Of a stretch of 64,000 nt of DNA, positions 1-64,000 are shown in pieces. The first letter of the stretch is position 1; each line of letters begins with the position of its first letter. The stretch covers positions 11,571,354 to 11,635,353 of the forward strand of contig NC_049986.1 of NCBI RefSeq assembly GCF_000003815.2. The letters run 5' to 3'. The translations under genes and the position numbers were made by a program. Below the pieces are notes generated by a model. The model saw only the letters and a program-made list of their open reading frames with translations, did not search any database and was not told the DNA's origin. The stretch is from Branchiostoma floridae. Lineage: Eukaryota > Chordata > Leptocardii > Amphioxiformes > Branchiostomatidae.

Positions 1-3000
1 AAGGATTCGTCTGCGACAGGCATCTACAAAACCAAGAAAACTAAAAGCAGTTTCAAACCAACACAAAGCACTAAAAACTCCACAGGGCATAAACAAAATA
101 AATCCCTGAAGTTTTGTTAAAAACAGAAACTGCTGGTTCTACTTGTAATGTAGGACGCGGGACAAGCTTTATCTGAAGGCTCCGAACCAGAAGCCTTAGG
201 CTCCCAATCAATACCTAATATCCGGCTCACGCAGCATTCTCCCGAGAGGTATCACATCATCTGTGCTACTTCCGGACTTTTATCACATCTAAGCAGGGCA
301 GAATGAATTGGCTTAGACACTCCATTACATCCAAGAACAACTTTGCTACTGCTGGAACTTTATATAAAACTTCATTTCCAATCAATAGAGAATTTCTATC
401 ATATGTGTTATAAATAATAATATGGGTAGTCTTTGGTAACATGAGTGGACTGTGGAAATGAGAAGCAAAAAAAAAAACTGTTAAACATCCCTATTTCATC
501 CAAAAATCTGTCACCTAAACTTTGCTATAGAGCTATAATGGTTAGCAGTTGTAATGAAGTGAAGCTGTTTGATCTGCACTAAATCTTCAGTATCAAGACA
601 TCTATCACAGAGCATGAGACATCTTCTGTTTTGTTGTGCTAAAGACCATCCTGGAATAGCAAAAATTATCTCCTAAATTTTCTTATCACCAATAAGTAAT
701 TGCAAAAATCAATCCATTCATAGAAATATAGAGAATACACATACAGTGATTCATATCTGTAAGCCTAAGGAACTAAGTACTTACAGCTACTGGTGGTTTC
801 AGCACCACGGACAGAGACTGTATGCTCCCACATACATATCTGCACACTGGTTATCAAAACCTTACAGCATACTGCATCAACTTGTACATCAATTGAAATT
901 TCACATTACCTTCTTCCTGAGTTAAGATATCCTTCAGCCCACAGAGGGCTTATCTCTACAATCAGTACTTTTACAGATATCCTGACACAGGATGTCTTTC
1001 ATGTGGCTTACCTCTAAGTAGTGAACATCCGGAAACATCCATCAAAATCAGACATAGAAGCAAGTTGTCCAGGTATTTCAAGCTCGGCAATATAATTCTC
1101 TTGAAAAACACTCCTTTTTTCAAAACCTACACATCGTTAAGGATGACACTACATAGTACATCATCGGCATGAAAGGAGAAGTGACAGTGTTCCCATTATA
1201 TAAAAAGGAATGATTCCCCTCTCTTGATGGCTAATTTTGTAGTCTACACCACTCTCCTACAGGAAGCCACCTGGAGTAACCTTCCAGCGCCGCACTCATC
1301 AACGTCACTGGCGGTAAAGTCCGGAAATCCATCGTAAGCACGCTGATTGTTCACGCTGAGTTCACGCGCCAAGAGCTCCTTCTCCCCGTTAAAGACTCAG
1401 CAGGGTTCATTCAACTGACGTGATAGGTAACCTTCACAGAAAATGGTCGGATTATCATAACCAATAAAGCACTATATATAGAGTCTAACTTTGCATGATA
1501 AGGAAGCAAAAAACGGAACACCTATGGCAATATGAACACCAGAAAAAGTAGGAAAGTATATTCTGGAAAATAAAAAAACCAAAGGAGCTATAAACAAAGA
1601 AAAGTGGGAATTCATAATGTAAGATATTAAAAAAACAATGGGACAATTCATAACTTTACCACCAAGTTCAAGGTACAACCATGGCATCCACTATTCTTGA
1701 TGAACATCCGTAATGCTGTAACTGTAAGTGAGGGTACAGAAAGACTGACACTGCTCTCACATGAATTTTACTGCAATTGTATCCAACAAGCCTCACATCT
1801 GACATCCAGTGCCGTGAGTAACAGCAGGATGTGCTGTTGCCAGTTAGGAATTATACTGCGGTAATGTCCATCATCAGCCAGGTGAACCCTGACATTACCA
1901 CCTAAATGGCAGTCTGCGCCTCCGTGCGACCTCCACTACCCTCCAGACGGCCCAACAGGTCATGCACATCCAATTTTCCAGCGTCCAGCCCATTTCCTGG
2001 ACATGTTAACCTGGCACATCTCCATCCATCACAGGCTGCAACCAACACAGCCCAACAGACATCACAAATATACTGGCAATGGTAAAACGTGTATAAGACA
2101 GTATAAAAGACCATTTTTTGTTTTTAAAAAATGATTCCAAAACCAATAGAAAGCAAACTTGGTTCTGATTTCTCTAGGATTATCTGAAGCTCAGGTCATT
2201 GACCCTTGGTACCAATGTGGCAATTGCAGAAGAGGTAACAAAACTACATTCCAGCACCAAAAGACATTTTTTCACACTTAACGATTGCTAAAAAAATCAA
2301 TAGAAAACCTTCGTTCTAATTTGTCTGTGATTGACTTTTAAGTTTTTATGTTGTGACCGGATTTTATTACAGTTGTTTTTAATGTAGATGTTCTATGTAA
2401 ATGTCAATTTACTGATGCAATGTCGTACATCTTGAAATAAAACTTGTCAAACTTGTCAAAACCAAGTCATCGGCCTATCAAGATGTCTTGCGGAAACTAT
2501 TTCAGGGATGGCAGACATCAGTCCATCTTACTCATACTGATTCATGATTCTTCCTTTCCCACAGACAAAAATAACACCACTTAAGATGAAGGGCCATTCT
2601 GCACTGGAAATCATGGAAACACAGACAGACGGGCAGATAGGCCAAACCAATACATTTGTACTTTCTTCCCTTGAGTCACAAAACCCTTCCTTTCATTTCC
2701 ACTATCAGCAGAACTATTTCTCTGCAAAGTATAGACCCTAATTTCAAAAATGCGTTTGATTCTAAGCATTTAAATAGATTTGCTCTGACCCATACAACAT
2801 TTATACATCAAAATGGAACAGCAGGGGCACCAGGCATCTCATTCATACACCTCCACCAGGAAATTGCCTTTTGAATACTTTCTTCATGGACCATCTATCT
2901 CCGACTGGTTTTGACAGTATCGTGAACATAACTATCATATCTGAACAGAACAGCACAAAATGTATTCACTAAGCTGGAAATGTGAAAAAAAAGGGAATTC

Positions 3001-5907
3001 CTTAACATAGATTTTGTATTAAACGCTGTTACAGCAATATTCATGGCAACAAATTTTTCATAAATCAATACTCATATATTTTGTAGTTTTTGTATATATA
3101 CATATACTAACAACCAATTCAACCTGAACCTTGAGTTCATAATGAAGTGATTGATAGAATAAAAATTTACAAAGAAATCTAGTCAGAGGCACAGGTATAA
3201 TCATATGTAAAATCACGCATGTGCAAATAGACATAACCACATTATCAATCACCCCCTGGGGACTGGGCATGTTTACAGGTGAGTGATACATACATGTATG
3301 GACAGGAAATGTAACATTGGTGATGATAACATTTGAGATTAAAATTGATATAAAGGTGAAAAAATATCATTTCCTGATCACAATTTACAACATAAACAGC
3401 AAAAAAATGGAAGGTAACATTTCTTTTAATATCCATGCAATGTTATTTTTTTCTCAATACAAATCTGCCCTTGCAGTAAATGTTGTTCATCACAAAAAGT
3501 AAGTAATCGATTACTAATGAAACAAGACAATATCTTTATACATAAGGTGTACTACAACTAGCATTATTGCCATACTTGGAACTATTAGTATTAGGGGTAT
3601 AGTCAATTACTTTCCAATGTCTGGCCATGGACCAGAATCAACTGGCACAGGTAATACACATAACTTTGAGATATCCAATAAGGTCTACCTTGTAGTACAT
3701 ATATATAGTTGTATTGTTTTTTCTTCAACTTGAAGTTCAAGGTAATGCCGATATTTCCATCAGCCACAGTATTCCCTGATGTTGTTCACTTTTATCACAG
3801 GTCGAGCTTGTACAGGAAGTTCTTATTCTCTGTCCAGAAACTGGGCCAGGGATTTACCTGAGAAGCATTTGGGTTGTGGTTGGAATTTAGTTATGACATT
3901 ATCTCTTGATAAGGTAGATGTGATAAGAGGAACATCCACCGGAAATGGCCCCAAGCCACCAGACACTCGCGGTATTTGCCATCGTGGTCTGAATGAGCGA
4001 TAAGCAACGTTTATATGCACCATAAACCGGATGCCAGGAAATTATGATTGCGTTATAGTACAGGAAGAACAGGAAATTGTTTGCCCCCATCTCCACTGTC
4101 GATTAATGGACGGGGATAGACTCAGGGCCTCTTATTGTATGACATGCCACCTGCTGCCCAAGATTGCAACCCCACAGCACTGTAATTATATCTCATCACA
4201 ACCAACACTTTCTGCAAGAGGCTAATGGGTATCCGCCAGAAACGAGCTGTGATATAAGACCCAAAAGATGAGGGTGAAATTTTATACTGCAGTTTGAAAT
4301 TACGTTTCACTCCAGGGCTCAGAGGCATATTTGCTATGTTTCTTATTTTGCTTCTCCCGTTTGTCAACTACAGGTTTGAATGATATGAAATTTGGTAAGC
4401 TGATATGCTTATCAAAAGCTACTTGTACTATGCATCTCCTTCTCTGTTACTTTCAAATTGTTAAAACTTGAGAAATCTTTTAAATGTAAGATTTGCTGTT
4501 TTCTGTATCAAATAACACAATGTTGATGACCACAATTTTGCCATAGTTTTCTGGGCAAAGCATAGGATATTAGTAACAGACATTCCCTTTTCTAGAAATA
4601 AAATATATGCTAACTTTGGTAAGAAAAATCTTTATATCTGTCCCTCTACAATCAGTTAAACCTTGGTTCTACAGCCAATATCTTATCTCTATAAAAGCAA
4701 TGTAAGAAGGAAAATTTCTGGTAACATTTTGTTAGGTCACAAAAAAAATTAATTTTGTGCCCTGACGATAGCTTCACTGGAACACTCGGGGACATATTGC
4801 TATGTTCAACACTACATTCATACTATGACTGTAGCATGCACACTGGAGCAGCCTTCTAGCTGTGAGATGTTCTAAATTGGTACAATCAACAAGTGAAGTG
4901 GTTATATCACCAGGTCCTTGTATAATATCATCCCTTCAGGTATGAAAGGATGACTCTTGGCATACCGTAATGGCACAGTTGACATTTTCAAGGTGACCTG
5001 CTTTTCGTGAAGTCTAATTCTAGCCTACAGTACATTTTAAAATGTCTAAGAAAATAATATATATATTTAAAGCATATCAATGTATTGATACTTCAAGTTT
5101 CATTACTTTCATTACTTGCTGTTTTGAACAGCTTGGTATGTGAATGTTGTCTATCACAGATGTGTTTTCATTAGTTTCATTCTTATTGCACCCACCTGCT
5201 CTTTCTATTTCCTGCAGAAATCCGAGGGCAAAGAAATTAACTTGAATCTTGGCATGGCCTAATAAGCACTTGAAAAGATCTCCAAGCATTAAAAAATGCC
5301 ATAAAAATTCAAGATACATAGTTACAAGTAAGTGCACTGGCACAAAACCGTTTTTTTTCTCATGGACTGGTCCAGAAAAAAACGGACCTGAAAAAATTTG
5401 ATCGACCGGATGTTGGACCGATTGGAAAATGAACAGATTATATGATCAGGCATTCACACGTCTAGGCAAATAACCAGCAGAGTAGAGTCTATAGTCATTT
5501 TTACCAACTTTTACAGTTCATCGTAGAGGCAGTTAGCCTTGTGCTTGTAGGATTTCAAAACGCCAGTGGGAGTCGAATACTACACAAAACAGATTTCTTT
5601 GTAGCAAAATGGACCATTGTTTTGAGTATCGTCCATTCACAAGCTTCACATACTGAATCAGGTCCAGGTTCCAGTCCAGGCCTGGACCTGATCCTTGGGA
5701 CCTTAACCAGACCTGGACCTGAATTTTCCACCCCTAGTTACAAGTGTGCCTTGGCCAGTAATAGATTATATAAATCATAATACCAAAATACTTTTGTACC
5801 TCTGACCTATCAAGGTGGGAGATATACAATTATAAGAGCACTTAAAGAAATTAGGACAGTCTATTTTAAGGTTTCACATAATATACAACTTTTCTTGGAA
5901 TACTCAC
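1..5907. other. No exon supported; probably COP1 intron 2
   Basis: AT-rich sequence downstream of COP1 exon 2 on the minus strand. I searched both strands for the rest of the COP1 RING and for WD40 exons and found none. Several minus-strand stretches could be joined into a phase-consistent chain, but it matches no known protein and is rejected (see the rejected list). GC-richer patches lie near 1270-1400, 1900-2040 and 3820-3990, origin unknown. Confidence 0.5.
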
Positions 5908-8900
5908 CAGAAACTGTGGCCACATTTTGTCATATGTGCCTCTTCTATCATGTCAAAGCAGATTGGGCTGCAAAAAGAAAGCAACAATCAAGATTAAAAT
6001 CAAAGCACATTATATCCATCTTACAGCAAAATGAGTTAATCGACATGTGGCAGGCATGTTTGTATGATCTACACTAACAAGGTATTACTATTAGTACATG
6101 ACCATTGAACCATACAATAATTTTTAATATAATGTGATTATAAAGGCACCTGGTACCACATGTGACAAATTGGGGCTAAGACCATCAAAGACCTAAAGCG
6201 CTTACATAACAGCATACATGTAGTAAACAGCTAAAAAAAGACATGATGCTATTTATCATGTGCTTATACAAATACACTTTGATAATGATCATAGGACCTT
6301 TAGTGAACAATATAGGACTAGACATTGCAGGAACCACCAAATAACATTCGGCTAGCCAGATGCAGAAAAAAGATCACAGGTTCTGGTGGCTAAAGCTTGA
6401 ATATTGTCTTTGCAGTATTTCATTCTACCTTGATACTGGGTATGCCTTGGGGCCTGAGTTAGTTCTGAGGGATCGTAAAATCCCACACTAAGCCACACAG
6501 GAAAGACCTACAGGCAGCTGCTTGTGGATTCCCTTCTTTAGTTTATAAGGAATTACACATAAATATCAGCCTTCAGCAGAGTTTTCTAACAATATATCAC
6601 AGAACGGTGCGCTTTTCTAGCACACTGTATATGTCAAAGATTGCTTCTGTGGCTCTGCAAGCAAGGAGAATTATCAAACCTTCAAAGTAAAAAATAGTAA
6701 GGTTATGAATTACTTGAATTAAAAAGTAATACAGTGCTGAAAGGAGCAGAACAAACATAATTCATTACAGTACAATGCCTTTATATACCACTCCACAGTC
6801 CCATAATCAATTACATACCTAGGAAACATGGTACTGTGTAGCAATTGCAAAGTCAGGTATGACCAAGCTCCAACATAGCGACTTAATCAATTTTTTTAAA
6901 ATTTGATTGCAATGTGTAAAAATGTTTCAGAAAGATCGGGAATAAGTATTCCAGTTGACAAAAAAAATTAGATTCAGAAATAGAGGTTAAAACTACAGAC
7001 AGTTGCCAAAGTGTACAACATCATGACTGAGATGACAAGTCTGTCAGTAAAGGTAAAATTCACCTTTAAATAGAAATTAACTTTTTTTCACAATATCGCT
7101 GTGATTACTTTTAGAGAGGCTAAAACACTGCAATTTTTAAAGATCAGGAAACTTCAAAGGTAGACAATTTTGTATATATTTTCTCATTTGGCTGTGTAGG
7201 TTTCAAACAGACATCTCAGTTGCTATCCTCCCCTTTGTACTAGTCTTGGAATTTCAAGCATGTGAATTCTGGGATTAACATGCTGTGATCTGTTCCCCTT
7301 TACTCTATCAAATATATTGGATGAAGAAAGTATCAGAATAGAAAACAATGTTTTTATTGGTTAATTCTCAGGTGAAATACATTAGGTTTAAGATAATTAT
7401 TACATCACAAATGTTACAGAAAAAAGTGATGAAAACTTTTCAAGCCATCATTCTGATTCAGAAGATTTCAACAAGGCTGAAATATCCCAGGAGCATGTTC
7501 TAATTATCTCATGCTTATAGGTTAAATTGTATTTCATCTATCAATTAAAATATTACATAATATCATTAGGTGCTTACAATGCAATCCTCCATCCTTTATT
7601 CACTTCTGTGTTAGTTGACTCATGCACTCCACTGGCCTAATGAAGCAATGCAGCATCTTGTACTTTATTTGGTAGGCACTGATTAAGTTAGTGACATTTG
7701 TCAATTGCCAATTATAATGACAGTAGAGACCAATTGATACCTGGATCACTTCCAATACACATTATTTTTCTGCAAACTGTAAAGGTATGTACGTGCTTTG
7801 CCCTGGAGCATCACAATTTCTCATTACTAAAGAATTCCATGTACATGTACTCCATATTCCATACAACTAATTCAGGCTATTCTGACTCTCAATATTCGTA
7901 TAGAATTGTTGTTGACAACTGTTGACGATTTCATCATGGAAGTGAACTTCTACCTGTATTCTAAATCACATGCCACGAAAAGCCTTCACTACAGAGCCTA
8001 TAGGCTGATATGGGACCATGTAATTTGCAAAGGTGGCACACTCTAGGGCATGCAATTTGAATGGGCGGAAATAAGTCTCCTGGTAGATATGTAGAAACAT
8101 GCCGCCCAGTCTTGGTTCTGATTACCTCCGCCCAGGGGGGTACATTTGACCAGTCTAGGTTTCTTATTTCATTTGCTGGTTTACAAACAAAAAGGACTGT
8201 GAAAAAAAGGTGCAAAATTTAAATTTATGCCCTGATTGCCAACTTGAGACATGGATATGGAGTTCATATTTTTTCTGATATTGATGATATTTTCCTGATA
8301 TTGATGATATTTTCACAATTACAGGTTCACCATCAAATACTGATTGTAGGAATTTTAAGTCTCAGGATTTCAAATGAAGGTGCTTGCAAAAAAAACACAA
8401 CAGCTACATTAGCTTAGAAACACATCAAAGTTTGGGCTGACTTGTAAAGAAATATACGGTTGCTGAGATGATCCTGTACAGGGCTCGAAATACTGGGTGC
8501 ATGTGCAGTTTCGTGCACCCAAAATTGTAACTGTGCACCCAATTTTTTTGGGGTGCACTGGTGCGCCCAAATATTTTCGTAGGTTTTCCGTATGTGAAGA
8601 TATCATTAAAGTAAACTATAAGAGTATACACCATATTCTTGACATCTTAATGTTGGAAAGATAATAAAATATCTGTCAGAATACTTGGGTCATCTAAATT
8701 TTCCAAAACTCCACCATTTCTTTAGAAACATATACCATAGCATTACAGATGTAACAGAATTTGCTTTGCTATTGTAATTTTCCAATAATATTTTGACACT
8801 TTTCTGCCAGCTTTTAAACATTTCATTTCACTGAAAAAAAAACTTTCATAAGGTACCTAAGTACTAGTAATTAGCTTTCTCTGACTTTCTCCTTAATTTT

Positions 8901-10596
8901 TTGTGGTGCACCCAAAATTTGTGCATCTAATCCCAAAAATGAATTTTGAGTCCTGCTATTGGTACAGTTTGTTCTATATTCTGCCTTCTTACTGAAGTTA
9001 CATTCATGAAGTATTGTTTACAATAACATAAAGTTGTTGCAGATTTTCTTGGCTACACAAAGATTCTAACTTGCAAGTTGCAAGAAGGGGTTGGCCACCT
9101 CCAATACATTTTTGTACCAGCCCTACCTGAGTCAGCGAGTGGGTGGGTGGTAGGTGGGTGGGTGGGTGTAAGTAAAACATACCTGACAACAATCATACCT
9201 ATCCTGTCTCCAGAATGTCATTGGAATGTACAATTGAAAGTAGAAATAGGATAGTCTTCAAGTAGTCTAGGTTTTTAATGGTTTGCGTCAACCGATACTA
9301 CACAGCCACGTGCCATGTTCTTGACAAATGAAAATAGAGCATACACATTTCCAAACATATATGAGCTTCAATTGCAGCCAACAATGTAAACACCAGCTGC
9401 CTTGTACATATAGTTATTGTTTAACAAAATCTTGCAAAGATGCAATCAACTCAGTTGGCCATATCCAACATAGTGAAATAGAATAACCTTGAGTATGAAA
9501 TCTGAGCCAGGTGTTCAAAATTTGTTTTAAAATTGACTGAGTTTGCTTTTATACTAGTATTTGAGACTTGACAGGTGTAAAGAAGATGGTAAGGATTGCG
9601 TCCAAGTTGATTTTAAAAACTCAAATTAGCTGGAGTGTGGACATCTGAAACATTATCCCACTCTACAGTAACTAGAGCTGAGCAGAGTAAAATCCATGGA
9701 CACTTGAGATATTATTTAGTTGATTCCTAACCAGCTATTAAAGCTTGTTTTGCAAACCAGGAAGCAAGTTTGATGGTATCCATCAAGTGTTTGAAACAAA
9801 CCCATGAAATTTAACTTGACTTTTTGTTTAATAGAAACATCAGTGCAGATAGGTGAAAAAATACATTAACATTGAGTTGCCAGCACTTTGGGGGTATTTT
9901 TCTAAGGGAAAGTTCACTGTCACAGGTGTTTTCGACAGGTGGACCACCCGCCCACCTGTGTCCCGTGAGTACATGTGCCACCCACGGGAGTCAACTATCA
10001 CACACTCTCCCTGTCCTAGGACGTGTAAACCAGCTATCTAATTGCACAAATTAACGACACAAACGGGTGGATGGAAATGAGAACAAGACAGTTGTTTGTG
10101 TCCACGCCACCAGGGAGCTTGGCCCCAAATGAGATAGTCCGGAAGCACTTGGTGTTGTGCCGTGTTGACCCCGGGCCAGATACAGCCATACGGGCTGTCC
10201 GGCTGGCGGGGGAGTATTTGTGCACCAGGGCGTCGTCTGTGGCATTTGTCATGCTCAAATATCTTGGTCACTAGTTAGCCTGAAATGGGATATATCAGCT
10301 TTTTTGTATGAATCTACCAACTCCTTGTGCTTGGCTATTTAGGGATTATCTGTGTGCAAAGGATGTTTCGGAACAAAGGCCGTCCTAAACAATCACCGGT
10401 TTCCTAGCACACGGGGCATCAAGGGAAAACACGCTAGGAAATATTAGCCTGGCGTAGAGTTCTGGTCAGAAGTTCGTGACTGAAAATCTTACCAGACGAA
10501 GTCGTTGTTCTTGTCCTCGTCTGTGTTGATGATACCATTGTAAATAGGAGGCTGTGGCCGCTTCAGTCGCCGTCTCGTCGGCGTTCTTCCTGCCAT
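5908..10596 (-). CDS. COP1: E3 ubiquitin ligase COP1 (RFWD2), 5' part only: exons 1 and 2
   Basis: Two exons are visible. Exon 1 (10493-10596) starts at the ATG at 10596-10594 and encodes a basic N-terminus (MAGRTPTRRRLKRP...), then NTDEDKNNDFV, ending two bases into a codon before a GTAAGA donor. Exon 2 (5908-5967), between a TTTTTGCAG acceptor and a GTGAGT donor, completes the Cys codon and gives CPICFDMI...KCGHSFC, the first four zinc ligands of a C3HC4 RING. This stretch, preceded by an EDK-NDFV motif, is what I recall of animal COP1. COP1 is known as a RING, coiled-coil and WD40 ubiquitin ligase that targets transcription factors such as c-Jun, with the DET1-DDB1-CUL4 complex. The second half of the RING, the coiled coil and the WD40 repeats are not found in 1-5907, so they should lie beyond the left edge. 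Exons match in phase (2 to 2). Confidence 0.85.
8479..8955. mobile_element. MITE-like element with CAGGGCTCGAAAT-type terminal inverted repeats
   Basis: The left end reads CAGGGCTCGAAAT and continues into a GTGCACCC-rich stretch. The right end, read on the opposite strand, is CAGGACTCAAAAT, again followed by GTGCACCC copies. The 477-bp length, absence of an ORF and imperfect ends fit an old non-autonomous DNA transposon. The CAGGG start recalls hAT elements, but the flanking 8 bases do not match each other, so the superfamily is uncertain. Confidence 0.55.
9139..9168 (+). repeat. GGGT-rich simple repeat
   Basis: Seven GGGT or GGT units within about 30 bases inside COP1 intron 1. The plus strand could form a G-quadruplex. 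No further function is implied. Confidence 0.8.
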
Positions 10597-13500
10597 GACA
10601 CCAACACTTCCCAGGCCAGACGTGCAACGTCCCTCACAGTCCGGCTCTTCTCTGCAAGCTGTGGGAAAGTGGTCCGCGATTGCAATGTCTCACTACGAGG
10701 ACAACCCCGCTCACTTTCACGTGCAGCTGATCGGAGCAGCTAAATTACCCAATTTTTCATGCAAGATGTGCCCAAAAGTAGCTCCATTCGCAACATGAAG
10801 TTCGCTCTACATTCGAACCCTGGTGGAACACGCATGCGCACATATCCCAGGGTGCACCTCGGCATTCCTGAGCAGGTGTCAATGTCCCGGATGTGTCGTC
10901 TGCTACGCGCCAAATCTGCAGCCAAAATGTCGTCTGCTAAACTTGGTCAGCTGGTGGGTTGAAACATCATGATACGTTGTCTTTACCGACTGTGGAGTAG
11001 ACGGCCCCGGTAAAAGTACAGCGACTCGGTACTTTTTTTTTCATTTACTCTGAAGTCTTCATTCCGACTAATTGAACTTCAAAACTGTTTAGTGCGTTTT
11101 AATGTTAACTTTTAGTGTTAACATGAAACATTAACATTATAACGCACTAAACAGTTTTGAAGTTATCATCATCTGCATCCACGTGTACAAGTAACGTTAA
11201 CGCTAAACGTAAACGTTCCAGTCGTAAGATGTGCTGTATCAAGAACTCTTGATATAAGATTTGAAAAAAGACATTTAAAGATGTTTCAACTCATAGTTAA
11301 CGTTACAGCAAAAGCAAGACGTTATCTTCTGCTCTCCACAGTCGCAGTGCTTAAGAGGTGCAGAAGAGTCACCTATCATATCTCAGTAGGATTTCACCCC
11401 GTGTCTAGCTGCTTGACTCGTCACCGATAAACAACCTCGTAAATAAGCCGTTGAGTCTTACATATCGAACAAATTTAGATATTGCAACGTAACGTTATAA
11501 CGTTAACGTTACTCATTTCTTCTAGCATCAATCCAGTATGAGTAATATTAGTTCGCCTCTCACAAACTGCCCCCTTTATACCGTCTTATAACGTTACGTG
11601 CTCTGAACTGGAAATCATGTGTCTGACATTTTTATGTTTTCATCAATTATTGACGAGTGAAGGGGATCGTATCCATTGTGCAATCAGTGACGTTGACATT
11701 CCACCAGGACCAGAGGTGTGGAGACACATCCCTTCATTGATCAGGTTTGTCATCGGCGATTCAGGTCGCCTGAGTGGTCAACGCTATTTAAGCCTGTGAT
11801 TTAAGGTAAGTGGACGACGACCATAGGCAAACGTAGTTCAAATAGTTTGTAATAATGAATTTCCCTGAACGATTAGTAGTAACACCAGTAGACAGAAGAT
11901 AGATAGTAGAAAATGGGTGGTGGGAGAGTACCGTGTAAACGTACGATGATTTCAGTGATGGTCAATATCTGCGTAGAGATCAATTAACTGTATTTTCTTT
12001 CGTATTGAATAGCAAATTTCCCGTCCAGAAGTGACTGTAGGCTATAACGTTACGATTTGGGAGCCAGTGTGGCTTGACACCACTGTTACATTTGACCTTT
12101 CCAACACAACACTAGTCTCATGTCTAATGCCAAGGTTACCGACGAGTGGGCGCATATTATGTAAGCTAGACATAGTTGCTGGTAATCTACTATTCAATGT
12201 CAGGTTGGTGTGGGATGCATGCATGCCTACTGTTCGATACCGTTATCATTATGTACACCAACGACACTGTATCAATGACAAAACAAGTTATGTCAAGGAG
12301 GTTCTATATAATATCCGGTTTTGATGTTACTGTTGTGACAATCAGCCAGTGTGTTCCAAGGTATACCGTCGGGCTATCAATGCTTTCATCACAATAGCGA
12401 TTCAGTATAATGCAATACTTAGTATATCATAACTTGGTTTCTATTTTCGTAACTGTGCACCAGGAATCCGCCAAACTGTTTCAAACTGTCTAAAAGTAGG
12501 ATTGGCTAGTTGACGTTTCTACTATAAGTAGAGCCATGTATATATGGATATAAAAGCTCTAAACTCACTACTCATTTGACGCAACCCCCTCGTAAAATTT
12601 CGAACATTATCACATAATCACTTTTCTGCGGTACAAAAATGCAACAACACCATGAATAGTGTATAACATTATATATAAGTGCTCCAGACGACATGAAAGA
12701 TTTCCCGTGTTCATTCAGTCATGAATACCACGGTCGCTTGGCACGAAAGGTGGGCCCGCCCTCGTGAAGTCAATACTAAACGACGAGACTGGAATGTTTG
12801 TCAATTGATGACATTGAATTTGTGAGCGTGGCCATATTTGAAATCGGTTGATAACTGTAAGGACATTCATAGTGGAAAACGAAAAGGCTTCCGTATTTCT
12901 ATTGCCCTTAGCCATCTTTTATCACCGGGATGATACGGGCGTTCAACGAATGCTGAATGATAGCAGTGATACCAAACTTGATGTAAACGTACACTTCGGC
13001 TTTTAAGATTCACCGCTCATGGACAAGGCATTGAGTGATTTGAATCAGTTTGTATTTTATATCATCCGTACCAATCAGATCATTGACAGAGACTCCACAG
13101 TCTACCACTATGTTGTTATCAGTGTACACATAGGTAAATGCCTTACCTTATCAAAAGTCAAAACTTTTATAATCAATATTCACAAGTTGTTGGTGTTTTG
13201 TAGTAGGTTGGATAGATCACAGAAGGACCGTAGTTTTCTGTCTGCATGGTTTATTGAACATAGATGTAACGACAAAGGACTTTCAAATTGGTGTGTATTG
13301 AACCTACTGTTACATTGTTAAGCATACACATAGGTAAATGGTTAACTGTTTACCTATCTTGTCATGTGTGACAAGAGGATTTGGTATGCGATATTTGCTA
13401 TGACTGAGCTAGATCGAAGGGGATAGAACATGTAACATTTTGTAATTCAGTTGATCATGCTAGTAACGGTAGATGGCAGGTCGAGTTCAATAGCATGCCT

Positions 13501-13599
13501 CAGGACGGGCCTCACAAGGCTGTGCTTGCCTCGGGCCAGCGCAAGCTCTTCCCCTTCGAACCCTGACCTCGCTCAAGGAGACGCTTGGCTGCGGGGTTA
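10597..13599. other. Upstream flank of COP1; no gene supported
   Basis: 10597-10960 is GC-rich and unmethylated-promoter-like by composition, and should hold the COP1 promoter and 5' UTR on the minus strand. It also has short plus-strand open stretches, for example from an ATG at 10687, that I cannot tie to a protein family. A strong hairpin lies at 11075-11164. The rest (to the gap) shows only short, unrecognisable ORFs. Confidence 0.5.
11075..11164. repeat. Inverted repeat, 32-base arms
   Basis: The left arm (11075-11106) and right arm (11133-11164) are reverse complements at 31 of 32 positions, with a 26-base loop. The arms contain AACTTCAAAACTGTTTAGTG and its complement. It could be a fold-back element or the remnant of a small inverted-repeat transposon. 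Confidence 0.85.
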
Positions 13600-13699
13600 N
13601 NNNNNNNNNNNNNNNNNNNNNNNNNNNNNNNNNNNNNNNNNNNNNNNNNNNNNNNNNNNNNNNNNNNNNNNNNNNNNNNNNNNNNNNNNNNNNNNNNNN
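13600..13699. other. Assembly gap (100 Ns)
   Basis: Exactly 100 undetermined bases, the conventional length for a gap of unknown size. It falls at the 3' side of the DIRS-like element, so the end of that element may be missing or misjoined. Confidence 0.99.
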
Positions 13700-13719
13700 A
13701 GATCTTAGGAAGGAGTGAC

Positions 13720-14316
13720 TTCTCCTTAGGTAAGATATGTCTCACCACACAAGATCTCTCTAAGATCTGGGTGCAATCGAACAACGATCTCTCTGTAAGG
13801 CTGAGTCAGCCTATCAGATTTGTTAGTTCCATAAGAACAAAACAACTCTGGAAACAAACTCTCGTACAGCATGAGATACAAGGACGCCAAAGTCCAACAT
13901 CTGTCAGCAGATTACAAAGCCATCAATTGCAAGATTGGCTTAAGCGAGAGCTGTTTCAAATTCAGGGACCTAATGGCTCCCAAGTCTGAAGGAATCTCAG
14001 AATCGTACCCACGTCCCAAGACTAAGTACCTCAGTCTTGGAGGGTCACGCGTGTATGCTTAATACACCCGCTTAGAGTTAAAGGCTCTCCAGTCAGACCA
14101 GTGTTGTTCTGACTGGACTCCGTCTGTGATCAGACGAGTTGAGAAAATCGCAGAGCCATGAACATTTATGGTCTTATAAAAAAGACCCCCTTGATTAAGG
14201 CACAAGAGGTAATCAGTGACCTCCATGGCCGTCGCCTTAGACGGATCCAATGCCCTAGTCTCGCACTCCAGGCTGCCTGATACTGTTTCTGTGAACACAG
14301 TCTTGCGGCGCAGCAC
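13720..14316 (-). pseudogene. DIRS-like tyrosine recombinase remnant
   Basis: The minus-strand translation has YLLCLNQGGLFYKTINVHGSA, the core-binding domain signature of DIRS recombinases. After a stop it continues PPRLRY and LNLKQLSLKPILQLMAL, then after another stop SADRC.TLASL, the start of the catalytic domain. The catalytic Arg-His-Arg-Tyr part would fall at or beyond the N gap and is not seen. At least three in-frame stops make this a pseudogene. Confidence 0.75.
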
Positions 14317-14629
14317 ACGCTACAGGTGCCGCCGGCGCGCCTCAGACGACAAACCCGCAGTGATCAGAGCTTGTCTGACACTATCCGGGCTGTTGGTCTG
14401 AGTAACCTCAAACGAGGATGAACTTCCTCTGACCCGGAAGAGGAACACCGTCTTGTTCCATTGGAAAAGACAGTAGATCTCAAACCAGAGTTCCTGTAGG
14501 AACAGAAAGCACGGTTGAGATGGCCAAAACTATGGCCATAGATTTCGCCTGATCGAGGCAAATTTCTCATAAGAACGTATAACTCGAGAGGAGGCAGAAA
14601 GGTGGAATCCCGTACACTCTCAAGTTGTC

Positions 14630-14733
14630 CCCTGCAACTTAAAGTGTCGATCTTCCACGCCTCTGGTTCTAGGCACAGAGTGCCAAACGCAGCTGTATTT
14701 CAGCCTGGATGCGAACAGATCGACCTTTGGTAG
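14630..14733 (-). pseudogene. DIRS-like RNase H C-terminal block
   Basis: The minus-strand translation contains PKVDLFASRLKYSCVWHSV, matching the VDLFASRLN block that closes the RNase H region of DIRS and Ngaro pol proteins. It sits downstream of the RT remnant and upstream of the recombinase on the same strand, as expected. Confidence 0.7.
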
Positions 14734-15479
14734 AACTGAAGCATACGCTTGGCGGAAAAGGAGTGGGCGAAAAACTCCACTGGTTTTGGTCTTGGAAACA
14801 CTCCGGGCGCCAAGTCGGCCTCGGAAATCGGACCCAGCAAGGGTTCCGATGAAAACACCAAACCCTTGCCTAAAGAGGCACACTACCACAAAGCTATGGC
14901 TGTCTGGCATAGAAGTTGGCAAAACAACTTCCTTGCCTACATATGTGCGCCACTGCTGACGTATGTATAAGCCTGAGGTGGACTTGACTGTTGCTTGCAA
15001 AGCAGGTTTGGTCGAGTAAACGTTGTAGCGAGCTCTAAAAATAGCTCGCTAATACGTGTCTCTCTCTTGAAGAGAGGAACCGTATTCTCGTCCTGCGTCC
15101 ACCGCAAAACTGCTCCTCGGACTTGAAGCGAGTCGTCCGTTGTGATAGTTAAACTACCGGACTCGCCCAAAAGTCTCGACTACTCCACCGTGGCAAGCAA
15201 GTTGACCCGGTAGCTAGTCCCGAGGGAGCTTCTGGGGACAACACAACTTCGGTGTCCCACAGACGAGTCTCTTTCAGAGCCCGTTTAGACCATTTCTACA
15301 AGCTCCAGTGAAAGAGCGTTGCCTGGTAGACCACCGCTGAACGCTACATCCATTGGGCCCTATTACTTCGGCAAGTGCCAAGAGACACATGAGGCAAGAA
15401 GGTACAATTCTTGTAAACCTTCACCTTTTTCTCTTGAGGAAGAGATAAGGTCATAAGAAGACAAATGATTTACTTCCAT

Positions 15480-15960
15480 CCAGGAAGATAACTGCTGGGT
15501 TGAGATCAATTGGGACTTTCCCAAAAGATCAGGAAACCCACATCATGCGTCATACAACGAACACGTTTGCAGGTACTGGAGACGCTTTGCCCGAGACGAG
15601 CCTGATTCAGCCAGTCATCCAGACAAAAACTATCCGAATCCCTTTGAATCGGATGGCACCAACTACTGGTTTAAAAACCGCATATGTCCTAGGAGCGCCA
15701 GAGGACCCTGGGACACTTTACTTGAAAAACTCCCCAACTGTTTCTGAAAAGAAACAACAGGAGTTTCTAAGTGACTGGTGTGATAATAAAAAGGGCAACC
15801 TTGATGTCCAGGTATACCAACCAGTCATCCCCACTTAGGAGGGACATCACGTCCTTGATGTTCTCCAGTTCACGTGTTCTGAAAACACCCTACTGTTTCA
15901 GAGGTCTGAAACTATGACTAGACGCCAAGTTCCATCTTTCTTTGGAACCATAAAACCAAA
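15480..15960 (-). pseudogene. DIRS-like reverse transcriptase remnant
   Basis: The minus strand shows VPKKDGTWRLVIV at about 15900-15945, the usual start of the DIRS RT core. After a frameshift it continues DDWLVYLDIK, the block with the first catalytic Asp, then after further breaks LDDWLNQ, which matches the YLDD-box region. It ends with LLGKSQLISTQQL, close to the conserved segment after the fingers and palm. These pieces lie in three frames, so no functional enzyme is encoded. Confidence 0.75.
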
Positions 15961-17700
15961 AACGGGGCCAAAAATTGGTCCCCGATTGGAGGATTCTCTA
16001 AGGAGATCCCAATTCCGCTGAAGCGAAAACAAGCCACAAGTCATACTTCTGGCCCTGTCACCTCCTCTGGAGGGACAAAAAGACGGAGTCGCCTTGAGAG
16101 ATGAAACAACGGTCCATCTCGAGCTGACAACACAACGCCCAGTACCCAAGGGTCTGAACAGATGTTTGTCCACAAGAGGGAACAAGAAATCCCTCAAATC
16201 TACTTGTAGCTGGGGCAGCAAGGTACCACACACAAAGAGCGACCTGTGCTCAAGCACAAGAGGCGAGGCAATTACTTATTGCCTACCAACTGCGGTGTCC
16301 CTTACACCCTTCCGGCCTGTAGCAGCCACGGAAGGAAAGGGATTTCTCCCCGCAGCCACGCCCAAAAACCAAACGGTTAGGCGTTACTGTGGCCAACGGA
16401 CTGTTATACCAGTCCTGTCGATCGGCGTCTTGGGTGCCTTACGGACTGCTATCCTCTGGGGAATAGCAAGTCCCCAAAACTAGCTACAGCTAGCTTTGGT
16501 CAGGTGATCATTTGTGTCTTTGACTGTAGTTAGCCAGACACAAGAACCTATTTTTAACCCAATCATGCACGAAGCGTCTGATTTGGGTGACATGGGGGCA
16601 AAACCCCAAACGTTCAAATGTCCCGCAAAATTCAGGTGGCCATTCGTGGTCCTACCTGTCATTCATGGCCCTTGCCTGTTCGCAAGGAAATCCATCCTCA
16701 TGAACGAGTCAATGAGGTTGCCAGAGGTCAATGACCTTCAAAAAGGACTGTAAGGCCTGCAAAGCAGTGCCTTTATTGTTTAAGCCGGAGCGAATCGTCA
16801 TGCTATGCGGCATGCATAGCTAAAAAAGTCTGTTACACAGACCGCCATTTCGCTTTCAATACCGGCTATGAGATGAGGCGGAGACCGCCTACACCTGAGA
16901 ACCGTCAAAAGATACGGTTTATCAGCGAGGAAATCCTCGTTCCAGGTGTGAAGCCTTTCTTCATAAACCAACCCAGAACTCCAGGGGAAAACAACATTCC
17001 CTGTGTTCAGGTTTGGTGAGGTCTAAAAGGAAAGTGAAAGGCCTCTCCAGTACAGAAAAGTCTGACTACTTACCTGTTCAGTAATAGCACCGGAGTACTC
17101 CACATTCTCGGAAAACATTTCCGAATCTGGAGGAGGCGCATGACCGACTGGTCCTTGGCCTCCGTGTACCACACCCCTGAGTATGTTCTCAGTGGGCAAC
17201 TGGGCTTATAACGTGGAGGACGCAAAGCGCGCCTCGAACGTTTATCGTCTGAAACGAAAAAACCCACGCACGTGAACCACGTGAAACTGACGGGACTGAA
17301 CTAATGCCGGTCTCAAGTCAGTCATGAGACGGCTAAACTTCGTGAACACGTTCCAATACAAGTGTTCAACAGGGGATTGGGTCATAAAAACCCCAGTACC
17401 TGGCCCCGCTGTAATAGGAAAACAGCGGGGGTGCTTCAAGAAGGCCTGCCGGCAACAAAGTGGCGGCGGACAAGCACTGGTACTGCTCGCAGAAAACCTG
17501 CTGCCACGAAGGACAGAGGATTGCGTAAGACTCAGGCGTGACAACCCAGCCAGTGGGAGGGGTCACGCCTCCCTGCCTGCACAAAGATACAGGAGGGTAC
17601 AGATTCCAACCATGGTCCGTAGACGTGGTTGGGATCATCACTTTGATCATCACCGCTAGACACGAAGAACAGGGCATGTTCGAACATGTCCGTCTAGCAC

Positions 17701-20637
17701 GTGAGCCTGAAAAGAAACGCTGTGAAAGAAAACAGCAAAAGGTGAATAGTGATGCAAAACAACAGTTCCAAAGTCACAAAAGCGACCTAAAGAGACTATG
17801 AAGTCTCAAGAACCTACTGTGAACTAAAAAGGACAGAAAATGTCCCGCTAAGGTAGGAAAATACCACCGAAGCGAGAGACAAAACGATACCACAAACCAC
17901 TTCGAAGAAGGGCAGTTTCGGGAAAGAGGATGATGGGAGGGTCAGTGCCCGGATGTTGTGTTTGCTCTTACTGTGAAGAACTGCCACCTTGCGGTTTCTA
18001 GGGAAAACGCCATTGTATTTCGGAGGGTAGCGACGTATAATTCGTAGCCACACGGGTTTGTTTAAGACCGCGCCTTCAAAACTTGCCGAACGAGTCCCTT
18101 ATATCGTAGTCCCGTAGTCTGATGGTCCCGAGGAACTAAGGTGGAGCAGCAGGGCAGGCTACAGTCCCGTTTTCAAGTGCATAACTTGACATTTCCCCTT
18201 GTTAAGACTACTAGGGTACCTTCCCTCAAGGTAAGCCAAATCTAAACCTTCTGTTTTTGTAGTTGACAGTGTGCGAGTGTCGGGGGAGCCTGGTGAAATG
18301 AGGGTCTAAGCCCTACCCAAGGACTAGCAAAACGTTTCTCATTTGGGTGTGTTCAGATATGTATCTGCACGTATTTACCGTAAATCCGCATTAGTGACGT
18401 TTGTCTGTGTGTCGGTTACCCCCTGGACACACATAATTTTACATTTATAAGTGACTTGAAGAAGCTTCTTCGACATTGTGCTGCCAACTCACCTTTTATA
18501 AGACATGCAGTTGATTCAGACATTAACCTACGGATCGGTTTTGCTAAATCATAGTAAATGAGAACAATGACAGAAACTCGGAGTCGGAGTTTGTTTACGG
18601 TTTTCACCTGCGTGGGTGCTTCATCGTGTATCAGTACGTTAGTGGTTGCTATTCAAAGCTGTGGCCTGATTTATTGGTTGATATATAAGTGGGATATTTG
18701 CTGAAGCATTCCTGAGGGCATACTATCCCCCTACGTGAAATTGCTTTAAACAGCGCCCAGTGGCCGTGGGCGTGTCCTTAATAATACCATGACGTCACCC
18801 CATGTAGACAAACAGCAAACTTTACACAGGAATTCCCACCGTGCCGTAAATACATGTGTGATTTGCATGGCCAAGAAACTCCTTCAGTATTTATAATGTA
18901 TCACATTCCTCAGTGTAATGCAGATCACGTATTTCTACTAGGTTGTTGGAAGAGCTACGTCAATAGCTCAGCCGGGGAGGTCAGTGCAATTAGTGTCCGT
19001 TTCGCTAATAAAGCATTTGGTGCCAACGTTTTAGAAGTTCCTAACACCAACAAGGCACCTGTTGAAAATGTGTGTTTGTGTCTCTTTCCTGTTTATGCCG
19101 CTGCTGGTCTGTAGAATTCTGAGTCGAGCCGGAAAAATGCTTGTCTGGGCGGGTTTAAATGTCAAAGGTTACAGAAACAAGTCATGTCTGAAATCAGCTG
19201 AGCGAAGAGGGAGGGGACACTGACAAGATAATCATTCAAGGTCGTCAGCTAAGAATTACGTATGCAGAAGTGTTGACTCGTGGTTACAGTGCAACAAATG
19301 CCTGAACACCGGGATGTGTTTTTGTTCTGTTTTAAAGAATGTAAGAACGCCTTTGTGTTTGAGATTCACGCAGAGATAGTTGGCATTGGGCCAAAACAGA
19401 TCGCAGTAGAGACTGACAATTACCTCAGGGTCTTACATGACAGCGTCACAGCATAACGTTCACCGAGGTATATCTCCTGATTTAGCTAGATGATCACAAT
19501 TATGTTGATCGGTACTGCAGGACGTGGTGGTTAATAGTCTAGACAAACACCTGGATATCATGGTGTAATGGTCCGGAATCCGACAACGCCCACTGCATGG
19601 TACGGTATTGTGATTATTGATGAAGGTAACTCATAACGTGTCCCGACTTAAGATGCCTTTGAGGATAAGTTCAAGGATGTCCTGATTTGTTATCATTCGG
19701 TTTGTAAGGCACTGTGGAAGGCACTGGAACGGCTTAAGTTAGACAACAAAGAGTGCGGGTGACGTGAGGTTATACCTTGGAATGCACATCACATCTTCAA
19801 TTAAGGAAGCAGTCTCTGGCATTTTACGGTCTCTCATACGCCTTAACATTACATTTGCAAGAAACAGCATTTCATTTATGTTCCAGGGACCTATGGCAAA
19901 TCGCCGTAAATACATAACTACGTTCATGGAGTACTGTCAGTTTGGTAGTCAGTCGGTGGCCGACCTCGTTAACGTTGTGCTGTATGCTAAATGTGTTAAC
20001 GTATAACTAGCCAGCATCTGCTGCAATGTATGCAATGACCCCCTTGGGGTCTTACCATCTATATGACGAACCATGTAAGCAAGGAGGTTAAAAATCTAGA
20101 TTTTTAACCTCCTTGATGTTAGTTAGGATTGGGCACGAGCTGGAAATAATGGCAACATGGCGTTGATACACCCGACGACTTGTGCGACTTGGGCATTTTT
20201 AGTTATCGACATCGTAACCATTCTTTCATTTACCAGAATGTTTCTTTCTTTTACTACATGGCTAGAAACCACGGAAGGATAACAGTGTTTACCTATACTA
20301 TCGGATGAATGGCAGGAACAGTCACTAAACAAATACATCATTAGTAGGCACTAATGATACAGGGCGTTCACCAGATAAGTTGAACTCTGCAGTACCGAAG
20401 GTCAAACACACCCGTGTAGCAGTCCTGTGTCTGATCCTTTTCCTGCCTATAATTTGACGAAGGTTTCCTGCATAAGTTTACAAGTAATAAGCAAGGTAGT
20501 GAATGTAACTTTGTGTAGAGCACTGTTGTGAGATAACGTAATTACAAGTACTAGTCATGAATAGTACTTTAATTGTCGTTTCCCCACCCACAGCGACTAC
20601 AGTAAGCCGAAGATCTGTGATACCAGACGGCGTCAAC
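17701..20637. other. Intergenic; no gene supported
   Basis: No recognisable coding exon on either strand. It contains a perfect 34-base palindrome (20081-20114). The stretch 20592-20637, after a CCCACCCACAG acceptor-like site, is a plausible 5' UTR of the next gene, implying a non-coding first exon further upstream. Confidence 0.5.
20081..20114. repeat. Perfect 34-base palindrome
   Basis: Two 17-base halves are exact reverse complements with no spacer, centred on TCTAGA. The flanks are unrelated. It may be the join of two inverted element ends or a cruciform-prone site. Confidence 0.9.
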
Positions 20638-21846
20638 ATGGCAAGCAAAGACACAGGTAAGTAAACATTGAATAGATCACGTTACGTTGTAGTTTTTGTA
20701 CCTGTTTGTTTGAGTTTGTTATAAATATGATGGCTTCTATGTGACCTCAAGGGTTGTTACAGTACTAGTGTCTGAATCATTGTGGTCTTGTGTGGTGGAA
20801 CTCGTAAAGCGTTGTGAGGACATTGAGATTACTAGTACCTCCCATATACTACTTGGACATTGTAACTCATGTAACTGTCCACATGAATACTATGGCTATA
20901 CAGCAGTGTTGGACAAGCTGTGGATTAGCTGGTAATTGACATGTTGCGACATGAAACGACGGATATAATTTATTGATGTAATATAACATGCGGAAAAATG
21001 TGGCAATATACTTTTCTTTTCTGTCTTCACATGATTGTTTCAACACATTTAAAATGTGTTTATACCCTACGAGAAATATGTACATGTTTTTAGATACAGT
21101 AACACAACGATTACTATTTTCTTAAGTACAATCAATACAATGTCTGGGCATAGGTCTTCAAATCCAGTCTCTACCTTTCAAGCAAGTGTGTAAACATAGT
21201 CTCCTACATTCGAGCAGTTCGATAGCGTTGCCTATGGTATTAAATTGGGCCCAATTTACTTCTGAATCACCAAATTCGTGTTTCCCATTTTGGTCAAGAG
21301 CAACTACAGCAAATACGCTTTAAGTATACATAAGTGGTGCTTATAATGCTTGGTGTGAACTATATTCGGTGCATTATGTACTGCATTCACAAAATGAAAT
21401 GAATGGTTATAGTTGCTTGTAATGAATAAGCTTTGGCATGTTTTGGGAATGCTGTGTCGCCTGTTCGCTGCAACAAGTCGTTTCGCTTCTTTTGTGTTGC
21501 TGTTCTCCGTTCCAGCTTCAGCTTCCTTAGTTGTTTTTCGAGACTATACTATGCACTAAAATAAACTCTTAGCTACTTTCACTGAGCAACAACTAGGTTT
21601 AGTCAGCGAACAGGCGATGTAGCGAAATGACCGGCTACCGCCTTGTGCTTTAGAGCTATAGTCTGGGTTGTGTCTTACTGCTGCAGGGGTGAAAATGGCC
21701 AATGGGACTGACGAGTTAATATGGATCACCCCGCATATATGTACGTACATGTTCATATCTAAGGTTGGCGCTGCATGTTAGATGCTTACGGTGAGGTGGT
21801 GGTGGTGGCTGGTGGTACTACGTACAGATGTGTCTACATCAGTTGT

Positions 21847-21880
<34 letters not shown>

Positions 21881-24800
21881 AAGTCCACTTTGTTCACAGC
21901 ACACAGCATCAGTAATGTGCACGTGTAGTCCTTAACAATATACAACATGTTAGATGTGCCGGTGATATTCCATCCTATAGTACCACAGTAACCTAGTCGT
22001 ACTTCGATTATCTCCTACCTTCTAACAAAGCACAGATAAGATGGTTAACGTTTTCAGTGCCATCCCAGAATTTGCAACAGCATTCGATTCCTGTATGTCT
22101 ACAATGTTATCTAGAAATCTATGACATTGACAGTATTTCATGAGAGATAACGGTGTTCAAATATGTACAGAGTACCCGTCCTCACTACGTAAATGTTTGT
22201 GAAATGGGGAAGAAAATGGTTTGTTTTTAGTCAACGCCAAGGCATAGTGGGGAAAATGACCAGATGATGATTACAATATTTACGTATTTTCAAAAGTGGA
22301 GTGAAATTTTGTAGTGATGGTTTAAAAGTCAGTTATTACTGGAACTGTAGGTATAAAGAAGACAGTCGCGGAGAAGACCGCAGTCCAGGGCCAGAAGACG
22401 GGTGGTGACAAGACTAAAGATGCAGGTAAACTTTAACCTCTCCTAGCTAATAAAGAAAACAATAGCATCGAAACTTACATGATCCCAGTTCGTACACCAT
22501 GTCTATTGTGAGTTCATTGTCGGAGGTCTGTCTTGGCATTGGACTATCTGACGCGTACGCTATGTGCTACTACACGTTAACGAAATAACGTACTCATTCA
22601 GCTTTAAATGAATGGTTGATTGAACTGACTGAGTCGACTGCTTGCTTCTTAAGGAAACCTCCAACATTACCTTGCCCCTGCATCGTAATCGCGCATGCTA
22701 ACATCAAGTACACATGCCTAAGCTGTCTGCTTTGTTATGCGCGGATTTCTGTTATCACGTTCAAAGATTCAGAAGACGAGAGAAAATCTTAGTAAAGACT
22801 TTACAAAAATGCGTCTATTAAGGAGTGGAGGGAACGACGAAAGGTATAGGACTGTAGTATATAATATGAAATTATGCCCTTCATGTGTACAATCTCTCCA
22901 TACACAAGTTAAGCTTATCGCGGGGCATCAGGCGATAGTTGCCTTATGAGCATTGATGTTGCTTATCCATGCTTGCAAGAGAACATGTCGTAATGGAGAC
23001 ATGTTCACCTCCATGTTTACATTTCCATTTTTTCTGCTAATGAAAGCACAAATCGTTATAACAGTGGGCTAGGCCAAGAGTACTAACATATCTGCCTTTT
23101 CCTCTTCTCTTGGTGATGGTTGCGCGGTCGCCTCTCCTGCCTCATTTGCTCGTTAAGTTGGCAGTGACTTCTATATCACAGGGGAGTACCTTTAAGTTAA
23201 CAACCTCACATTAACCCGAGGTCCTTAAATCCATATGGGTAACCCCAATTCTGTTTTTTTAGGGCGAAGGAATGTCTCTTCCTCAAAGGTGCAATCACTT
23301 CACAACTTACGAAATCAGACAGAAAGGACGTTCAGACGCAAAAACCTTACTAATAGTGCCGGGAAAGGTATAGAGGAGGAGGAGGACCGCATAGGCAAGC
23401 TTCTAGGTCGGCTAGATAGAACTTTGGACGGGCTTAAGGCCACGAATGTAGTAACCGGTGAGTGGCTTGGACAAACCCGATGACCTGTCACGCTAACCTC
23501 CACATGTCAAATAAACCATATACTTTGTTTCATTTCAGTTATGAGCAACAAGGGTGGCTCTAGCATGATTTTTCTGTCATCATATCCATATATAAAGTGC
23601 CTACATTTTGTTGCTGCATTGGTGCACGATGGCTTATCATAAGCACTCATACATGTACCTGGCTGTACGTGCGGTGCCTCTGGTTGCAGGGTCGTCATCT
23701 CATGCATAAATATCTTCTTCCTATCTTATTTGTACTCCCTTGCCTATGAAAAGTTCCGTCTGTGAGACGAAAAATGTAAGAAATGCTGGCGTGAACAGTT
23801 GCCTATATACCTTTTTCTTTTCAGAACCTTGACAAAATGACTCATTATGGTTATGGAATGGGCATCGATGATAGTTCATTTAGAGTGTTTTGAGTTTACG
23901 ACAAAAGCATCAAATTGTTGTCATGATCATTGCAAGCCGCAAGGAACATAAAGATGAAAACTTTTACATTCCAAGTTAGCCTCCTTTTTCATTGGATTGG
24001 GTTGTTTTAGTGATTCCAGTGTTTTAGTGATGCTGGCGTTTCCAGTTTCTACTCCTACCAACTATTTATCCGTGATCAGTAATAACCATTTCATATACTA
24101 TCTTGGTTCACTTTTCAACAGGAGTTGTAGACAAAAAGGGGGTGCAAGCTGGCTCCTTTGGGACAACGCAAAAACAAACTGAGCAGACCAGTTCAGCAAA
24201 TACAGGGAAAGGTGGACTGGAGAGTGCACTCGCAGGCGTGCTGCATGGACCAACAATTAAGGGTGACAAGGCCTCGAAAGAAAAAGCTCCCATCGTCGGT
24301 CCTGGCGGAATTCCTTCAGAAGAAGTGAGGTGGGGCTCCGAGTATGTCACCATGAAACAAGGTGATGCGACAATGCAGTCAGCCGCTCCAACACAAGCAG
24401 CAGCCACCATCAAATCAGCAGATACCACACAATCTGCACCGCCTCCAGGTCCTGGGCTGTCAGCTGCGCTGGAAGGCATGTTACATGGTCCAACTATTAA
24501 AGGTGACAAGGCTTCCAAAGAAAAGGCCCCAATTGTAGGTCCAGGTGGCATCCCTAAGGAAGAAGTGAGATGGGGCTCCGAGTATGTCACCATGAAACAA
24601 GGTGATGCGACAATGCAATCTGCAGCTCCAACCCAGGCAGCAGCCACCATCAAATCAGCGGATACCACACAATCTGCACCGCCTCCAGGTCCTGGGCTGT
24701 CCGCTGCGCTGGAAGGCATGTTACATGGTCCAACTATTAAAGGTGACAAGGCTTCCAAAGAAAAGGCCCCAATTGTAGGTCCAGGTGGCATCCCTAAGGA

Positions 24801-26308
24801 AGAAGTGAGATGGGGCTCCGAGTATGTCACCATGAAACAAGGGGATGCGACAATGCAATCTGCAGCTCCAACCCAGGCAGCAGCCACCATCAAATCAGCG
24901 GATACCACACAATCTGCACCGCCACCGGGTCCTGGGCTGTCAGCTGCCTTAGAGGGCATGTTACATGGTCCAACAATCAAGGGCGATAAGGCCTCGAAAG
25001 AAAAGGCCCCCATCGTAGGTCCTGGTGGCATCCCCAAGGAAGAAGTCAGGTGGGGCTCAGAGTACGTAACAGACAAACAAGGTGCTGCGACAATGCAGTC
25101 AGCAGCTCCAACCCAGGCAGCCACCATCAAATCAGCAGACACCACACAATCTGCACCGCCTCCTGGTCCTGGGCTGTCAGCAGCGCTGGAGGGTATGCTG
25201 CATGGACCAACCATTAAAGGTGACAAGGCTTCCAAAGAAAAAGCTCCCATCGTTGGTCCAGGTGGCATTCCAAAAGAAGAAGTCAGGTGGGGCTCTGAGT
25301 ACGTGACAGACAAGCAAGGTGCTGCGACAATGCAGTCTGCAGCACCGACACAAGCAGCAGCCACCATCAAATCAGCAGATACCACACAATCTGCACCGCC
25401 TCCAGGTCCTGGGCTGTCAGCTGCACTGGAAGGCATGTTACATGGTCCAACTATCAAGGGCGACAAGTCCTCGAAAGAAAAAGCCCCCATCGTTGGACCG
25501 GGTGGCATCCCTAAGGAAGAAGTCAGATGGGGTTCTGAGTATGTCACCGACAAGCAAGGTGCCGCCAAGATGCAGTCAGCCGCTCCAACGCAAGCAGCCA
25601 CCATCAAGTCAGCAGATACCACACAATCTGCACCTCCACCGGGTCCTGGGCTGTCAGCTGCGCTGGAAGGCATGCTGCATGGTCCAACTATCAAAGGTGA
25701 CAAGGCGTCGAAAGAAAAAGCTCCCATCGTTGGTCCAGGTGGCATTCCAAAAGAAGAAGTCAGGTGGGGCTCAGAGTATGTCACCGACAAGCAAGGTGCC
25801 GCAACAATGCAGTCTGCAGCTCCAACCCAAGCAGCAGCCACCATCAAATCAGCAGATACCACACAATCTGCACCTCCACCAGGTCCTGGGCTGTCAACTG
25901 CGTTAGAGGGCATGCTGCATGGTCCAACTATCAAAGACAAGAATGAGAAGAAAAAGAAAGCACCAGTCGTCGGTCCTGATAGTATTCCAACCGAAGAAGT
26001 CAGATGGGGGGCGGAATATTCTGAAAAAGGTAAGATTACGGTTGAAACATTGCTTCTCGGAACGAAGTTACGTTGGTGCTTAACGGTGCCGTCAATTTCA
26101 GACAGTAGCATCAGGCGCAGCGACTGTAATAAATTACAATGTTCTTTGCGACAATAGATATTGGTGTACAATGTAGCAACTTGTCAATGAAAAGTTTTAT
26201 ACAAATTGAACTATTTGCCTTTTTTTGTCCGCAGGAGCTAAAGGGTCAGAGAAGAGCAAAAAGTCTGGGGGAAGAAAGGGATCGGGCAAAAAGAAAGGGA
26301 AGAAGTGA
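20638..26308 (+). CDS. Unrecognised low-complexity protein with seven and a half 80-residue repeats
   Basis: Five exons: 20638-20656, 22351-22425, 23263-23457, 24122-26029 and 26235-26308, totalling 2271 nt and 756 residues. Every intron is phase 1 with GT-AG borders. Exon 1 encodes MASKDT; exon 2 is lysine-rich; exon 3 is basic with an EEEE run and a short heptad-like helix (RIGKLLGRLDRTLDGL). Exon 4 (about residues 97-732) carries the tandem repeats; exon 5 ends in a Lys/Gly-rich tail (KGSGKKKGKK). There is no signal peptide or membrane segment. High Pro, Ala, Gly, Lys and Ser predict disorder. Repeats differ mostly at silent sites, which argues that the protein is selected. I recognise no family. 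The basic tail could bind nucleic acid, acidic partners or microtubules, but nothing shows which. Confidence 0.82.
21845..21880 (+). repeat. (GTA)n microsatellite
   Basis: About twelve GTA triplets in intron 1 of the repeat-protein gene, likely polymorphic. Confidence 0.95.
24220..26026 (+). repeat. Coding tandem array, 237/240-bp units
   Basis: The HGPTIK codons recur at 24244, 24484, 24724, 24964, 25201, 25441, 25678 and 25918, so spacings are 240, 240, 240, 237, 240, 237 and 240 bp. Each unit reads in order: ALEGMLHGPTIKGDK, then EKAPIVGPGGIPKEEVRWGS, then EYVT-KQG, an SAAPTQA-A-TIKSADTT spacer and QSAPPPGPG. The 3-bp difference is one Ala codon in the AAA run. Units 2 and 3 are almost identical at the DNA level. 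Units 4-7 share DKQGAA instead of MKQGDA, so the array grew by local duplication. The eighth unit is truncated and more charged. Confidence 0.95.
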
Positions 26309-29300
26309 AACTTCGTACAAATAACCAACAGCTCTACACCAGGCGCCAGGCTTCAGCTAGCAGTGCAGTAAAACAGACACTCGTTTTCAATCACCTAGAA
26401 CGATTAGAGACCTTCAATATTATGGAATTATTGACGTGCCTGATGCAGATAGTGACATGTTATTCCTTTGGTAGCAAGGTCATCTTATTAACACCGATAA
26501 ACAAGAAATATAATGTTGCAGAAAGGAAATATTGACAGGAAGTAGAATGGTGAAAGAGATGGAGGATTCTTGGATTACTAGTATAAAGAAGACATTCCAA
26601 TGACGAGGTCTGCATGTGCCTTGGTATACATTAAATTTTGCATTTTATTACGTGCTAGTTCTAACAGCAATACTAAAGTTAGCAGTATATGCGCTGGTAT
26701 GATTTGTACAGTCCTGTATCATTGGCACATAAACGTATGTCAGAAATTGCAGCTAGTAACAATTTTGTATATTGTATATTAATCATTCGGTGAAAATGGA
26801 GATGTATGGAGGGTATGAGCAAAGTTCATCAATGTTTAAACACAAAGAGCCATATGGCCAATGCAGTAGATCTACCAATCAGTACCATCAGCTGGTCATA
26901 CCGCATTTCAAAGTTTATATTCTTGGAGCTTGATGCAAGTACATTTATTGCTGTCATAGTGGCACATATAGTGACGTTTGAAAATGGTACAAACAGTATA
27001 ATTTGCATTTTTGGGTCACTGGGACTGCGCCCAGCAACGTTAATTGCTGACGTTCATTAGAAATGGTGACAGGAATAAATGACAAAAATCATCCCTGCTG
27101 GGACAAAAGTTATTATTTGCGACTCAAGGGTTCGTGCCACATTACATATGGACTTTTCCTGCTTACCTATAGTAATTTCTGCACTAGAGTTACTTTTGTA
27201 CTTGAAATATGAAGACATGTTTAACAGCTTTAAGTGTTTTCCCATGCATAGTATTACTTTTATTCTTTTCATCCCTTCTGCATTAAGAAAAAATAACTGG
27301 TCTTCCAGTCAATTCAGGACTTTAACACAGTTCTTGTGCAGTACTCAAGTGTTCAGAAGTTTTATTGGGTATTGGAGTTTTAGTTTTCACAACCAGCAAG
27401 GTTTTACCTGCATGTTTCGGTACCTGTCAGACATCTTCATCAGAGCCCGAATGGAGTTCTACTTCTCGCCGCTATAGGTGGCAGATGCAGGTGACACTTT
27501 AATGGCGAGATCACGATCACATGATTATTATCCCAAACGTGGCTAGTACTAGTATGTGTCCACGCTCGTCCTGGTTCATCATTTGGGTTATTTTCTTACG
27601 CCTTACTATTCCATAGGATTAGCCACGTTAGGGATGGTACGGTGCTCTCGCTGCTAAGGCAACTTACCTATATTGGCTACATAAAGCATCAAAAAGTCAC
27701 TCCATGCCAGTCAGCTTTGAGAAAGATGTCCGACAAGCATCGAAACGTAAGCTGGTTAGACCTACTGGTTGTGAAAAAGAAAACGTCAATACACACCAAC
27801 CTGATGTTCAGATGATAGCTTTCCCCTAAGAAATGAACAATTTCTGACAGGTGAACATTGTCTTTATTCAAGTCATGCATGAGAAGTGCAAGCTGTCTGA
27901 AGTTCAAGTCTGCAACAGTCATGATAACAGGTGTGCAACATGGAAATCTAGCTAGCTTATGATTTTTTTTATAAACAGTTCAACAAAAACAACTTAAATA
28001 AATCAGTCTTTTAAACATATTCTGAGTAAACAGCATAATCTACTTTTTCCACCAAACATATTATACAAAAGTATAAACATTTAAAACAGAAACTAATCGA
28101 AAATATAAGCATAACATACATATACCGTATGGTATCTATTGCAACATCTTTAACTTGAGCTATTGCCCTAAATTGACATTATAGTCTTCTGTTTACTGCA
28201 GTATTTTTTCTCAGAAATGTACATTCGTGTAATATATTCTATAGCTAGCAAGGAGCAGTCCTTAAACACACGTTATCGAAATAACGGAAACTGTCAAAAC
28301 ACTTTTTCACCTTTCTTTGGTCAGCATCATTCTGACAATGTATTTGTTGGTACACACACAAAATGGAAGTATTTGGCACTCGGGTATTAGATAAGCCATG
28401 ATGACAAGTAGGCCCTCCTAACAGATCTTAACAGTAGACTGCCTGTTGGTAAAGCTGCCACACATAGTAAACATGATCATGAAACATGGTCATGTGTGTA
28501 ACTGAATCTCAGTTATATGCAAGACTTTTGTCCCAGATCTAGAAGCATTGAAAAATATTCAGGATCGAGCAATGAAATAATTTCCAGACAGACATTTCCT
28601 TGGATCACATAAGCCACAAACACTAACTATCCTGTTTTGCATACATCTCTCATTAAGGCAGTTGGTAAGCAATCATGAGGTCTATTCATATGGGATGGTA
28701 CATATACACATCCAATTGCATTGATATAAAATTTGGTTCAAAGATGTAAAGGCACACAAGTCCATCTACAGCCTGTCCAAATGAATCATATGGCAAGCTA
28801 TCCATAAAGACCCGCTGCAAGAAAAGTGTATATAAAGAGCCCATCTGCTTGCCCCCCTGTAAGAGCAGCATTGACCCATGCATCCTTCACTCATTTCTGA
28901 GTCAATGGAGAAGAATACATGTACACAGTTTCCATGGATTCTATGATTGTGTTGCAGCCATTCAATAAATATCAATTTGCTAACATCCACTTAAACTGAT
29001 AAATTCATTCCTACCCCATCTCCCAGATTTACCACAGAAAATTGCTGCAGCGGGTCATAAAAGTGTGACCTTAAATTTAAGCTGGAAAGTACATCATAAC
29101 ATTTTCAAGCCAACTGTACCAATAAGTAGTAATACTGTTAGCCCATTCATTGAATTTGTATCAACAGATACATACACAAAGGACATGATGTTTTTAACAT
29201 TGTCCTATTGTGTTGAGGGATAGAATCTTTTAATTTGCTGTAAGTAGAATTTTTTTCGTCATATATTCTCTCGAAGCAATTATATACAAGTATTTGGTCC

Positions 29301-29822
29301 TTTAAAGCAATAATTTTGCAACAGTTACTACAGATCTTGTTTGCTTTCTAGAGATATTTACAACTATTAAGCAGCACTAAGTAAGCAGCTCTGATCAGCC
29401 TTAAACATAAGTAGGAATGATTCATAATAAGTCCACATGGACTACCATATCCGACCTATCATCTTAACTACTTGTCTTGAGTGTGTTCAGAGAAGCAACA
29501 TTTATGGCATATCAACACATTTTCAGGTGTCTCAGCTCAAAAGCAGCACGTTGGCACAGCTCCAACAAATATTTTCTACAGTAGAAGACCATACATGTAG
29601 GTCAGGTTTTAAGTTGCATTTTTACCACAGGTCTTCTGACAATCAAAAGATCCTGAAACAATGAGAAGCTTTAAGCACTATACTAGAGAAGTTCCAATGT
29701 CTAGTGAAGTCTTAGACCTGTCATTGTTACATTGTAAGAAAGCTGTTTGGAATGTCCCAAAACATTGCAACATCAAAAGACTGAATGGGTTGATCATTGC
29801 ATGTCCATGTTGATTGGTCACA
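26309..29822. other. Convergent 3' flanks; no gene supported
   Basis: This lies between the stop of the plus-strand repeat-protein gene and the stop of the minus-strand LRP gene. AATAAA at 27074-27079 is a possible plus-strand polyadenylation signal. A pair of inverted copies of a transposon end occurs at about 27374-27460 and 27700-27788. Other ORFs here are short and unrecognisable. The minus-strand 3' UTR of the LRP must begin at 29822 and run leftward, with no clear signal seen. Confidence 0.5.
27374..27788. repeat. Outward-facing inverted copies of a Penelope-like or hammerhead-like repeat end
   Basis: The minus strand of 27374-27460 and the plus strand of 27700-27788 share ACTCCAT, then GATGTC(T/C)GACA, then CGAAAC and later CTGGTTGTGAAAA, in the same order. 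The left copy has CTGATGA at 27437-27443 (minus) followed by CGAAAC, the spacing of a hammerhead ribozyme core. Penelope-like elements are known to carry such motifs. Pairing of stem II is imperfect in the left copy, and the CTGATGA core is lost in the right copy. The family assignment is an inference. Confidence 0.45.
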
Positions 29823-32253
29823 TCAAACGAGTTCCTGAGTTTCTGCGAGGACGCGCTCCACCAGATCTTCTGTGCTGCTACTGCTGGAGGAAGGATCTCC
29901 CTGGCAGGCCAGGGTACCGGGATAGAAAGCTGTCTCGGAGTCCAGCGACTCAGCAGACACCACATGGATGATCTTGGGATTGTTGCAGTTTTCCTGAAAT
30001 ACATACATCACTTCTCAATAACCAGAGATTATATATTCATCAATAGTGAATAACAGGAGATATAAAACTTGCAAAAAGTAACATTCAAGGTGCATAAACA
30101 TCAAGCAGGTGAAGACTGACTCGACCAGGCAGGCAGGCTTTTTTTAGTACCAACACTCTATAAACTCTATATTGCAATTATACTTTTTCTAGGGACAATG
30201 TGTGAATTGGGTAAGAGTCAGTACCTTTTGTTCACTTTCAGAAACATAGAGGCAACATTCAGAATGCAATGTGAAAAAAACATATCATTTCATGAAGGAT
30301 AGCATGTAAACAAAAGGCACAAAGCTCTGCCCTCACCTCAACATCAGGAGGCACTGGTGAGTACAGCGGGTTGGAGTAGGACATCTTCTTTTGTTTGGGC
30401 TCAGGAGGATCTGGCTCATGACCCTTCATGAGTTTTCTAAGTTCACTCCCTTTTCCTCTGCCTGACAGGACGTTAGAGAAGTGGATAACAGGAAGGGTCC
30501 CAAGGTGACGTCTGCGTCTGGTAAATGAAAAAAATAAGAAAAGTTAGTCTGTGAATCTCAGCCAGAAGGTGATCCCTGACTCTTCAACTCTATGTGCCAG
30601 ATCTATATCCAAAACAAGAAATGCTTTTTAAAAAAGCTGTGCCTTGCCGCGTATTTTATGTTATTTTGGTAACTTAGACTAGATTCTACGCTTAAAAAAT
30701 CCTCGGAGTTCCACATGTCGCCCCCCTCCCACCCAAGTTCCTACATACGGAAAGCTTTGGTGACTTCGCCAGGTGCCAATCCAGTCCCAAATCTTCTTTT
30801 CACACACTACAAGCTCTATCAAGGACATTCATAGTCACAAATGTCTTTAAAAGGACTAAATCCTGGCTACTAGTCCCCTAGTTGATATTGTTGCCGTATA
30901 TATATGTATGTGCACCTCTTAGCAAAGAGCGACACCTAGCAACTTCAGTAGGAACTGCAGCAAAAATCCCTGAGTGTACTGAAATTTACCTCATTATCAT
31001 AATTTATGTCAATTGAATTATTGGCACATTAAACAGGTTTTGTAAAACTTTTTGACCCACAATGAATATGCATTATTTTTTATTACAAAATAAGTTCTTT
31101 CTGATGCAATTTGTGATATATCTTTATATAAACATGGTGAGTTAAAGCGCGGCAAGGCAAAAAACATGAGTACCTTTGTTCAAATATGTAGTAAGTAGCT
31201 ATCCCCAGTATAAGGATCAACAGCAGAACTCCACAGACCAGGCCTGCAATCCATCCACGATCTTCTGCAAATGAGTTGACAAAGTTGGTTAAAAATGCTG
31301 ATAGGACATCAGTACCAGGAAATTCCATTCCACAATCAGGACTACAATTTTTTCATATGATAATGAGGTACAAAAATGTTACTTTTCTTGATTCAATGAC
31401 AACTTACCAGAGCTTTGGGTATTGGACCTGCTGTCATTCACCACATCAGGACCATGTTGGCAGTGCAGCCCTGTAAACCCTGGGTGGCATCTGAGTCAAA
31501 AATAAATTTCACATCTTAAGGATCTTTGTACACTGTTGATACCAGTGTACATGAATATTAATGCTACATAATAAGCCTGATTTATAATGTTGATTTAAAT
31601 GGTTCATTTGAATCTTGACAGATACACGACACAACGTTAGTCATTATAAAATAGGCAAAAGAATTTAACCAATTCAATACTGATGCTGACTTCTAAAATT
31701 TGGTCTTCTAATAGCCAAGGCTCTATTGATGCAGAGCACTGGCAGGCCCTTGACAATGACCAAATTGGAGTTGGAGATGCACAGTGTCCAGGGAACTAAA
31801 ACCACTGGATGTGCAACACAGAAGGAAAGGAGATCCAGAGAACATTGTTACAGTACGTCGATGTAGGTTAGACATCCAGGTAATAAGATACGCCAAAAAT
31901 AGTTACTCAAGCAACTGGATATGGTTTTCAAAACCATATCCAGTTGCTTGAGTAACTATTTTTGGCATATTGTTACAGTAGCAACAGACTTGAGTCAGCT
32001 TACAGATGTGCACTAGAACTGTATAGCCACAGCCAAAGTTGTAGGGCTAGCGCTGATGTCAATTATCATTTTAGCCCTGTCAATATTTACCAAGGGACAA
32101 GCTGACTTCTACACCATCTTCCTACCATTTGGCACAAAGAGCAAGTTTCAGACAAGGAAACTTACCTGCACTCCACCCAGCCATCAATGACCATGCATGT
32201 CCCTCCATTCAGACAGTACCCATGGATACATCCATCAGGGATGCCAGGACTCA
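29823..32253 (-). CDS. LRP exons 49-53: last EGF, membrane helix, cytoplasmic tail
   Basis: Exons 49 (32166-32253) and 50 (31408-31490) share one EGF ([12 protein letters not shown]...[10 protein letters not shown]). Exon 51 (31174-31264) encodes the membrane helix, residues 2518-2541 (W to F), ending EQR. Exon 52 (30337-30517) starts with Arg residues as a stop-transfer signal and holds PDPPEP and SYSNPLY, the only NPxY motif. Exon 53 (29823-29993) adds 56 residues with an SSSSSS run followed by TEDL, and ends QELV before TGA. LDLR-family tails often carry one to three NPxY motifs; here clathrin-mediated uptake would rest on one. Confidence 0.92.
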
Positions 32254-35200
32254 CTGTAATGTAATGCAAGGCAAAACATAGGATTTCAAATCATTGCTTC
32301 ATGCATCTAACATCAACTCCTTCTCAGAATTGTCTTAAATACCTGAAAATATTTGAAGTGTACCGGTATATATGCCTAGATCACATGCTGCATTGGCACA
32401 GCCTTGTAAATCACTTAAAATTCTCCTGTGGCACTATCATGGCATCTGGTGGAATTATGCGAGTTGATGTTACGTGCTTAAGATTGAAACAAGATAGAAT
32501 AGTTCGAAATGTGGTTCCATCACATATTGCAAAAAATCCCATGTAACCTATAGGCCATGAAGGAGCTTCTGCCTCAAAGTGACCTGAGAGACACACTAGG
32601 ATTCCTTATGCACAAAACAGATCATTTTCCACATATTCATGCATTCTTCAATTATTAATGTAAACACCATGGATCCTACAGACAAGATTTCATAAAGAAT
32701 CTACCTTCAATTCTGGATGGCTGAGTAACAGGTGTTGAGGTAGGTAAGACCGTAGGCGTACACCTTGCCCTGCTCCCTGGGATGAACTCGTATCCCTTGG
32801 GACACAAACAGCTGAAACCTCCAGGCTTCAGGAGACACATGTGGCTACATGGAGCTGAGGAGCAGGGGTTTGGTGCTGAAAGGAAACGTTCACACTTTGT
32901 ATTCAATAAACTAATTCTGAGAATTAAAGGTTTCATTAAAAAAAAATTAAAAACAGTCAACTACATAGAAACATGTACAATGTGGTTTAGACACATATCT
33001 GAGACAATACTACGACAGACAACCAAGATCTTGGCCAATAGGGAAGTGGACCTGTGAATTCAATATGCTAATGAAAACTCAACACAATGGCACTTAAGTT
33101 AGCAATAATTCTTAATGTAACAAATTATGGTGCTGTGTTTTTTTTTCATAAATGATTTATCTTGAATGGACTAGTAAAAAAGTAAAAGGTACAGCCAGCC
33201 ATCATTGGACACCAAAATGAACAATCATATCAACAAACCTGGCTTCCTGAGTGCAGGGTGCATGACCATAATGCCACTTGGCCTGTGAAGGCCTTCCTTT
33301 ATCTTCACAGTGTCCTCCCCCGTTAGCCTGTTGGCAGACTCCACTGCCTCTCTGTGCCAGTCAGTCCAGTACATCAGGTCTTCAAACAACGCCAGACCAA
33401 AGGGATGCTTGACAGTGGTGGGGAGGGAAACCCTACAAAAAATATCAAAGATGTAATATTCATCTGACAAACCATATCAATGTTTTGTTGAACCCTCAAA
33501 AAAGTCACTTGAAAAGTCCAAAATTTAGGAAATAAGCATAACTTATTAGTACAATCAAGAATATAATTAGAAGATGTAAACATTATACAAATATTACCTG
33601 TTTTTCCCTTCATAGTCACAGTACTCAATCTTGTCCAGGCGTGCGTCTGCAAAGTACAGTCTCTTCAGGATGTCGTCCACAACAAGTGCATTGGGCCAGA
33701 TGAGACCTGTGGCGACAATCAGCTTCCTATTGCCACTGTCCATGTCTGCTCGCTCAATCTTGGGCTCAGCTCCCCACTCAGACCAGTACAACGTCCTAGA
33801 ACATAAAAAAACAACTTTTATCTATTTCATATTTGGATCACCTTCACAACATCTCAGTATCCCCTTCATCATTGACAAATTGTTTCAAGTCATATAAAAC
33901 TAACTGGACAGAGTATCGGGGGAACAGTCCACTGTGTGAAAAAAAATGGAGTTAAACAGTTATCATTTGTTTGTATCACTTCAAAAATCAACACTGATGA
34001 ATGCCTTTTTACAATGAACATAGTCTAAAATCCTTGAATTAACATGGAAAGATAAAAAAGACGCCTCAGCTGTTCATACCGTTCTGCCATGTTGAGTGCA
34101 ATAGCCCGAGGTTTGTCGATGTTGTGCTGTAACAGGACAGCCCTGTGCTGACAGGACGGCAGGCTGCATACCCCGACCATGTTGGTGCCTGCGTCTGTCC
34201 AGTATAGGTTGTTACCAACCCAGTCCACAGCCAGACCATCGGGTGACTCCAGACCATCCACAAACATGCTCCAGTTTCCAGTGGTCAAGGATAACCTGTT
34301 GATGGTACCCTGTATGGGAAATGAAGCAGTATCTGGTCAACATCTGATAAACATCAATTTGGTAACTTTGATGAATTCAGTGACAAAAATAAGCAAAATA
34401 AGGTACGCTTGTACTTGACATAGAAATTTTTCACAATACTTACCAGTGTTGCATCAGTCCAGTAGATCTCCTGCGTATTCAGGTTGTACTCGATGCCTAC
34501 CATGTGGCCTGCATTATCAACCACAACACTTTCATACTGCCTACTGTTCAGGTTGATCGCTCGGATCTCATAGCCAGTTGAAAACAGCAGTTTAGCTGGG
34601 CCTCCTAGAAAAAATAATCATATTGATGACAATACAGTCAAACCTGTCTATAGCGGCCACTCAAGGGACAGGTCAAAATTGGCCACTATAGAGAGGTGGC
34701 CACTATAGAGAATATGCTAATTAATTGACCACAAGCAATAAGTTACACATGGTTTTAGTACCCACTGATCTTTATTCACATAATACAGTACTGTACATGT
34801 ACTGCAATGATTTTTACACTATATGTATTAAGAAAACAAAAGCTATGAAAAGTTTTAAATGTTCTACAGTTGATATTGTCTAAAGAGACCGGTATCGTCA
34901 TATTTCTTTGACCTTTCGTCTTGTATCCTTTGATACTTCGCCGTCCGTGTGTTCCCGCTCGCGTTCACACGTCAGATTCGCCCATTATGCTAATGTGGTA
35001 CTCACAAGAAAAGTCTCGTCATTTTAGACTTATCTCTTAATAAATGTAAGAATAAAATCCACCATAGTCTGAAGTTCATATCATTTTGTCTATGTAACAA
35101 TTTATTTAGAAATTTTTTGTGATGTAGATTAACCTAAGCGATAGTGTACTAGAACGCAACTTTAACACAATTTACCTCCATAATATTGGTGTCGTCTATT

Positions 35201-38200
35201 GACCTTATATGACCTCGTTTGTCAGCGGGTATGGGTAGCGCCAGTTTACGAAGTTTTGTTTTGAAAATAAGTCAAAGAGGTTTTAAATTCGGCGTAGGGT
35301 GACGATACGGCAGCTGTATATGGCCGAACGCGTGCCGAAACATAGATAAGCGGTCCGCGTGGCCGTAATCGGCAGTGTTTTTGTACCTGCGGGACCGGAA
35401 ATCGTGTGGCCGTGGCCGCGTTGGACAGGTGGCCGCTAAGCCTATTTCTTAATCATTACAAATCCAAGGGACCGACAAAAAGTGGCCACTATGGGCAGGT
35501 GGCCGTTATGCAAAGGTGGCCGCTAATACAGGTTTGACTGTATTCAACTCAACTTAATAAAAACCTTCCTTAAGTTCCTATTTCCTGAGGGCTATTTGAT
35601 ACAAAAAGTGCAGAGACCAAAATGGACATTTGAAAAACAGTCTGATTGTCCTGAAATGCAGCATAGGCTACCTGTTGCCCTGCATGTCCGGTGGTCAGGA
35701 TTAAGTCTGTAGCCCTCAGCACAGGTGCAGTAATATGTGCCTTTGTCATTGGTACAGAAATGACTGCACTGGCCAGGACTTGCACACTCATCAATGTCTG
35801 AGGTAAAATAAATACATACTGAAACATCTCCCACAAGGGACAAGGAAACAAAAATATCAAAGAAGAAAAGTGCATGTTTTTCCATACTGACGATGCTGAA
35901 CACGATCCTATTGTACTGACCTGCACAGGTGGTTCCATCCTCCAGAAGCTTGAACCCAGGGTGGCAGCTGCACACTCTCCCTCCCGGGGTGGCCTGGCAC
36001 GTCCCTGTACACCCTCCGTTATCCTGACACACAGACGCTGCAGCAAAGTCATCATCACGTAAATAATCGAAGGAACTGTTAAACATCATCATAGATTGTT
36101 TTAATAAGACAATCTGGTTATTTCCAATTTGCAAAGTGATATCAAGAATTACAAACTAATGCACAAGTTTCATGTCATTTGAAATACACTTTTCCTCTTC
36201 ACTTCACTGCCAAACATTTCAGGATTTCAACTATCACAAGAAAAGCTTCTGAAAACATTTTTGGTAAAATAGACAGCACATTTTCCAATGAAACAAAATA
36301 GTATTTTACCACAAAGCCCTCCCTCATCTGAGGCATCAGCACAGTCTGTCGTCCCATCACACACTTGAGACAGAGGTAGGCACTCCCTGGTCAGGCACTG
36401 GTACTCATGTGATCCACACTCTCCCCATGCAGCCATGGTGGTCTGGGGTGCTGATGGAGTTGCTGTAGCCTGGTGCACACAGTCCTGTTCATCAGACATG
36501 TTCCCACAGTCATTGTCACCATCACACCTCCACCTGGCCGGGATGCACACGTGGGTTCCACAGCTGAACTCACCTACACCACATGTTGTAACACCTGCAC
36601 AGAAGCAACATCAAGTTGTTACCTCCATGAAATGTCATGGAGGTTATATTTACCTCCATGACATTTCATGGAGGTTATATTTACCTCCATGAAATGTCAT
36701 GGAGGTTATATTTTACCCTGTGTTTGTCTGTGTGTCTGTCTGTCTGTGTGTAAACAAAATAACTCAAGAACGGCTTGGTGGATTGGTTTCATACTTGGTG
36801 TGTTGGTAGGGTGTGATGAAAGCTGGAAATGATTAGATTTTGGTCCCCCTAGCGGCTTTCCTTGGTACTGCAGCGCAACTTCCGGGTCTGCTATCTCGTG
36901 TTCTGAGCAAGCTATGGTCACGATTTTGAAGTTTTAGATAGCTCTTGTGCTCAGAAATAAGTGACATAAGTTTGGGCCCCCTAGCGTCTAGTTTTGGGAA
37001 AGCAGGGGCATTTTTGTCAAAAACTTCTGAAGACGATAACTCAAGAAGGGAACAACGGATTTTCATCATTTTTGGTATGTAGGTACCTTAGACAATGTTT
37101 TACAAGATAAGATACTAATTATGCAAACAGGAGTACATTTGCATAATTAATGAGAATATTCTATCATAGCATTTTTTTCTATGTATCTCTTGTTCCAGAC
37201 ATGCTATGGTCTTGATATTTTGGTGGTAGATAGCTTTTGGTGTCATGAAAAAGTGGGGCAAGTTTCAGCCCCCTAACATTTAATTGTGGAACTGCATGGG
37301 TGTTTTTGTCAAGACACTCCAAAGAGGATAACTGCAGAAAGAAACGATGGATTGCCTGCATTTCAGGCATGCGGGTAGCTTAGGCAAAGATGTTCATAAT
37401 GATATACATGTTATGCAAATGAGGACTTAAATTGCATAATTAATGAGGAAATTGTATAGTTCCATTGTTTTCAATAACTGGACCTCAATACATGTAACAC
37501 ATGTTAATTACGATAGGTGGAATATAAGCAGATACCAAATATGGTAGTGAGGAACTTATTTGCATAATTTATGTAAAAATTACAAAACCGCTTTATGATT
37601 AATAATGGGAATTTTATAACTGTGACATGTGTACGTTAGTCAATGATGAACAACACCATGCATAAATTATATTAATGTGTTAGTCAATTGCATGAAAGTT
37701 ACGAAAGCTCTAAATTTTCATGGAGGTATGAGGTCGCCGAACTCTAGTTTACCCTGTGTTTGTCTGTGTGTCTGTGTGTCTGTCTGTCTGTGTGTAAACA
37801 AAATAACTCAAGAACGGCTTGGTGGATTGGTTTCATACTTGGTGTGTTGGTAGGGTGTGATGAAAGCTGGAAATGATTAGATTTTGGTCTCCCTAGCGGC
37901 TTCCCTTGGTACTGCAGCGCAACTTCCGGGTTTGCTATCTCGTGTTCTGAGCAAGCTATGGTCACAATTTTGAAGTTTTAGATAGCTCTTGTGCTCAGAA
38001 ATAAGTGACATAAGTTTGGGCCCCCTAGCGTCTAGTTTTGGGAAAGCAGGGGCATTTTTGTCAAAAACTTCTGAAGACGATAACTCAAGAAGGGAACAAC
38101 GGATTTTCATCATTTTTGGTATGTAGGTACCTTAGACAATGTTTTACAAGATAAGATACTAATTATGCAAAACAGGAGTACATTTGCATAATAAATGAGA

Positions 38201-41200
38201 ATATTCTATCATAGCATTTTTTTCAATGTATCTCTTGTTCCAGACATGCTATGGTCTTGATATTTTGGTGGTAGATAGCTTTTGGTGTCATGAAAAAGTG
38301 GGGCAAGTTTCAGCCCCCTAACATTTAATTGTGGAACTGCATGGGTGTTTTTGTCAAGACACTCCAAATAGGATAACTGCAGAAAGAAACGATGGATTGC
38401 CTGCATTTCAGGCATGCGGGTAGCTTTGGCAAAGATGTTCATAATGATATACATGTTATGCAAATGAGGACTTAATTTGCATAATTAATGAGGAAATTGT
38501 ATAGTTCCATTGTTTTCAATAACTGGACCTCAATACATGTAACACATGTTAATTACGATAGGTGGAATATAAGCAGATACCAAATATGGTAATGAGGAAC
38601 TTATTTGCATAATTTATGTAAAAATTGCAAAACCGCTTTATGATTAATAATGGGAATTTTATAACTGTGATATGTGTACGTTAGTCAATGATGAACAACA
38701 CCATGCATAAATTATGTTAATGTGTTAGTCAATTGCATGAAAGTTACGAAAGCTCTAAATTTTCATGGAGGTATGAGGTCGCCGAACTCTAGTTTACCCT
38801 GCGTTTGTGTGTGTGTCTGTCTGTGTGTAAACAAAATAACTCAAGAACGGTTGGGTGGATTGGTTTCATACTTGGTGTGTTGGTAGTGTGTGATGAAAGC
38901 TGGAAATGATTAGATTTTGGGCCCCCTAGCAACTCCCCTTGGTACTGCAGCGCAACTTCCGGTTTTGCTATCTAGGTGTTCTGAACATGCTATGGTCATG
39001 ATATTTGAGTGTTAGATAGCTCTTGTGCTCAGGAAGAAGCGACATAAGTTTGGGCCCCCTAGCGTCTAGTTTTGGGATAGCAGGGGCATTTTTGTCAAAA
39101 ACTTCTGAAGAGGATAACTCAAGAAGGGAACAGCGGATTAACATCATATTTGGTATGTGGAAACCTTAGACAATGTTGTACAAGATAAGATACTAATTAT
39201 GCAAAATAGGAGCACATTTGCATAATTAATGAGAACATTCTATCATAGCAGTTTTTTCAATGTATCTCTTGTTCTAGACAGCTATGGTCTTGACATTTAA
39301 GCGGTAGATAGCTTTTTGTGTCATGACAAAGTGGAGCAAGTTTCGGCCCCCTAACATTTAATTTGGGAACTGCAGGGGCGTTTTTGTCAAGACATTCCAA
39401 AGAGTATAACTGCAAAAAGGATGGAGGGATTGGCATCATATAAGGCATGCAGGTACCTTGGGCAAAGATGTTCATAATGATATGAATGTTATGCAAATGA
39501 GGAATTAATTTGCATAATTAATGAGCAAATTGTATAATTCGATTGTTTTCAATAACTGGACTTCAATAAATGTAACATGTTAATTATGATGGATGGATTA
39601 TAAGCAGATACCAAATATGGTAATTAGGAACTTATTTGCATAATTTATGCAAAAATTGCTAAACCGCTTTATGATTAATGATGGGAATTTTATTATTGTG
39701 ACACGTGTACGTTAGTCAATGGTGAACAATACCATGCATAAATTATGTTAATGTATCAGTCAATTGCATGAAATTTACAAAAGCTGTAAATATTCATGGA
39801 GGTATGAGGTCGCCGAACTCTAGTTTTTAATGTATTAAGTTGTATATGTTGTAATGTTGCATTTATCAAAGGGTAAACCTGCCTTTTGACATAAAGCACC
39901 AGTTCTGCAGGGTATGTTCATATCACATGTAATCAATCACACAGATACAGTAAAGCCTGTACAAAAATCATGACAGAATTTACAAAGTTACAAGACTGCA
40001 CATTACCACATCCTTCCTCATCCTCTCCATCGCTACAGTCAGCATCACCATCACATGTCCACTGGTCAGGGATACAGACACCAGAGGCGCAGGAGAACTC
40101 TCCCCCCTGACACGTGGACACAGCACCCCCCTCACAGCTCCGTTCGTCAGAGTTATCCCCACAGTCGTTCTGACCATCACACACCCAGCTTGTGGAGACA
40201 CAGACTCCGTTTGCACAGGTGAACTCGGTCGGTTGGCAGGTTGTGGTCGGCGTGGGACAGTCCGGGGGCTCGTCGGACCCGTCAGCGCAGTCGGGGTGGC
40301 CATCGCAGCGCCACTGCTCGGGGACACAGCCTCCAGACTGGCATGGGATCAAACCCTGCTCTGTACTACAGACGGTGTCAGGACAGCCGTCTTCATCTGT
40401 ACTGTCTGTGCAGTCCTGAACCTGATCACATCTAAGGACAGGGGGGAATCCATGGTTACCAAAGCTGACAGCAGAACATAGATGTGCAAATATACAAAAC
40501 ATCTCTGCAACTTAGCTTCCTTTTTACATTTACACACAATCAGGCAAATATGATACTTAACAAAGTACTACTGGCCTATCTCATTACTACATGTAACTGA
40601 AGGTAATATCACGTTACAATTTTACATCTGGCAAGTTACTATTAGTAAGAACAAACTTGACTTGTGTTTGCCTCAAAATATGAAAAAACAGCAGACAGCA
40701 ATTACATGCAAAGAATTTTTCAGAAGGTTGGGGATAATTTGAGGCAGCAGAAAGCTGCACTTAACACTCCCTCTTACCTTCTAACATCAGGCAGACACCT
40801 GTAACCGTCACACAGGAAGTTCTGAGGTGGACAGGTGGCCGGTCTGCAGTCCTGCTCGTCTGACCCATCCCCACAGTCGTCCTCCCCGTCACAGTGCCAG
40901 GCCTCCATGATGCACCGTCCGTTGGTGCAGGTGAAGTCAACAACAGAACACGTGCGTTCTGATGGGACAACAGAAAACACATTCCAAGTCCAGACATTCA
41001 CTCTTCCAACTCTTGTAAACGATAGCTTGCTTTGTGTCTATTTTCTGACCAATGTGAAAAATCAATGTCATTTAAAGAGTAATGAAAACTGCCATTTTGG
41101 ACCATCTTTTCCATCAATTTCAAGTGGAAATATCCCAAGGTCCAGTAAACTACATGTATGTCTACTAGGTACTAAAGATGGAAAGAATGACGTCTTACCA

Positions 41201-44200
41201 CAGTTGTGTTCATCTGAAGAGTCCTGGCAGTCCTCGTTACCGTCACACACCAGCTCTTGTGACAGACAACTCTTGTCTCCACACTGGAACATGTCTGAGG
41301 GGCACTTTTCGTATTCTGGGGGAATAACAAACTTATCATTTCAAACCTTGTAAGTTACTTGCCACAACAGACTAGGTTATACTTATCTATAATGAAGGAC
41401 AGCCACTGTTAACTGCCTGTAAATAAAACTTAAGAAACTGATATATAAAAAAGTGGCATCCAGGTACAAAAAGATGGTGCCATGTTACTACAAACAGAAA
41501 AAAATTGTACATCATTCCTTCCTATTGATCAAAATGAACTAAGGTCAATTCCTCCTTAGTTACCTTTACAGGTGTTTCCCTCCAGGTGCAGGTTGTCAGG
41601 ACAGGTGCACTTTTGTCCATCAGGTGTATTAAGACAAAAGTGACTACATCCACCGTTGTTTGTGACACAGGGACTAGTACCTGGTAAACAAACAAACCCA
41701 TTTCACCTTACGTAATGACATGTCCATGGTGCTGAACAGACATCAAATCAAATACCCACAATTAGGAACAGTTAGGAATGAAGTGTTACCAGTGTCTCTG
41801 CCCTGGGAGCCACATGGTCATTGGTGTAACAGCCATTTCATGAATGACAAAGAAAACATTGTGAAATCTTTGCTTATTAATCATCTTCATGATCAACTAA
41901 TATACCACTTTCTTTCAGAGAAGACTAAAATTTCAAACAAGGTCGAACCTATGTGTAGCATTTGCTAATTTATGTAAGATTAAAAAACATCTTCAAAAGC
42001 AACAACAATTACAGAACAGAGTACTACCACAGTGAGTCCAAACAACACAGTGCTCATTATCACTGCAACAATCTCATTAGTTCTGCATTGTAGTCTCTAT
42101 ACCACATACTGTACACGGAGCCCTAATGTATAGAAAGTTTCATCCAGTATGTAGCTTATATTCAGCTTAGGTTTGTCTTACCTTGCTGCCTGTATTCATC
42201 CACTAACTTGAGGTCCATGATGCCATGCTGTCTGCTTAGAAGAACAGTGGAGCTGATGCCTGTATGCTTATTTGCACTGTGAATGGAAGCTGAAAAAAGT
42301 ATGACACGTTAACATTTACTTATATGACAGGATAGGTAATGAATCAACCTAGATTAAAGTAATAATCTCTCTCACAGACTTGAGCAATGCAGAGGGATAT
42401 AACTTTAAGTTTAACGTCTGGTTCTAATGACTGAACATCAAATCCACACTAACCCGTGTTCCAGTCGGTCCAGAAGATCCTGTTCTGGGAAACAGTGAGA
42501 GCGAACGGGTGCTGCAAGTTCCCCAAGACCGTCCTCCTGTTTGCTCCGTCTGTGTCTACTGACTCAATACTGTCTGTTCCTGCATCAGCCCAGTAAAGCT
42601 CTCCCTCTGTAAAATCTGTAAAAGAAGTAAATTAGGGTTACTGACTGTAGCTCTATCTACAAGGATTTCAATGCAGATGATCAACATATACTTGATTGTT
42701 TTTTCCAAGCTCTAAAAACTTCCTATCATTTATCTTTTGTCAACTTTAAACTGTGGCAGTCAATCCATATGATATGCTCATTGCAAATGTAAATTTTTTT
42801 TGGTCGTCTTTGCAAGTAGGAGGACAAATCAAGAGAAATGCTGAGAAGCTCTTACCCAAGGTGATACCATTAGGCCACCTGAGTCCAGAACCTACAAGGA
42901 TTCTCCTGTCCAATCCATCCAGGGTGACACGTTCTATCTTAGGTTCACTGCCCCAGTCACTCAAGAACAAGTACCTGCATAGGACAGTGTAATGTACACC
43001 TTTACATGTGAGATATTGTGGTATACAGCAATAACAAAGACAGTTTTTCAGGAAAGTGTTGTGCCATTAAAATGTGCCACAATGTGACATTGCAAATTGT
43101 TAGGAATCACATTATCAGGCAATTAGGGAGGGTTACACGTACCTTCCCACTGTTCTTCAGAAACAAAGAAACAGCCATCATCATCATCATCATGTACATC
43201 AAGGAGACCTCCTTGGTATCATTGATTTCAGAGTGCAAATGTGGGAAATTGTGGACAACTGCTAATAAACTAAGCAGACTTTAATTTAAGATTTGTTTAC
43301 CCTTTGACAGGATCCACAGCGATCCCCCTGGGTTTGTCCAGCCTGTTCCTGAGGAAGGTTGAGCGGTAGGCTCCGTCCAGACGGGACATCTCTATTACGT
43401 TCCTGCCGGAGTCCACCCAGAAAAGGTTGTCTCCTAACCAGTCTACAGCCAGACCATCTACCGTGTGTAGACCCTGGTCTATCACAACCTCACTGTCAGG
43501 GAATATAGAGGATTAGGTCATTTCTGGGCCGTATACACATGGGGCTTATAACAATGTTTGAAGCCCAAAAGGCTGCAATTTATCCCAGTTTCAGTGTAAC
43601 TAGTAGACTACAGAGTTTTGGACCTCTTACGGTAAGATTCTAATTTTCAAGCAAACATCACTCTATAAACTTGCCATGCACGTAAGTCTGTCTAGGATAT
43701 TCATCATGCTTTTTTATCTCAGCAGCTAAGAAATTGACCCATTTTGTAGTTAAGAAACTTGCCTTCTCTCTGTGTCATTCAGGTAGGTCCTGTAGATGAT
43801 ATCAGAAGTGACATCACTGTAGAACAACATCTGCTTCTCCCAGTGGAAGTCCAAGGCTACAACACTCTGAGCACCCGCTGGTTTCAGGGCCTCCGTTGTG
43901 CTGGAGGCTGTGTCCAGGTTCAGCTGTCTGATCTCAGTGTGCATGGAGAACAGCAGGTATGCTTGAGAACTGTCATCTGGGAAATAACACAAAGTTGGGA
44001 CATGGGTGGTTATGGCATGTCTATGTGTGGTAAATATTAAATTTGAACATGACCAGTAGTGATGTTGCTGTTATAGGTGTGTATAGGTCTGGAGGTGTAC
44101 GTCACTCACAGTGAATCAAATTATCATACAATGAAGGTCACAATACACCAATGTCAGTATTAGAAGGTGTTTTCTGAACAAAATTTCAGATGCTACATGC

Positions 44201-47200
44201 TTGGTCTAAAATCTCAAAACCATTTTTTTTTCACATGATAGCATTGGCATTTCTATAATTCAATGCAAGTCACCAGAAGAAGTATCATGTTGCCTCAGCA
44301 TCTTCTACAATATCCATGTGTTAAAAGCAGACTGACCGATACAGGTGCGTCCATCCACTGCCACATGTAGTCCTTCTGTACAGGCGCAGGTGAACCCTCC
44401 TCCTGGTCGCAGCAGGCACAGGTGAGAACATGGGTTGTCTTCACATGGATTGAGCACTGTGTAGAGGAGAGGTTTTAGAAGAATTTGACAGATTATAATT
44501 GAAGTATTGAAGAACAAGGCAGAACAATTTTACAAACTCTGAAAGACATGCTTTATCAAACCTTTTGTGTGCAGTTGCTAAACTTGTTTTTATTCCCTTT
44601 TAAATGACCATCAAAATGTACAGTATTTCCTTTTAAACGACCATCAAATTATCAGTGACTACAGGCAACATTTTGACAGGGGAAAAAAACATGTATAAAA
44701 GACTAAGTGCATCACACTACAAGTATATTTGCCATAACTTTTTATATCTCGTCTTCCAAAATGACAAATGATTAAAACATCCTGTTCTAAAACCTTATTC
44801 CAAGATGGGTGAAGGTTTCACACAAAGCCTGTACTCACTAGTGGGCTGCTGCAGTGGATGATAGACCAGGATGCCCATGGGTTGGTTCATCCCTTTCACC
44901 ATGTCACGCTGATGTTTGCCTGTGAACTTGTCTACAGTCTGCACCGAGGCCAGGTGCCAGTCAGACCAGTACAGGAAGTCTTCGAACACAGCGAGGGAAA
45001 ACGGGTGCTGCAACTGTCCCTCTAGCACAGTCTTTACAGACAGGACATGAACAAATTATGTTATTGGATTATACAACTACATTCATCACGTCTATCGCAG
45101 TAAAAGCCAGTTTCACCAATAGTATCAGTTTAACTCTATCCAAGGTAGGAAACCAATGATTGTTCCCATATGTAGGAGTCATTATTAGTAAGTACTACAG
45201 GACTGAAAATGAGAAAGTTGCACATTTTCATAATACAGGCAAATAAAACCTTTTTCTTCGTTCCCATCAGCTTGCTTCATATCCAGTCTTGTAACAGCAA
45301 GTCAAACAATTTTATCAAATCTAACACAACTTCATAATGTACCAGTTTTAAAATAGTGATCTCATTTGTACATAAAAAGCAAGAATATGTCTTATCTCAC
45401 CTCGCTATTCCCACCATCCAGATCCATCCTCTGCACAATGTCAAGCTTGGCATCAATCCAGTAGATCTTGTCCAGGGAAAAATCGATGACCAAGTCATTG
45501 GGCCAACCCACCAGCTGGTTTTCCAAGACTCTCCTCTGCGACCCGTCCATACCGGCTACCTCAATCTTGGGTTCATAACCCCAGTCTGTCCAGTACATCA
45601 GGCTGGCAGCAACAACATGACAAAGGTCAGGATACAAGATACTAATCACTGGTCTACATAGTAACAAACAAGCATGAACTTAATGGCTGTCTGTTGTGTG
45701 TTAATCCATCTCGTTATGAAGGATGAGAGTTCAAGTTCAGTTATATTTGTAGGGCTGTAGATATACCAGAGACAAACAAGAGAAGACAAGAATGACTTTC
45801 CTGGAATTCACAACAAAAGTGACTTCTATATAATTTTAATCACACTTAACAACTGCAGCAGACATCCAGCATCCACAATATTGAAAGAGATAAATACAGT
45901 ATAAAACTTTAAAAGCCAAAATTAGAAAATTACTCTACTATTGCTAATCTGTACTGCCCCCTACCCATTTCTAGGGTCCACTGCTATGGCTCTTGGCTGG
46001 TCCAGGTTGTCCCCCAGCAGCACAGTTTGGTGGGCCCCGTCCATGGTGCTGACAGAGATGGTGTTGTACCCTGCGTCTGTCCAGTACAAGTTCCTCCCCA
46101 CCCAGTCCACTGCCAGCCCATCTGGGGTCTTCAGTCCTGAGGGGAAGTTAGCACGAACTTAGGACATTCATTTGTAATCTGTTGAGCCATCTGGTCTAAA
46201 GTGATGAAGGGAAATCACATGTTTTGGATCATTCCCAAAGCAACAGTTACGCTTTCAGAATTTTTTATCTGTTCCTAAAACCTTAATGTACTTAATAGGC
46301 ACATGGCTGCACTGGAGTACAACTCTCTCCACCTCCTATTTATTTCAAAATTGGGATTGAAGTTACTGAAGTCAAACTGCTAGTGATTTACCTCTATCTT
46401 ATGACTATTGTATTGCTATGAAGACAGGATTCTTAATGGGACAAATACTCTCATAATTGCCAAGTTTGTTTGTCCTGAACTCCATACCTGTGGTAATCAC
46501 TCTCCTGATATCTTCTCCTCCCAGCTTGACAGAAGATATGACCTCATCTGACACATCAGTCCAGTATAACCTACACAACAAGCAAGAAAGACTTATAAAT
46601 TGTTTCCAGCCTCTAAAAACAAACAGGTTTAGACATCAGGTCAGTTTTTATGTATCCTGATAAAGACTGGGCTTTTTCTCTTCAGCAAGAAGAAATCAAT
46701 TGCTACAAATCTCATTGTCTTTGTGATTCCTACTTTGTCACTCGGACTTGAAGGATAGGTAGGATGTATAACACCTTAGCAGGAACATCCCCCCAACAGC
46801 ACTCACCTTTCCTCCACACTGTCAAAGGACAGGGCCACCGTGTTCCTCAGGTGGTTGACAACAGAGTTGTACTGGCCCGTCCTCAGGTCCTGGGTACGGA
46901 TGTCGTGTCGGGAAGAAACCACAAGAACTGGATTGGGGCCTGCAAAGGAATATTATTCCATATTTACATTTGATTAGATTACATTTTCTATAATTTACAA
47001 ATAATAATAAAGCATACCAGCTCTGTACACAGTTATTGTCTTAGCATTTACAGCATAGTTGACGCACATGCACAGAATGTACTACAGTCAAACTTGGCCG
47101 AGTAACCACTTGGCGCAGGCATGCGCAACCACCTGTCATCAGAGGACACATCCAACCAGTCCTGTCCATTTTTTATGTATCTGCATCTGGTACCTCTGTT

Positions 47201-50200
47201 CCAATTCCCATTTACTTCTCTCTGATATTTGGACAACAGCAAAAGAAAACACTAGTGTATAGCATGATGCAAAGCATGGTATCAAAAATATGATGATGAC
47301 TCTCTTGATGGGCCATTAGAAGAATGTACAATGTAGGGGACATACCTTGTGCCTTGCACTTAGTTCCCAGCTCCATGTAGTAACCATCCCGACAGCTGCA
47401 CCTGTAGGACCCCTTAGTGTTGTCACAGCCCTGACTGCAACTGCCTGGTGTAGCACACTCATTCACATCTACAGCAGGAGAACATGTTAAACCATTGTTT
47501 TGATAGTGCACTATACATCAAAGAAATACAAGTTGTCAGCTTGCATGAAAAATGTATAAGAAGTACCATTTTCATAAAAACTGAAGTCAACAGAATAGAG
47601 TTGCAGCCCAGCTAGTTGCTCTTGGACATTTTTGTCAGGGAAGCTGTGCAGTAATAATTTTTGTTGCAAGAATAACAGAACATTGAAAAGTCAATACCTT
47701 CACATGTAATGTTGTCTGAGCTGATGTTAAATCCTTCATGGCAGTGACAGAGCGGTCCATCAGGTGTGGGGTAGCAGTCTGCTGGCCCGGCACAAGGGGA
47801 TGTTTGACACAGTTGGGGACCTGAAATACACAATCATGCACATGTACATGGCACATTTTCTTCAAAATCCTAATTGATCTCAATCTATGACTATGAGTTA
47901 AGACAATAATCTCAACATCTGTCTGACCAAAAACAAACATGTTGAAATGGTAAACACTGGTCACTATACAGGATCATTGAAAGCAGAAAAACTACATGAG
48001 GAAAGTGAAGTTCCTTACCACATTTTCCGCCTTCATCATTCCCATTCCTGCAGTGTGGAACCCTGTCACAGACAGCCTGCAACTGCACACAGAGACCATC
48101 CCCACACGGGTACCCCTCCGTACAGTCCACAAACTCTCCTCCTAACAACATTCAGGAAAAAATATCAACTACAAAATGCTGCATCTAGGCATGCTTGGAT
48201 AGAACCATAGATAACTTCTGTCCAACTGCCAGTTATTAAAAACAAAACTCACAATTACTGTTTCTGAGTGGTGCCGAATGGCAGCTCACTCCAGACCCTT
48301 AGCTTGCAATTTAACCCCGCCTATTTTAAGCCCCTGGCTGCAAAGAGGGAGTAGTCGGCCCACCCAATAACAACACTAACAGTTGTCATATCATCAGATA
48401 ATAGACCATGTACAAGTTTGATTCTTCCTAATATAACAATGATATTGGGTAACCTCCTATGTAGGGGGTCTGTACCTATTGCGCAGTCCTGTTCATCAGC
48501 ACCATCAGTGCAGTCCTCATCTCCATCACATTTCCAGCGCAGAGGAACACACTCCCCAGTCCCACACTGCAGCTCCATGGGGTGGCAGGTATGCAGGGCT
48601 ATAGGTGTGAAGGATAACATCAAATTACAGCTTCAACTCATTGTGTTTGCAATGCCAACAACTCAGTGTTTGCAATGCCAACTTGATTACCTCTCGGAAG
48701 TGCTTAAAGACTAAGAGGCTATCCTCAGTGAAGAAAGTAACCTCAACTTCTGTAATGCAGCTCAATAAACAATACTTTTTATTCACTTTTGCAAAACTCA
48801 CCATTTTTGAAAAGTTTGTTACTTACTACAGTTGCTCTCATCAGAGCCATCCACACAGTCGTTCTTGAAGTCACAAAGCCACACGTTGGGGATGCAGTGA
48901 GAATGGTCTGCACACTGGAAACCATCACAGTCAGGGGCTGCTGTTATCTCTGTTCAGAAATTCAACAAAAACATTGTTCTATTATCTGTGACCTGCAAAT
49001 CTCCAATAGTAGCAGAGGTAGCTCCCGTCCACAACTAACAACAGGTGATGGTGCTAATAAGTAGTGTTGGATCATTATCTGTACCAGGCATGGAGGATCA
49101 TTTTAGGCAGAGAGAAGAGAACAGTAAGGCATGGAAACAATTATCAGGTCTGCATGGCCTATTATTACCACTATACGCATTAAAAGCAGGGCATAAAATT
49201 CATACAGTGGGCTACATTTTTGCTACTACATAACATCAAAGTCAGAGAATAGTTAGTAATACCACAATTGGCCTCGTCAGACTGATCTTCACAGTCGTTG
49301 TCCCCGTCACATTTCCAGCTTCCCAGAATGCACTGTCCACTCCGACACCTGAACTCATTCTCACTGCAGCTCTCATAGTCTGGGAAGGAAAGAGTACAGA
49401 TGTACAAAATATTACACTAACTGTTGAAGATTTCAAAGTAAGCTTTCTTTTTAAACACAAGACAAAAAAGATGTAGCAGAAATATTTTAATATTTTAAAA
49501 AATATGAACAGATCAATCTATGTAAAAATCTACCACGTGTTAAGAAGTCATTATGCATCTTCAGAAAAGATGTTTTGAAGTTTTGGTACTTCAAGTTGGC
49601 ATGTGCACAATCAAAAGTAAGAATTGTAAAAAGCATATACTGTACCGCATTCTTCTTCATCTGACCCATCTGAACAGTCGTGGTCATGGTCACAGTGCCA
49701 GGACTGGGGGATGCAGTGTCCAGACCTGCACTGGAACTCACAGGGCTTGGGTTCAGCTGGACATGGGAAGTCAGACAAAAGCTTGACACCTTTCTACAAC
49801 AAAATGCTTGGTTTATGCCGTATTGCAAAAAAACAAACTTGAAAAATGTTGGATCGGTTTGAAAACTGTTGAAAATCTACATTCAGATTTTGACTTTGTG
49901 GAATGTGAATCCAGCGTTGACTAAAAAAATTAACTTCAAGCTTGTTAAAATCAAGGGAAACAAACAAAAAAAACAGTCTGTGGATACAAGAAAACTTCCA
50001 ACATATGTTAGATAACTTGTTAACACAAACTATTGCCAACAACTGCTGAACCAGACCTGTTTCACATGTACATGTGTATGTAATTTTAGTGCTGAGCTTA
50101 GTTCAATAAAACATGTGTTGATGGGAAAGAATTTGATGTTTTTAAACAACCTACAGTTATACTTATAGGTGAAAAGCTGCTCGAACAGGCTCAAAAATGA

Positions 50201-53200
50201 AAACTTTTTTTAACATCAAGCACAACGAAATAAATGGTATTAGGGTCAAGATTTTTTGCCAAAAAGTGCTGAAACATACACTAAATACAACAAGCCAAAT
50301 AAAATGAACAATGATAAACTGAAAGAAAAATTTCAATAACTGGTGCTCAAGTTAATAATGAAAAAAAAATCTCCTCAATAAGTTTTGAACAGAGACACTG
50401 GGATTCTAGAAGATATGACTCAACTAGTTGCGCGCTTGTTCCTAGTAGTGAAGCGTAGGGTCGTACCACAGCCTCCTTCCTCGTCGGAGTTATCGGGGCA
50501 GTCCTTGTAACCGTCACAGCGCCACGACATCTGGATACACGGGTAGCCTTGGAGACACTGGAACTGGCCGGCTGGACACGTCACAGCTCCTGCAGACCAG
50601 TCACCATATATTCAGGTTACTTCAGTCCTTTCAAGATGGTGTTACCTTGTATGTTTAGCTCACAGTTTGACTTAATGCTCCATACAACATGTCCTTATCA
50701 TGTTTGCATATAATTTTATGGCTGTTCATCTTATCTAACTTATGAGAACCGGAAACTAATGCAATGGTTGGAAAAGTCTAATGCAATAGTTTTTAATGAA
50801 TATCATAGGTTTCATATGAACATAGAAAAGTTGCAAATCTGTTTTATTTCTATTTTGCTCTCAGTTCAGAATATCATGCTAGAGAATTTATGTACAGTGC
50901 CAACATGCAATAAGTCCAAGACACATCATACATTTTCACCAAAAGTTGCTTTGTCTCATTTAGAGCTGTAAAAAAATACATGCACGATATATCAAGTGAC
51001 ATTCCTGGTTACCCATGAAACTTACCACATTTAGATTCATCAGAATTGTCAGCGCAGTCATTATCGGTGTCGCACACCCAGTGAGAGGGGATACATCGCC
51101 CATTGTCACACTGAAATTTGTCCTCACCACAAATTTCCACTAGAGCCAAGGAACAAAGATGGGAGCAAATGGCAGAAAAGACAGAAAAAGATGAATTACT
51201 TTTCAAGAAAATAGCTTGTAAGGACATAACTACAGTGAAACCTGCCTTAGGGGTCACCTGAGTATAGGGGCCACCTGGCCATTGCGGTCACTTTTTGTCG
51301 GTCCCTTGGATTTTTCCCATTGACGTAAGCATTAAGAAATAGTCTATAGCGGTCACCTGTCGAATGCGGTCGCGGCCAGCCGATTTTCGGTCCGGCCGCT
51401 ATGCCAACACTGCCGATAGCGGTCACCGGCGCGACTGGCCGGCCGCGTTACGCCGCGCTAAACCCACGCGGGGTTCACTTTTTTTCAATTTCTGCACTAC
51501 ATCAGCAAAATGTAGGCTCAACTTGGACGATTTACGAAGGAAACATTGAATAAAGAAACATTTTACAAAATTATGTGATTTTATGCGAAGTTTTTCCACC
51601 AAAGTGTTGTTGGAGTTTTTCTCGTCTCAGACTCTTTGCACTCTACCCTTCTCTACATCGTCATTTCTGTGCAGACTGAAAGAATGTATGGACAGATTTT
51701 ACAAGTAGACCGTCCGTTCATGTATCTGATGTTATAGGCTCTTGAAATCCATGTGCGATGGTCTAATTTTCGTATTCCGCGGGCCAAAAATATCGGAATT
51801 GTATTTGCGTAAATTTTCCAAGATGGCGCCGCCTCAGAAAATAAACAAGGTCAATAGGGGTCAGTGGACGACTCCATTTTTGCCAAGGTAAAATGTGGGA
51901 ACAACAATTCTGATTTATAGCACAAAATACGGTGATTATGGTATAAAACGATAAGAATCAATTAAATCAACGTTATTTATGTAAGAACTAGACGAAGTTG
52001 GATTTTTGTCAAAGAAATAATCCTACGTATAGACAGTTTTATTTCGACGTGACCACCTTGGCATAATGGCGCATGCAGACAAGTCAAGCCAAGCCTTCCT
52101 GAACAAGTGAAAGTTTTTGTGGCGTTTTGATGTTTAGAAATGATTATGAACTTGTTATCAGCAGTGATTGAACGTCTAATTTTTGCCGGCAACTAGCGGA
52201 ATTTACACGATTTGTCTATTCGATTGGCAAAGTTGCCGGAGACGCAGAAAAGTCAGATCGAGGAACAAAGGAAAAATGGCGGCGCTGACTTCGTGTTCAG
52301 ACAAGAGAACCAAGCAAATGTCTGTCAGTTTTGACTCAGAAATACGATGTCGAAGGCTTCGACTCCCGAGGGACACGCATTGACGTTGGTCATTCGGCGT
52401 TCCGAGAACGGCAATTCCCCCCGTCAACTAGCGGCTGATTTCGGAGCAGGTGTCGGTCGGACTCAGATTAGTGTTAATGTCTAAATTATAGTACACTGTC
52501 TTCTAATGTCATGATTGACATACATTTTGACTATACAGAAATAAGGGAGCAGCTACAGTGCTGTAGCAGTAGTAGTAATACAAATCTATTTGATTAAACT
52601 GTTTGTTTTAAACTCATATTTAGTTTAAATGTATAACCTTTATAATATTGTCAATAAATACTCAGTATCTCAACGGAAGCTGAATGCCTTGTCACTTATT
52701 GCTTGTGGTGAAATGTACTGGTAACGTTACCTTTTTGGCTATACTGCCTATAGGGGCCACCTGCCCATAGGGGCCAAATTTGGTCAGTCCCTTGAGTGAC
52801 CCCTATAGACAGGTTTCACTGTACACAGATTTCTATAGAACACATCAGCCAGATAAGTGTCACTCTCTAATCTACAACAATGAAAGCAGGGTTTGTAGAG
52901 TGATGATGCCATTAACTTGTGTGACTTCAGAAAAGATGAATTTACATTCTATAGGACTATTGAGAATAATGTAAATAGTAAGAGGAATCCTTATAGACAA
53001 AAGGCATAACTAACCGGTGGGACTGGGGAATGGTGACTGTGGGTCCTGACAAGTTCTCCCATCCGTCTGTAGCTGCCATCCAGTAGGACACCTGCAGGTG
53101 TAGCCCTGCGGCTGTGTGGGAGACAGCAGACACAGGTGGCTACAGGTGTTCCCACCTCCATTACTGCAGGGGTTAGGGGCTGGAACAGAGGGTACATGGG

Positions 53201-56200
53201 AATATGTAAACTGCAAGTACATTGTACACACAAAAAATGTCCTGTTCAAGTATACCATAACGAAGACAAAACTGCACAATGTTACCATAAATACAGCTTT
53301 TCTTTCATCAGAACACTCAATACTGGATAGACTTTAGAATTGTTCAATGTTTAAGGGGTATAACATAACTGTACAACATTGTACATGTAAATGTTGCTGC
53401 TCTCTTCTTTAAGGATAATCTAAAAAGAGTATTCACTACTATCTGTTCTTTACAATTCCCATGATCTACATGTAAGTTGTAACCTACCAGTAGGTGTAAT
53501 GATAGTATTTTAATCTGAACATGCCAGTGTAGGACAGTAGAGGCAACAGTACCTTCTCTCTGCTTGAGTGGATGAACCATCTTCACCCCGGTGGGTTGCT
53601 GTGCCCTGACCAACACGTACACCCTGTCTCCCATGTACTTGTGTGCCAGTTTGACCTTGTTGGACCTGTCATCACTCCAGTACACCAGGTCTTCAAATAG
53701 AGCCATGGAGAAGGGCTGCCCGACATCCAAACCTCGGATCAGGTATCTGTTTTCCCCGTTCAGGTCTGTGGACTCCAGGACCTAGAAACAAAATGGAGAC
53801 AGTGTTACGAACACACTATGACATAGAAACCACATTTAGAACACCCCTACTAGGGAGTGGTAGAACCCTAGAGGGGCACTCGGTATCAAGAGATTTTGTC
53901 TCCACCATCCTTGTCTGTCTTGCCTTCTTGGAAAGCATATTGGTACCGAACCTAAAGGGGGTTCACAACAGGTAGCTATATGTTTGTGTCCTAACAAATT
54001 TACTCATAACAAACATAAGAGAGCCTTGAAGTTCATACAATGCATATTTTGTGACGGTGAGAAAAAAAAGGTACCTTGAGTTTGGAGTCCATCCAGAAGA
54101 GCCTGTTGGAAGGATGGTCCAGGGAAAGGCCAACAGGCCACAGGAGCTTCTTCCTCACAATCATCTCTCTTCCTGATCCATCCATCCCAGATACCTCAAT
54201 CTTGGGAATCGCACCACAGTCGCTCCAGTACATGTTCCTATGGAATCATTTTCACCATGAAATGAAAATCACTTATCGATACAAATAGAATTTAAATGTT
54301 TGCTCAGATTGGCTCACAATGTGTCCAGGTACTCCCAATGGTTGTTAAGGAAGGAAAGTGAACTTGGGAAATTCTGAAAGCATCTGCAGTGCCTGAGTTA
54401 CCTGTTCTTTGGGTCCAGTACTATGGCCTTGAGCAATCCTAAAGACCTCACTACACTTGTTTTGTAGAGACCGTCTAGTGTGGATACTCCAATGTAATTG
54501 TTGGCTGAGTCTGTCCAGTATAGGTTCTCTCCCACCCAGTCCACGGCAATGCTCTCCACCTCACCAAGACCTATGAACAATTAACCATAAAATAATTCCA
54601 TTAATGCACTACTTTTAGATGAGTTCATGTTCATTTTCTGATGATTGTCTTTTCTTCCGTAGACAGTAGAACACTGGAAAATGCTGTTTTGAAGAGTTGA
54701 GTACTCATTCAGCACCAAGGACAGGGCCCGTTATAATTTCAAAGCAGGCAGCACTACAACACTATCTGCATGTCCAAGGAGATAACGGAAATCATTTCAC
54801 ACAAAAATGATGACCTCATACCTCCATGAAATATCTGAATGAATTCTATTTTGAATTTCTTGTTTCATTCATTATTGGGAACTTTTTTTCTTAATTCTGT
54901 CCAAGCCTGCAGGATCAACTTTGGACCTTAGGGCCAAATCCTGAAAATCTTGTGTTTCATCATTTCTAACCTCACATTCTGCAAACAATACCTCTGTTTT
55001 CAGAGATGAATAGGTTCATAAAGACATCACTTTACCTGCAAGAATTGTTCTGTTGCCCTCTCCATCCAGACCTGCTGAGTTAATACTGCCAGACTCCACC
55101 CAGAACAGAGACTGCCCAGCCAGGTGGTAGTCCAGAGCTGTGGGGCTGCCCAGTCCAGTCAGCAGGGGCATGTAGTCTGTCCTGTTGCCATGGTGAATGT
55201 GAACAACCTTCCTGATGCTGTTGGACTCGGCAACAAGTAGGTACGGCTCTTCTCCTGAAGATGTGAAATCAAATGTCAATTAAATAACTTGTTTGACATG
55301 TATTGCAAGTAATAAACATCTTTTACAGTATCGTTTATTGTTTTATTAACTTCTTTAGCTGTCACATGTAACTGTGACATGTACTCCTCTTCCAGGAGTA
55401 ACAAAATAACACAGAAAACATAGACACTTGGCATAACAAACACAGCATATAACAACATCCCAAAATTACAACTTACAAGTACATACAAAATATCATAAAA
55501 CCCATGTGCCTTATCAAGTACCTCATATGCCATATGTTGAGCTTTGCATGTGCTGCTTAAAAGTCTTGGATGTACTCACAGTTTGTAACTCATGAGCTAG
55601 TTGGTTCCATTGGGATGCTGTTCTATATGCAAAAGATTTCTTAAGACTATTTGTCTTTGGTATCTCAGTTCTAGAGGTTTTCTGTGTTGCATATCTCGTA
55701 TAGTAGCCGTAGAGTAATCTTTTCTATGCAGTTAACCTCATAAACATTTACACATGACCAAATACCTACCCATAGCCCTACATGTGCTGCCATCTGGCTC
55801 CATCTTGTAGCCGTCCACACAGGAACACTTGAAGGAGCTTTCTGTTGCATCACACAGTTGGCTACAGGCTCCAAAGTGCAACACACAGTGATCCACAACT
55901 GGAAACAAAAATAAAGATGGTTGATGAAGGACACAAGTACAGATGACTGTGCAACTGGTTCTGGTATACACTATACGTGCGCAAATAACACTAGCATTTG
56001 TGACTGGACACTACATATTAGACACCAGAAATAACAACTGAATTTCTTTGTGGGAAACTGAGAAAACAAGAAAAAGTTTTTTTTCTCACCACATTGAGTT
56101 CCCTCGTCACTTCCATCTCTACAGTCCTCATCCCCATTACACAGTAAGGATCGGTCTATACAGGATCCATCTGAGCAGGTGAACTGGGTAGCCTTACAGG

Positions 56201-59200
56201 ACGGCAGCACTGGGGGGTGGGACGACCCTGTGTGCAGCACAACAATTATTATTCATATCATTTATCAATGTACATGTGTGACTTGAAATGAACTGAAATA
56301 TTTGTTTCCTGCTTACTGCTAATGGCCAGCAGATAATGTTTTCTTCAACTCTTCAATGTTCAGTGAGGAGGAAAGGGGATTTTTGTAGTGTTTTCAGATG
56401 ATACAAAATTCTTTAGTACAATAGTCATATCTAACTTAAAATTGCAACAACACATTACGTACTTGCAGCATAATGATATAGAGTAACTTCTATGTGCTAC
56501 AGGTCTAAAAGATTAGTCCTACAAGGTCTATATATCTACTATTGTTCTCTTACCACAGTCTTGTTCATCAAAGCCGTCCCTACAGTCCAGTTCTCCATCA
56601 CATAACCAGGTGTGGCTGATACAGAGGCCGTCGTCACACATCACCTGGCCTGCCTGACAGGTGTGCACACCTGGAGGACACATGTTTAAGGGTGGTGCAT
56701 TAAGTCAATATGAGCTCATTACATGGGAGACATACATTGTAGTCAAATGGATCCCGACTTGAAATATTTATTAAACTAAAAATAACAAATTAGTAATTTC
56801 CTCCATGAAATATGGAGGCATTGTTTTGGGTGTGTCTGTGAGTACGTGTTTATAGAAAGTTGTTGTTAGCAGAATTTAGAACCTCTGGACCTGACAGTCA
56901 AAGGAAGCCTCTGGGATACAAGTAGAAGCCTGTAGTGTGCCATAAAATGTAGAGACTAGTCAATCACGGCCCAGGTGTGACATAAACGTATTTACCACAT
57001 TAACGTTCGTCTGTCCTATCATGACAGTCCCCAAGAAACGCTTATATCATTGATGTACAGTAGATGACATGGTATTCTGTTTCATCCAATGTATCAGCCT
57101 GATCAACAGCCAAAGGATTCGGCCTGTGGGGTACAAGCAGAAACCTGTATTGCACCATTGAATAGAGAACAGACAGGAACACCCATATGTTTATCGCAGC
57201 CAAGGAATGATACACATTTGTAAACTTATTTACCACATCGATGTTCATCTGTCCCATCCTGGCAGTCCTTATCCCCATCACAATGCCACAGGCTCTCGAT
57301 ACACTCTCCACTGGAACACCTGAACTGGTGGGACAGGCACTCACTGCCCCCACTGGTTACTGTGTGACCATCTAGGAAAGGATTTAAATAACATGACAGA
57401 AAGAAATGTAGTGCTTGCAAAGCTCAAAGTATGGATAAGTGCACAAAACTGAGAGCAAGAACAGCTCGCAATAAACTGCTGCTTTAAAACAAACTGACAA
57501 TATTTCTAAGTTTTTGAAAGAATGAAATTCCTACAAACACAGCAGTAAAGTATTACATTTAGTTGAACTGACATTTAACCCCTCAACTTTGGCGGGATTG
57601 CTTTTCACCTCAAGACCATTTAGATGGACATACATAATTTGCCTTTCTATTTTCTTTGAGTCGTATTCTACTGTGCGAGCTGCGTAGATCTGGACCTGTA
57701 CTGACCACATCCGTCCTCGTCACTCTCGTCTGGACAGTCAAAATCCCCATCACACCTCCATCTGGAAGATACACAGCTCCCGTCTGAACAGTGGAACTTG
57801 TCTTCCCCACAGCCATCTGTAACATCTGTGTCCATTTCTCTTTCTGTCAACAACACATACATGCAGCATAGTGTGTCAATAGATGGAAAAATCATCATCT
57901 ACTACAAAAATGCAGAGGAAATACAAAGTCTTTGATAAATTGTTTAAATCAGGCTTCAGAAAAAAAAACAATTCCAAACTTGAGCAAGACCAACCACTAT
58001 TCCCTCTGAACTTTATGCCATTGCTTAAAATGACATGCAAGGGTTGTTAAAGCAAGTTGAAGAGCATTTATTGCATGTACTTTAAACTAAGACATGTTGG
58101 ACTGTCACTACTTTGTAAACAAGCAAGTTATACATGGTTAGTAGTAGATACAAAGCATCTGTTGAACTTGAAGGTCAATTAGAGAGAGGCAAACCTTTTT
58201 CTATTCTAGCTAAGACATGTTGGACTCTGACCTGACAGTGTGCAATTGCTTTCATCCTCCCCTTCTTTGCAGTCAGTTGTACCATCACATACCCAACTTG
58301 TGGGGATGCACCCACTGCTACAAAGGGTTCTGGTAGGGCTACACGTTACCGCTGAAACATCCCAGAGAGTTGGTTTAGGGATGGGCTTACCCTGGGTAAC
58401 AAGCGTGGATCTTGTCTTGAAAGATTTATGAAAATAAAACAAGTCCCAGGCAAACCTCCAGGTGAGCTCAGTCAAGGAAGGTAGATAATTCTTGAGTCAT
58501 GGAGGTCTTTGGACAGCAAAGGAGATAGGCCAGCTGAAGGACTGTTGCCCAGAGTAGCCAGCAGGTCAAGGGTAAAACTAAGGATTCTACTTTTACTTAA
58601 GCTCAAGATGGCCTCCATTGTCCCAAACCAATGGCTAGTTCAACCATACACAATGTAGCATTAGCAGTGTGCTATTCAGATTAAATGAAACAGTGAAATG
58701 ACTTAAATTAAGAATAAGTTAATAAATTGAAAAATAGAAAGAAATAAGGCAACAAAATACATGGATGGAGCATAAGCAAAGTACATAAAAGTTAAAATAA
58801 ACAATACTAAATAAGTTTAAAACCATATATAGTATAAAGCAACATCATAGTGGTAGAAGTGACACTTTTAAATAAAAGATTTCAGAACAAGGTATGCTTA
58901 AAACAAATATTTACCTTAAAAATAAAAAAAAGGTAGAATGTTAGTTGTTGCAGAAATATTCACCTATAGTATTAAGGAACTCATACCACTGTATTACCAA
59001 ACATATTCCAACTTAACCAGTTGAATGATTCAAGGGCTCTGGTATTTCTATTACTAACTCACCAATATGCCTTTTATTGCTCTATAGCACCTTTATCTTC
59101 ATTCAGTCTTTCAGATCGTCCTTATATTCATATAAATTACATCACTATCCACTGATTCCTATAGTCCAGTGCACTAACTGGTAATGCTACAAAAGCTCAA

Positions 59201-62200
59201 TTAGGTGAATGCTCCAGTGTGCTGTGAGCTTTCTTGACCAAGTGGCAAATGCTCCAGTATACACTATGCATGTGTAGTGAATGCTCTAGTATGCATTCTT
59301 GACCAAGTGACATTGTCAAAATCCTTCCCAGAGTAGAGAATACTCTTGACACACATGTATGACATAGGACATTACACAGAGAGCTGTCAGCTAAGTCCTC
59401 TGAACTATGCTTCATTGTGGCTGCAAGGCAACAGTATCATGTCACTGTACATGAACATTGAAAAATCAATTTCAAAGTCAAACCTTGCCCTGCACCTGCA
59501 CCTTTCCGTATTATCATTCACTTACTACAGTTGTCTTCATCGCTATTGTCCGTGCAGTCTGTCTCCCCATCACACAGCCAGGCCACTCGAACACACTCCC
59601 CAGTCCCACACTGCCAATAGTCATCTTTGCACTTCGAATGATCTGACAACAAAACAAACATTCACTTGGATTTGTAGGCCTCGAGAGAAATTCACATGAA
59701 GGAATTTTATGTCAATCGAGAATTATCAATTTATTGGAAAGCCCTTAAAGAGGGTCTGCATGCTCTTTTATGTAAGGCGTAGGTAGCCTATTTTTATTTC
59801 CCCTAATTGGTAGGGAAAACCATCTTATCTACGTAATTCGTAGCAAGGTGACCAAATTTAGCGTAATTGCCTTCCTTGATTTAGCGTAATACGTAGGAGG
59901 TTCTTCTGAATTCAGCGTAAATCGTTGTCGGGACCCCCCATGCAAACCCTCCTTAAACATTTGTGTAATAATCCATACATACAGCAGCCTCTCTCGTCGG
60001 ACCCATCAGGACAGTCTGTGTTGTTGTCACACCGTACTGAGGAGGGGATACAGTCTCCTGTGAGGCAGCGGAACTGGTCTGCGCTACAGACAGCGGGGGT
60101 CATGTCTGGAAAAATAAAATTTCATTGGAATTCCTACAAAATGGTATATCAACTCAGACAACTAGAGGTAATTGCATTATTAGAAATTGATTGCCCTATA
60201 AACTAACAATGTCGTTGTAAACTGTCTTTGAACATGTTTGCAAAGTTATCACATGACATAGATTAACGAAATCAAGTGAGATGGTTGAACATGTAAAAAT
60301 CAATGTGCACCGGTGGAATGGCCGAGCGGGTAGAGTGTTCGCCTTGCATTCTGTAGATCGTGAGTTTGATCCCCGGCCAAGTCATACCAAAGACTTTAAA
60401 AATTGTACATGCTGCTTTCTCTGCTTAGCTCACTCTCAGTCTTACTCATGGCTGGGTATTGTTGCTCCCTTTGAGGAACCCCTCCCTTGAACTGTTCCAG
60501 ACTCTTCTGCATCTTGCAATCTGTGGCCAGGTGGGGCCTAGGTGTTTCTGCAGGTTAGTGCTTAGCACTCAGCACTAATGAGGAAGACTATAGGAGTTAA
60601 ACACACATCACTACCAGCAGACTAGCCCCCTGCTGTAGTGGCGTAGCACAAATGTGTGGCCCAAGGGCTACAGAAGTGGAGTTGGACACCATCCCTAATC
60701 ACCTGTTACAGATGCACGGGCAATTTTAACTATATGATAGTCATACCTTGGCACCCCTCCTCATCAGACCCGTCCTGACAGTCAGGCTCCCTGTCACACC
60801 TCCAGCGCACCTTGATGCACTCCCCACTGCCACAGTGGAAGTGGAAAGGGTGGCACTGCCAGGTTTTGTCTACGAAGGAAAGAGATCAGCCAAATCTAGA
60901 CAGGGAATTCTGAAATCATTAAGACCCCGTTCACACTAAAAAAAAAATGAAGATTAAACATCGTAACAGAAGGATTTTTCCAGCCAATTAGAAAAATGCC
61001 TTTACACTCCAGGGTTTAACAAGTTCACTTGTCCTATTGGGCAAGTACATGAAAATTTACTTGCCCGAACCAACTTTTCACTTGCCCAAAATTTAGATAA
61101 GATTTTTATATGAATTTTCACTTAATTACAGCACAGAATTCTTTTATTATTGGCTCTATTTTTCTGTGTTCACCAATTTGGCCACCAATGACTTTGTAAA
61201 GTAGCAAGTATATACAATTCTCACTCATGGAAAAATCGTAATTGTCCAATCTGGCAAAAAATCTGAACGGATAATAGGAGCAAAAATTGATTTAGAACAG
61301 GTCATTTTATTCGGATTCAATGTTTTATCTGAATCCATGTTTTTTTTAATGTGAACAGGGTCTAACTTTATGCATGTATTTGTGAATGATGGTAACAAAT
61401 TGAAACAGGTTTCAAGTTCAGCTCATAGTCATACTTTAACCATTCTACCTTGAATTATTGAAATGGGCATTCAACACAGTTGAATCAATGGGTAAAGGTA
61501 AGACGTACCACAGTCTGCCTCATCACTCCCATCAGGACAGTTCTCCTGAGTGTTACATCTCCAGGCCTGGGGGATACACGACCCGTCTCCACACTGGAAC
61601 TGGTCTGACGAACAGTCCGCCAAACATCCTGCAGTACAGAAGCATCCACATGAACAAATTTTATACTTCCAAAACATTAGTGTAGTTGGTAGAAACATCT
61701 TTGAATACATAACATGAATTTTGTTGTATTCCATTTTAGGGATAGCAGTATCTCTTAAGAAATACATGGCATTGTATATTGTATCTTAGCAATTTGAAAA
61801 CGAATGATGTTAAAGTATTGATTTGTCAATTTATATTAGATTTAATTGGCAGATGATCATATTTTTGAAAATATTCTTTTTACTATTCATACATTTTACT
61901 TTTCATCACAATTATTAAATCTATTTACTAATATCATAATTCACATTCATCTCTACCTGAGATGCATGATCATAAGCTGGCTGTTTCAAGCTGGTTCAGG
62001 GTGGTTTTATTTGAAAACTAGTCCAGTACTATAGAATTACTTGCAAATACATTTGTTTTACAGTTGACATAACCGGTAAGCATTTGATTTTTTAAGTTTT
62101 TATCGTATGAAGGATTGAATCCTGAGCAAATATTGTAAGCTACTTGCAATTAAGCCCCTGGTTGCAAAGAGAGAGTAGCCGGCCTAACCAATAAAAATGA

Positions 62201-63576
62201 CACCTTGTTTTGTCATAGTTTTGCAAGCATTACTGGCATGTACTGGTACCATGACATCCTTAATGGTACATAATCAAGCTGCTGATCGTAAAATAAACAT
62301 TCCTGAGAATTTTTCCCTCTCACATCCTGTTCTCGACCACCTTTTTCAAAGCAGCCACTGTTATACTAGACAGGACTTGATTCACATTTTCCTGTGCCAC
62401 TCACAAAGGAAATGAAAGCCTCACCTTAAACCAACAATCTCGTAGGAACCTGACCTTACGGACATCTGGGACAAACCAAGAGGATCCGATAGCATAGGGG
62501 AGATTCATTCGAGGTATAAACTTTTGAATGCAGGCAATTCACCTTAGAAAAAGATTTAGATGAGGAAGTGAACATAACACAAAATGCACACAAAAGATGT
62601 GGATCAATGTACTTTTTCAACACATATAACGTTAACGTTACAGAAGAGACCATTTCTTGTCTGTTCTTTTCTGGAACAATACATTGCATAGCATAGGCCG
62701 CCTGGGATATTAAAATACAGTTTTTGTAACCTTATTTTCTTCATGAAAGCTCAAATCGGTCTGCAAGTTAACATTATAACGTTACTTACTAATGTTACAT
62801 ATAATATAAAATGTACAATAAAAAGCTCAACACATCCAATGCAAGACTAACCACTGTGCAACTGTAGGTTTTTTGATCCCGCTATGTGCAGCTAACTAAT
62901 GCAAGATCAGGGATTATCCAATAACTGAGTTGCACATCAGATGAATAGTAAAATAATTCAGATTCAGGAGTCCCATAAATGTGACTGTTTTATGTAAAGC
63001 CACCAACCTTACTTTCTGTCAATAACTGTTTTTATACCTTTTTGCATGTGTTCTTATGATAGGACAGTCACATGTTCATCGTGTTATCTAAGTAAGAGGC
63101 GAATTCATTTCACACAGACTGCATGCTTTACTAGTACACCTGCTGGATACATCCCATTGGTAGTTGTTAGTCACCTGTTCATCAGATGTCTCATCTCCCT
63201 TTGTTATGCTAATTCAGAAGACAGTCAAAACAACGGGAGACCTCATAACCCGGTAAATTACAAAATAATACACGGACAAAATACACGTTTCAAAACACAT
63301 GTCACGTTTAACAATGTCCCAGTTTCCACAAGAGAAACAGAAATGTTTTCCTCCGCCACATGTCGAGGTGTGGAAATTTACTGCTGTTAGACAAACGAAA
63401 CCAGAGACGGAACATTGACTGAGTTTCAGAATTGATTTTAACGCCAATAATTCAACCAATATATCTTTGTTGTCGCGTTATATTAGTTAGAAACAACAAC
63501 TGTCACCTCACCCACCTTTAAAATACTGACTTCCAGTCAAAAATAAGGAGAGAACCAGGAAAACAGGAGCCCCCAT
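29823..63576 (-). CDS. LDL-receptor-related protein, LRP1/LRP2-type, complete, 53 exons, 2660 residues
   Basis: A type I membrane endocytic receptor. The ATG is at 63576-63574 and the TGA at 29825-29823. My 53 exons sum to 7983 nt with every phase closing; exon coordinates are given in the block entries that follow. Order: signal peptide, 24 LDLa ligand-binding modules in clusters of 9, 7 and 8, four YWTD six-bladed propellers, EGF modules between them, one membrane helix (residues 2518-2541) and a 119-residue tail with NPLY at 2593-2596. LDLa clusters bind lipoproteins and other ligands with calcium; propellers are known to help acid release; NPxY recruits clathrin adaptors. It is shorter than vertebrate LRP1 or LRP2 (about 4500-4600) and longer than LRP4, and the 9-1-7-2-8-1 layout matches none I know. 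Orthology to one vertebrate LRP cannot be set here. Confidence 0.93.
31889..31970. repeat. Near-perfect inverted repeat, 41-base arms
   Basis: The two arms are back-to-back reverse complements with one visible mismatch (ATACGCC against ATATGCC), with AACCATATCCAGTTGCTTGA in the right arm. It lies in intron 49 of the LRP gene. It may be two ends of the same element joined, or a fold-back insertion. Confidence 0.88.
32705..36037 (-). CDS. LRP exons 42-48: EGF, calcium-binding EGF, propeller 4, EGF
   Basis: Exon 42 (35921-36037) is an EGF; exon 43 (35672-35797) a calcium-binding EGF opening with DIDEC. Exons 44 (34444-34604), 45 (34080-34309), 46 (33598-33795) and 47 (33239-33432) form propeller 4, with IYWTDA, LYWTDA, LYWSEWG, LYFADA and MYWTDW. 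Exon 48 (32705-32875) is an EGF followed by a Thr/Pro-rich stretch that may be O-glycosylated. Exon 47 uses a weaker GTTTGT donor. Residues about 2058-2456. A 906-bp pogo-like element lies in intron 43. Confidence 0.92.
34635..35540. mobile_element. Pogo/Tigger-like non-autonomous element, 906 bp
   Basis: It starts CAGTCAAACCTGTCTATAGC and ends with the reverse complement of CAGTCAAACCTGTATTAGC. TA lies on both sides (34633-34634 and 35541-35542), the target-site duplication of Tc1/mariner/pogo elements. Subterminal GTGGCC-ACTATAG copies occur at both ends. No transposase was found inside. It lies in LRP intron 43. Confidence 0.85.
36310..41315 (-). CDS. LRP exons 38-41: LDLa modules 17-24
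   Basis: Exon 38 (41199-41315) is one LDLa. Exon 39 (40778-40958) holds one full module and the first half of the next, ending phase 2. Exon 40 (40007-40431, 425 nt) completes that module and adds three more. Exon 41 (36310-36594) holds two, joined by a Thr/Pro/Ala linker. Total eight modules, residues about 1722-2057. The merged exons contrast with the one-module-per-exon rule of the other clusters and suggest intron loss here. The intron between exons 40 and 41 (36595-40006) carries the large tandem array. Confidence 0.92.
36622..36713. repeat. Three palindromic 31-bp units next to the large array
   Basis: ACCTCCATGA...TCATGGAGGT, a near-perfect palindrome of 24 bases, is repeated three times with TATATT spacers. 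The middle copy has the inner bases reversed (GACATTTC against GAAATGTC), as if inverted. The same CATGGAGGT motif ends each 1-kb unit, so these are probably stacked element termini. Confidence 0.9.
36714..39826. repeat. Three-copy tandem array of 1.03-1.05 kb units with inner repeats
   Basis: Units start at TACCCTG at 36714, 37750 and 38795 and the last ends at about 39826, each closing with CATGGAGGTATGAGGTCGCC and GAACTCTAG. Copies 1 and 2 are nearly identical; copy 3 is more diverged. Inside each unit, ATAACTCAAGAA-type motifs recur (36759, 37036, 37328 in copy 1), with shared GCTATGGTC..GATAGCT, CCCCCTA and GGGG..TTTTTGTCAA blocks. The unit is thus itself about three diverged sub-repeats of 280-290 bp. 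The tails are rich in ATTTGCATAATTAATGAG. It lies in LRP intron 40. Confidence 0.92.
41564..43976 (-). CDS. LRP exons 32-37: propeller 3 and EGF
   Basis: Exons 32 (43763-43976), 33 (43301-43492), 34 (42856-42974), 35 (42454-42615) and 36 (42182-42289) form propeller 3 with LFYSDV, LFWVDS, LFLSDWG, LYWADA and IFWTDW. Exon 37 (41564-41680) is an EGF ([19 protein letters not shown]). The donor after exon 32 is GC, not GT (AG then GCAAGT), and is needed for the phase 2 join to exon 33. Residues about 1418-1721. This propeller follows propeller 2 with only one EGF between, as in paired propellers of LRP1 and LRP2. Confidence 0.92.
44337..47820 (-). CDS. LRP exons 24-31: EGF, calcium-binding EGF, propeller 2, EGF
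   Basis: Exon 24 (47698-47820) is an EGF; exon 25 (47346-47468) is a calcium-binding EGF opening with DVNEC. Exons 26 (46807-46939), 27 (46488-46570), 28 (45965-46136), 29 (45401-45602) and 30 (44839-45031) give propeller 2, with LYWTDV, LYWTDA, MYWTDWG, IYWIDA and LYWSDW. Exon 31 (44337-44456) is an EGF. Phases close (1, 2, 1, 2, 0, 1). Residues about 1035-1417. Conserved turns [13 protein letters not shown] and PRAIAVDP are present, as in other LRPs. Confidence 0.92.
48019..51139 (-). CDS. LRP exons 17-23: LDLa modules 10-16
   Basis: Seven single-module exons, all phase 1: 17 51026-51139, 18 50467-50589, 19 49646-49756, 20 49263-49379, 21 48827-48949, 22 48476-48598, 23 48019-48141. Residues about 757-1034. 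Six carry the normal acidic calcium box. Exon 23 ([17 protein letters not shown]) lacks the Asp before the fifth cysteine and may bind calcium weakly. Exon 18 has an extra loop near its N-terminus (LQGYPC). This is the second ligand-binding cluster. Confidence 0.92.
51233..52821 (+). mobile_element. Pogo/Tigger-like element, 1589 bp, with transposase relic
   Basis: It starts CAGTGAAACCTGCCTTAGGG and ends with the reverse complement of CAGTGAAACCTGTCTATAGG. TA is present on both sides (51231-51232 and 52822-52823). Near the right end, plus strand, lies the N-terminus of a CENP-B/Tigger-type transposase. The DDE catalytic domain is absent, so this is an internally deleted copy. It lies in LRP intron 16. 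Confidence 0.88.
52276..52484 (+). pseudogene. Frameshifted pogo/Tigger transposase N-terminus
   Basis: From the ATG at 52276 the frame reads [20 protein letters not shown] and stops soon after. The next frame, from 52386, continues [20 protein letters not shown] then GVGRTQI, ending at TAA 52482-52484. KR-K..SVSF...[20 protein letters not shown] is the pattern of the CENP-B N-terminal helix-turn-helix DNA-binding domain. One frameshift separates the halves. No remainder of the enzyme is present. Confidence 0.75.
53015..55898 (-). CDS. LRP exons 11-16: EGF, propeller 1, EGF
   Basis: Exon 11 (55770-55898) is an EGF module ([20 protein letters not shown]). Exons 12 (55036-55254), 13 (54402-54570), 14 (54075-54237) and 15 (53553-53781) form the first six-bladed propeller, with blades marked by FWVES, LYWTDS, MYWSDC, LFWMDS and VYWSDD. 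Exon 16 (53015-53179) is the closing EGF with a longer inter-cysteine loop. Exon phases run 1, 1, 2, 0, 1, 1. Residues about 399-756. Only one EGF precedes this propeller, whereas LDLR-type propellers usually follow two. A 1.59-kb pogo-like element sits in intron 16. Confidence 0.92.
54808..54850 (-). repeat. Solo terminus of the intron-40 array family
   Basis: The plus strand reads GATGACCTCATACCTCCATG, the reverse complement of the unit end CATGGAGGTATGAGGTC. Beyond it the sequence is unrelated, so this is a short terminal fragment dispersed into LRP intron 12. Confidence 0.6.
55300..55720 (-). mobile_element. LINE 3' fragment (CR1/RTE/Jockey-like)
   Basis: On the minus strand, up to TGA at 55525-55523, the frame reads [20 protein letters not shown], then [20 protein letters not shown] and a Phe-Lys-His-rich end. 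This matches the usual C-terminus of non-LTR retrotransposon polymerases (TRYA...SF.YR.A..WN.L...L..., then FK..). The lower coordinates (55300-55522) would be its 3' UTR. A 5'-truncated copy in LRP intron 11. Confidence 0.72.
56090..63576 (-). CDS. LRP exons 1-10: signal peptide and LDLa modules 1-9
   Basis: Exon 1 (63516-63576) encodes a signal peptide, [17 protein letters not shown]. Each following exon is one LDLa module with phase 1 borders: 2 61509-61628, 3 60747-60869, 4 59983-60105, 5 59526-59642, 6 58232-58351, 7 57706-57843, 8 57234-57371, 9 56554-56670, 10 56090-56227. All nine have six cysteines and most have the calcium-binding CDG..DC.DGSDE pattern (for example [16 protein letters not shown] in exon 7). 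Exon 6 has GEDE and exon 9 GFDE in place of GSDE. Residues about 1-398. This forms the N-terminal ligand-binding cluster; nine modules exceeds the two or seven of vertebrate LRP1 and LRP2 first clusters. Confidence 0.92.
60312..60700 (+). mobile_element. tRNA-derived SINE
   Basis: The first 70 bases resemble a tRNA: an A box TGGCCGAGCGGGT (60319-60331), an anticodon-arm-like CCTTGCATT, and a B box GAGTTTGATCC (about 60362-60373). The acceptor stem does not close, so it is not a working tRNA gene. A body of about 300 bases follows without coding potential. tRNA-derived SINEs are known in amphioxus. It lies in LRP intron 3 on the strand opposite the gene. Confidence 0.72.
60923..61362. mobile_element. 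PIF/Harbinger-like MITE, 440 bp
   Basis: The termini are GACCCCGTTCACACT and, on the other strand, GACCCTGTTCACATT, each followed by an A-run. Both are flanked by TAA (60920-60922 and 61363-61365), the 3-bp duplication typical of PIF/Harbinger. There is no ORF. An internal stretch at 61008-61090 repeats ACTTGCCC motifs. It lies in LRP intron 2. Confidence 0.82.
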
Positions 63577-63837
63577 CTAGCTGCAGCACAGACCACGTCT
63601 GTCCCTCACGACGCCTGGAGACCAAATGAGCCAAAATGGCTGCTTCCACTTATAAATGTCGTCCGATCCTATGATGCAACGCTTTATCTCGATGCAAATC
63701 CAAAATAGTTTCCTCAAGTTGTCTACAATTTGGGTCAGAATCGATTTATATGAATGTACTTGGTAGACGTTTTGTCAAATTTTGCGCTATGTTTCTGAGA
63801 CAAAAGAATTTCCTGGTAAAAATTCCCCCATGCAGCC

Positions 63838-63958
63838 CACGTGGGCCGGGTGTGTTATGCCAAGCGTGAAACATGACCCACGACTGGGAACAGGGAGTGG
63901 CAGCACGTGTTGGGCTTACTAGTATTGTGAGTGAGCGGGCGCGCCAAAATAACACGTG
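63838..63958. promoter_or_regulatory. Cluster of three CACGTG E-boxes upstream of the LRP
   Basis: CACGTG occurs at 63838-63843, 63904-63909 and 63953-63958, about 260-385 bases upstream of the LRP start codon. A GCGCGCCAAAA E2F-like site lies near 63940-63950. CACGTG is bound by bHLH-zip factors (USF, MITF/TFEB, Myc-Max). Control of this receptor by such factors is an inference. Confidence 0.5.
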
Positions 63959-64000
63959 GTCATGATGACGCCATCCGGAAGGCGGAATCAAACAGATACT

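Follow-up and report, generated by a model that had tools for sequence, protein, structure and literature searches.

Gene structure and repeat array

The locus, which lies within a window of 64,000 nt (the whole stretch of Branchiostoma floridae DNA analysed), holds what looks, from its sequence, like a real five-part animal gene whose product would be an unfamiliar, mostly repeat-built protein. Five plus strand exons between positions 20638 and 26308 (Table 1) splice to 2271 nt, corresponding to 756 codons and a stop, and each of the four introns is GT-AG and phase 1; the coordinates, the join in a single frame, the length, the intron phase and the residue count, all claimed in the original prediction, were exact on recomputation. 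The closest in-frame stop 5′ of the start codon of exon 1 ends at position 20541. Exon candidates were ranked by crude splice scores. Of the 55 that were open, phase 1/1, 45-300 nt long and positive in donor score, exon 3 came first and exon 2, with an acceptor score of 0.9, eighth; exon 2 is weakly supported, and both it and the start codon are tentative assignments from sequence. Codon usage lacked the power to test exons 2, 3 and 5, as exon 4 itself scored negative. Apart from the ATTAAA listed in Table 1, AATAAA motif matches occur at 27074 and 27997.

Table 1. Features of the predicted gene, in positions of the window
Feature	Position	Strand	Remarks
Exon 1	20638..20656	+	Start codon and MASKDTg; donor CAG/gtaagt, crude score 12.7
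Exon 2	22351..22425	+	Lys-rich (IKKTVAEKTAVQGQKTGGDKTKDA); weakest-supported exon
Exon 3	23263..23457	+	Predicted helical hairpin; weak CEP63-like second helix, residues 68-90
Exon 4	24122..26029	+	Brief lead-in, then complete repeat array
Repeat unit 1	24208..24447	+	80 aa; divergent start
Repeat unit 2	24448..24687	+	80 aa
Repeat unit 3	24688..24927	+	80 aa; protein identical to unit 2
Repeat unit 4	24928..25164	+	79 aa
Repeat unit 5	25165..25404	+	80 aa
Repeat unit 6	25405..25641	+	79 aa
Repeat unit 7	25642..25881	+	80 aa; protein identical to unit 5
Unit 8	25882..26028	+	Diverged core without linker
Exon 5	26235..26308	+	Basic tail and stop codon
ATTAAA	26630..26635	+	Possible polyadenylation signal (motif match only)

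Within exon 4 a 46-residue core occurs eight times and a 33-34 residue linker seven times, a more precise description than the seven and a half repeats first proposed, of which the unit length of 79-80 residues was retained. The core follows the consensus LSxALEGMLHGPTIK...KAPIVGPGGIPxEEVRWGSEY, in which 29 residues are the same in every one of the eight units, even the diverged ones at either end, while the linkers read by eye as hexapeptide-like steps (QSAAPT/QAAATI/KSADTT/QSAPPP). Successive units are direct repeats spaced 240, 240, 240, 237, 240, 237 and 240 nt apart, and TRF reported the array both at 24234-25934 (period 477 nt, 3.6 copies, score 2524) and at 24244-25936 (period 240 nt, 7.1 copies, score 2371). 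Further copies of the unit were found in the window neither as direct repeats nor by tblastn (E up to 1).

Selection on the repeat units

Among units 2-7 the mean difference is 44% at synonymous sites as compared to 1.5% at nonsynonymous sites, with 4, 3 and 51 variable positions at codon positions 1, 2 and 3, respectively. Pooling gives a dN/dS of 0.024 for units 2-7 (bootstrap 0.003-0.059) and of 0.056 for units 1-7 (0.022-0.105), while none of 500 neutral simulations went below 0.53. The bias towards silent sites greatly exceeds what chance would produce, and the earlier statement that the repeats vary mainly at silent sites was borne out. The proteins encoded by units 4, 5 and 7 are identical bar one Ala indel, and each pair among them has 19-32 synonymous and 0 nonsynonymous differences; across units 4-7 dS ranges from 0.39 to 1.18, yet approximately the same 80 residues are retained, flexible linker included. 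Constraint is looser in pairs that include unit 1 or unit 8, both of them diverged (pooled pN/pS 0.26). The predicted frame gives the lowest ratio of all six, and the same silent bias was seen elsewhere only in the antisense frame that shares its wobble position, but more weakly; the excess of silent differences is frame-specific, as is looked for in a translated tandem-repeat protein. From the dN/dS values together with this frame-specific pattern it follows that the array is translated and under very strong constraint.

Silent variation is itself uneven, as within codons 64-77 of the unit just 1 of 10 fourfold-or-higher degenerate columns is variable, as compared to 33 of 35 outside, the corresponding figures for two- or threefold columns being 2 of 4 and 10 of 18. 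Values as low were obtained in 0, 36, 285 and 554 of 5000 permutations for stretches of 14, 12, 10 and 8 columns, respectively. The linkers of units 2-6 can be folded as GCAGAU-ACCACACA-AUCUGC, or as a version of this stem that contains a G-U pair or is five pairs long; the z values lie between -1.45 and -1.95, and 6-13 of 200 shuffles folded equally well. This RNA hairpin was taken as chance, given that no pair was changed on both sides among the 6 distinct sequences and that 1487 of 5000 synonymous versions form an equally long stem. The low silent variation might stem from local gene conversion or from a signal at the nucleotide level.

Family searches and predicted structure

No credible family for the protein was found in Pfam, NCBIfam or the PDB, in line, within these collections, with the original view that its conserved blocks belong to no recognisable family, and a single repeat unit had no Pfam match. 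DUF6554 (PF20191) and CoaZ_rpt_PGGG (NF058597) scored 31.5 (756 aa) and 33.3 (635 aa of exon 4) against cut-offs of 27.5 and 30; membership was rejected as these cut-offs were passed only by summing weak copies, the number of stretches passing alone being zero.

Exon 3 was predicted from sequence alone to form a helical hairpin (residues ~38-61 and 66-95; pLDDT 80.7). Two tandem repeat units, on the other hand, were modelled as disordered and without secondary structure (pLDDT 47.0), although low AlphaFold confidence on the array is weak proof of disorder because the alignment held only 7 near-identical rows. The protein is thus not predicted to be disordered throughout: the earlier label of a disordered protein suits the repeats, with the shallow alignment in mind, and not exon 3. 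The charge-hydropathy value is 0.120 for the core (on the ordered side), 0.059 for the linker and 0.012 for the whole protein.

Discussion

We consider that the product acts as an intracellular, multivalent linear scaffold, a reading to which we assign a probability of roughly one in two. An intracellular location is suggested by a cysteine count of zero and by a start that does not, by eye, resemble a signal peptide. The N-terminal helical hairpin of exon 3 and the Lys-rich C-terminal tail would flank eight core motifs, the flexible linkers would space the 46-residue cores apart, and every core would bind one common partner, so that some eight partner copies could be gathered per chain. The 29 core residues fixed in all units are what is expected of a binding motif kept in each copy, and the last unit, a core without a linker, implies that the module is separable from its spacer. 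The scaffold reading sits less easily with a linker whose protein is conserved to the same degree as that of the core, more than a mere spacer calls for, with the charge-hydropathy value of the core and with the looser constraint on pairs that include unit 1 or 8. The array points to approximately eight equal candidate binding sites for a single partner, and offers a clean natural case in which to ask why the residues of a disordered repeat are forced to stay the same.

The most specific lead to a role is a weak resemblance between exon 3 and the helix with which CEP63 binds CEP152. DEUP1 clusters via self-assembly of its N-terminal coiled coil. Were the product a scaffold of centrioles or basal bodies, its second exon 3 helix would be a CEP63/DEUP1-like CEP152-binding helix and the array would drive clustering; we hold this to be unlikely, and its narrower form, a lineage-specific assembly scaffold in which such a helix is joined to a disordered, strictly conserved eight-copy sticker array that clusters the complex in place of that coiled coil, to be less likely still. 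The best Pfam match of exon 3 alone is PF25771 (CEP63/DEUP1, CEP152-binding coiled coil; E 0.0011), but its 18.8 bits lie below the curated cut-off of 21 and the match weakens in longer context (E 0.016 with the first 172 residues; E 0.27 and 11.2 bits with the whole protein); the CEP63 peptide itself scores 75.8 bits. Aligned with CEP63 (PDB 6csu), 11 of 23 ungapped residues of the helix match, which was equalled by 0 of 5000 plain and 1 of 5000 hydrophobic-pattern shuffles, but by 500 of 5000 when the charge pattern was also kept. None of 50 hydrophobic-pattern shuffles matched PF25771 (two matched some Pfam family, E 0.07 and 0.13), and this model was absent among the best 25 of 39 families for tropomyosin and among the matches listed for lamin rod, GCN4 and two fragments. 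Genuine coiled coils nevertheless match models of other families (E down to 2.6e-7 for tropomyosin, 2.7e-5 for a lamin rod and 0.0066 for GCN4), the CEP63 peptide itself matches HalX at E 0.0019, exon 3 also matches CCDC-167 at E 0.0082, and a phmmer search of the PDB with exon 3 (E up to 10) returned only occludin (E 1 and 1.2) and not CEP63. According to PMC6411776, joint mutation of eight CEP63 residues abolished CEP152 binding; five of these are identical in exon 3 and two are I-to-L changes, so that 7 of the 8 positions are either kept or conservatively replaced, but enrichment at the interface is not significant (p 0.235; 0.087 with conservative changes). The position of the helix also differs, as in CEP63/DEUP1 it is C-terminal and follows coiled coils, whereas here it is N-terminal (residues 68-90 of 756) and a long coiled coil is lacking; both statements apply to the five-exon model, further upstream exons being possible. 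We know of no comparable repeat array in CEP63 or DEUP1.

Other readings concern the tail and the repeats themselves. A protein that binds polyanions or nucleic acids chiefly through its basic tail, the repeats serving as a conserved spacer, is unlikely: the last 24 residues (733-756) contain 11 K/R and 1 acidic residue and exon 2 is Lys-rich, but the units carry no net charge (core 6 and 6, linker 2 and 2) and a dN/dS held at 0.02 is unexpected for a spacer. Polyubiquitin genes encode identical protein units that differ silently only, and the same pattern here could reflect a polyprotein cleaved to identical units; since a tandem pair of units models as disordered, the first and last units are diverged, and no dibasic site was seen by eye within units 1-7, we consider such processing very improbable. 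The extra exons are a further difference from polyubiquitin genes. Little credence is likewise given to an actin-monomer binder in which LSAALEGMLHGPTIK would form, eight times over, a WH2/Ena-VASP GAB-like helix behind a short proline run. The resemblance (PF02205; PDB 2pbd) consists of a short post-proline stretch with G and I-K at WH2-like spacing; a WH2-like core pattern, written after seeing the sequence, matches it, and also 1 of 2000 shuffles in its strict and 25 of 2000 in its loose form, and the top local alignment, of unit 2 with the VASP GAB peptide, was the best of 12 comparisons and was equalled by 10 of 1000 shuffles. No Pfam match to WH2 (PF02205) or beta-thymosin (PF01290) was obtained (thymosin beta-4 control, 81.9 bits), although the WH2 miss is not decisive because the real VASP GAB is also missed. 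An unfiltered WH2 profile, for which the controls GAB and thymosin beta-4 gave 10.8 and 7.6, left unit 5/7, unit 1 and the last unit unreported and reported 933 of 2000 shuffles (top 3.8 bits), and hhalign gave a probability of 0.1%; WH2, GAB or thymosin-type actin binding is therefore unsupported by Pfam, our own profile, profile-profile comparison and shuffled local alignments. Finally, satellite DNA that is open by chance would account for a head-to-tail array with an antisense frame also open over 691 codons, but such an opening was equalled in 46 of 500 synonymous shuffles, the units differ in length by exactly 3 nt, and both the dN/dS of 0.024 and the frame-specific substitution pattern contradict this origin for exon 4, which we regard as hardly credible. 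The original argument for selection on the protein rather than satellite DNA stands, as the ratios of 0.02-0.06 are far from the value of about 1 that it had named as refuting.

Disordered tandem-repeat proteins are common. Those of Nematostella vectensis are, according to PMC2805694, often open in several frames, antisense included, and of 94 EST-supported cases approximately 40% had Ka/Ks > 1 and approximately 50% the opposite; the present gene shares with them the tandem repeats and the open antisense frame, and differs from the cases with Ka/Ks > 1 in its ratio of 0.02-0.06. Persi, Wolf and Koonin (2016; PMC5120217) describe purifying selection between protein repeats as strongly relaxed, with dN/dS < 1 for most human repeat pairs. 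The units studied here resemble those repeats in being tandem, duplication-related and alike between neighbours (units 2 and 3), but selection between them looks strong, a contrast that is qualitative because the methods differ. Set against the relaxed repeat divergence reported there, units 4-7 are nearly fixed in protein at a dS of 0.39-1.18.

Results

The five predicted exons of the repeat-protein gene join in a single frame of 2271 nt, corresponding to 756 codons and a stop, and all four introns are phase 1 with GT-AG boundaries, which bears out the exon structure put forward in the original prediction. An in-frame stop lies 32 codons upstream of the start codon, and polyadenylation-like motifs are present 3′ of the gene. 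Support is very strong for exon 4 (1908 nt); exons 3 and 5 are likely, and exons 1 and 2 are tentatively assigned. By crude splice scores exon 3 ranked first among 55 open phase-1/1 candidates (45-300 nt, positive donor score) in the interval 20658-24100, while exon 2, which has a poor acceptor, ranked eighth.

Features of the repeat-protein gene and of neighbouring DNA in the window
Feature	Position	Strand	Observation
Exon 1	20638-20656	+
Exon 2	22351-22425	+
Exon 3	23263-23457	+	Predicted helical hairpin, residues about 38-61 and 66-95
Exon 4	24122-26029	+	Repeat units 1-8
Exon 5	26235-26308	+
Alternative exon candidate	21687-21740	+	Phase 1/1; crude splice score 11.6, against 8.6 for exon 2
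Polyadenylation-like motifs	26630, 27074, 27997
Codons 64-77 in the linker, units 1-7	e.g. 24637-24678		Silent variation far below that of the rest of the unit
Antisense ORF	24111-26183	-	691 codons, running through the array
LDL-receptor-related (LRP-type) gene	32790-60855	-	Many LDLa and EGF exons (pattern search)
Tandem repeat	36721-39826		Unit of ~1.04 kb, three copies, 292-nt sub-spacing, inside the LRP exon stretch
Long ORFs	13500-18000	both	Retroelement debris in appearance
RT-like segment	15901-16275	-	By eye
N run	13600-13699		100 N

Exon 4 had been described as seven and a half repeats, and seven units of 79-80 residues, each a 46-residue core followed by a 33-34 residue linker, were indeed found; the half unit is an eighth core, which has diverged and carries no linker. 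No further copies of the unit were found elsewhere in the window. In linker codons 64-77 of units 1-7 just 1 of 10 columns of fourfold or higher degeneracy is variable, as compared to 33 of 35 in the rest of the unit. The antisense ORF that traverses the array was equalled in openness by 46 of 500 synonymous shuffles. Among the neighbouring features, all three ORFs tested from the LRP-type gene were confirmed by Pfam, and none of seven ORFs tested from the 13500-18000 region matched Pfam at E up to 0.01.

The claim that selection acts on the protein was examined by pairwise comparison of the units (Nei-Gojobori), and the pooled dN/dS for units 2-7 was 0.024 (bootstrap 0.003-0.059), upholding that claim, with the reservation that unit pairs are non-independent and that several approach saturation at synonymous sites. 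The pooled ratio was 0.056 (0.022-0.105) for units 1-7 and 0.019 (0.003-0.046) when unit 1 and the near-copy unit 3, which is separated from unit 2 by 4 synonymous differences, were left out; in 500 neutral simulations dN/dS never fell below 0.53. Units 4-7 have pairwise dS values of 0.39-1.18 and dN values of 0-0.011, units 4 and 5 differing at 32 synonymous and 0 nonsynonymous positions, and the nonsynonymous changes among units 2-7 are confined to unit residues 22, 49, 53 and 55. Constraint is looser in pairs that include unit 1 or unit 8, both of which are diverged (pooled ratio 0.26, uncorrected proportions). For units 1-7 the uncorrected pN/pS was lowest in the coding frame, at 0.082; the antisense frame whose third codon positions coincide with those of the coding frame gave 0.163, and the remaining four frames gave 1.95-4.13.

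Searches of Pfam, NCBIfam and PDB with the repeats returned no credible match; two models, DUF6554 (PF20191) and CoaZ_rpt_PGGG (NF058597), reach their cut-offs for the long translations only through the summing of weak copies, no single stretch passing alone. A WH2/GAB identity of the repeats was rejected upon failure of the profile tests, the single positive being a pattern, composed after the sequence was seen, that was matched by 1 of 2000 shuffles.

Discussion

The predicted gene encodes an array of repeats whose protein sequence is held under constraint, and the likeliest reading of its product is a multivalent scaffold. A flexible chain would carry eight equal core motifs, each of which may bind one and the same kind of partner, and the protein would be multivalent, presumably within the cell.

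As regards family, exon 3 provides a lead, as residues 68-90, in the second helix of its predicted hairpin, weakly resemble the CEP152-binding helix of CEP63. Exon 3 alone scored 18.8 bits (E 0.0011) against the corresponding model PF25771, the cut-off of which is 21, and the E-value weakened to 0.016 and 0.27 in longer contexts. The score of its alignment to CEP63 was equalled in none of 5000 plain shuffles and in 1 of 5000 that kept the hydrophobic pattern, but in 500 of 5000 charge-pattern shuffles; none of 50 hydrophobic-pattern shuffles matched PF25771, yet ordinary coiled coils match unrelated models at E-values from 2.6e-7 to 0.1. Joint mutation of eight CEP63 interface residues is reported to abolish CEP152 binding (PMC6411776), and at these positions, as named in that report, exon 3 has five identical and two conservative residues, although its enrichment in CEP152-interface residues is not significant. 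Furthermore, CEP63 was absent from the matches listed by phmmer for exon 3 against PDB, and the architecture of the five-exon protein is unlike that of CEP63.

In DEUP1, an N-terminal region is described to self-assemble and the C-terminal end to bind CEP152 (PMC7938805); this general logic motivates a much less likely reading as a centriole or basal-body scaffold, while lending it no direct support. With respect to the repeats themselves, a survey of within-protein repeats reports that purifying selection between repeats is strongly relaxed, although dN/dS stays below 1 for most of its human repeat pairs (PMC5120217), and for 94 Nematostella repeat proteins with EST support Ka/Ks is reported to exceed 1 in about 40% (PMC2805694). 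Set beside these reports in qualitative terms only, since the methods differ, the exon 4 array looks to lie at the constrained end.
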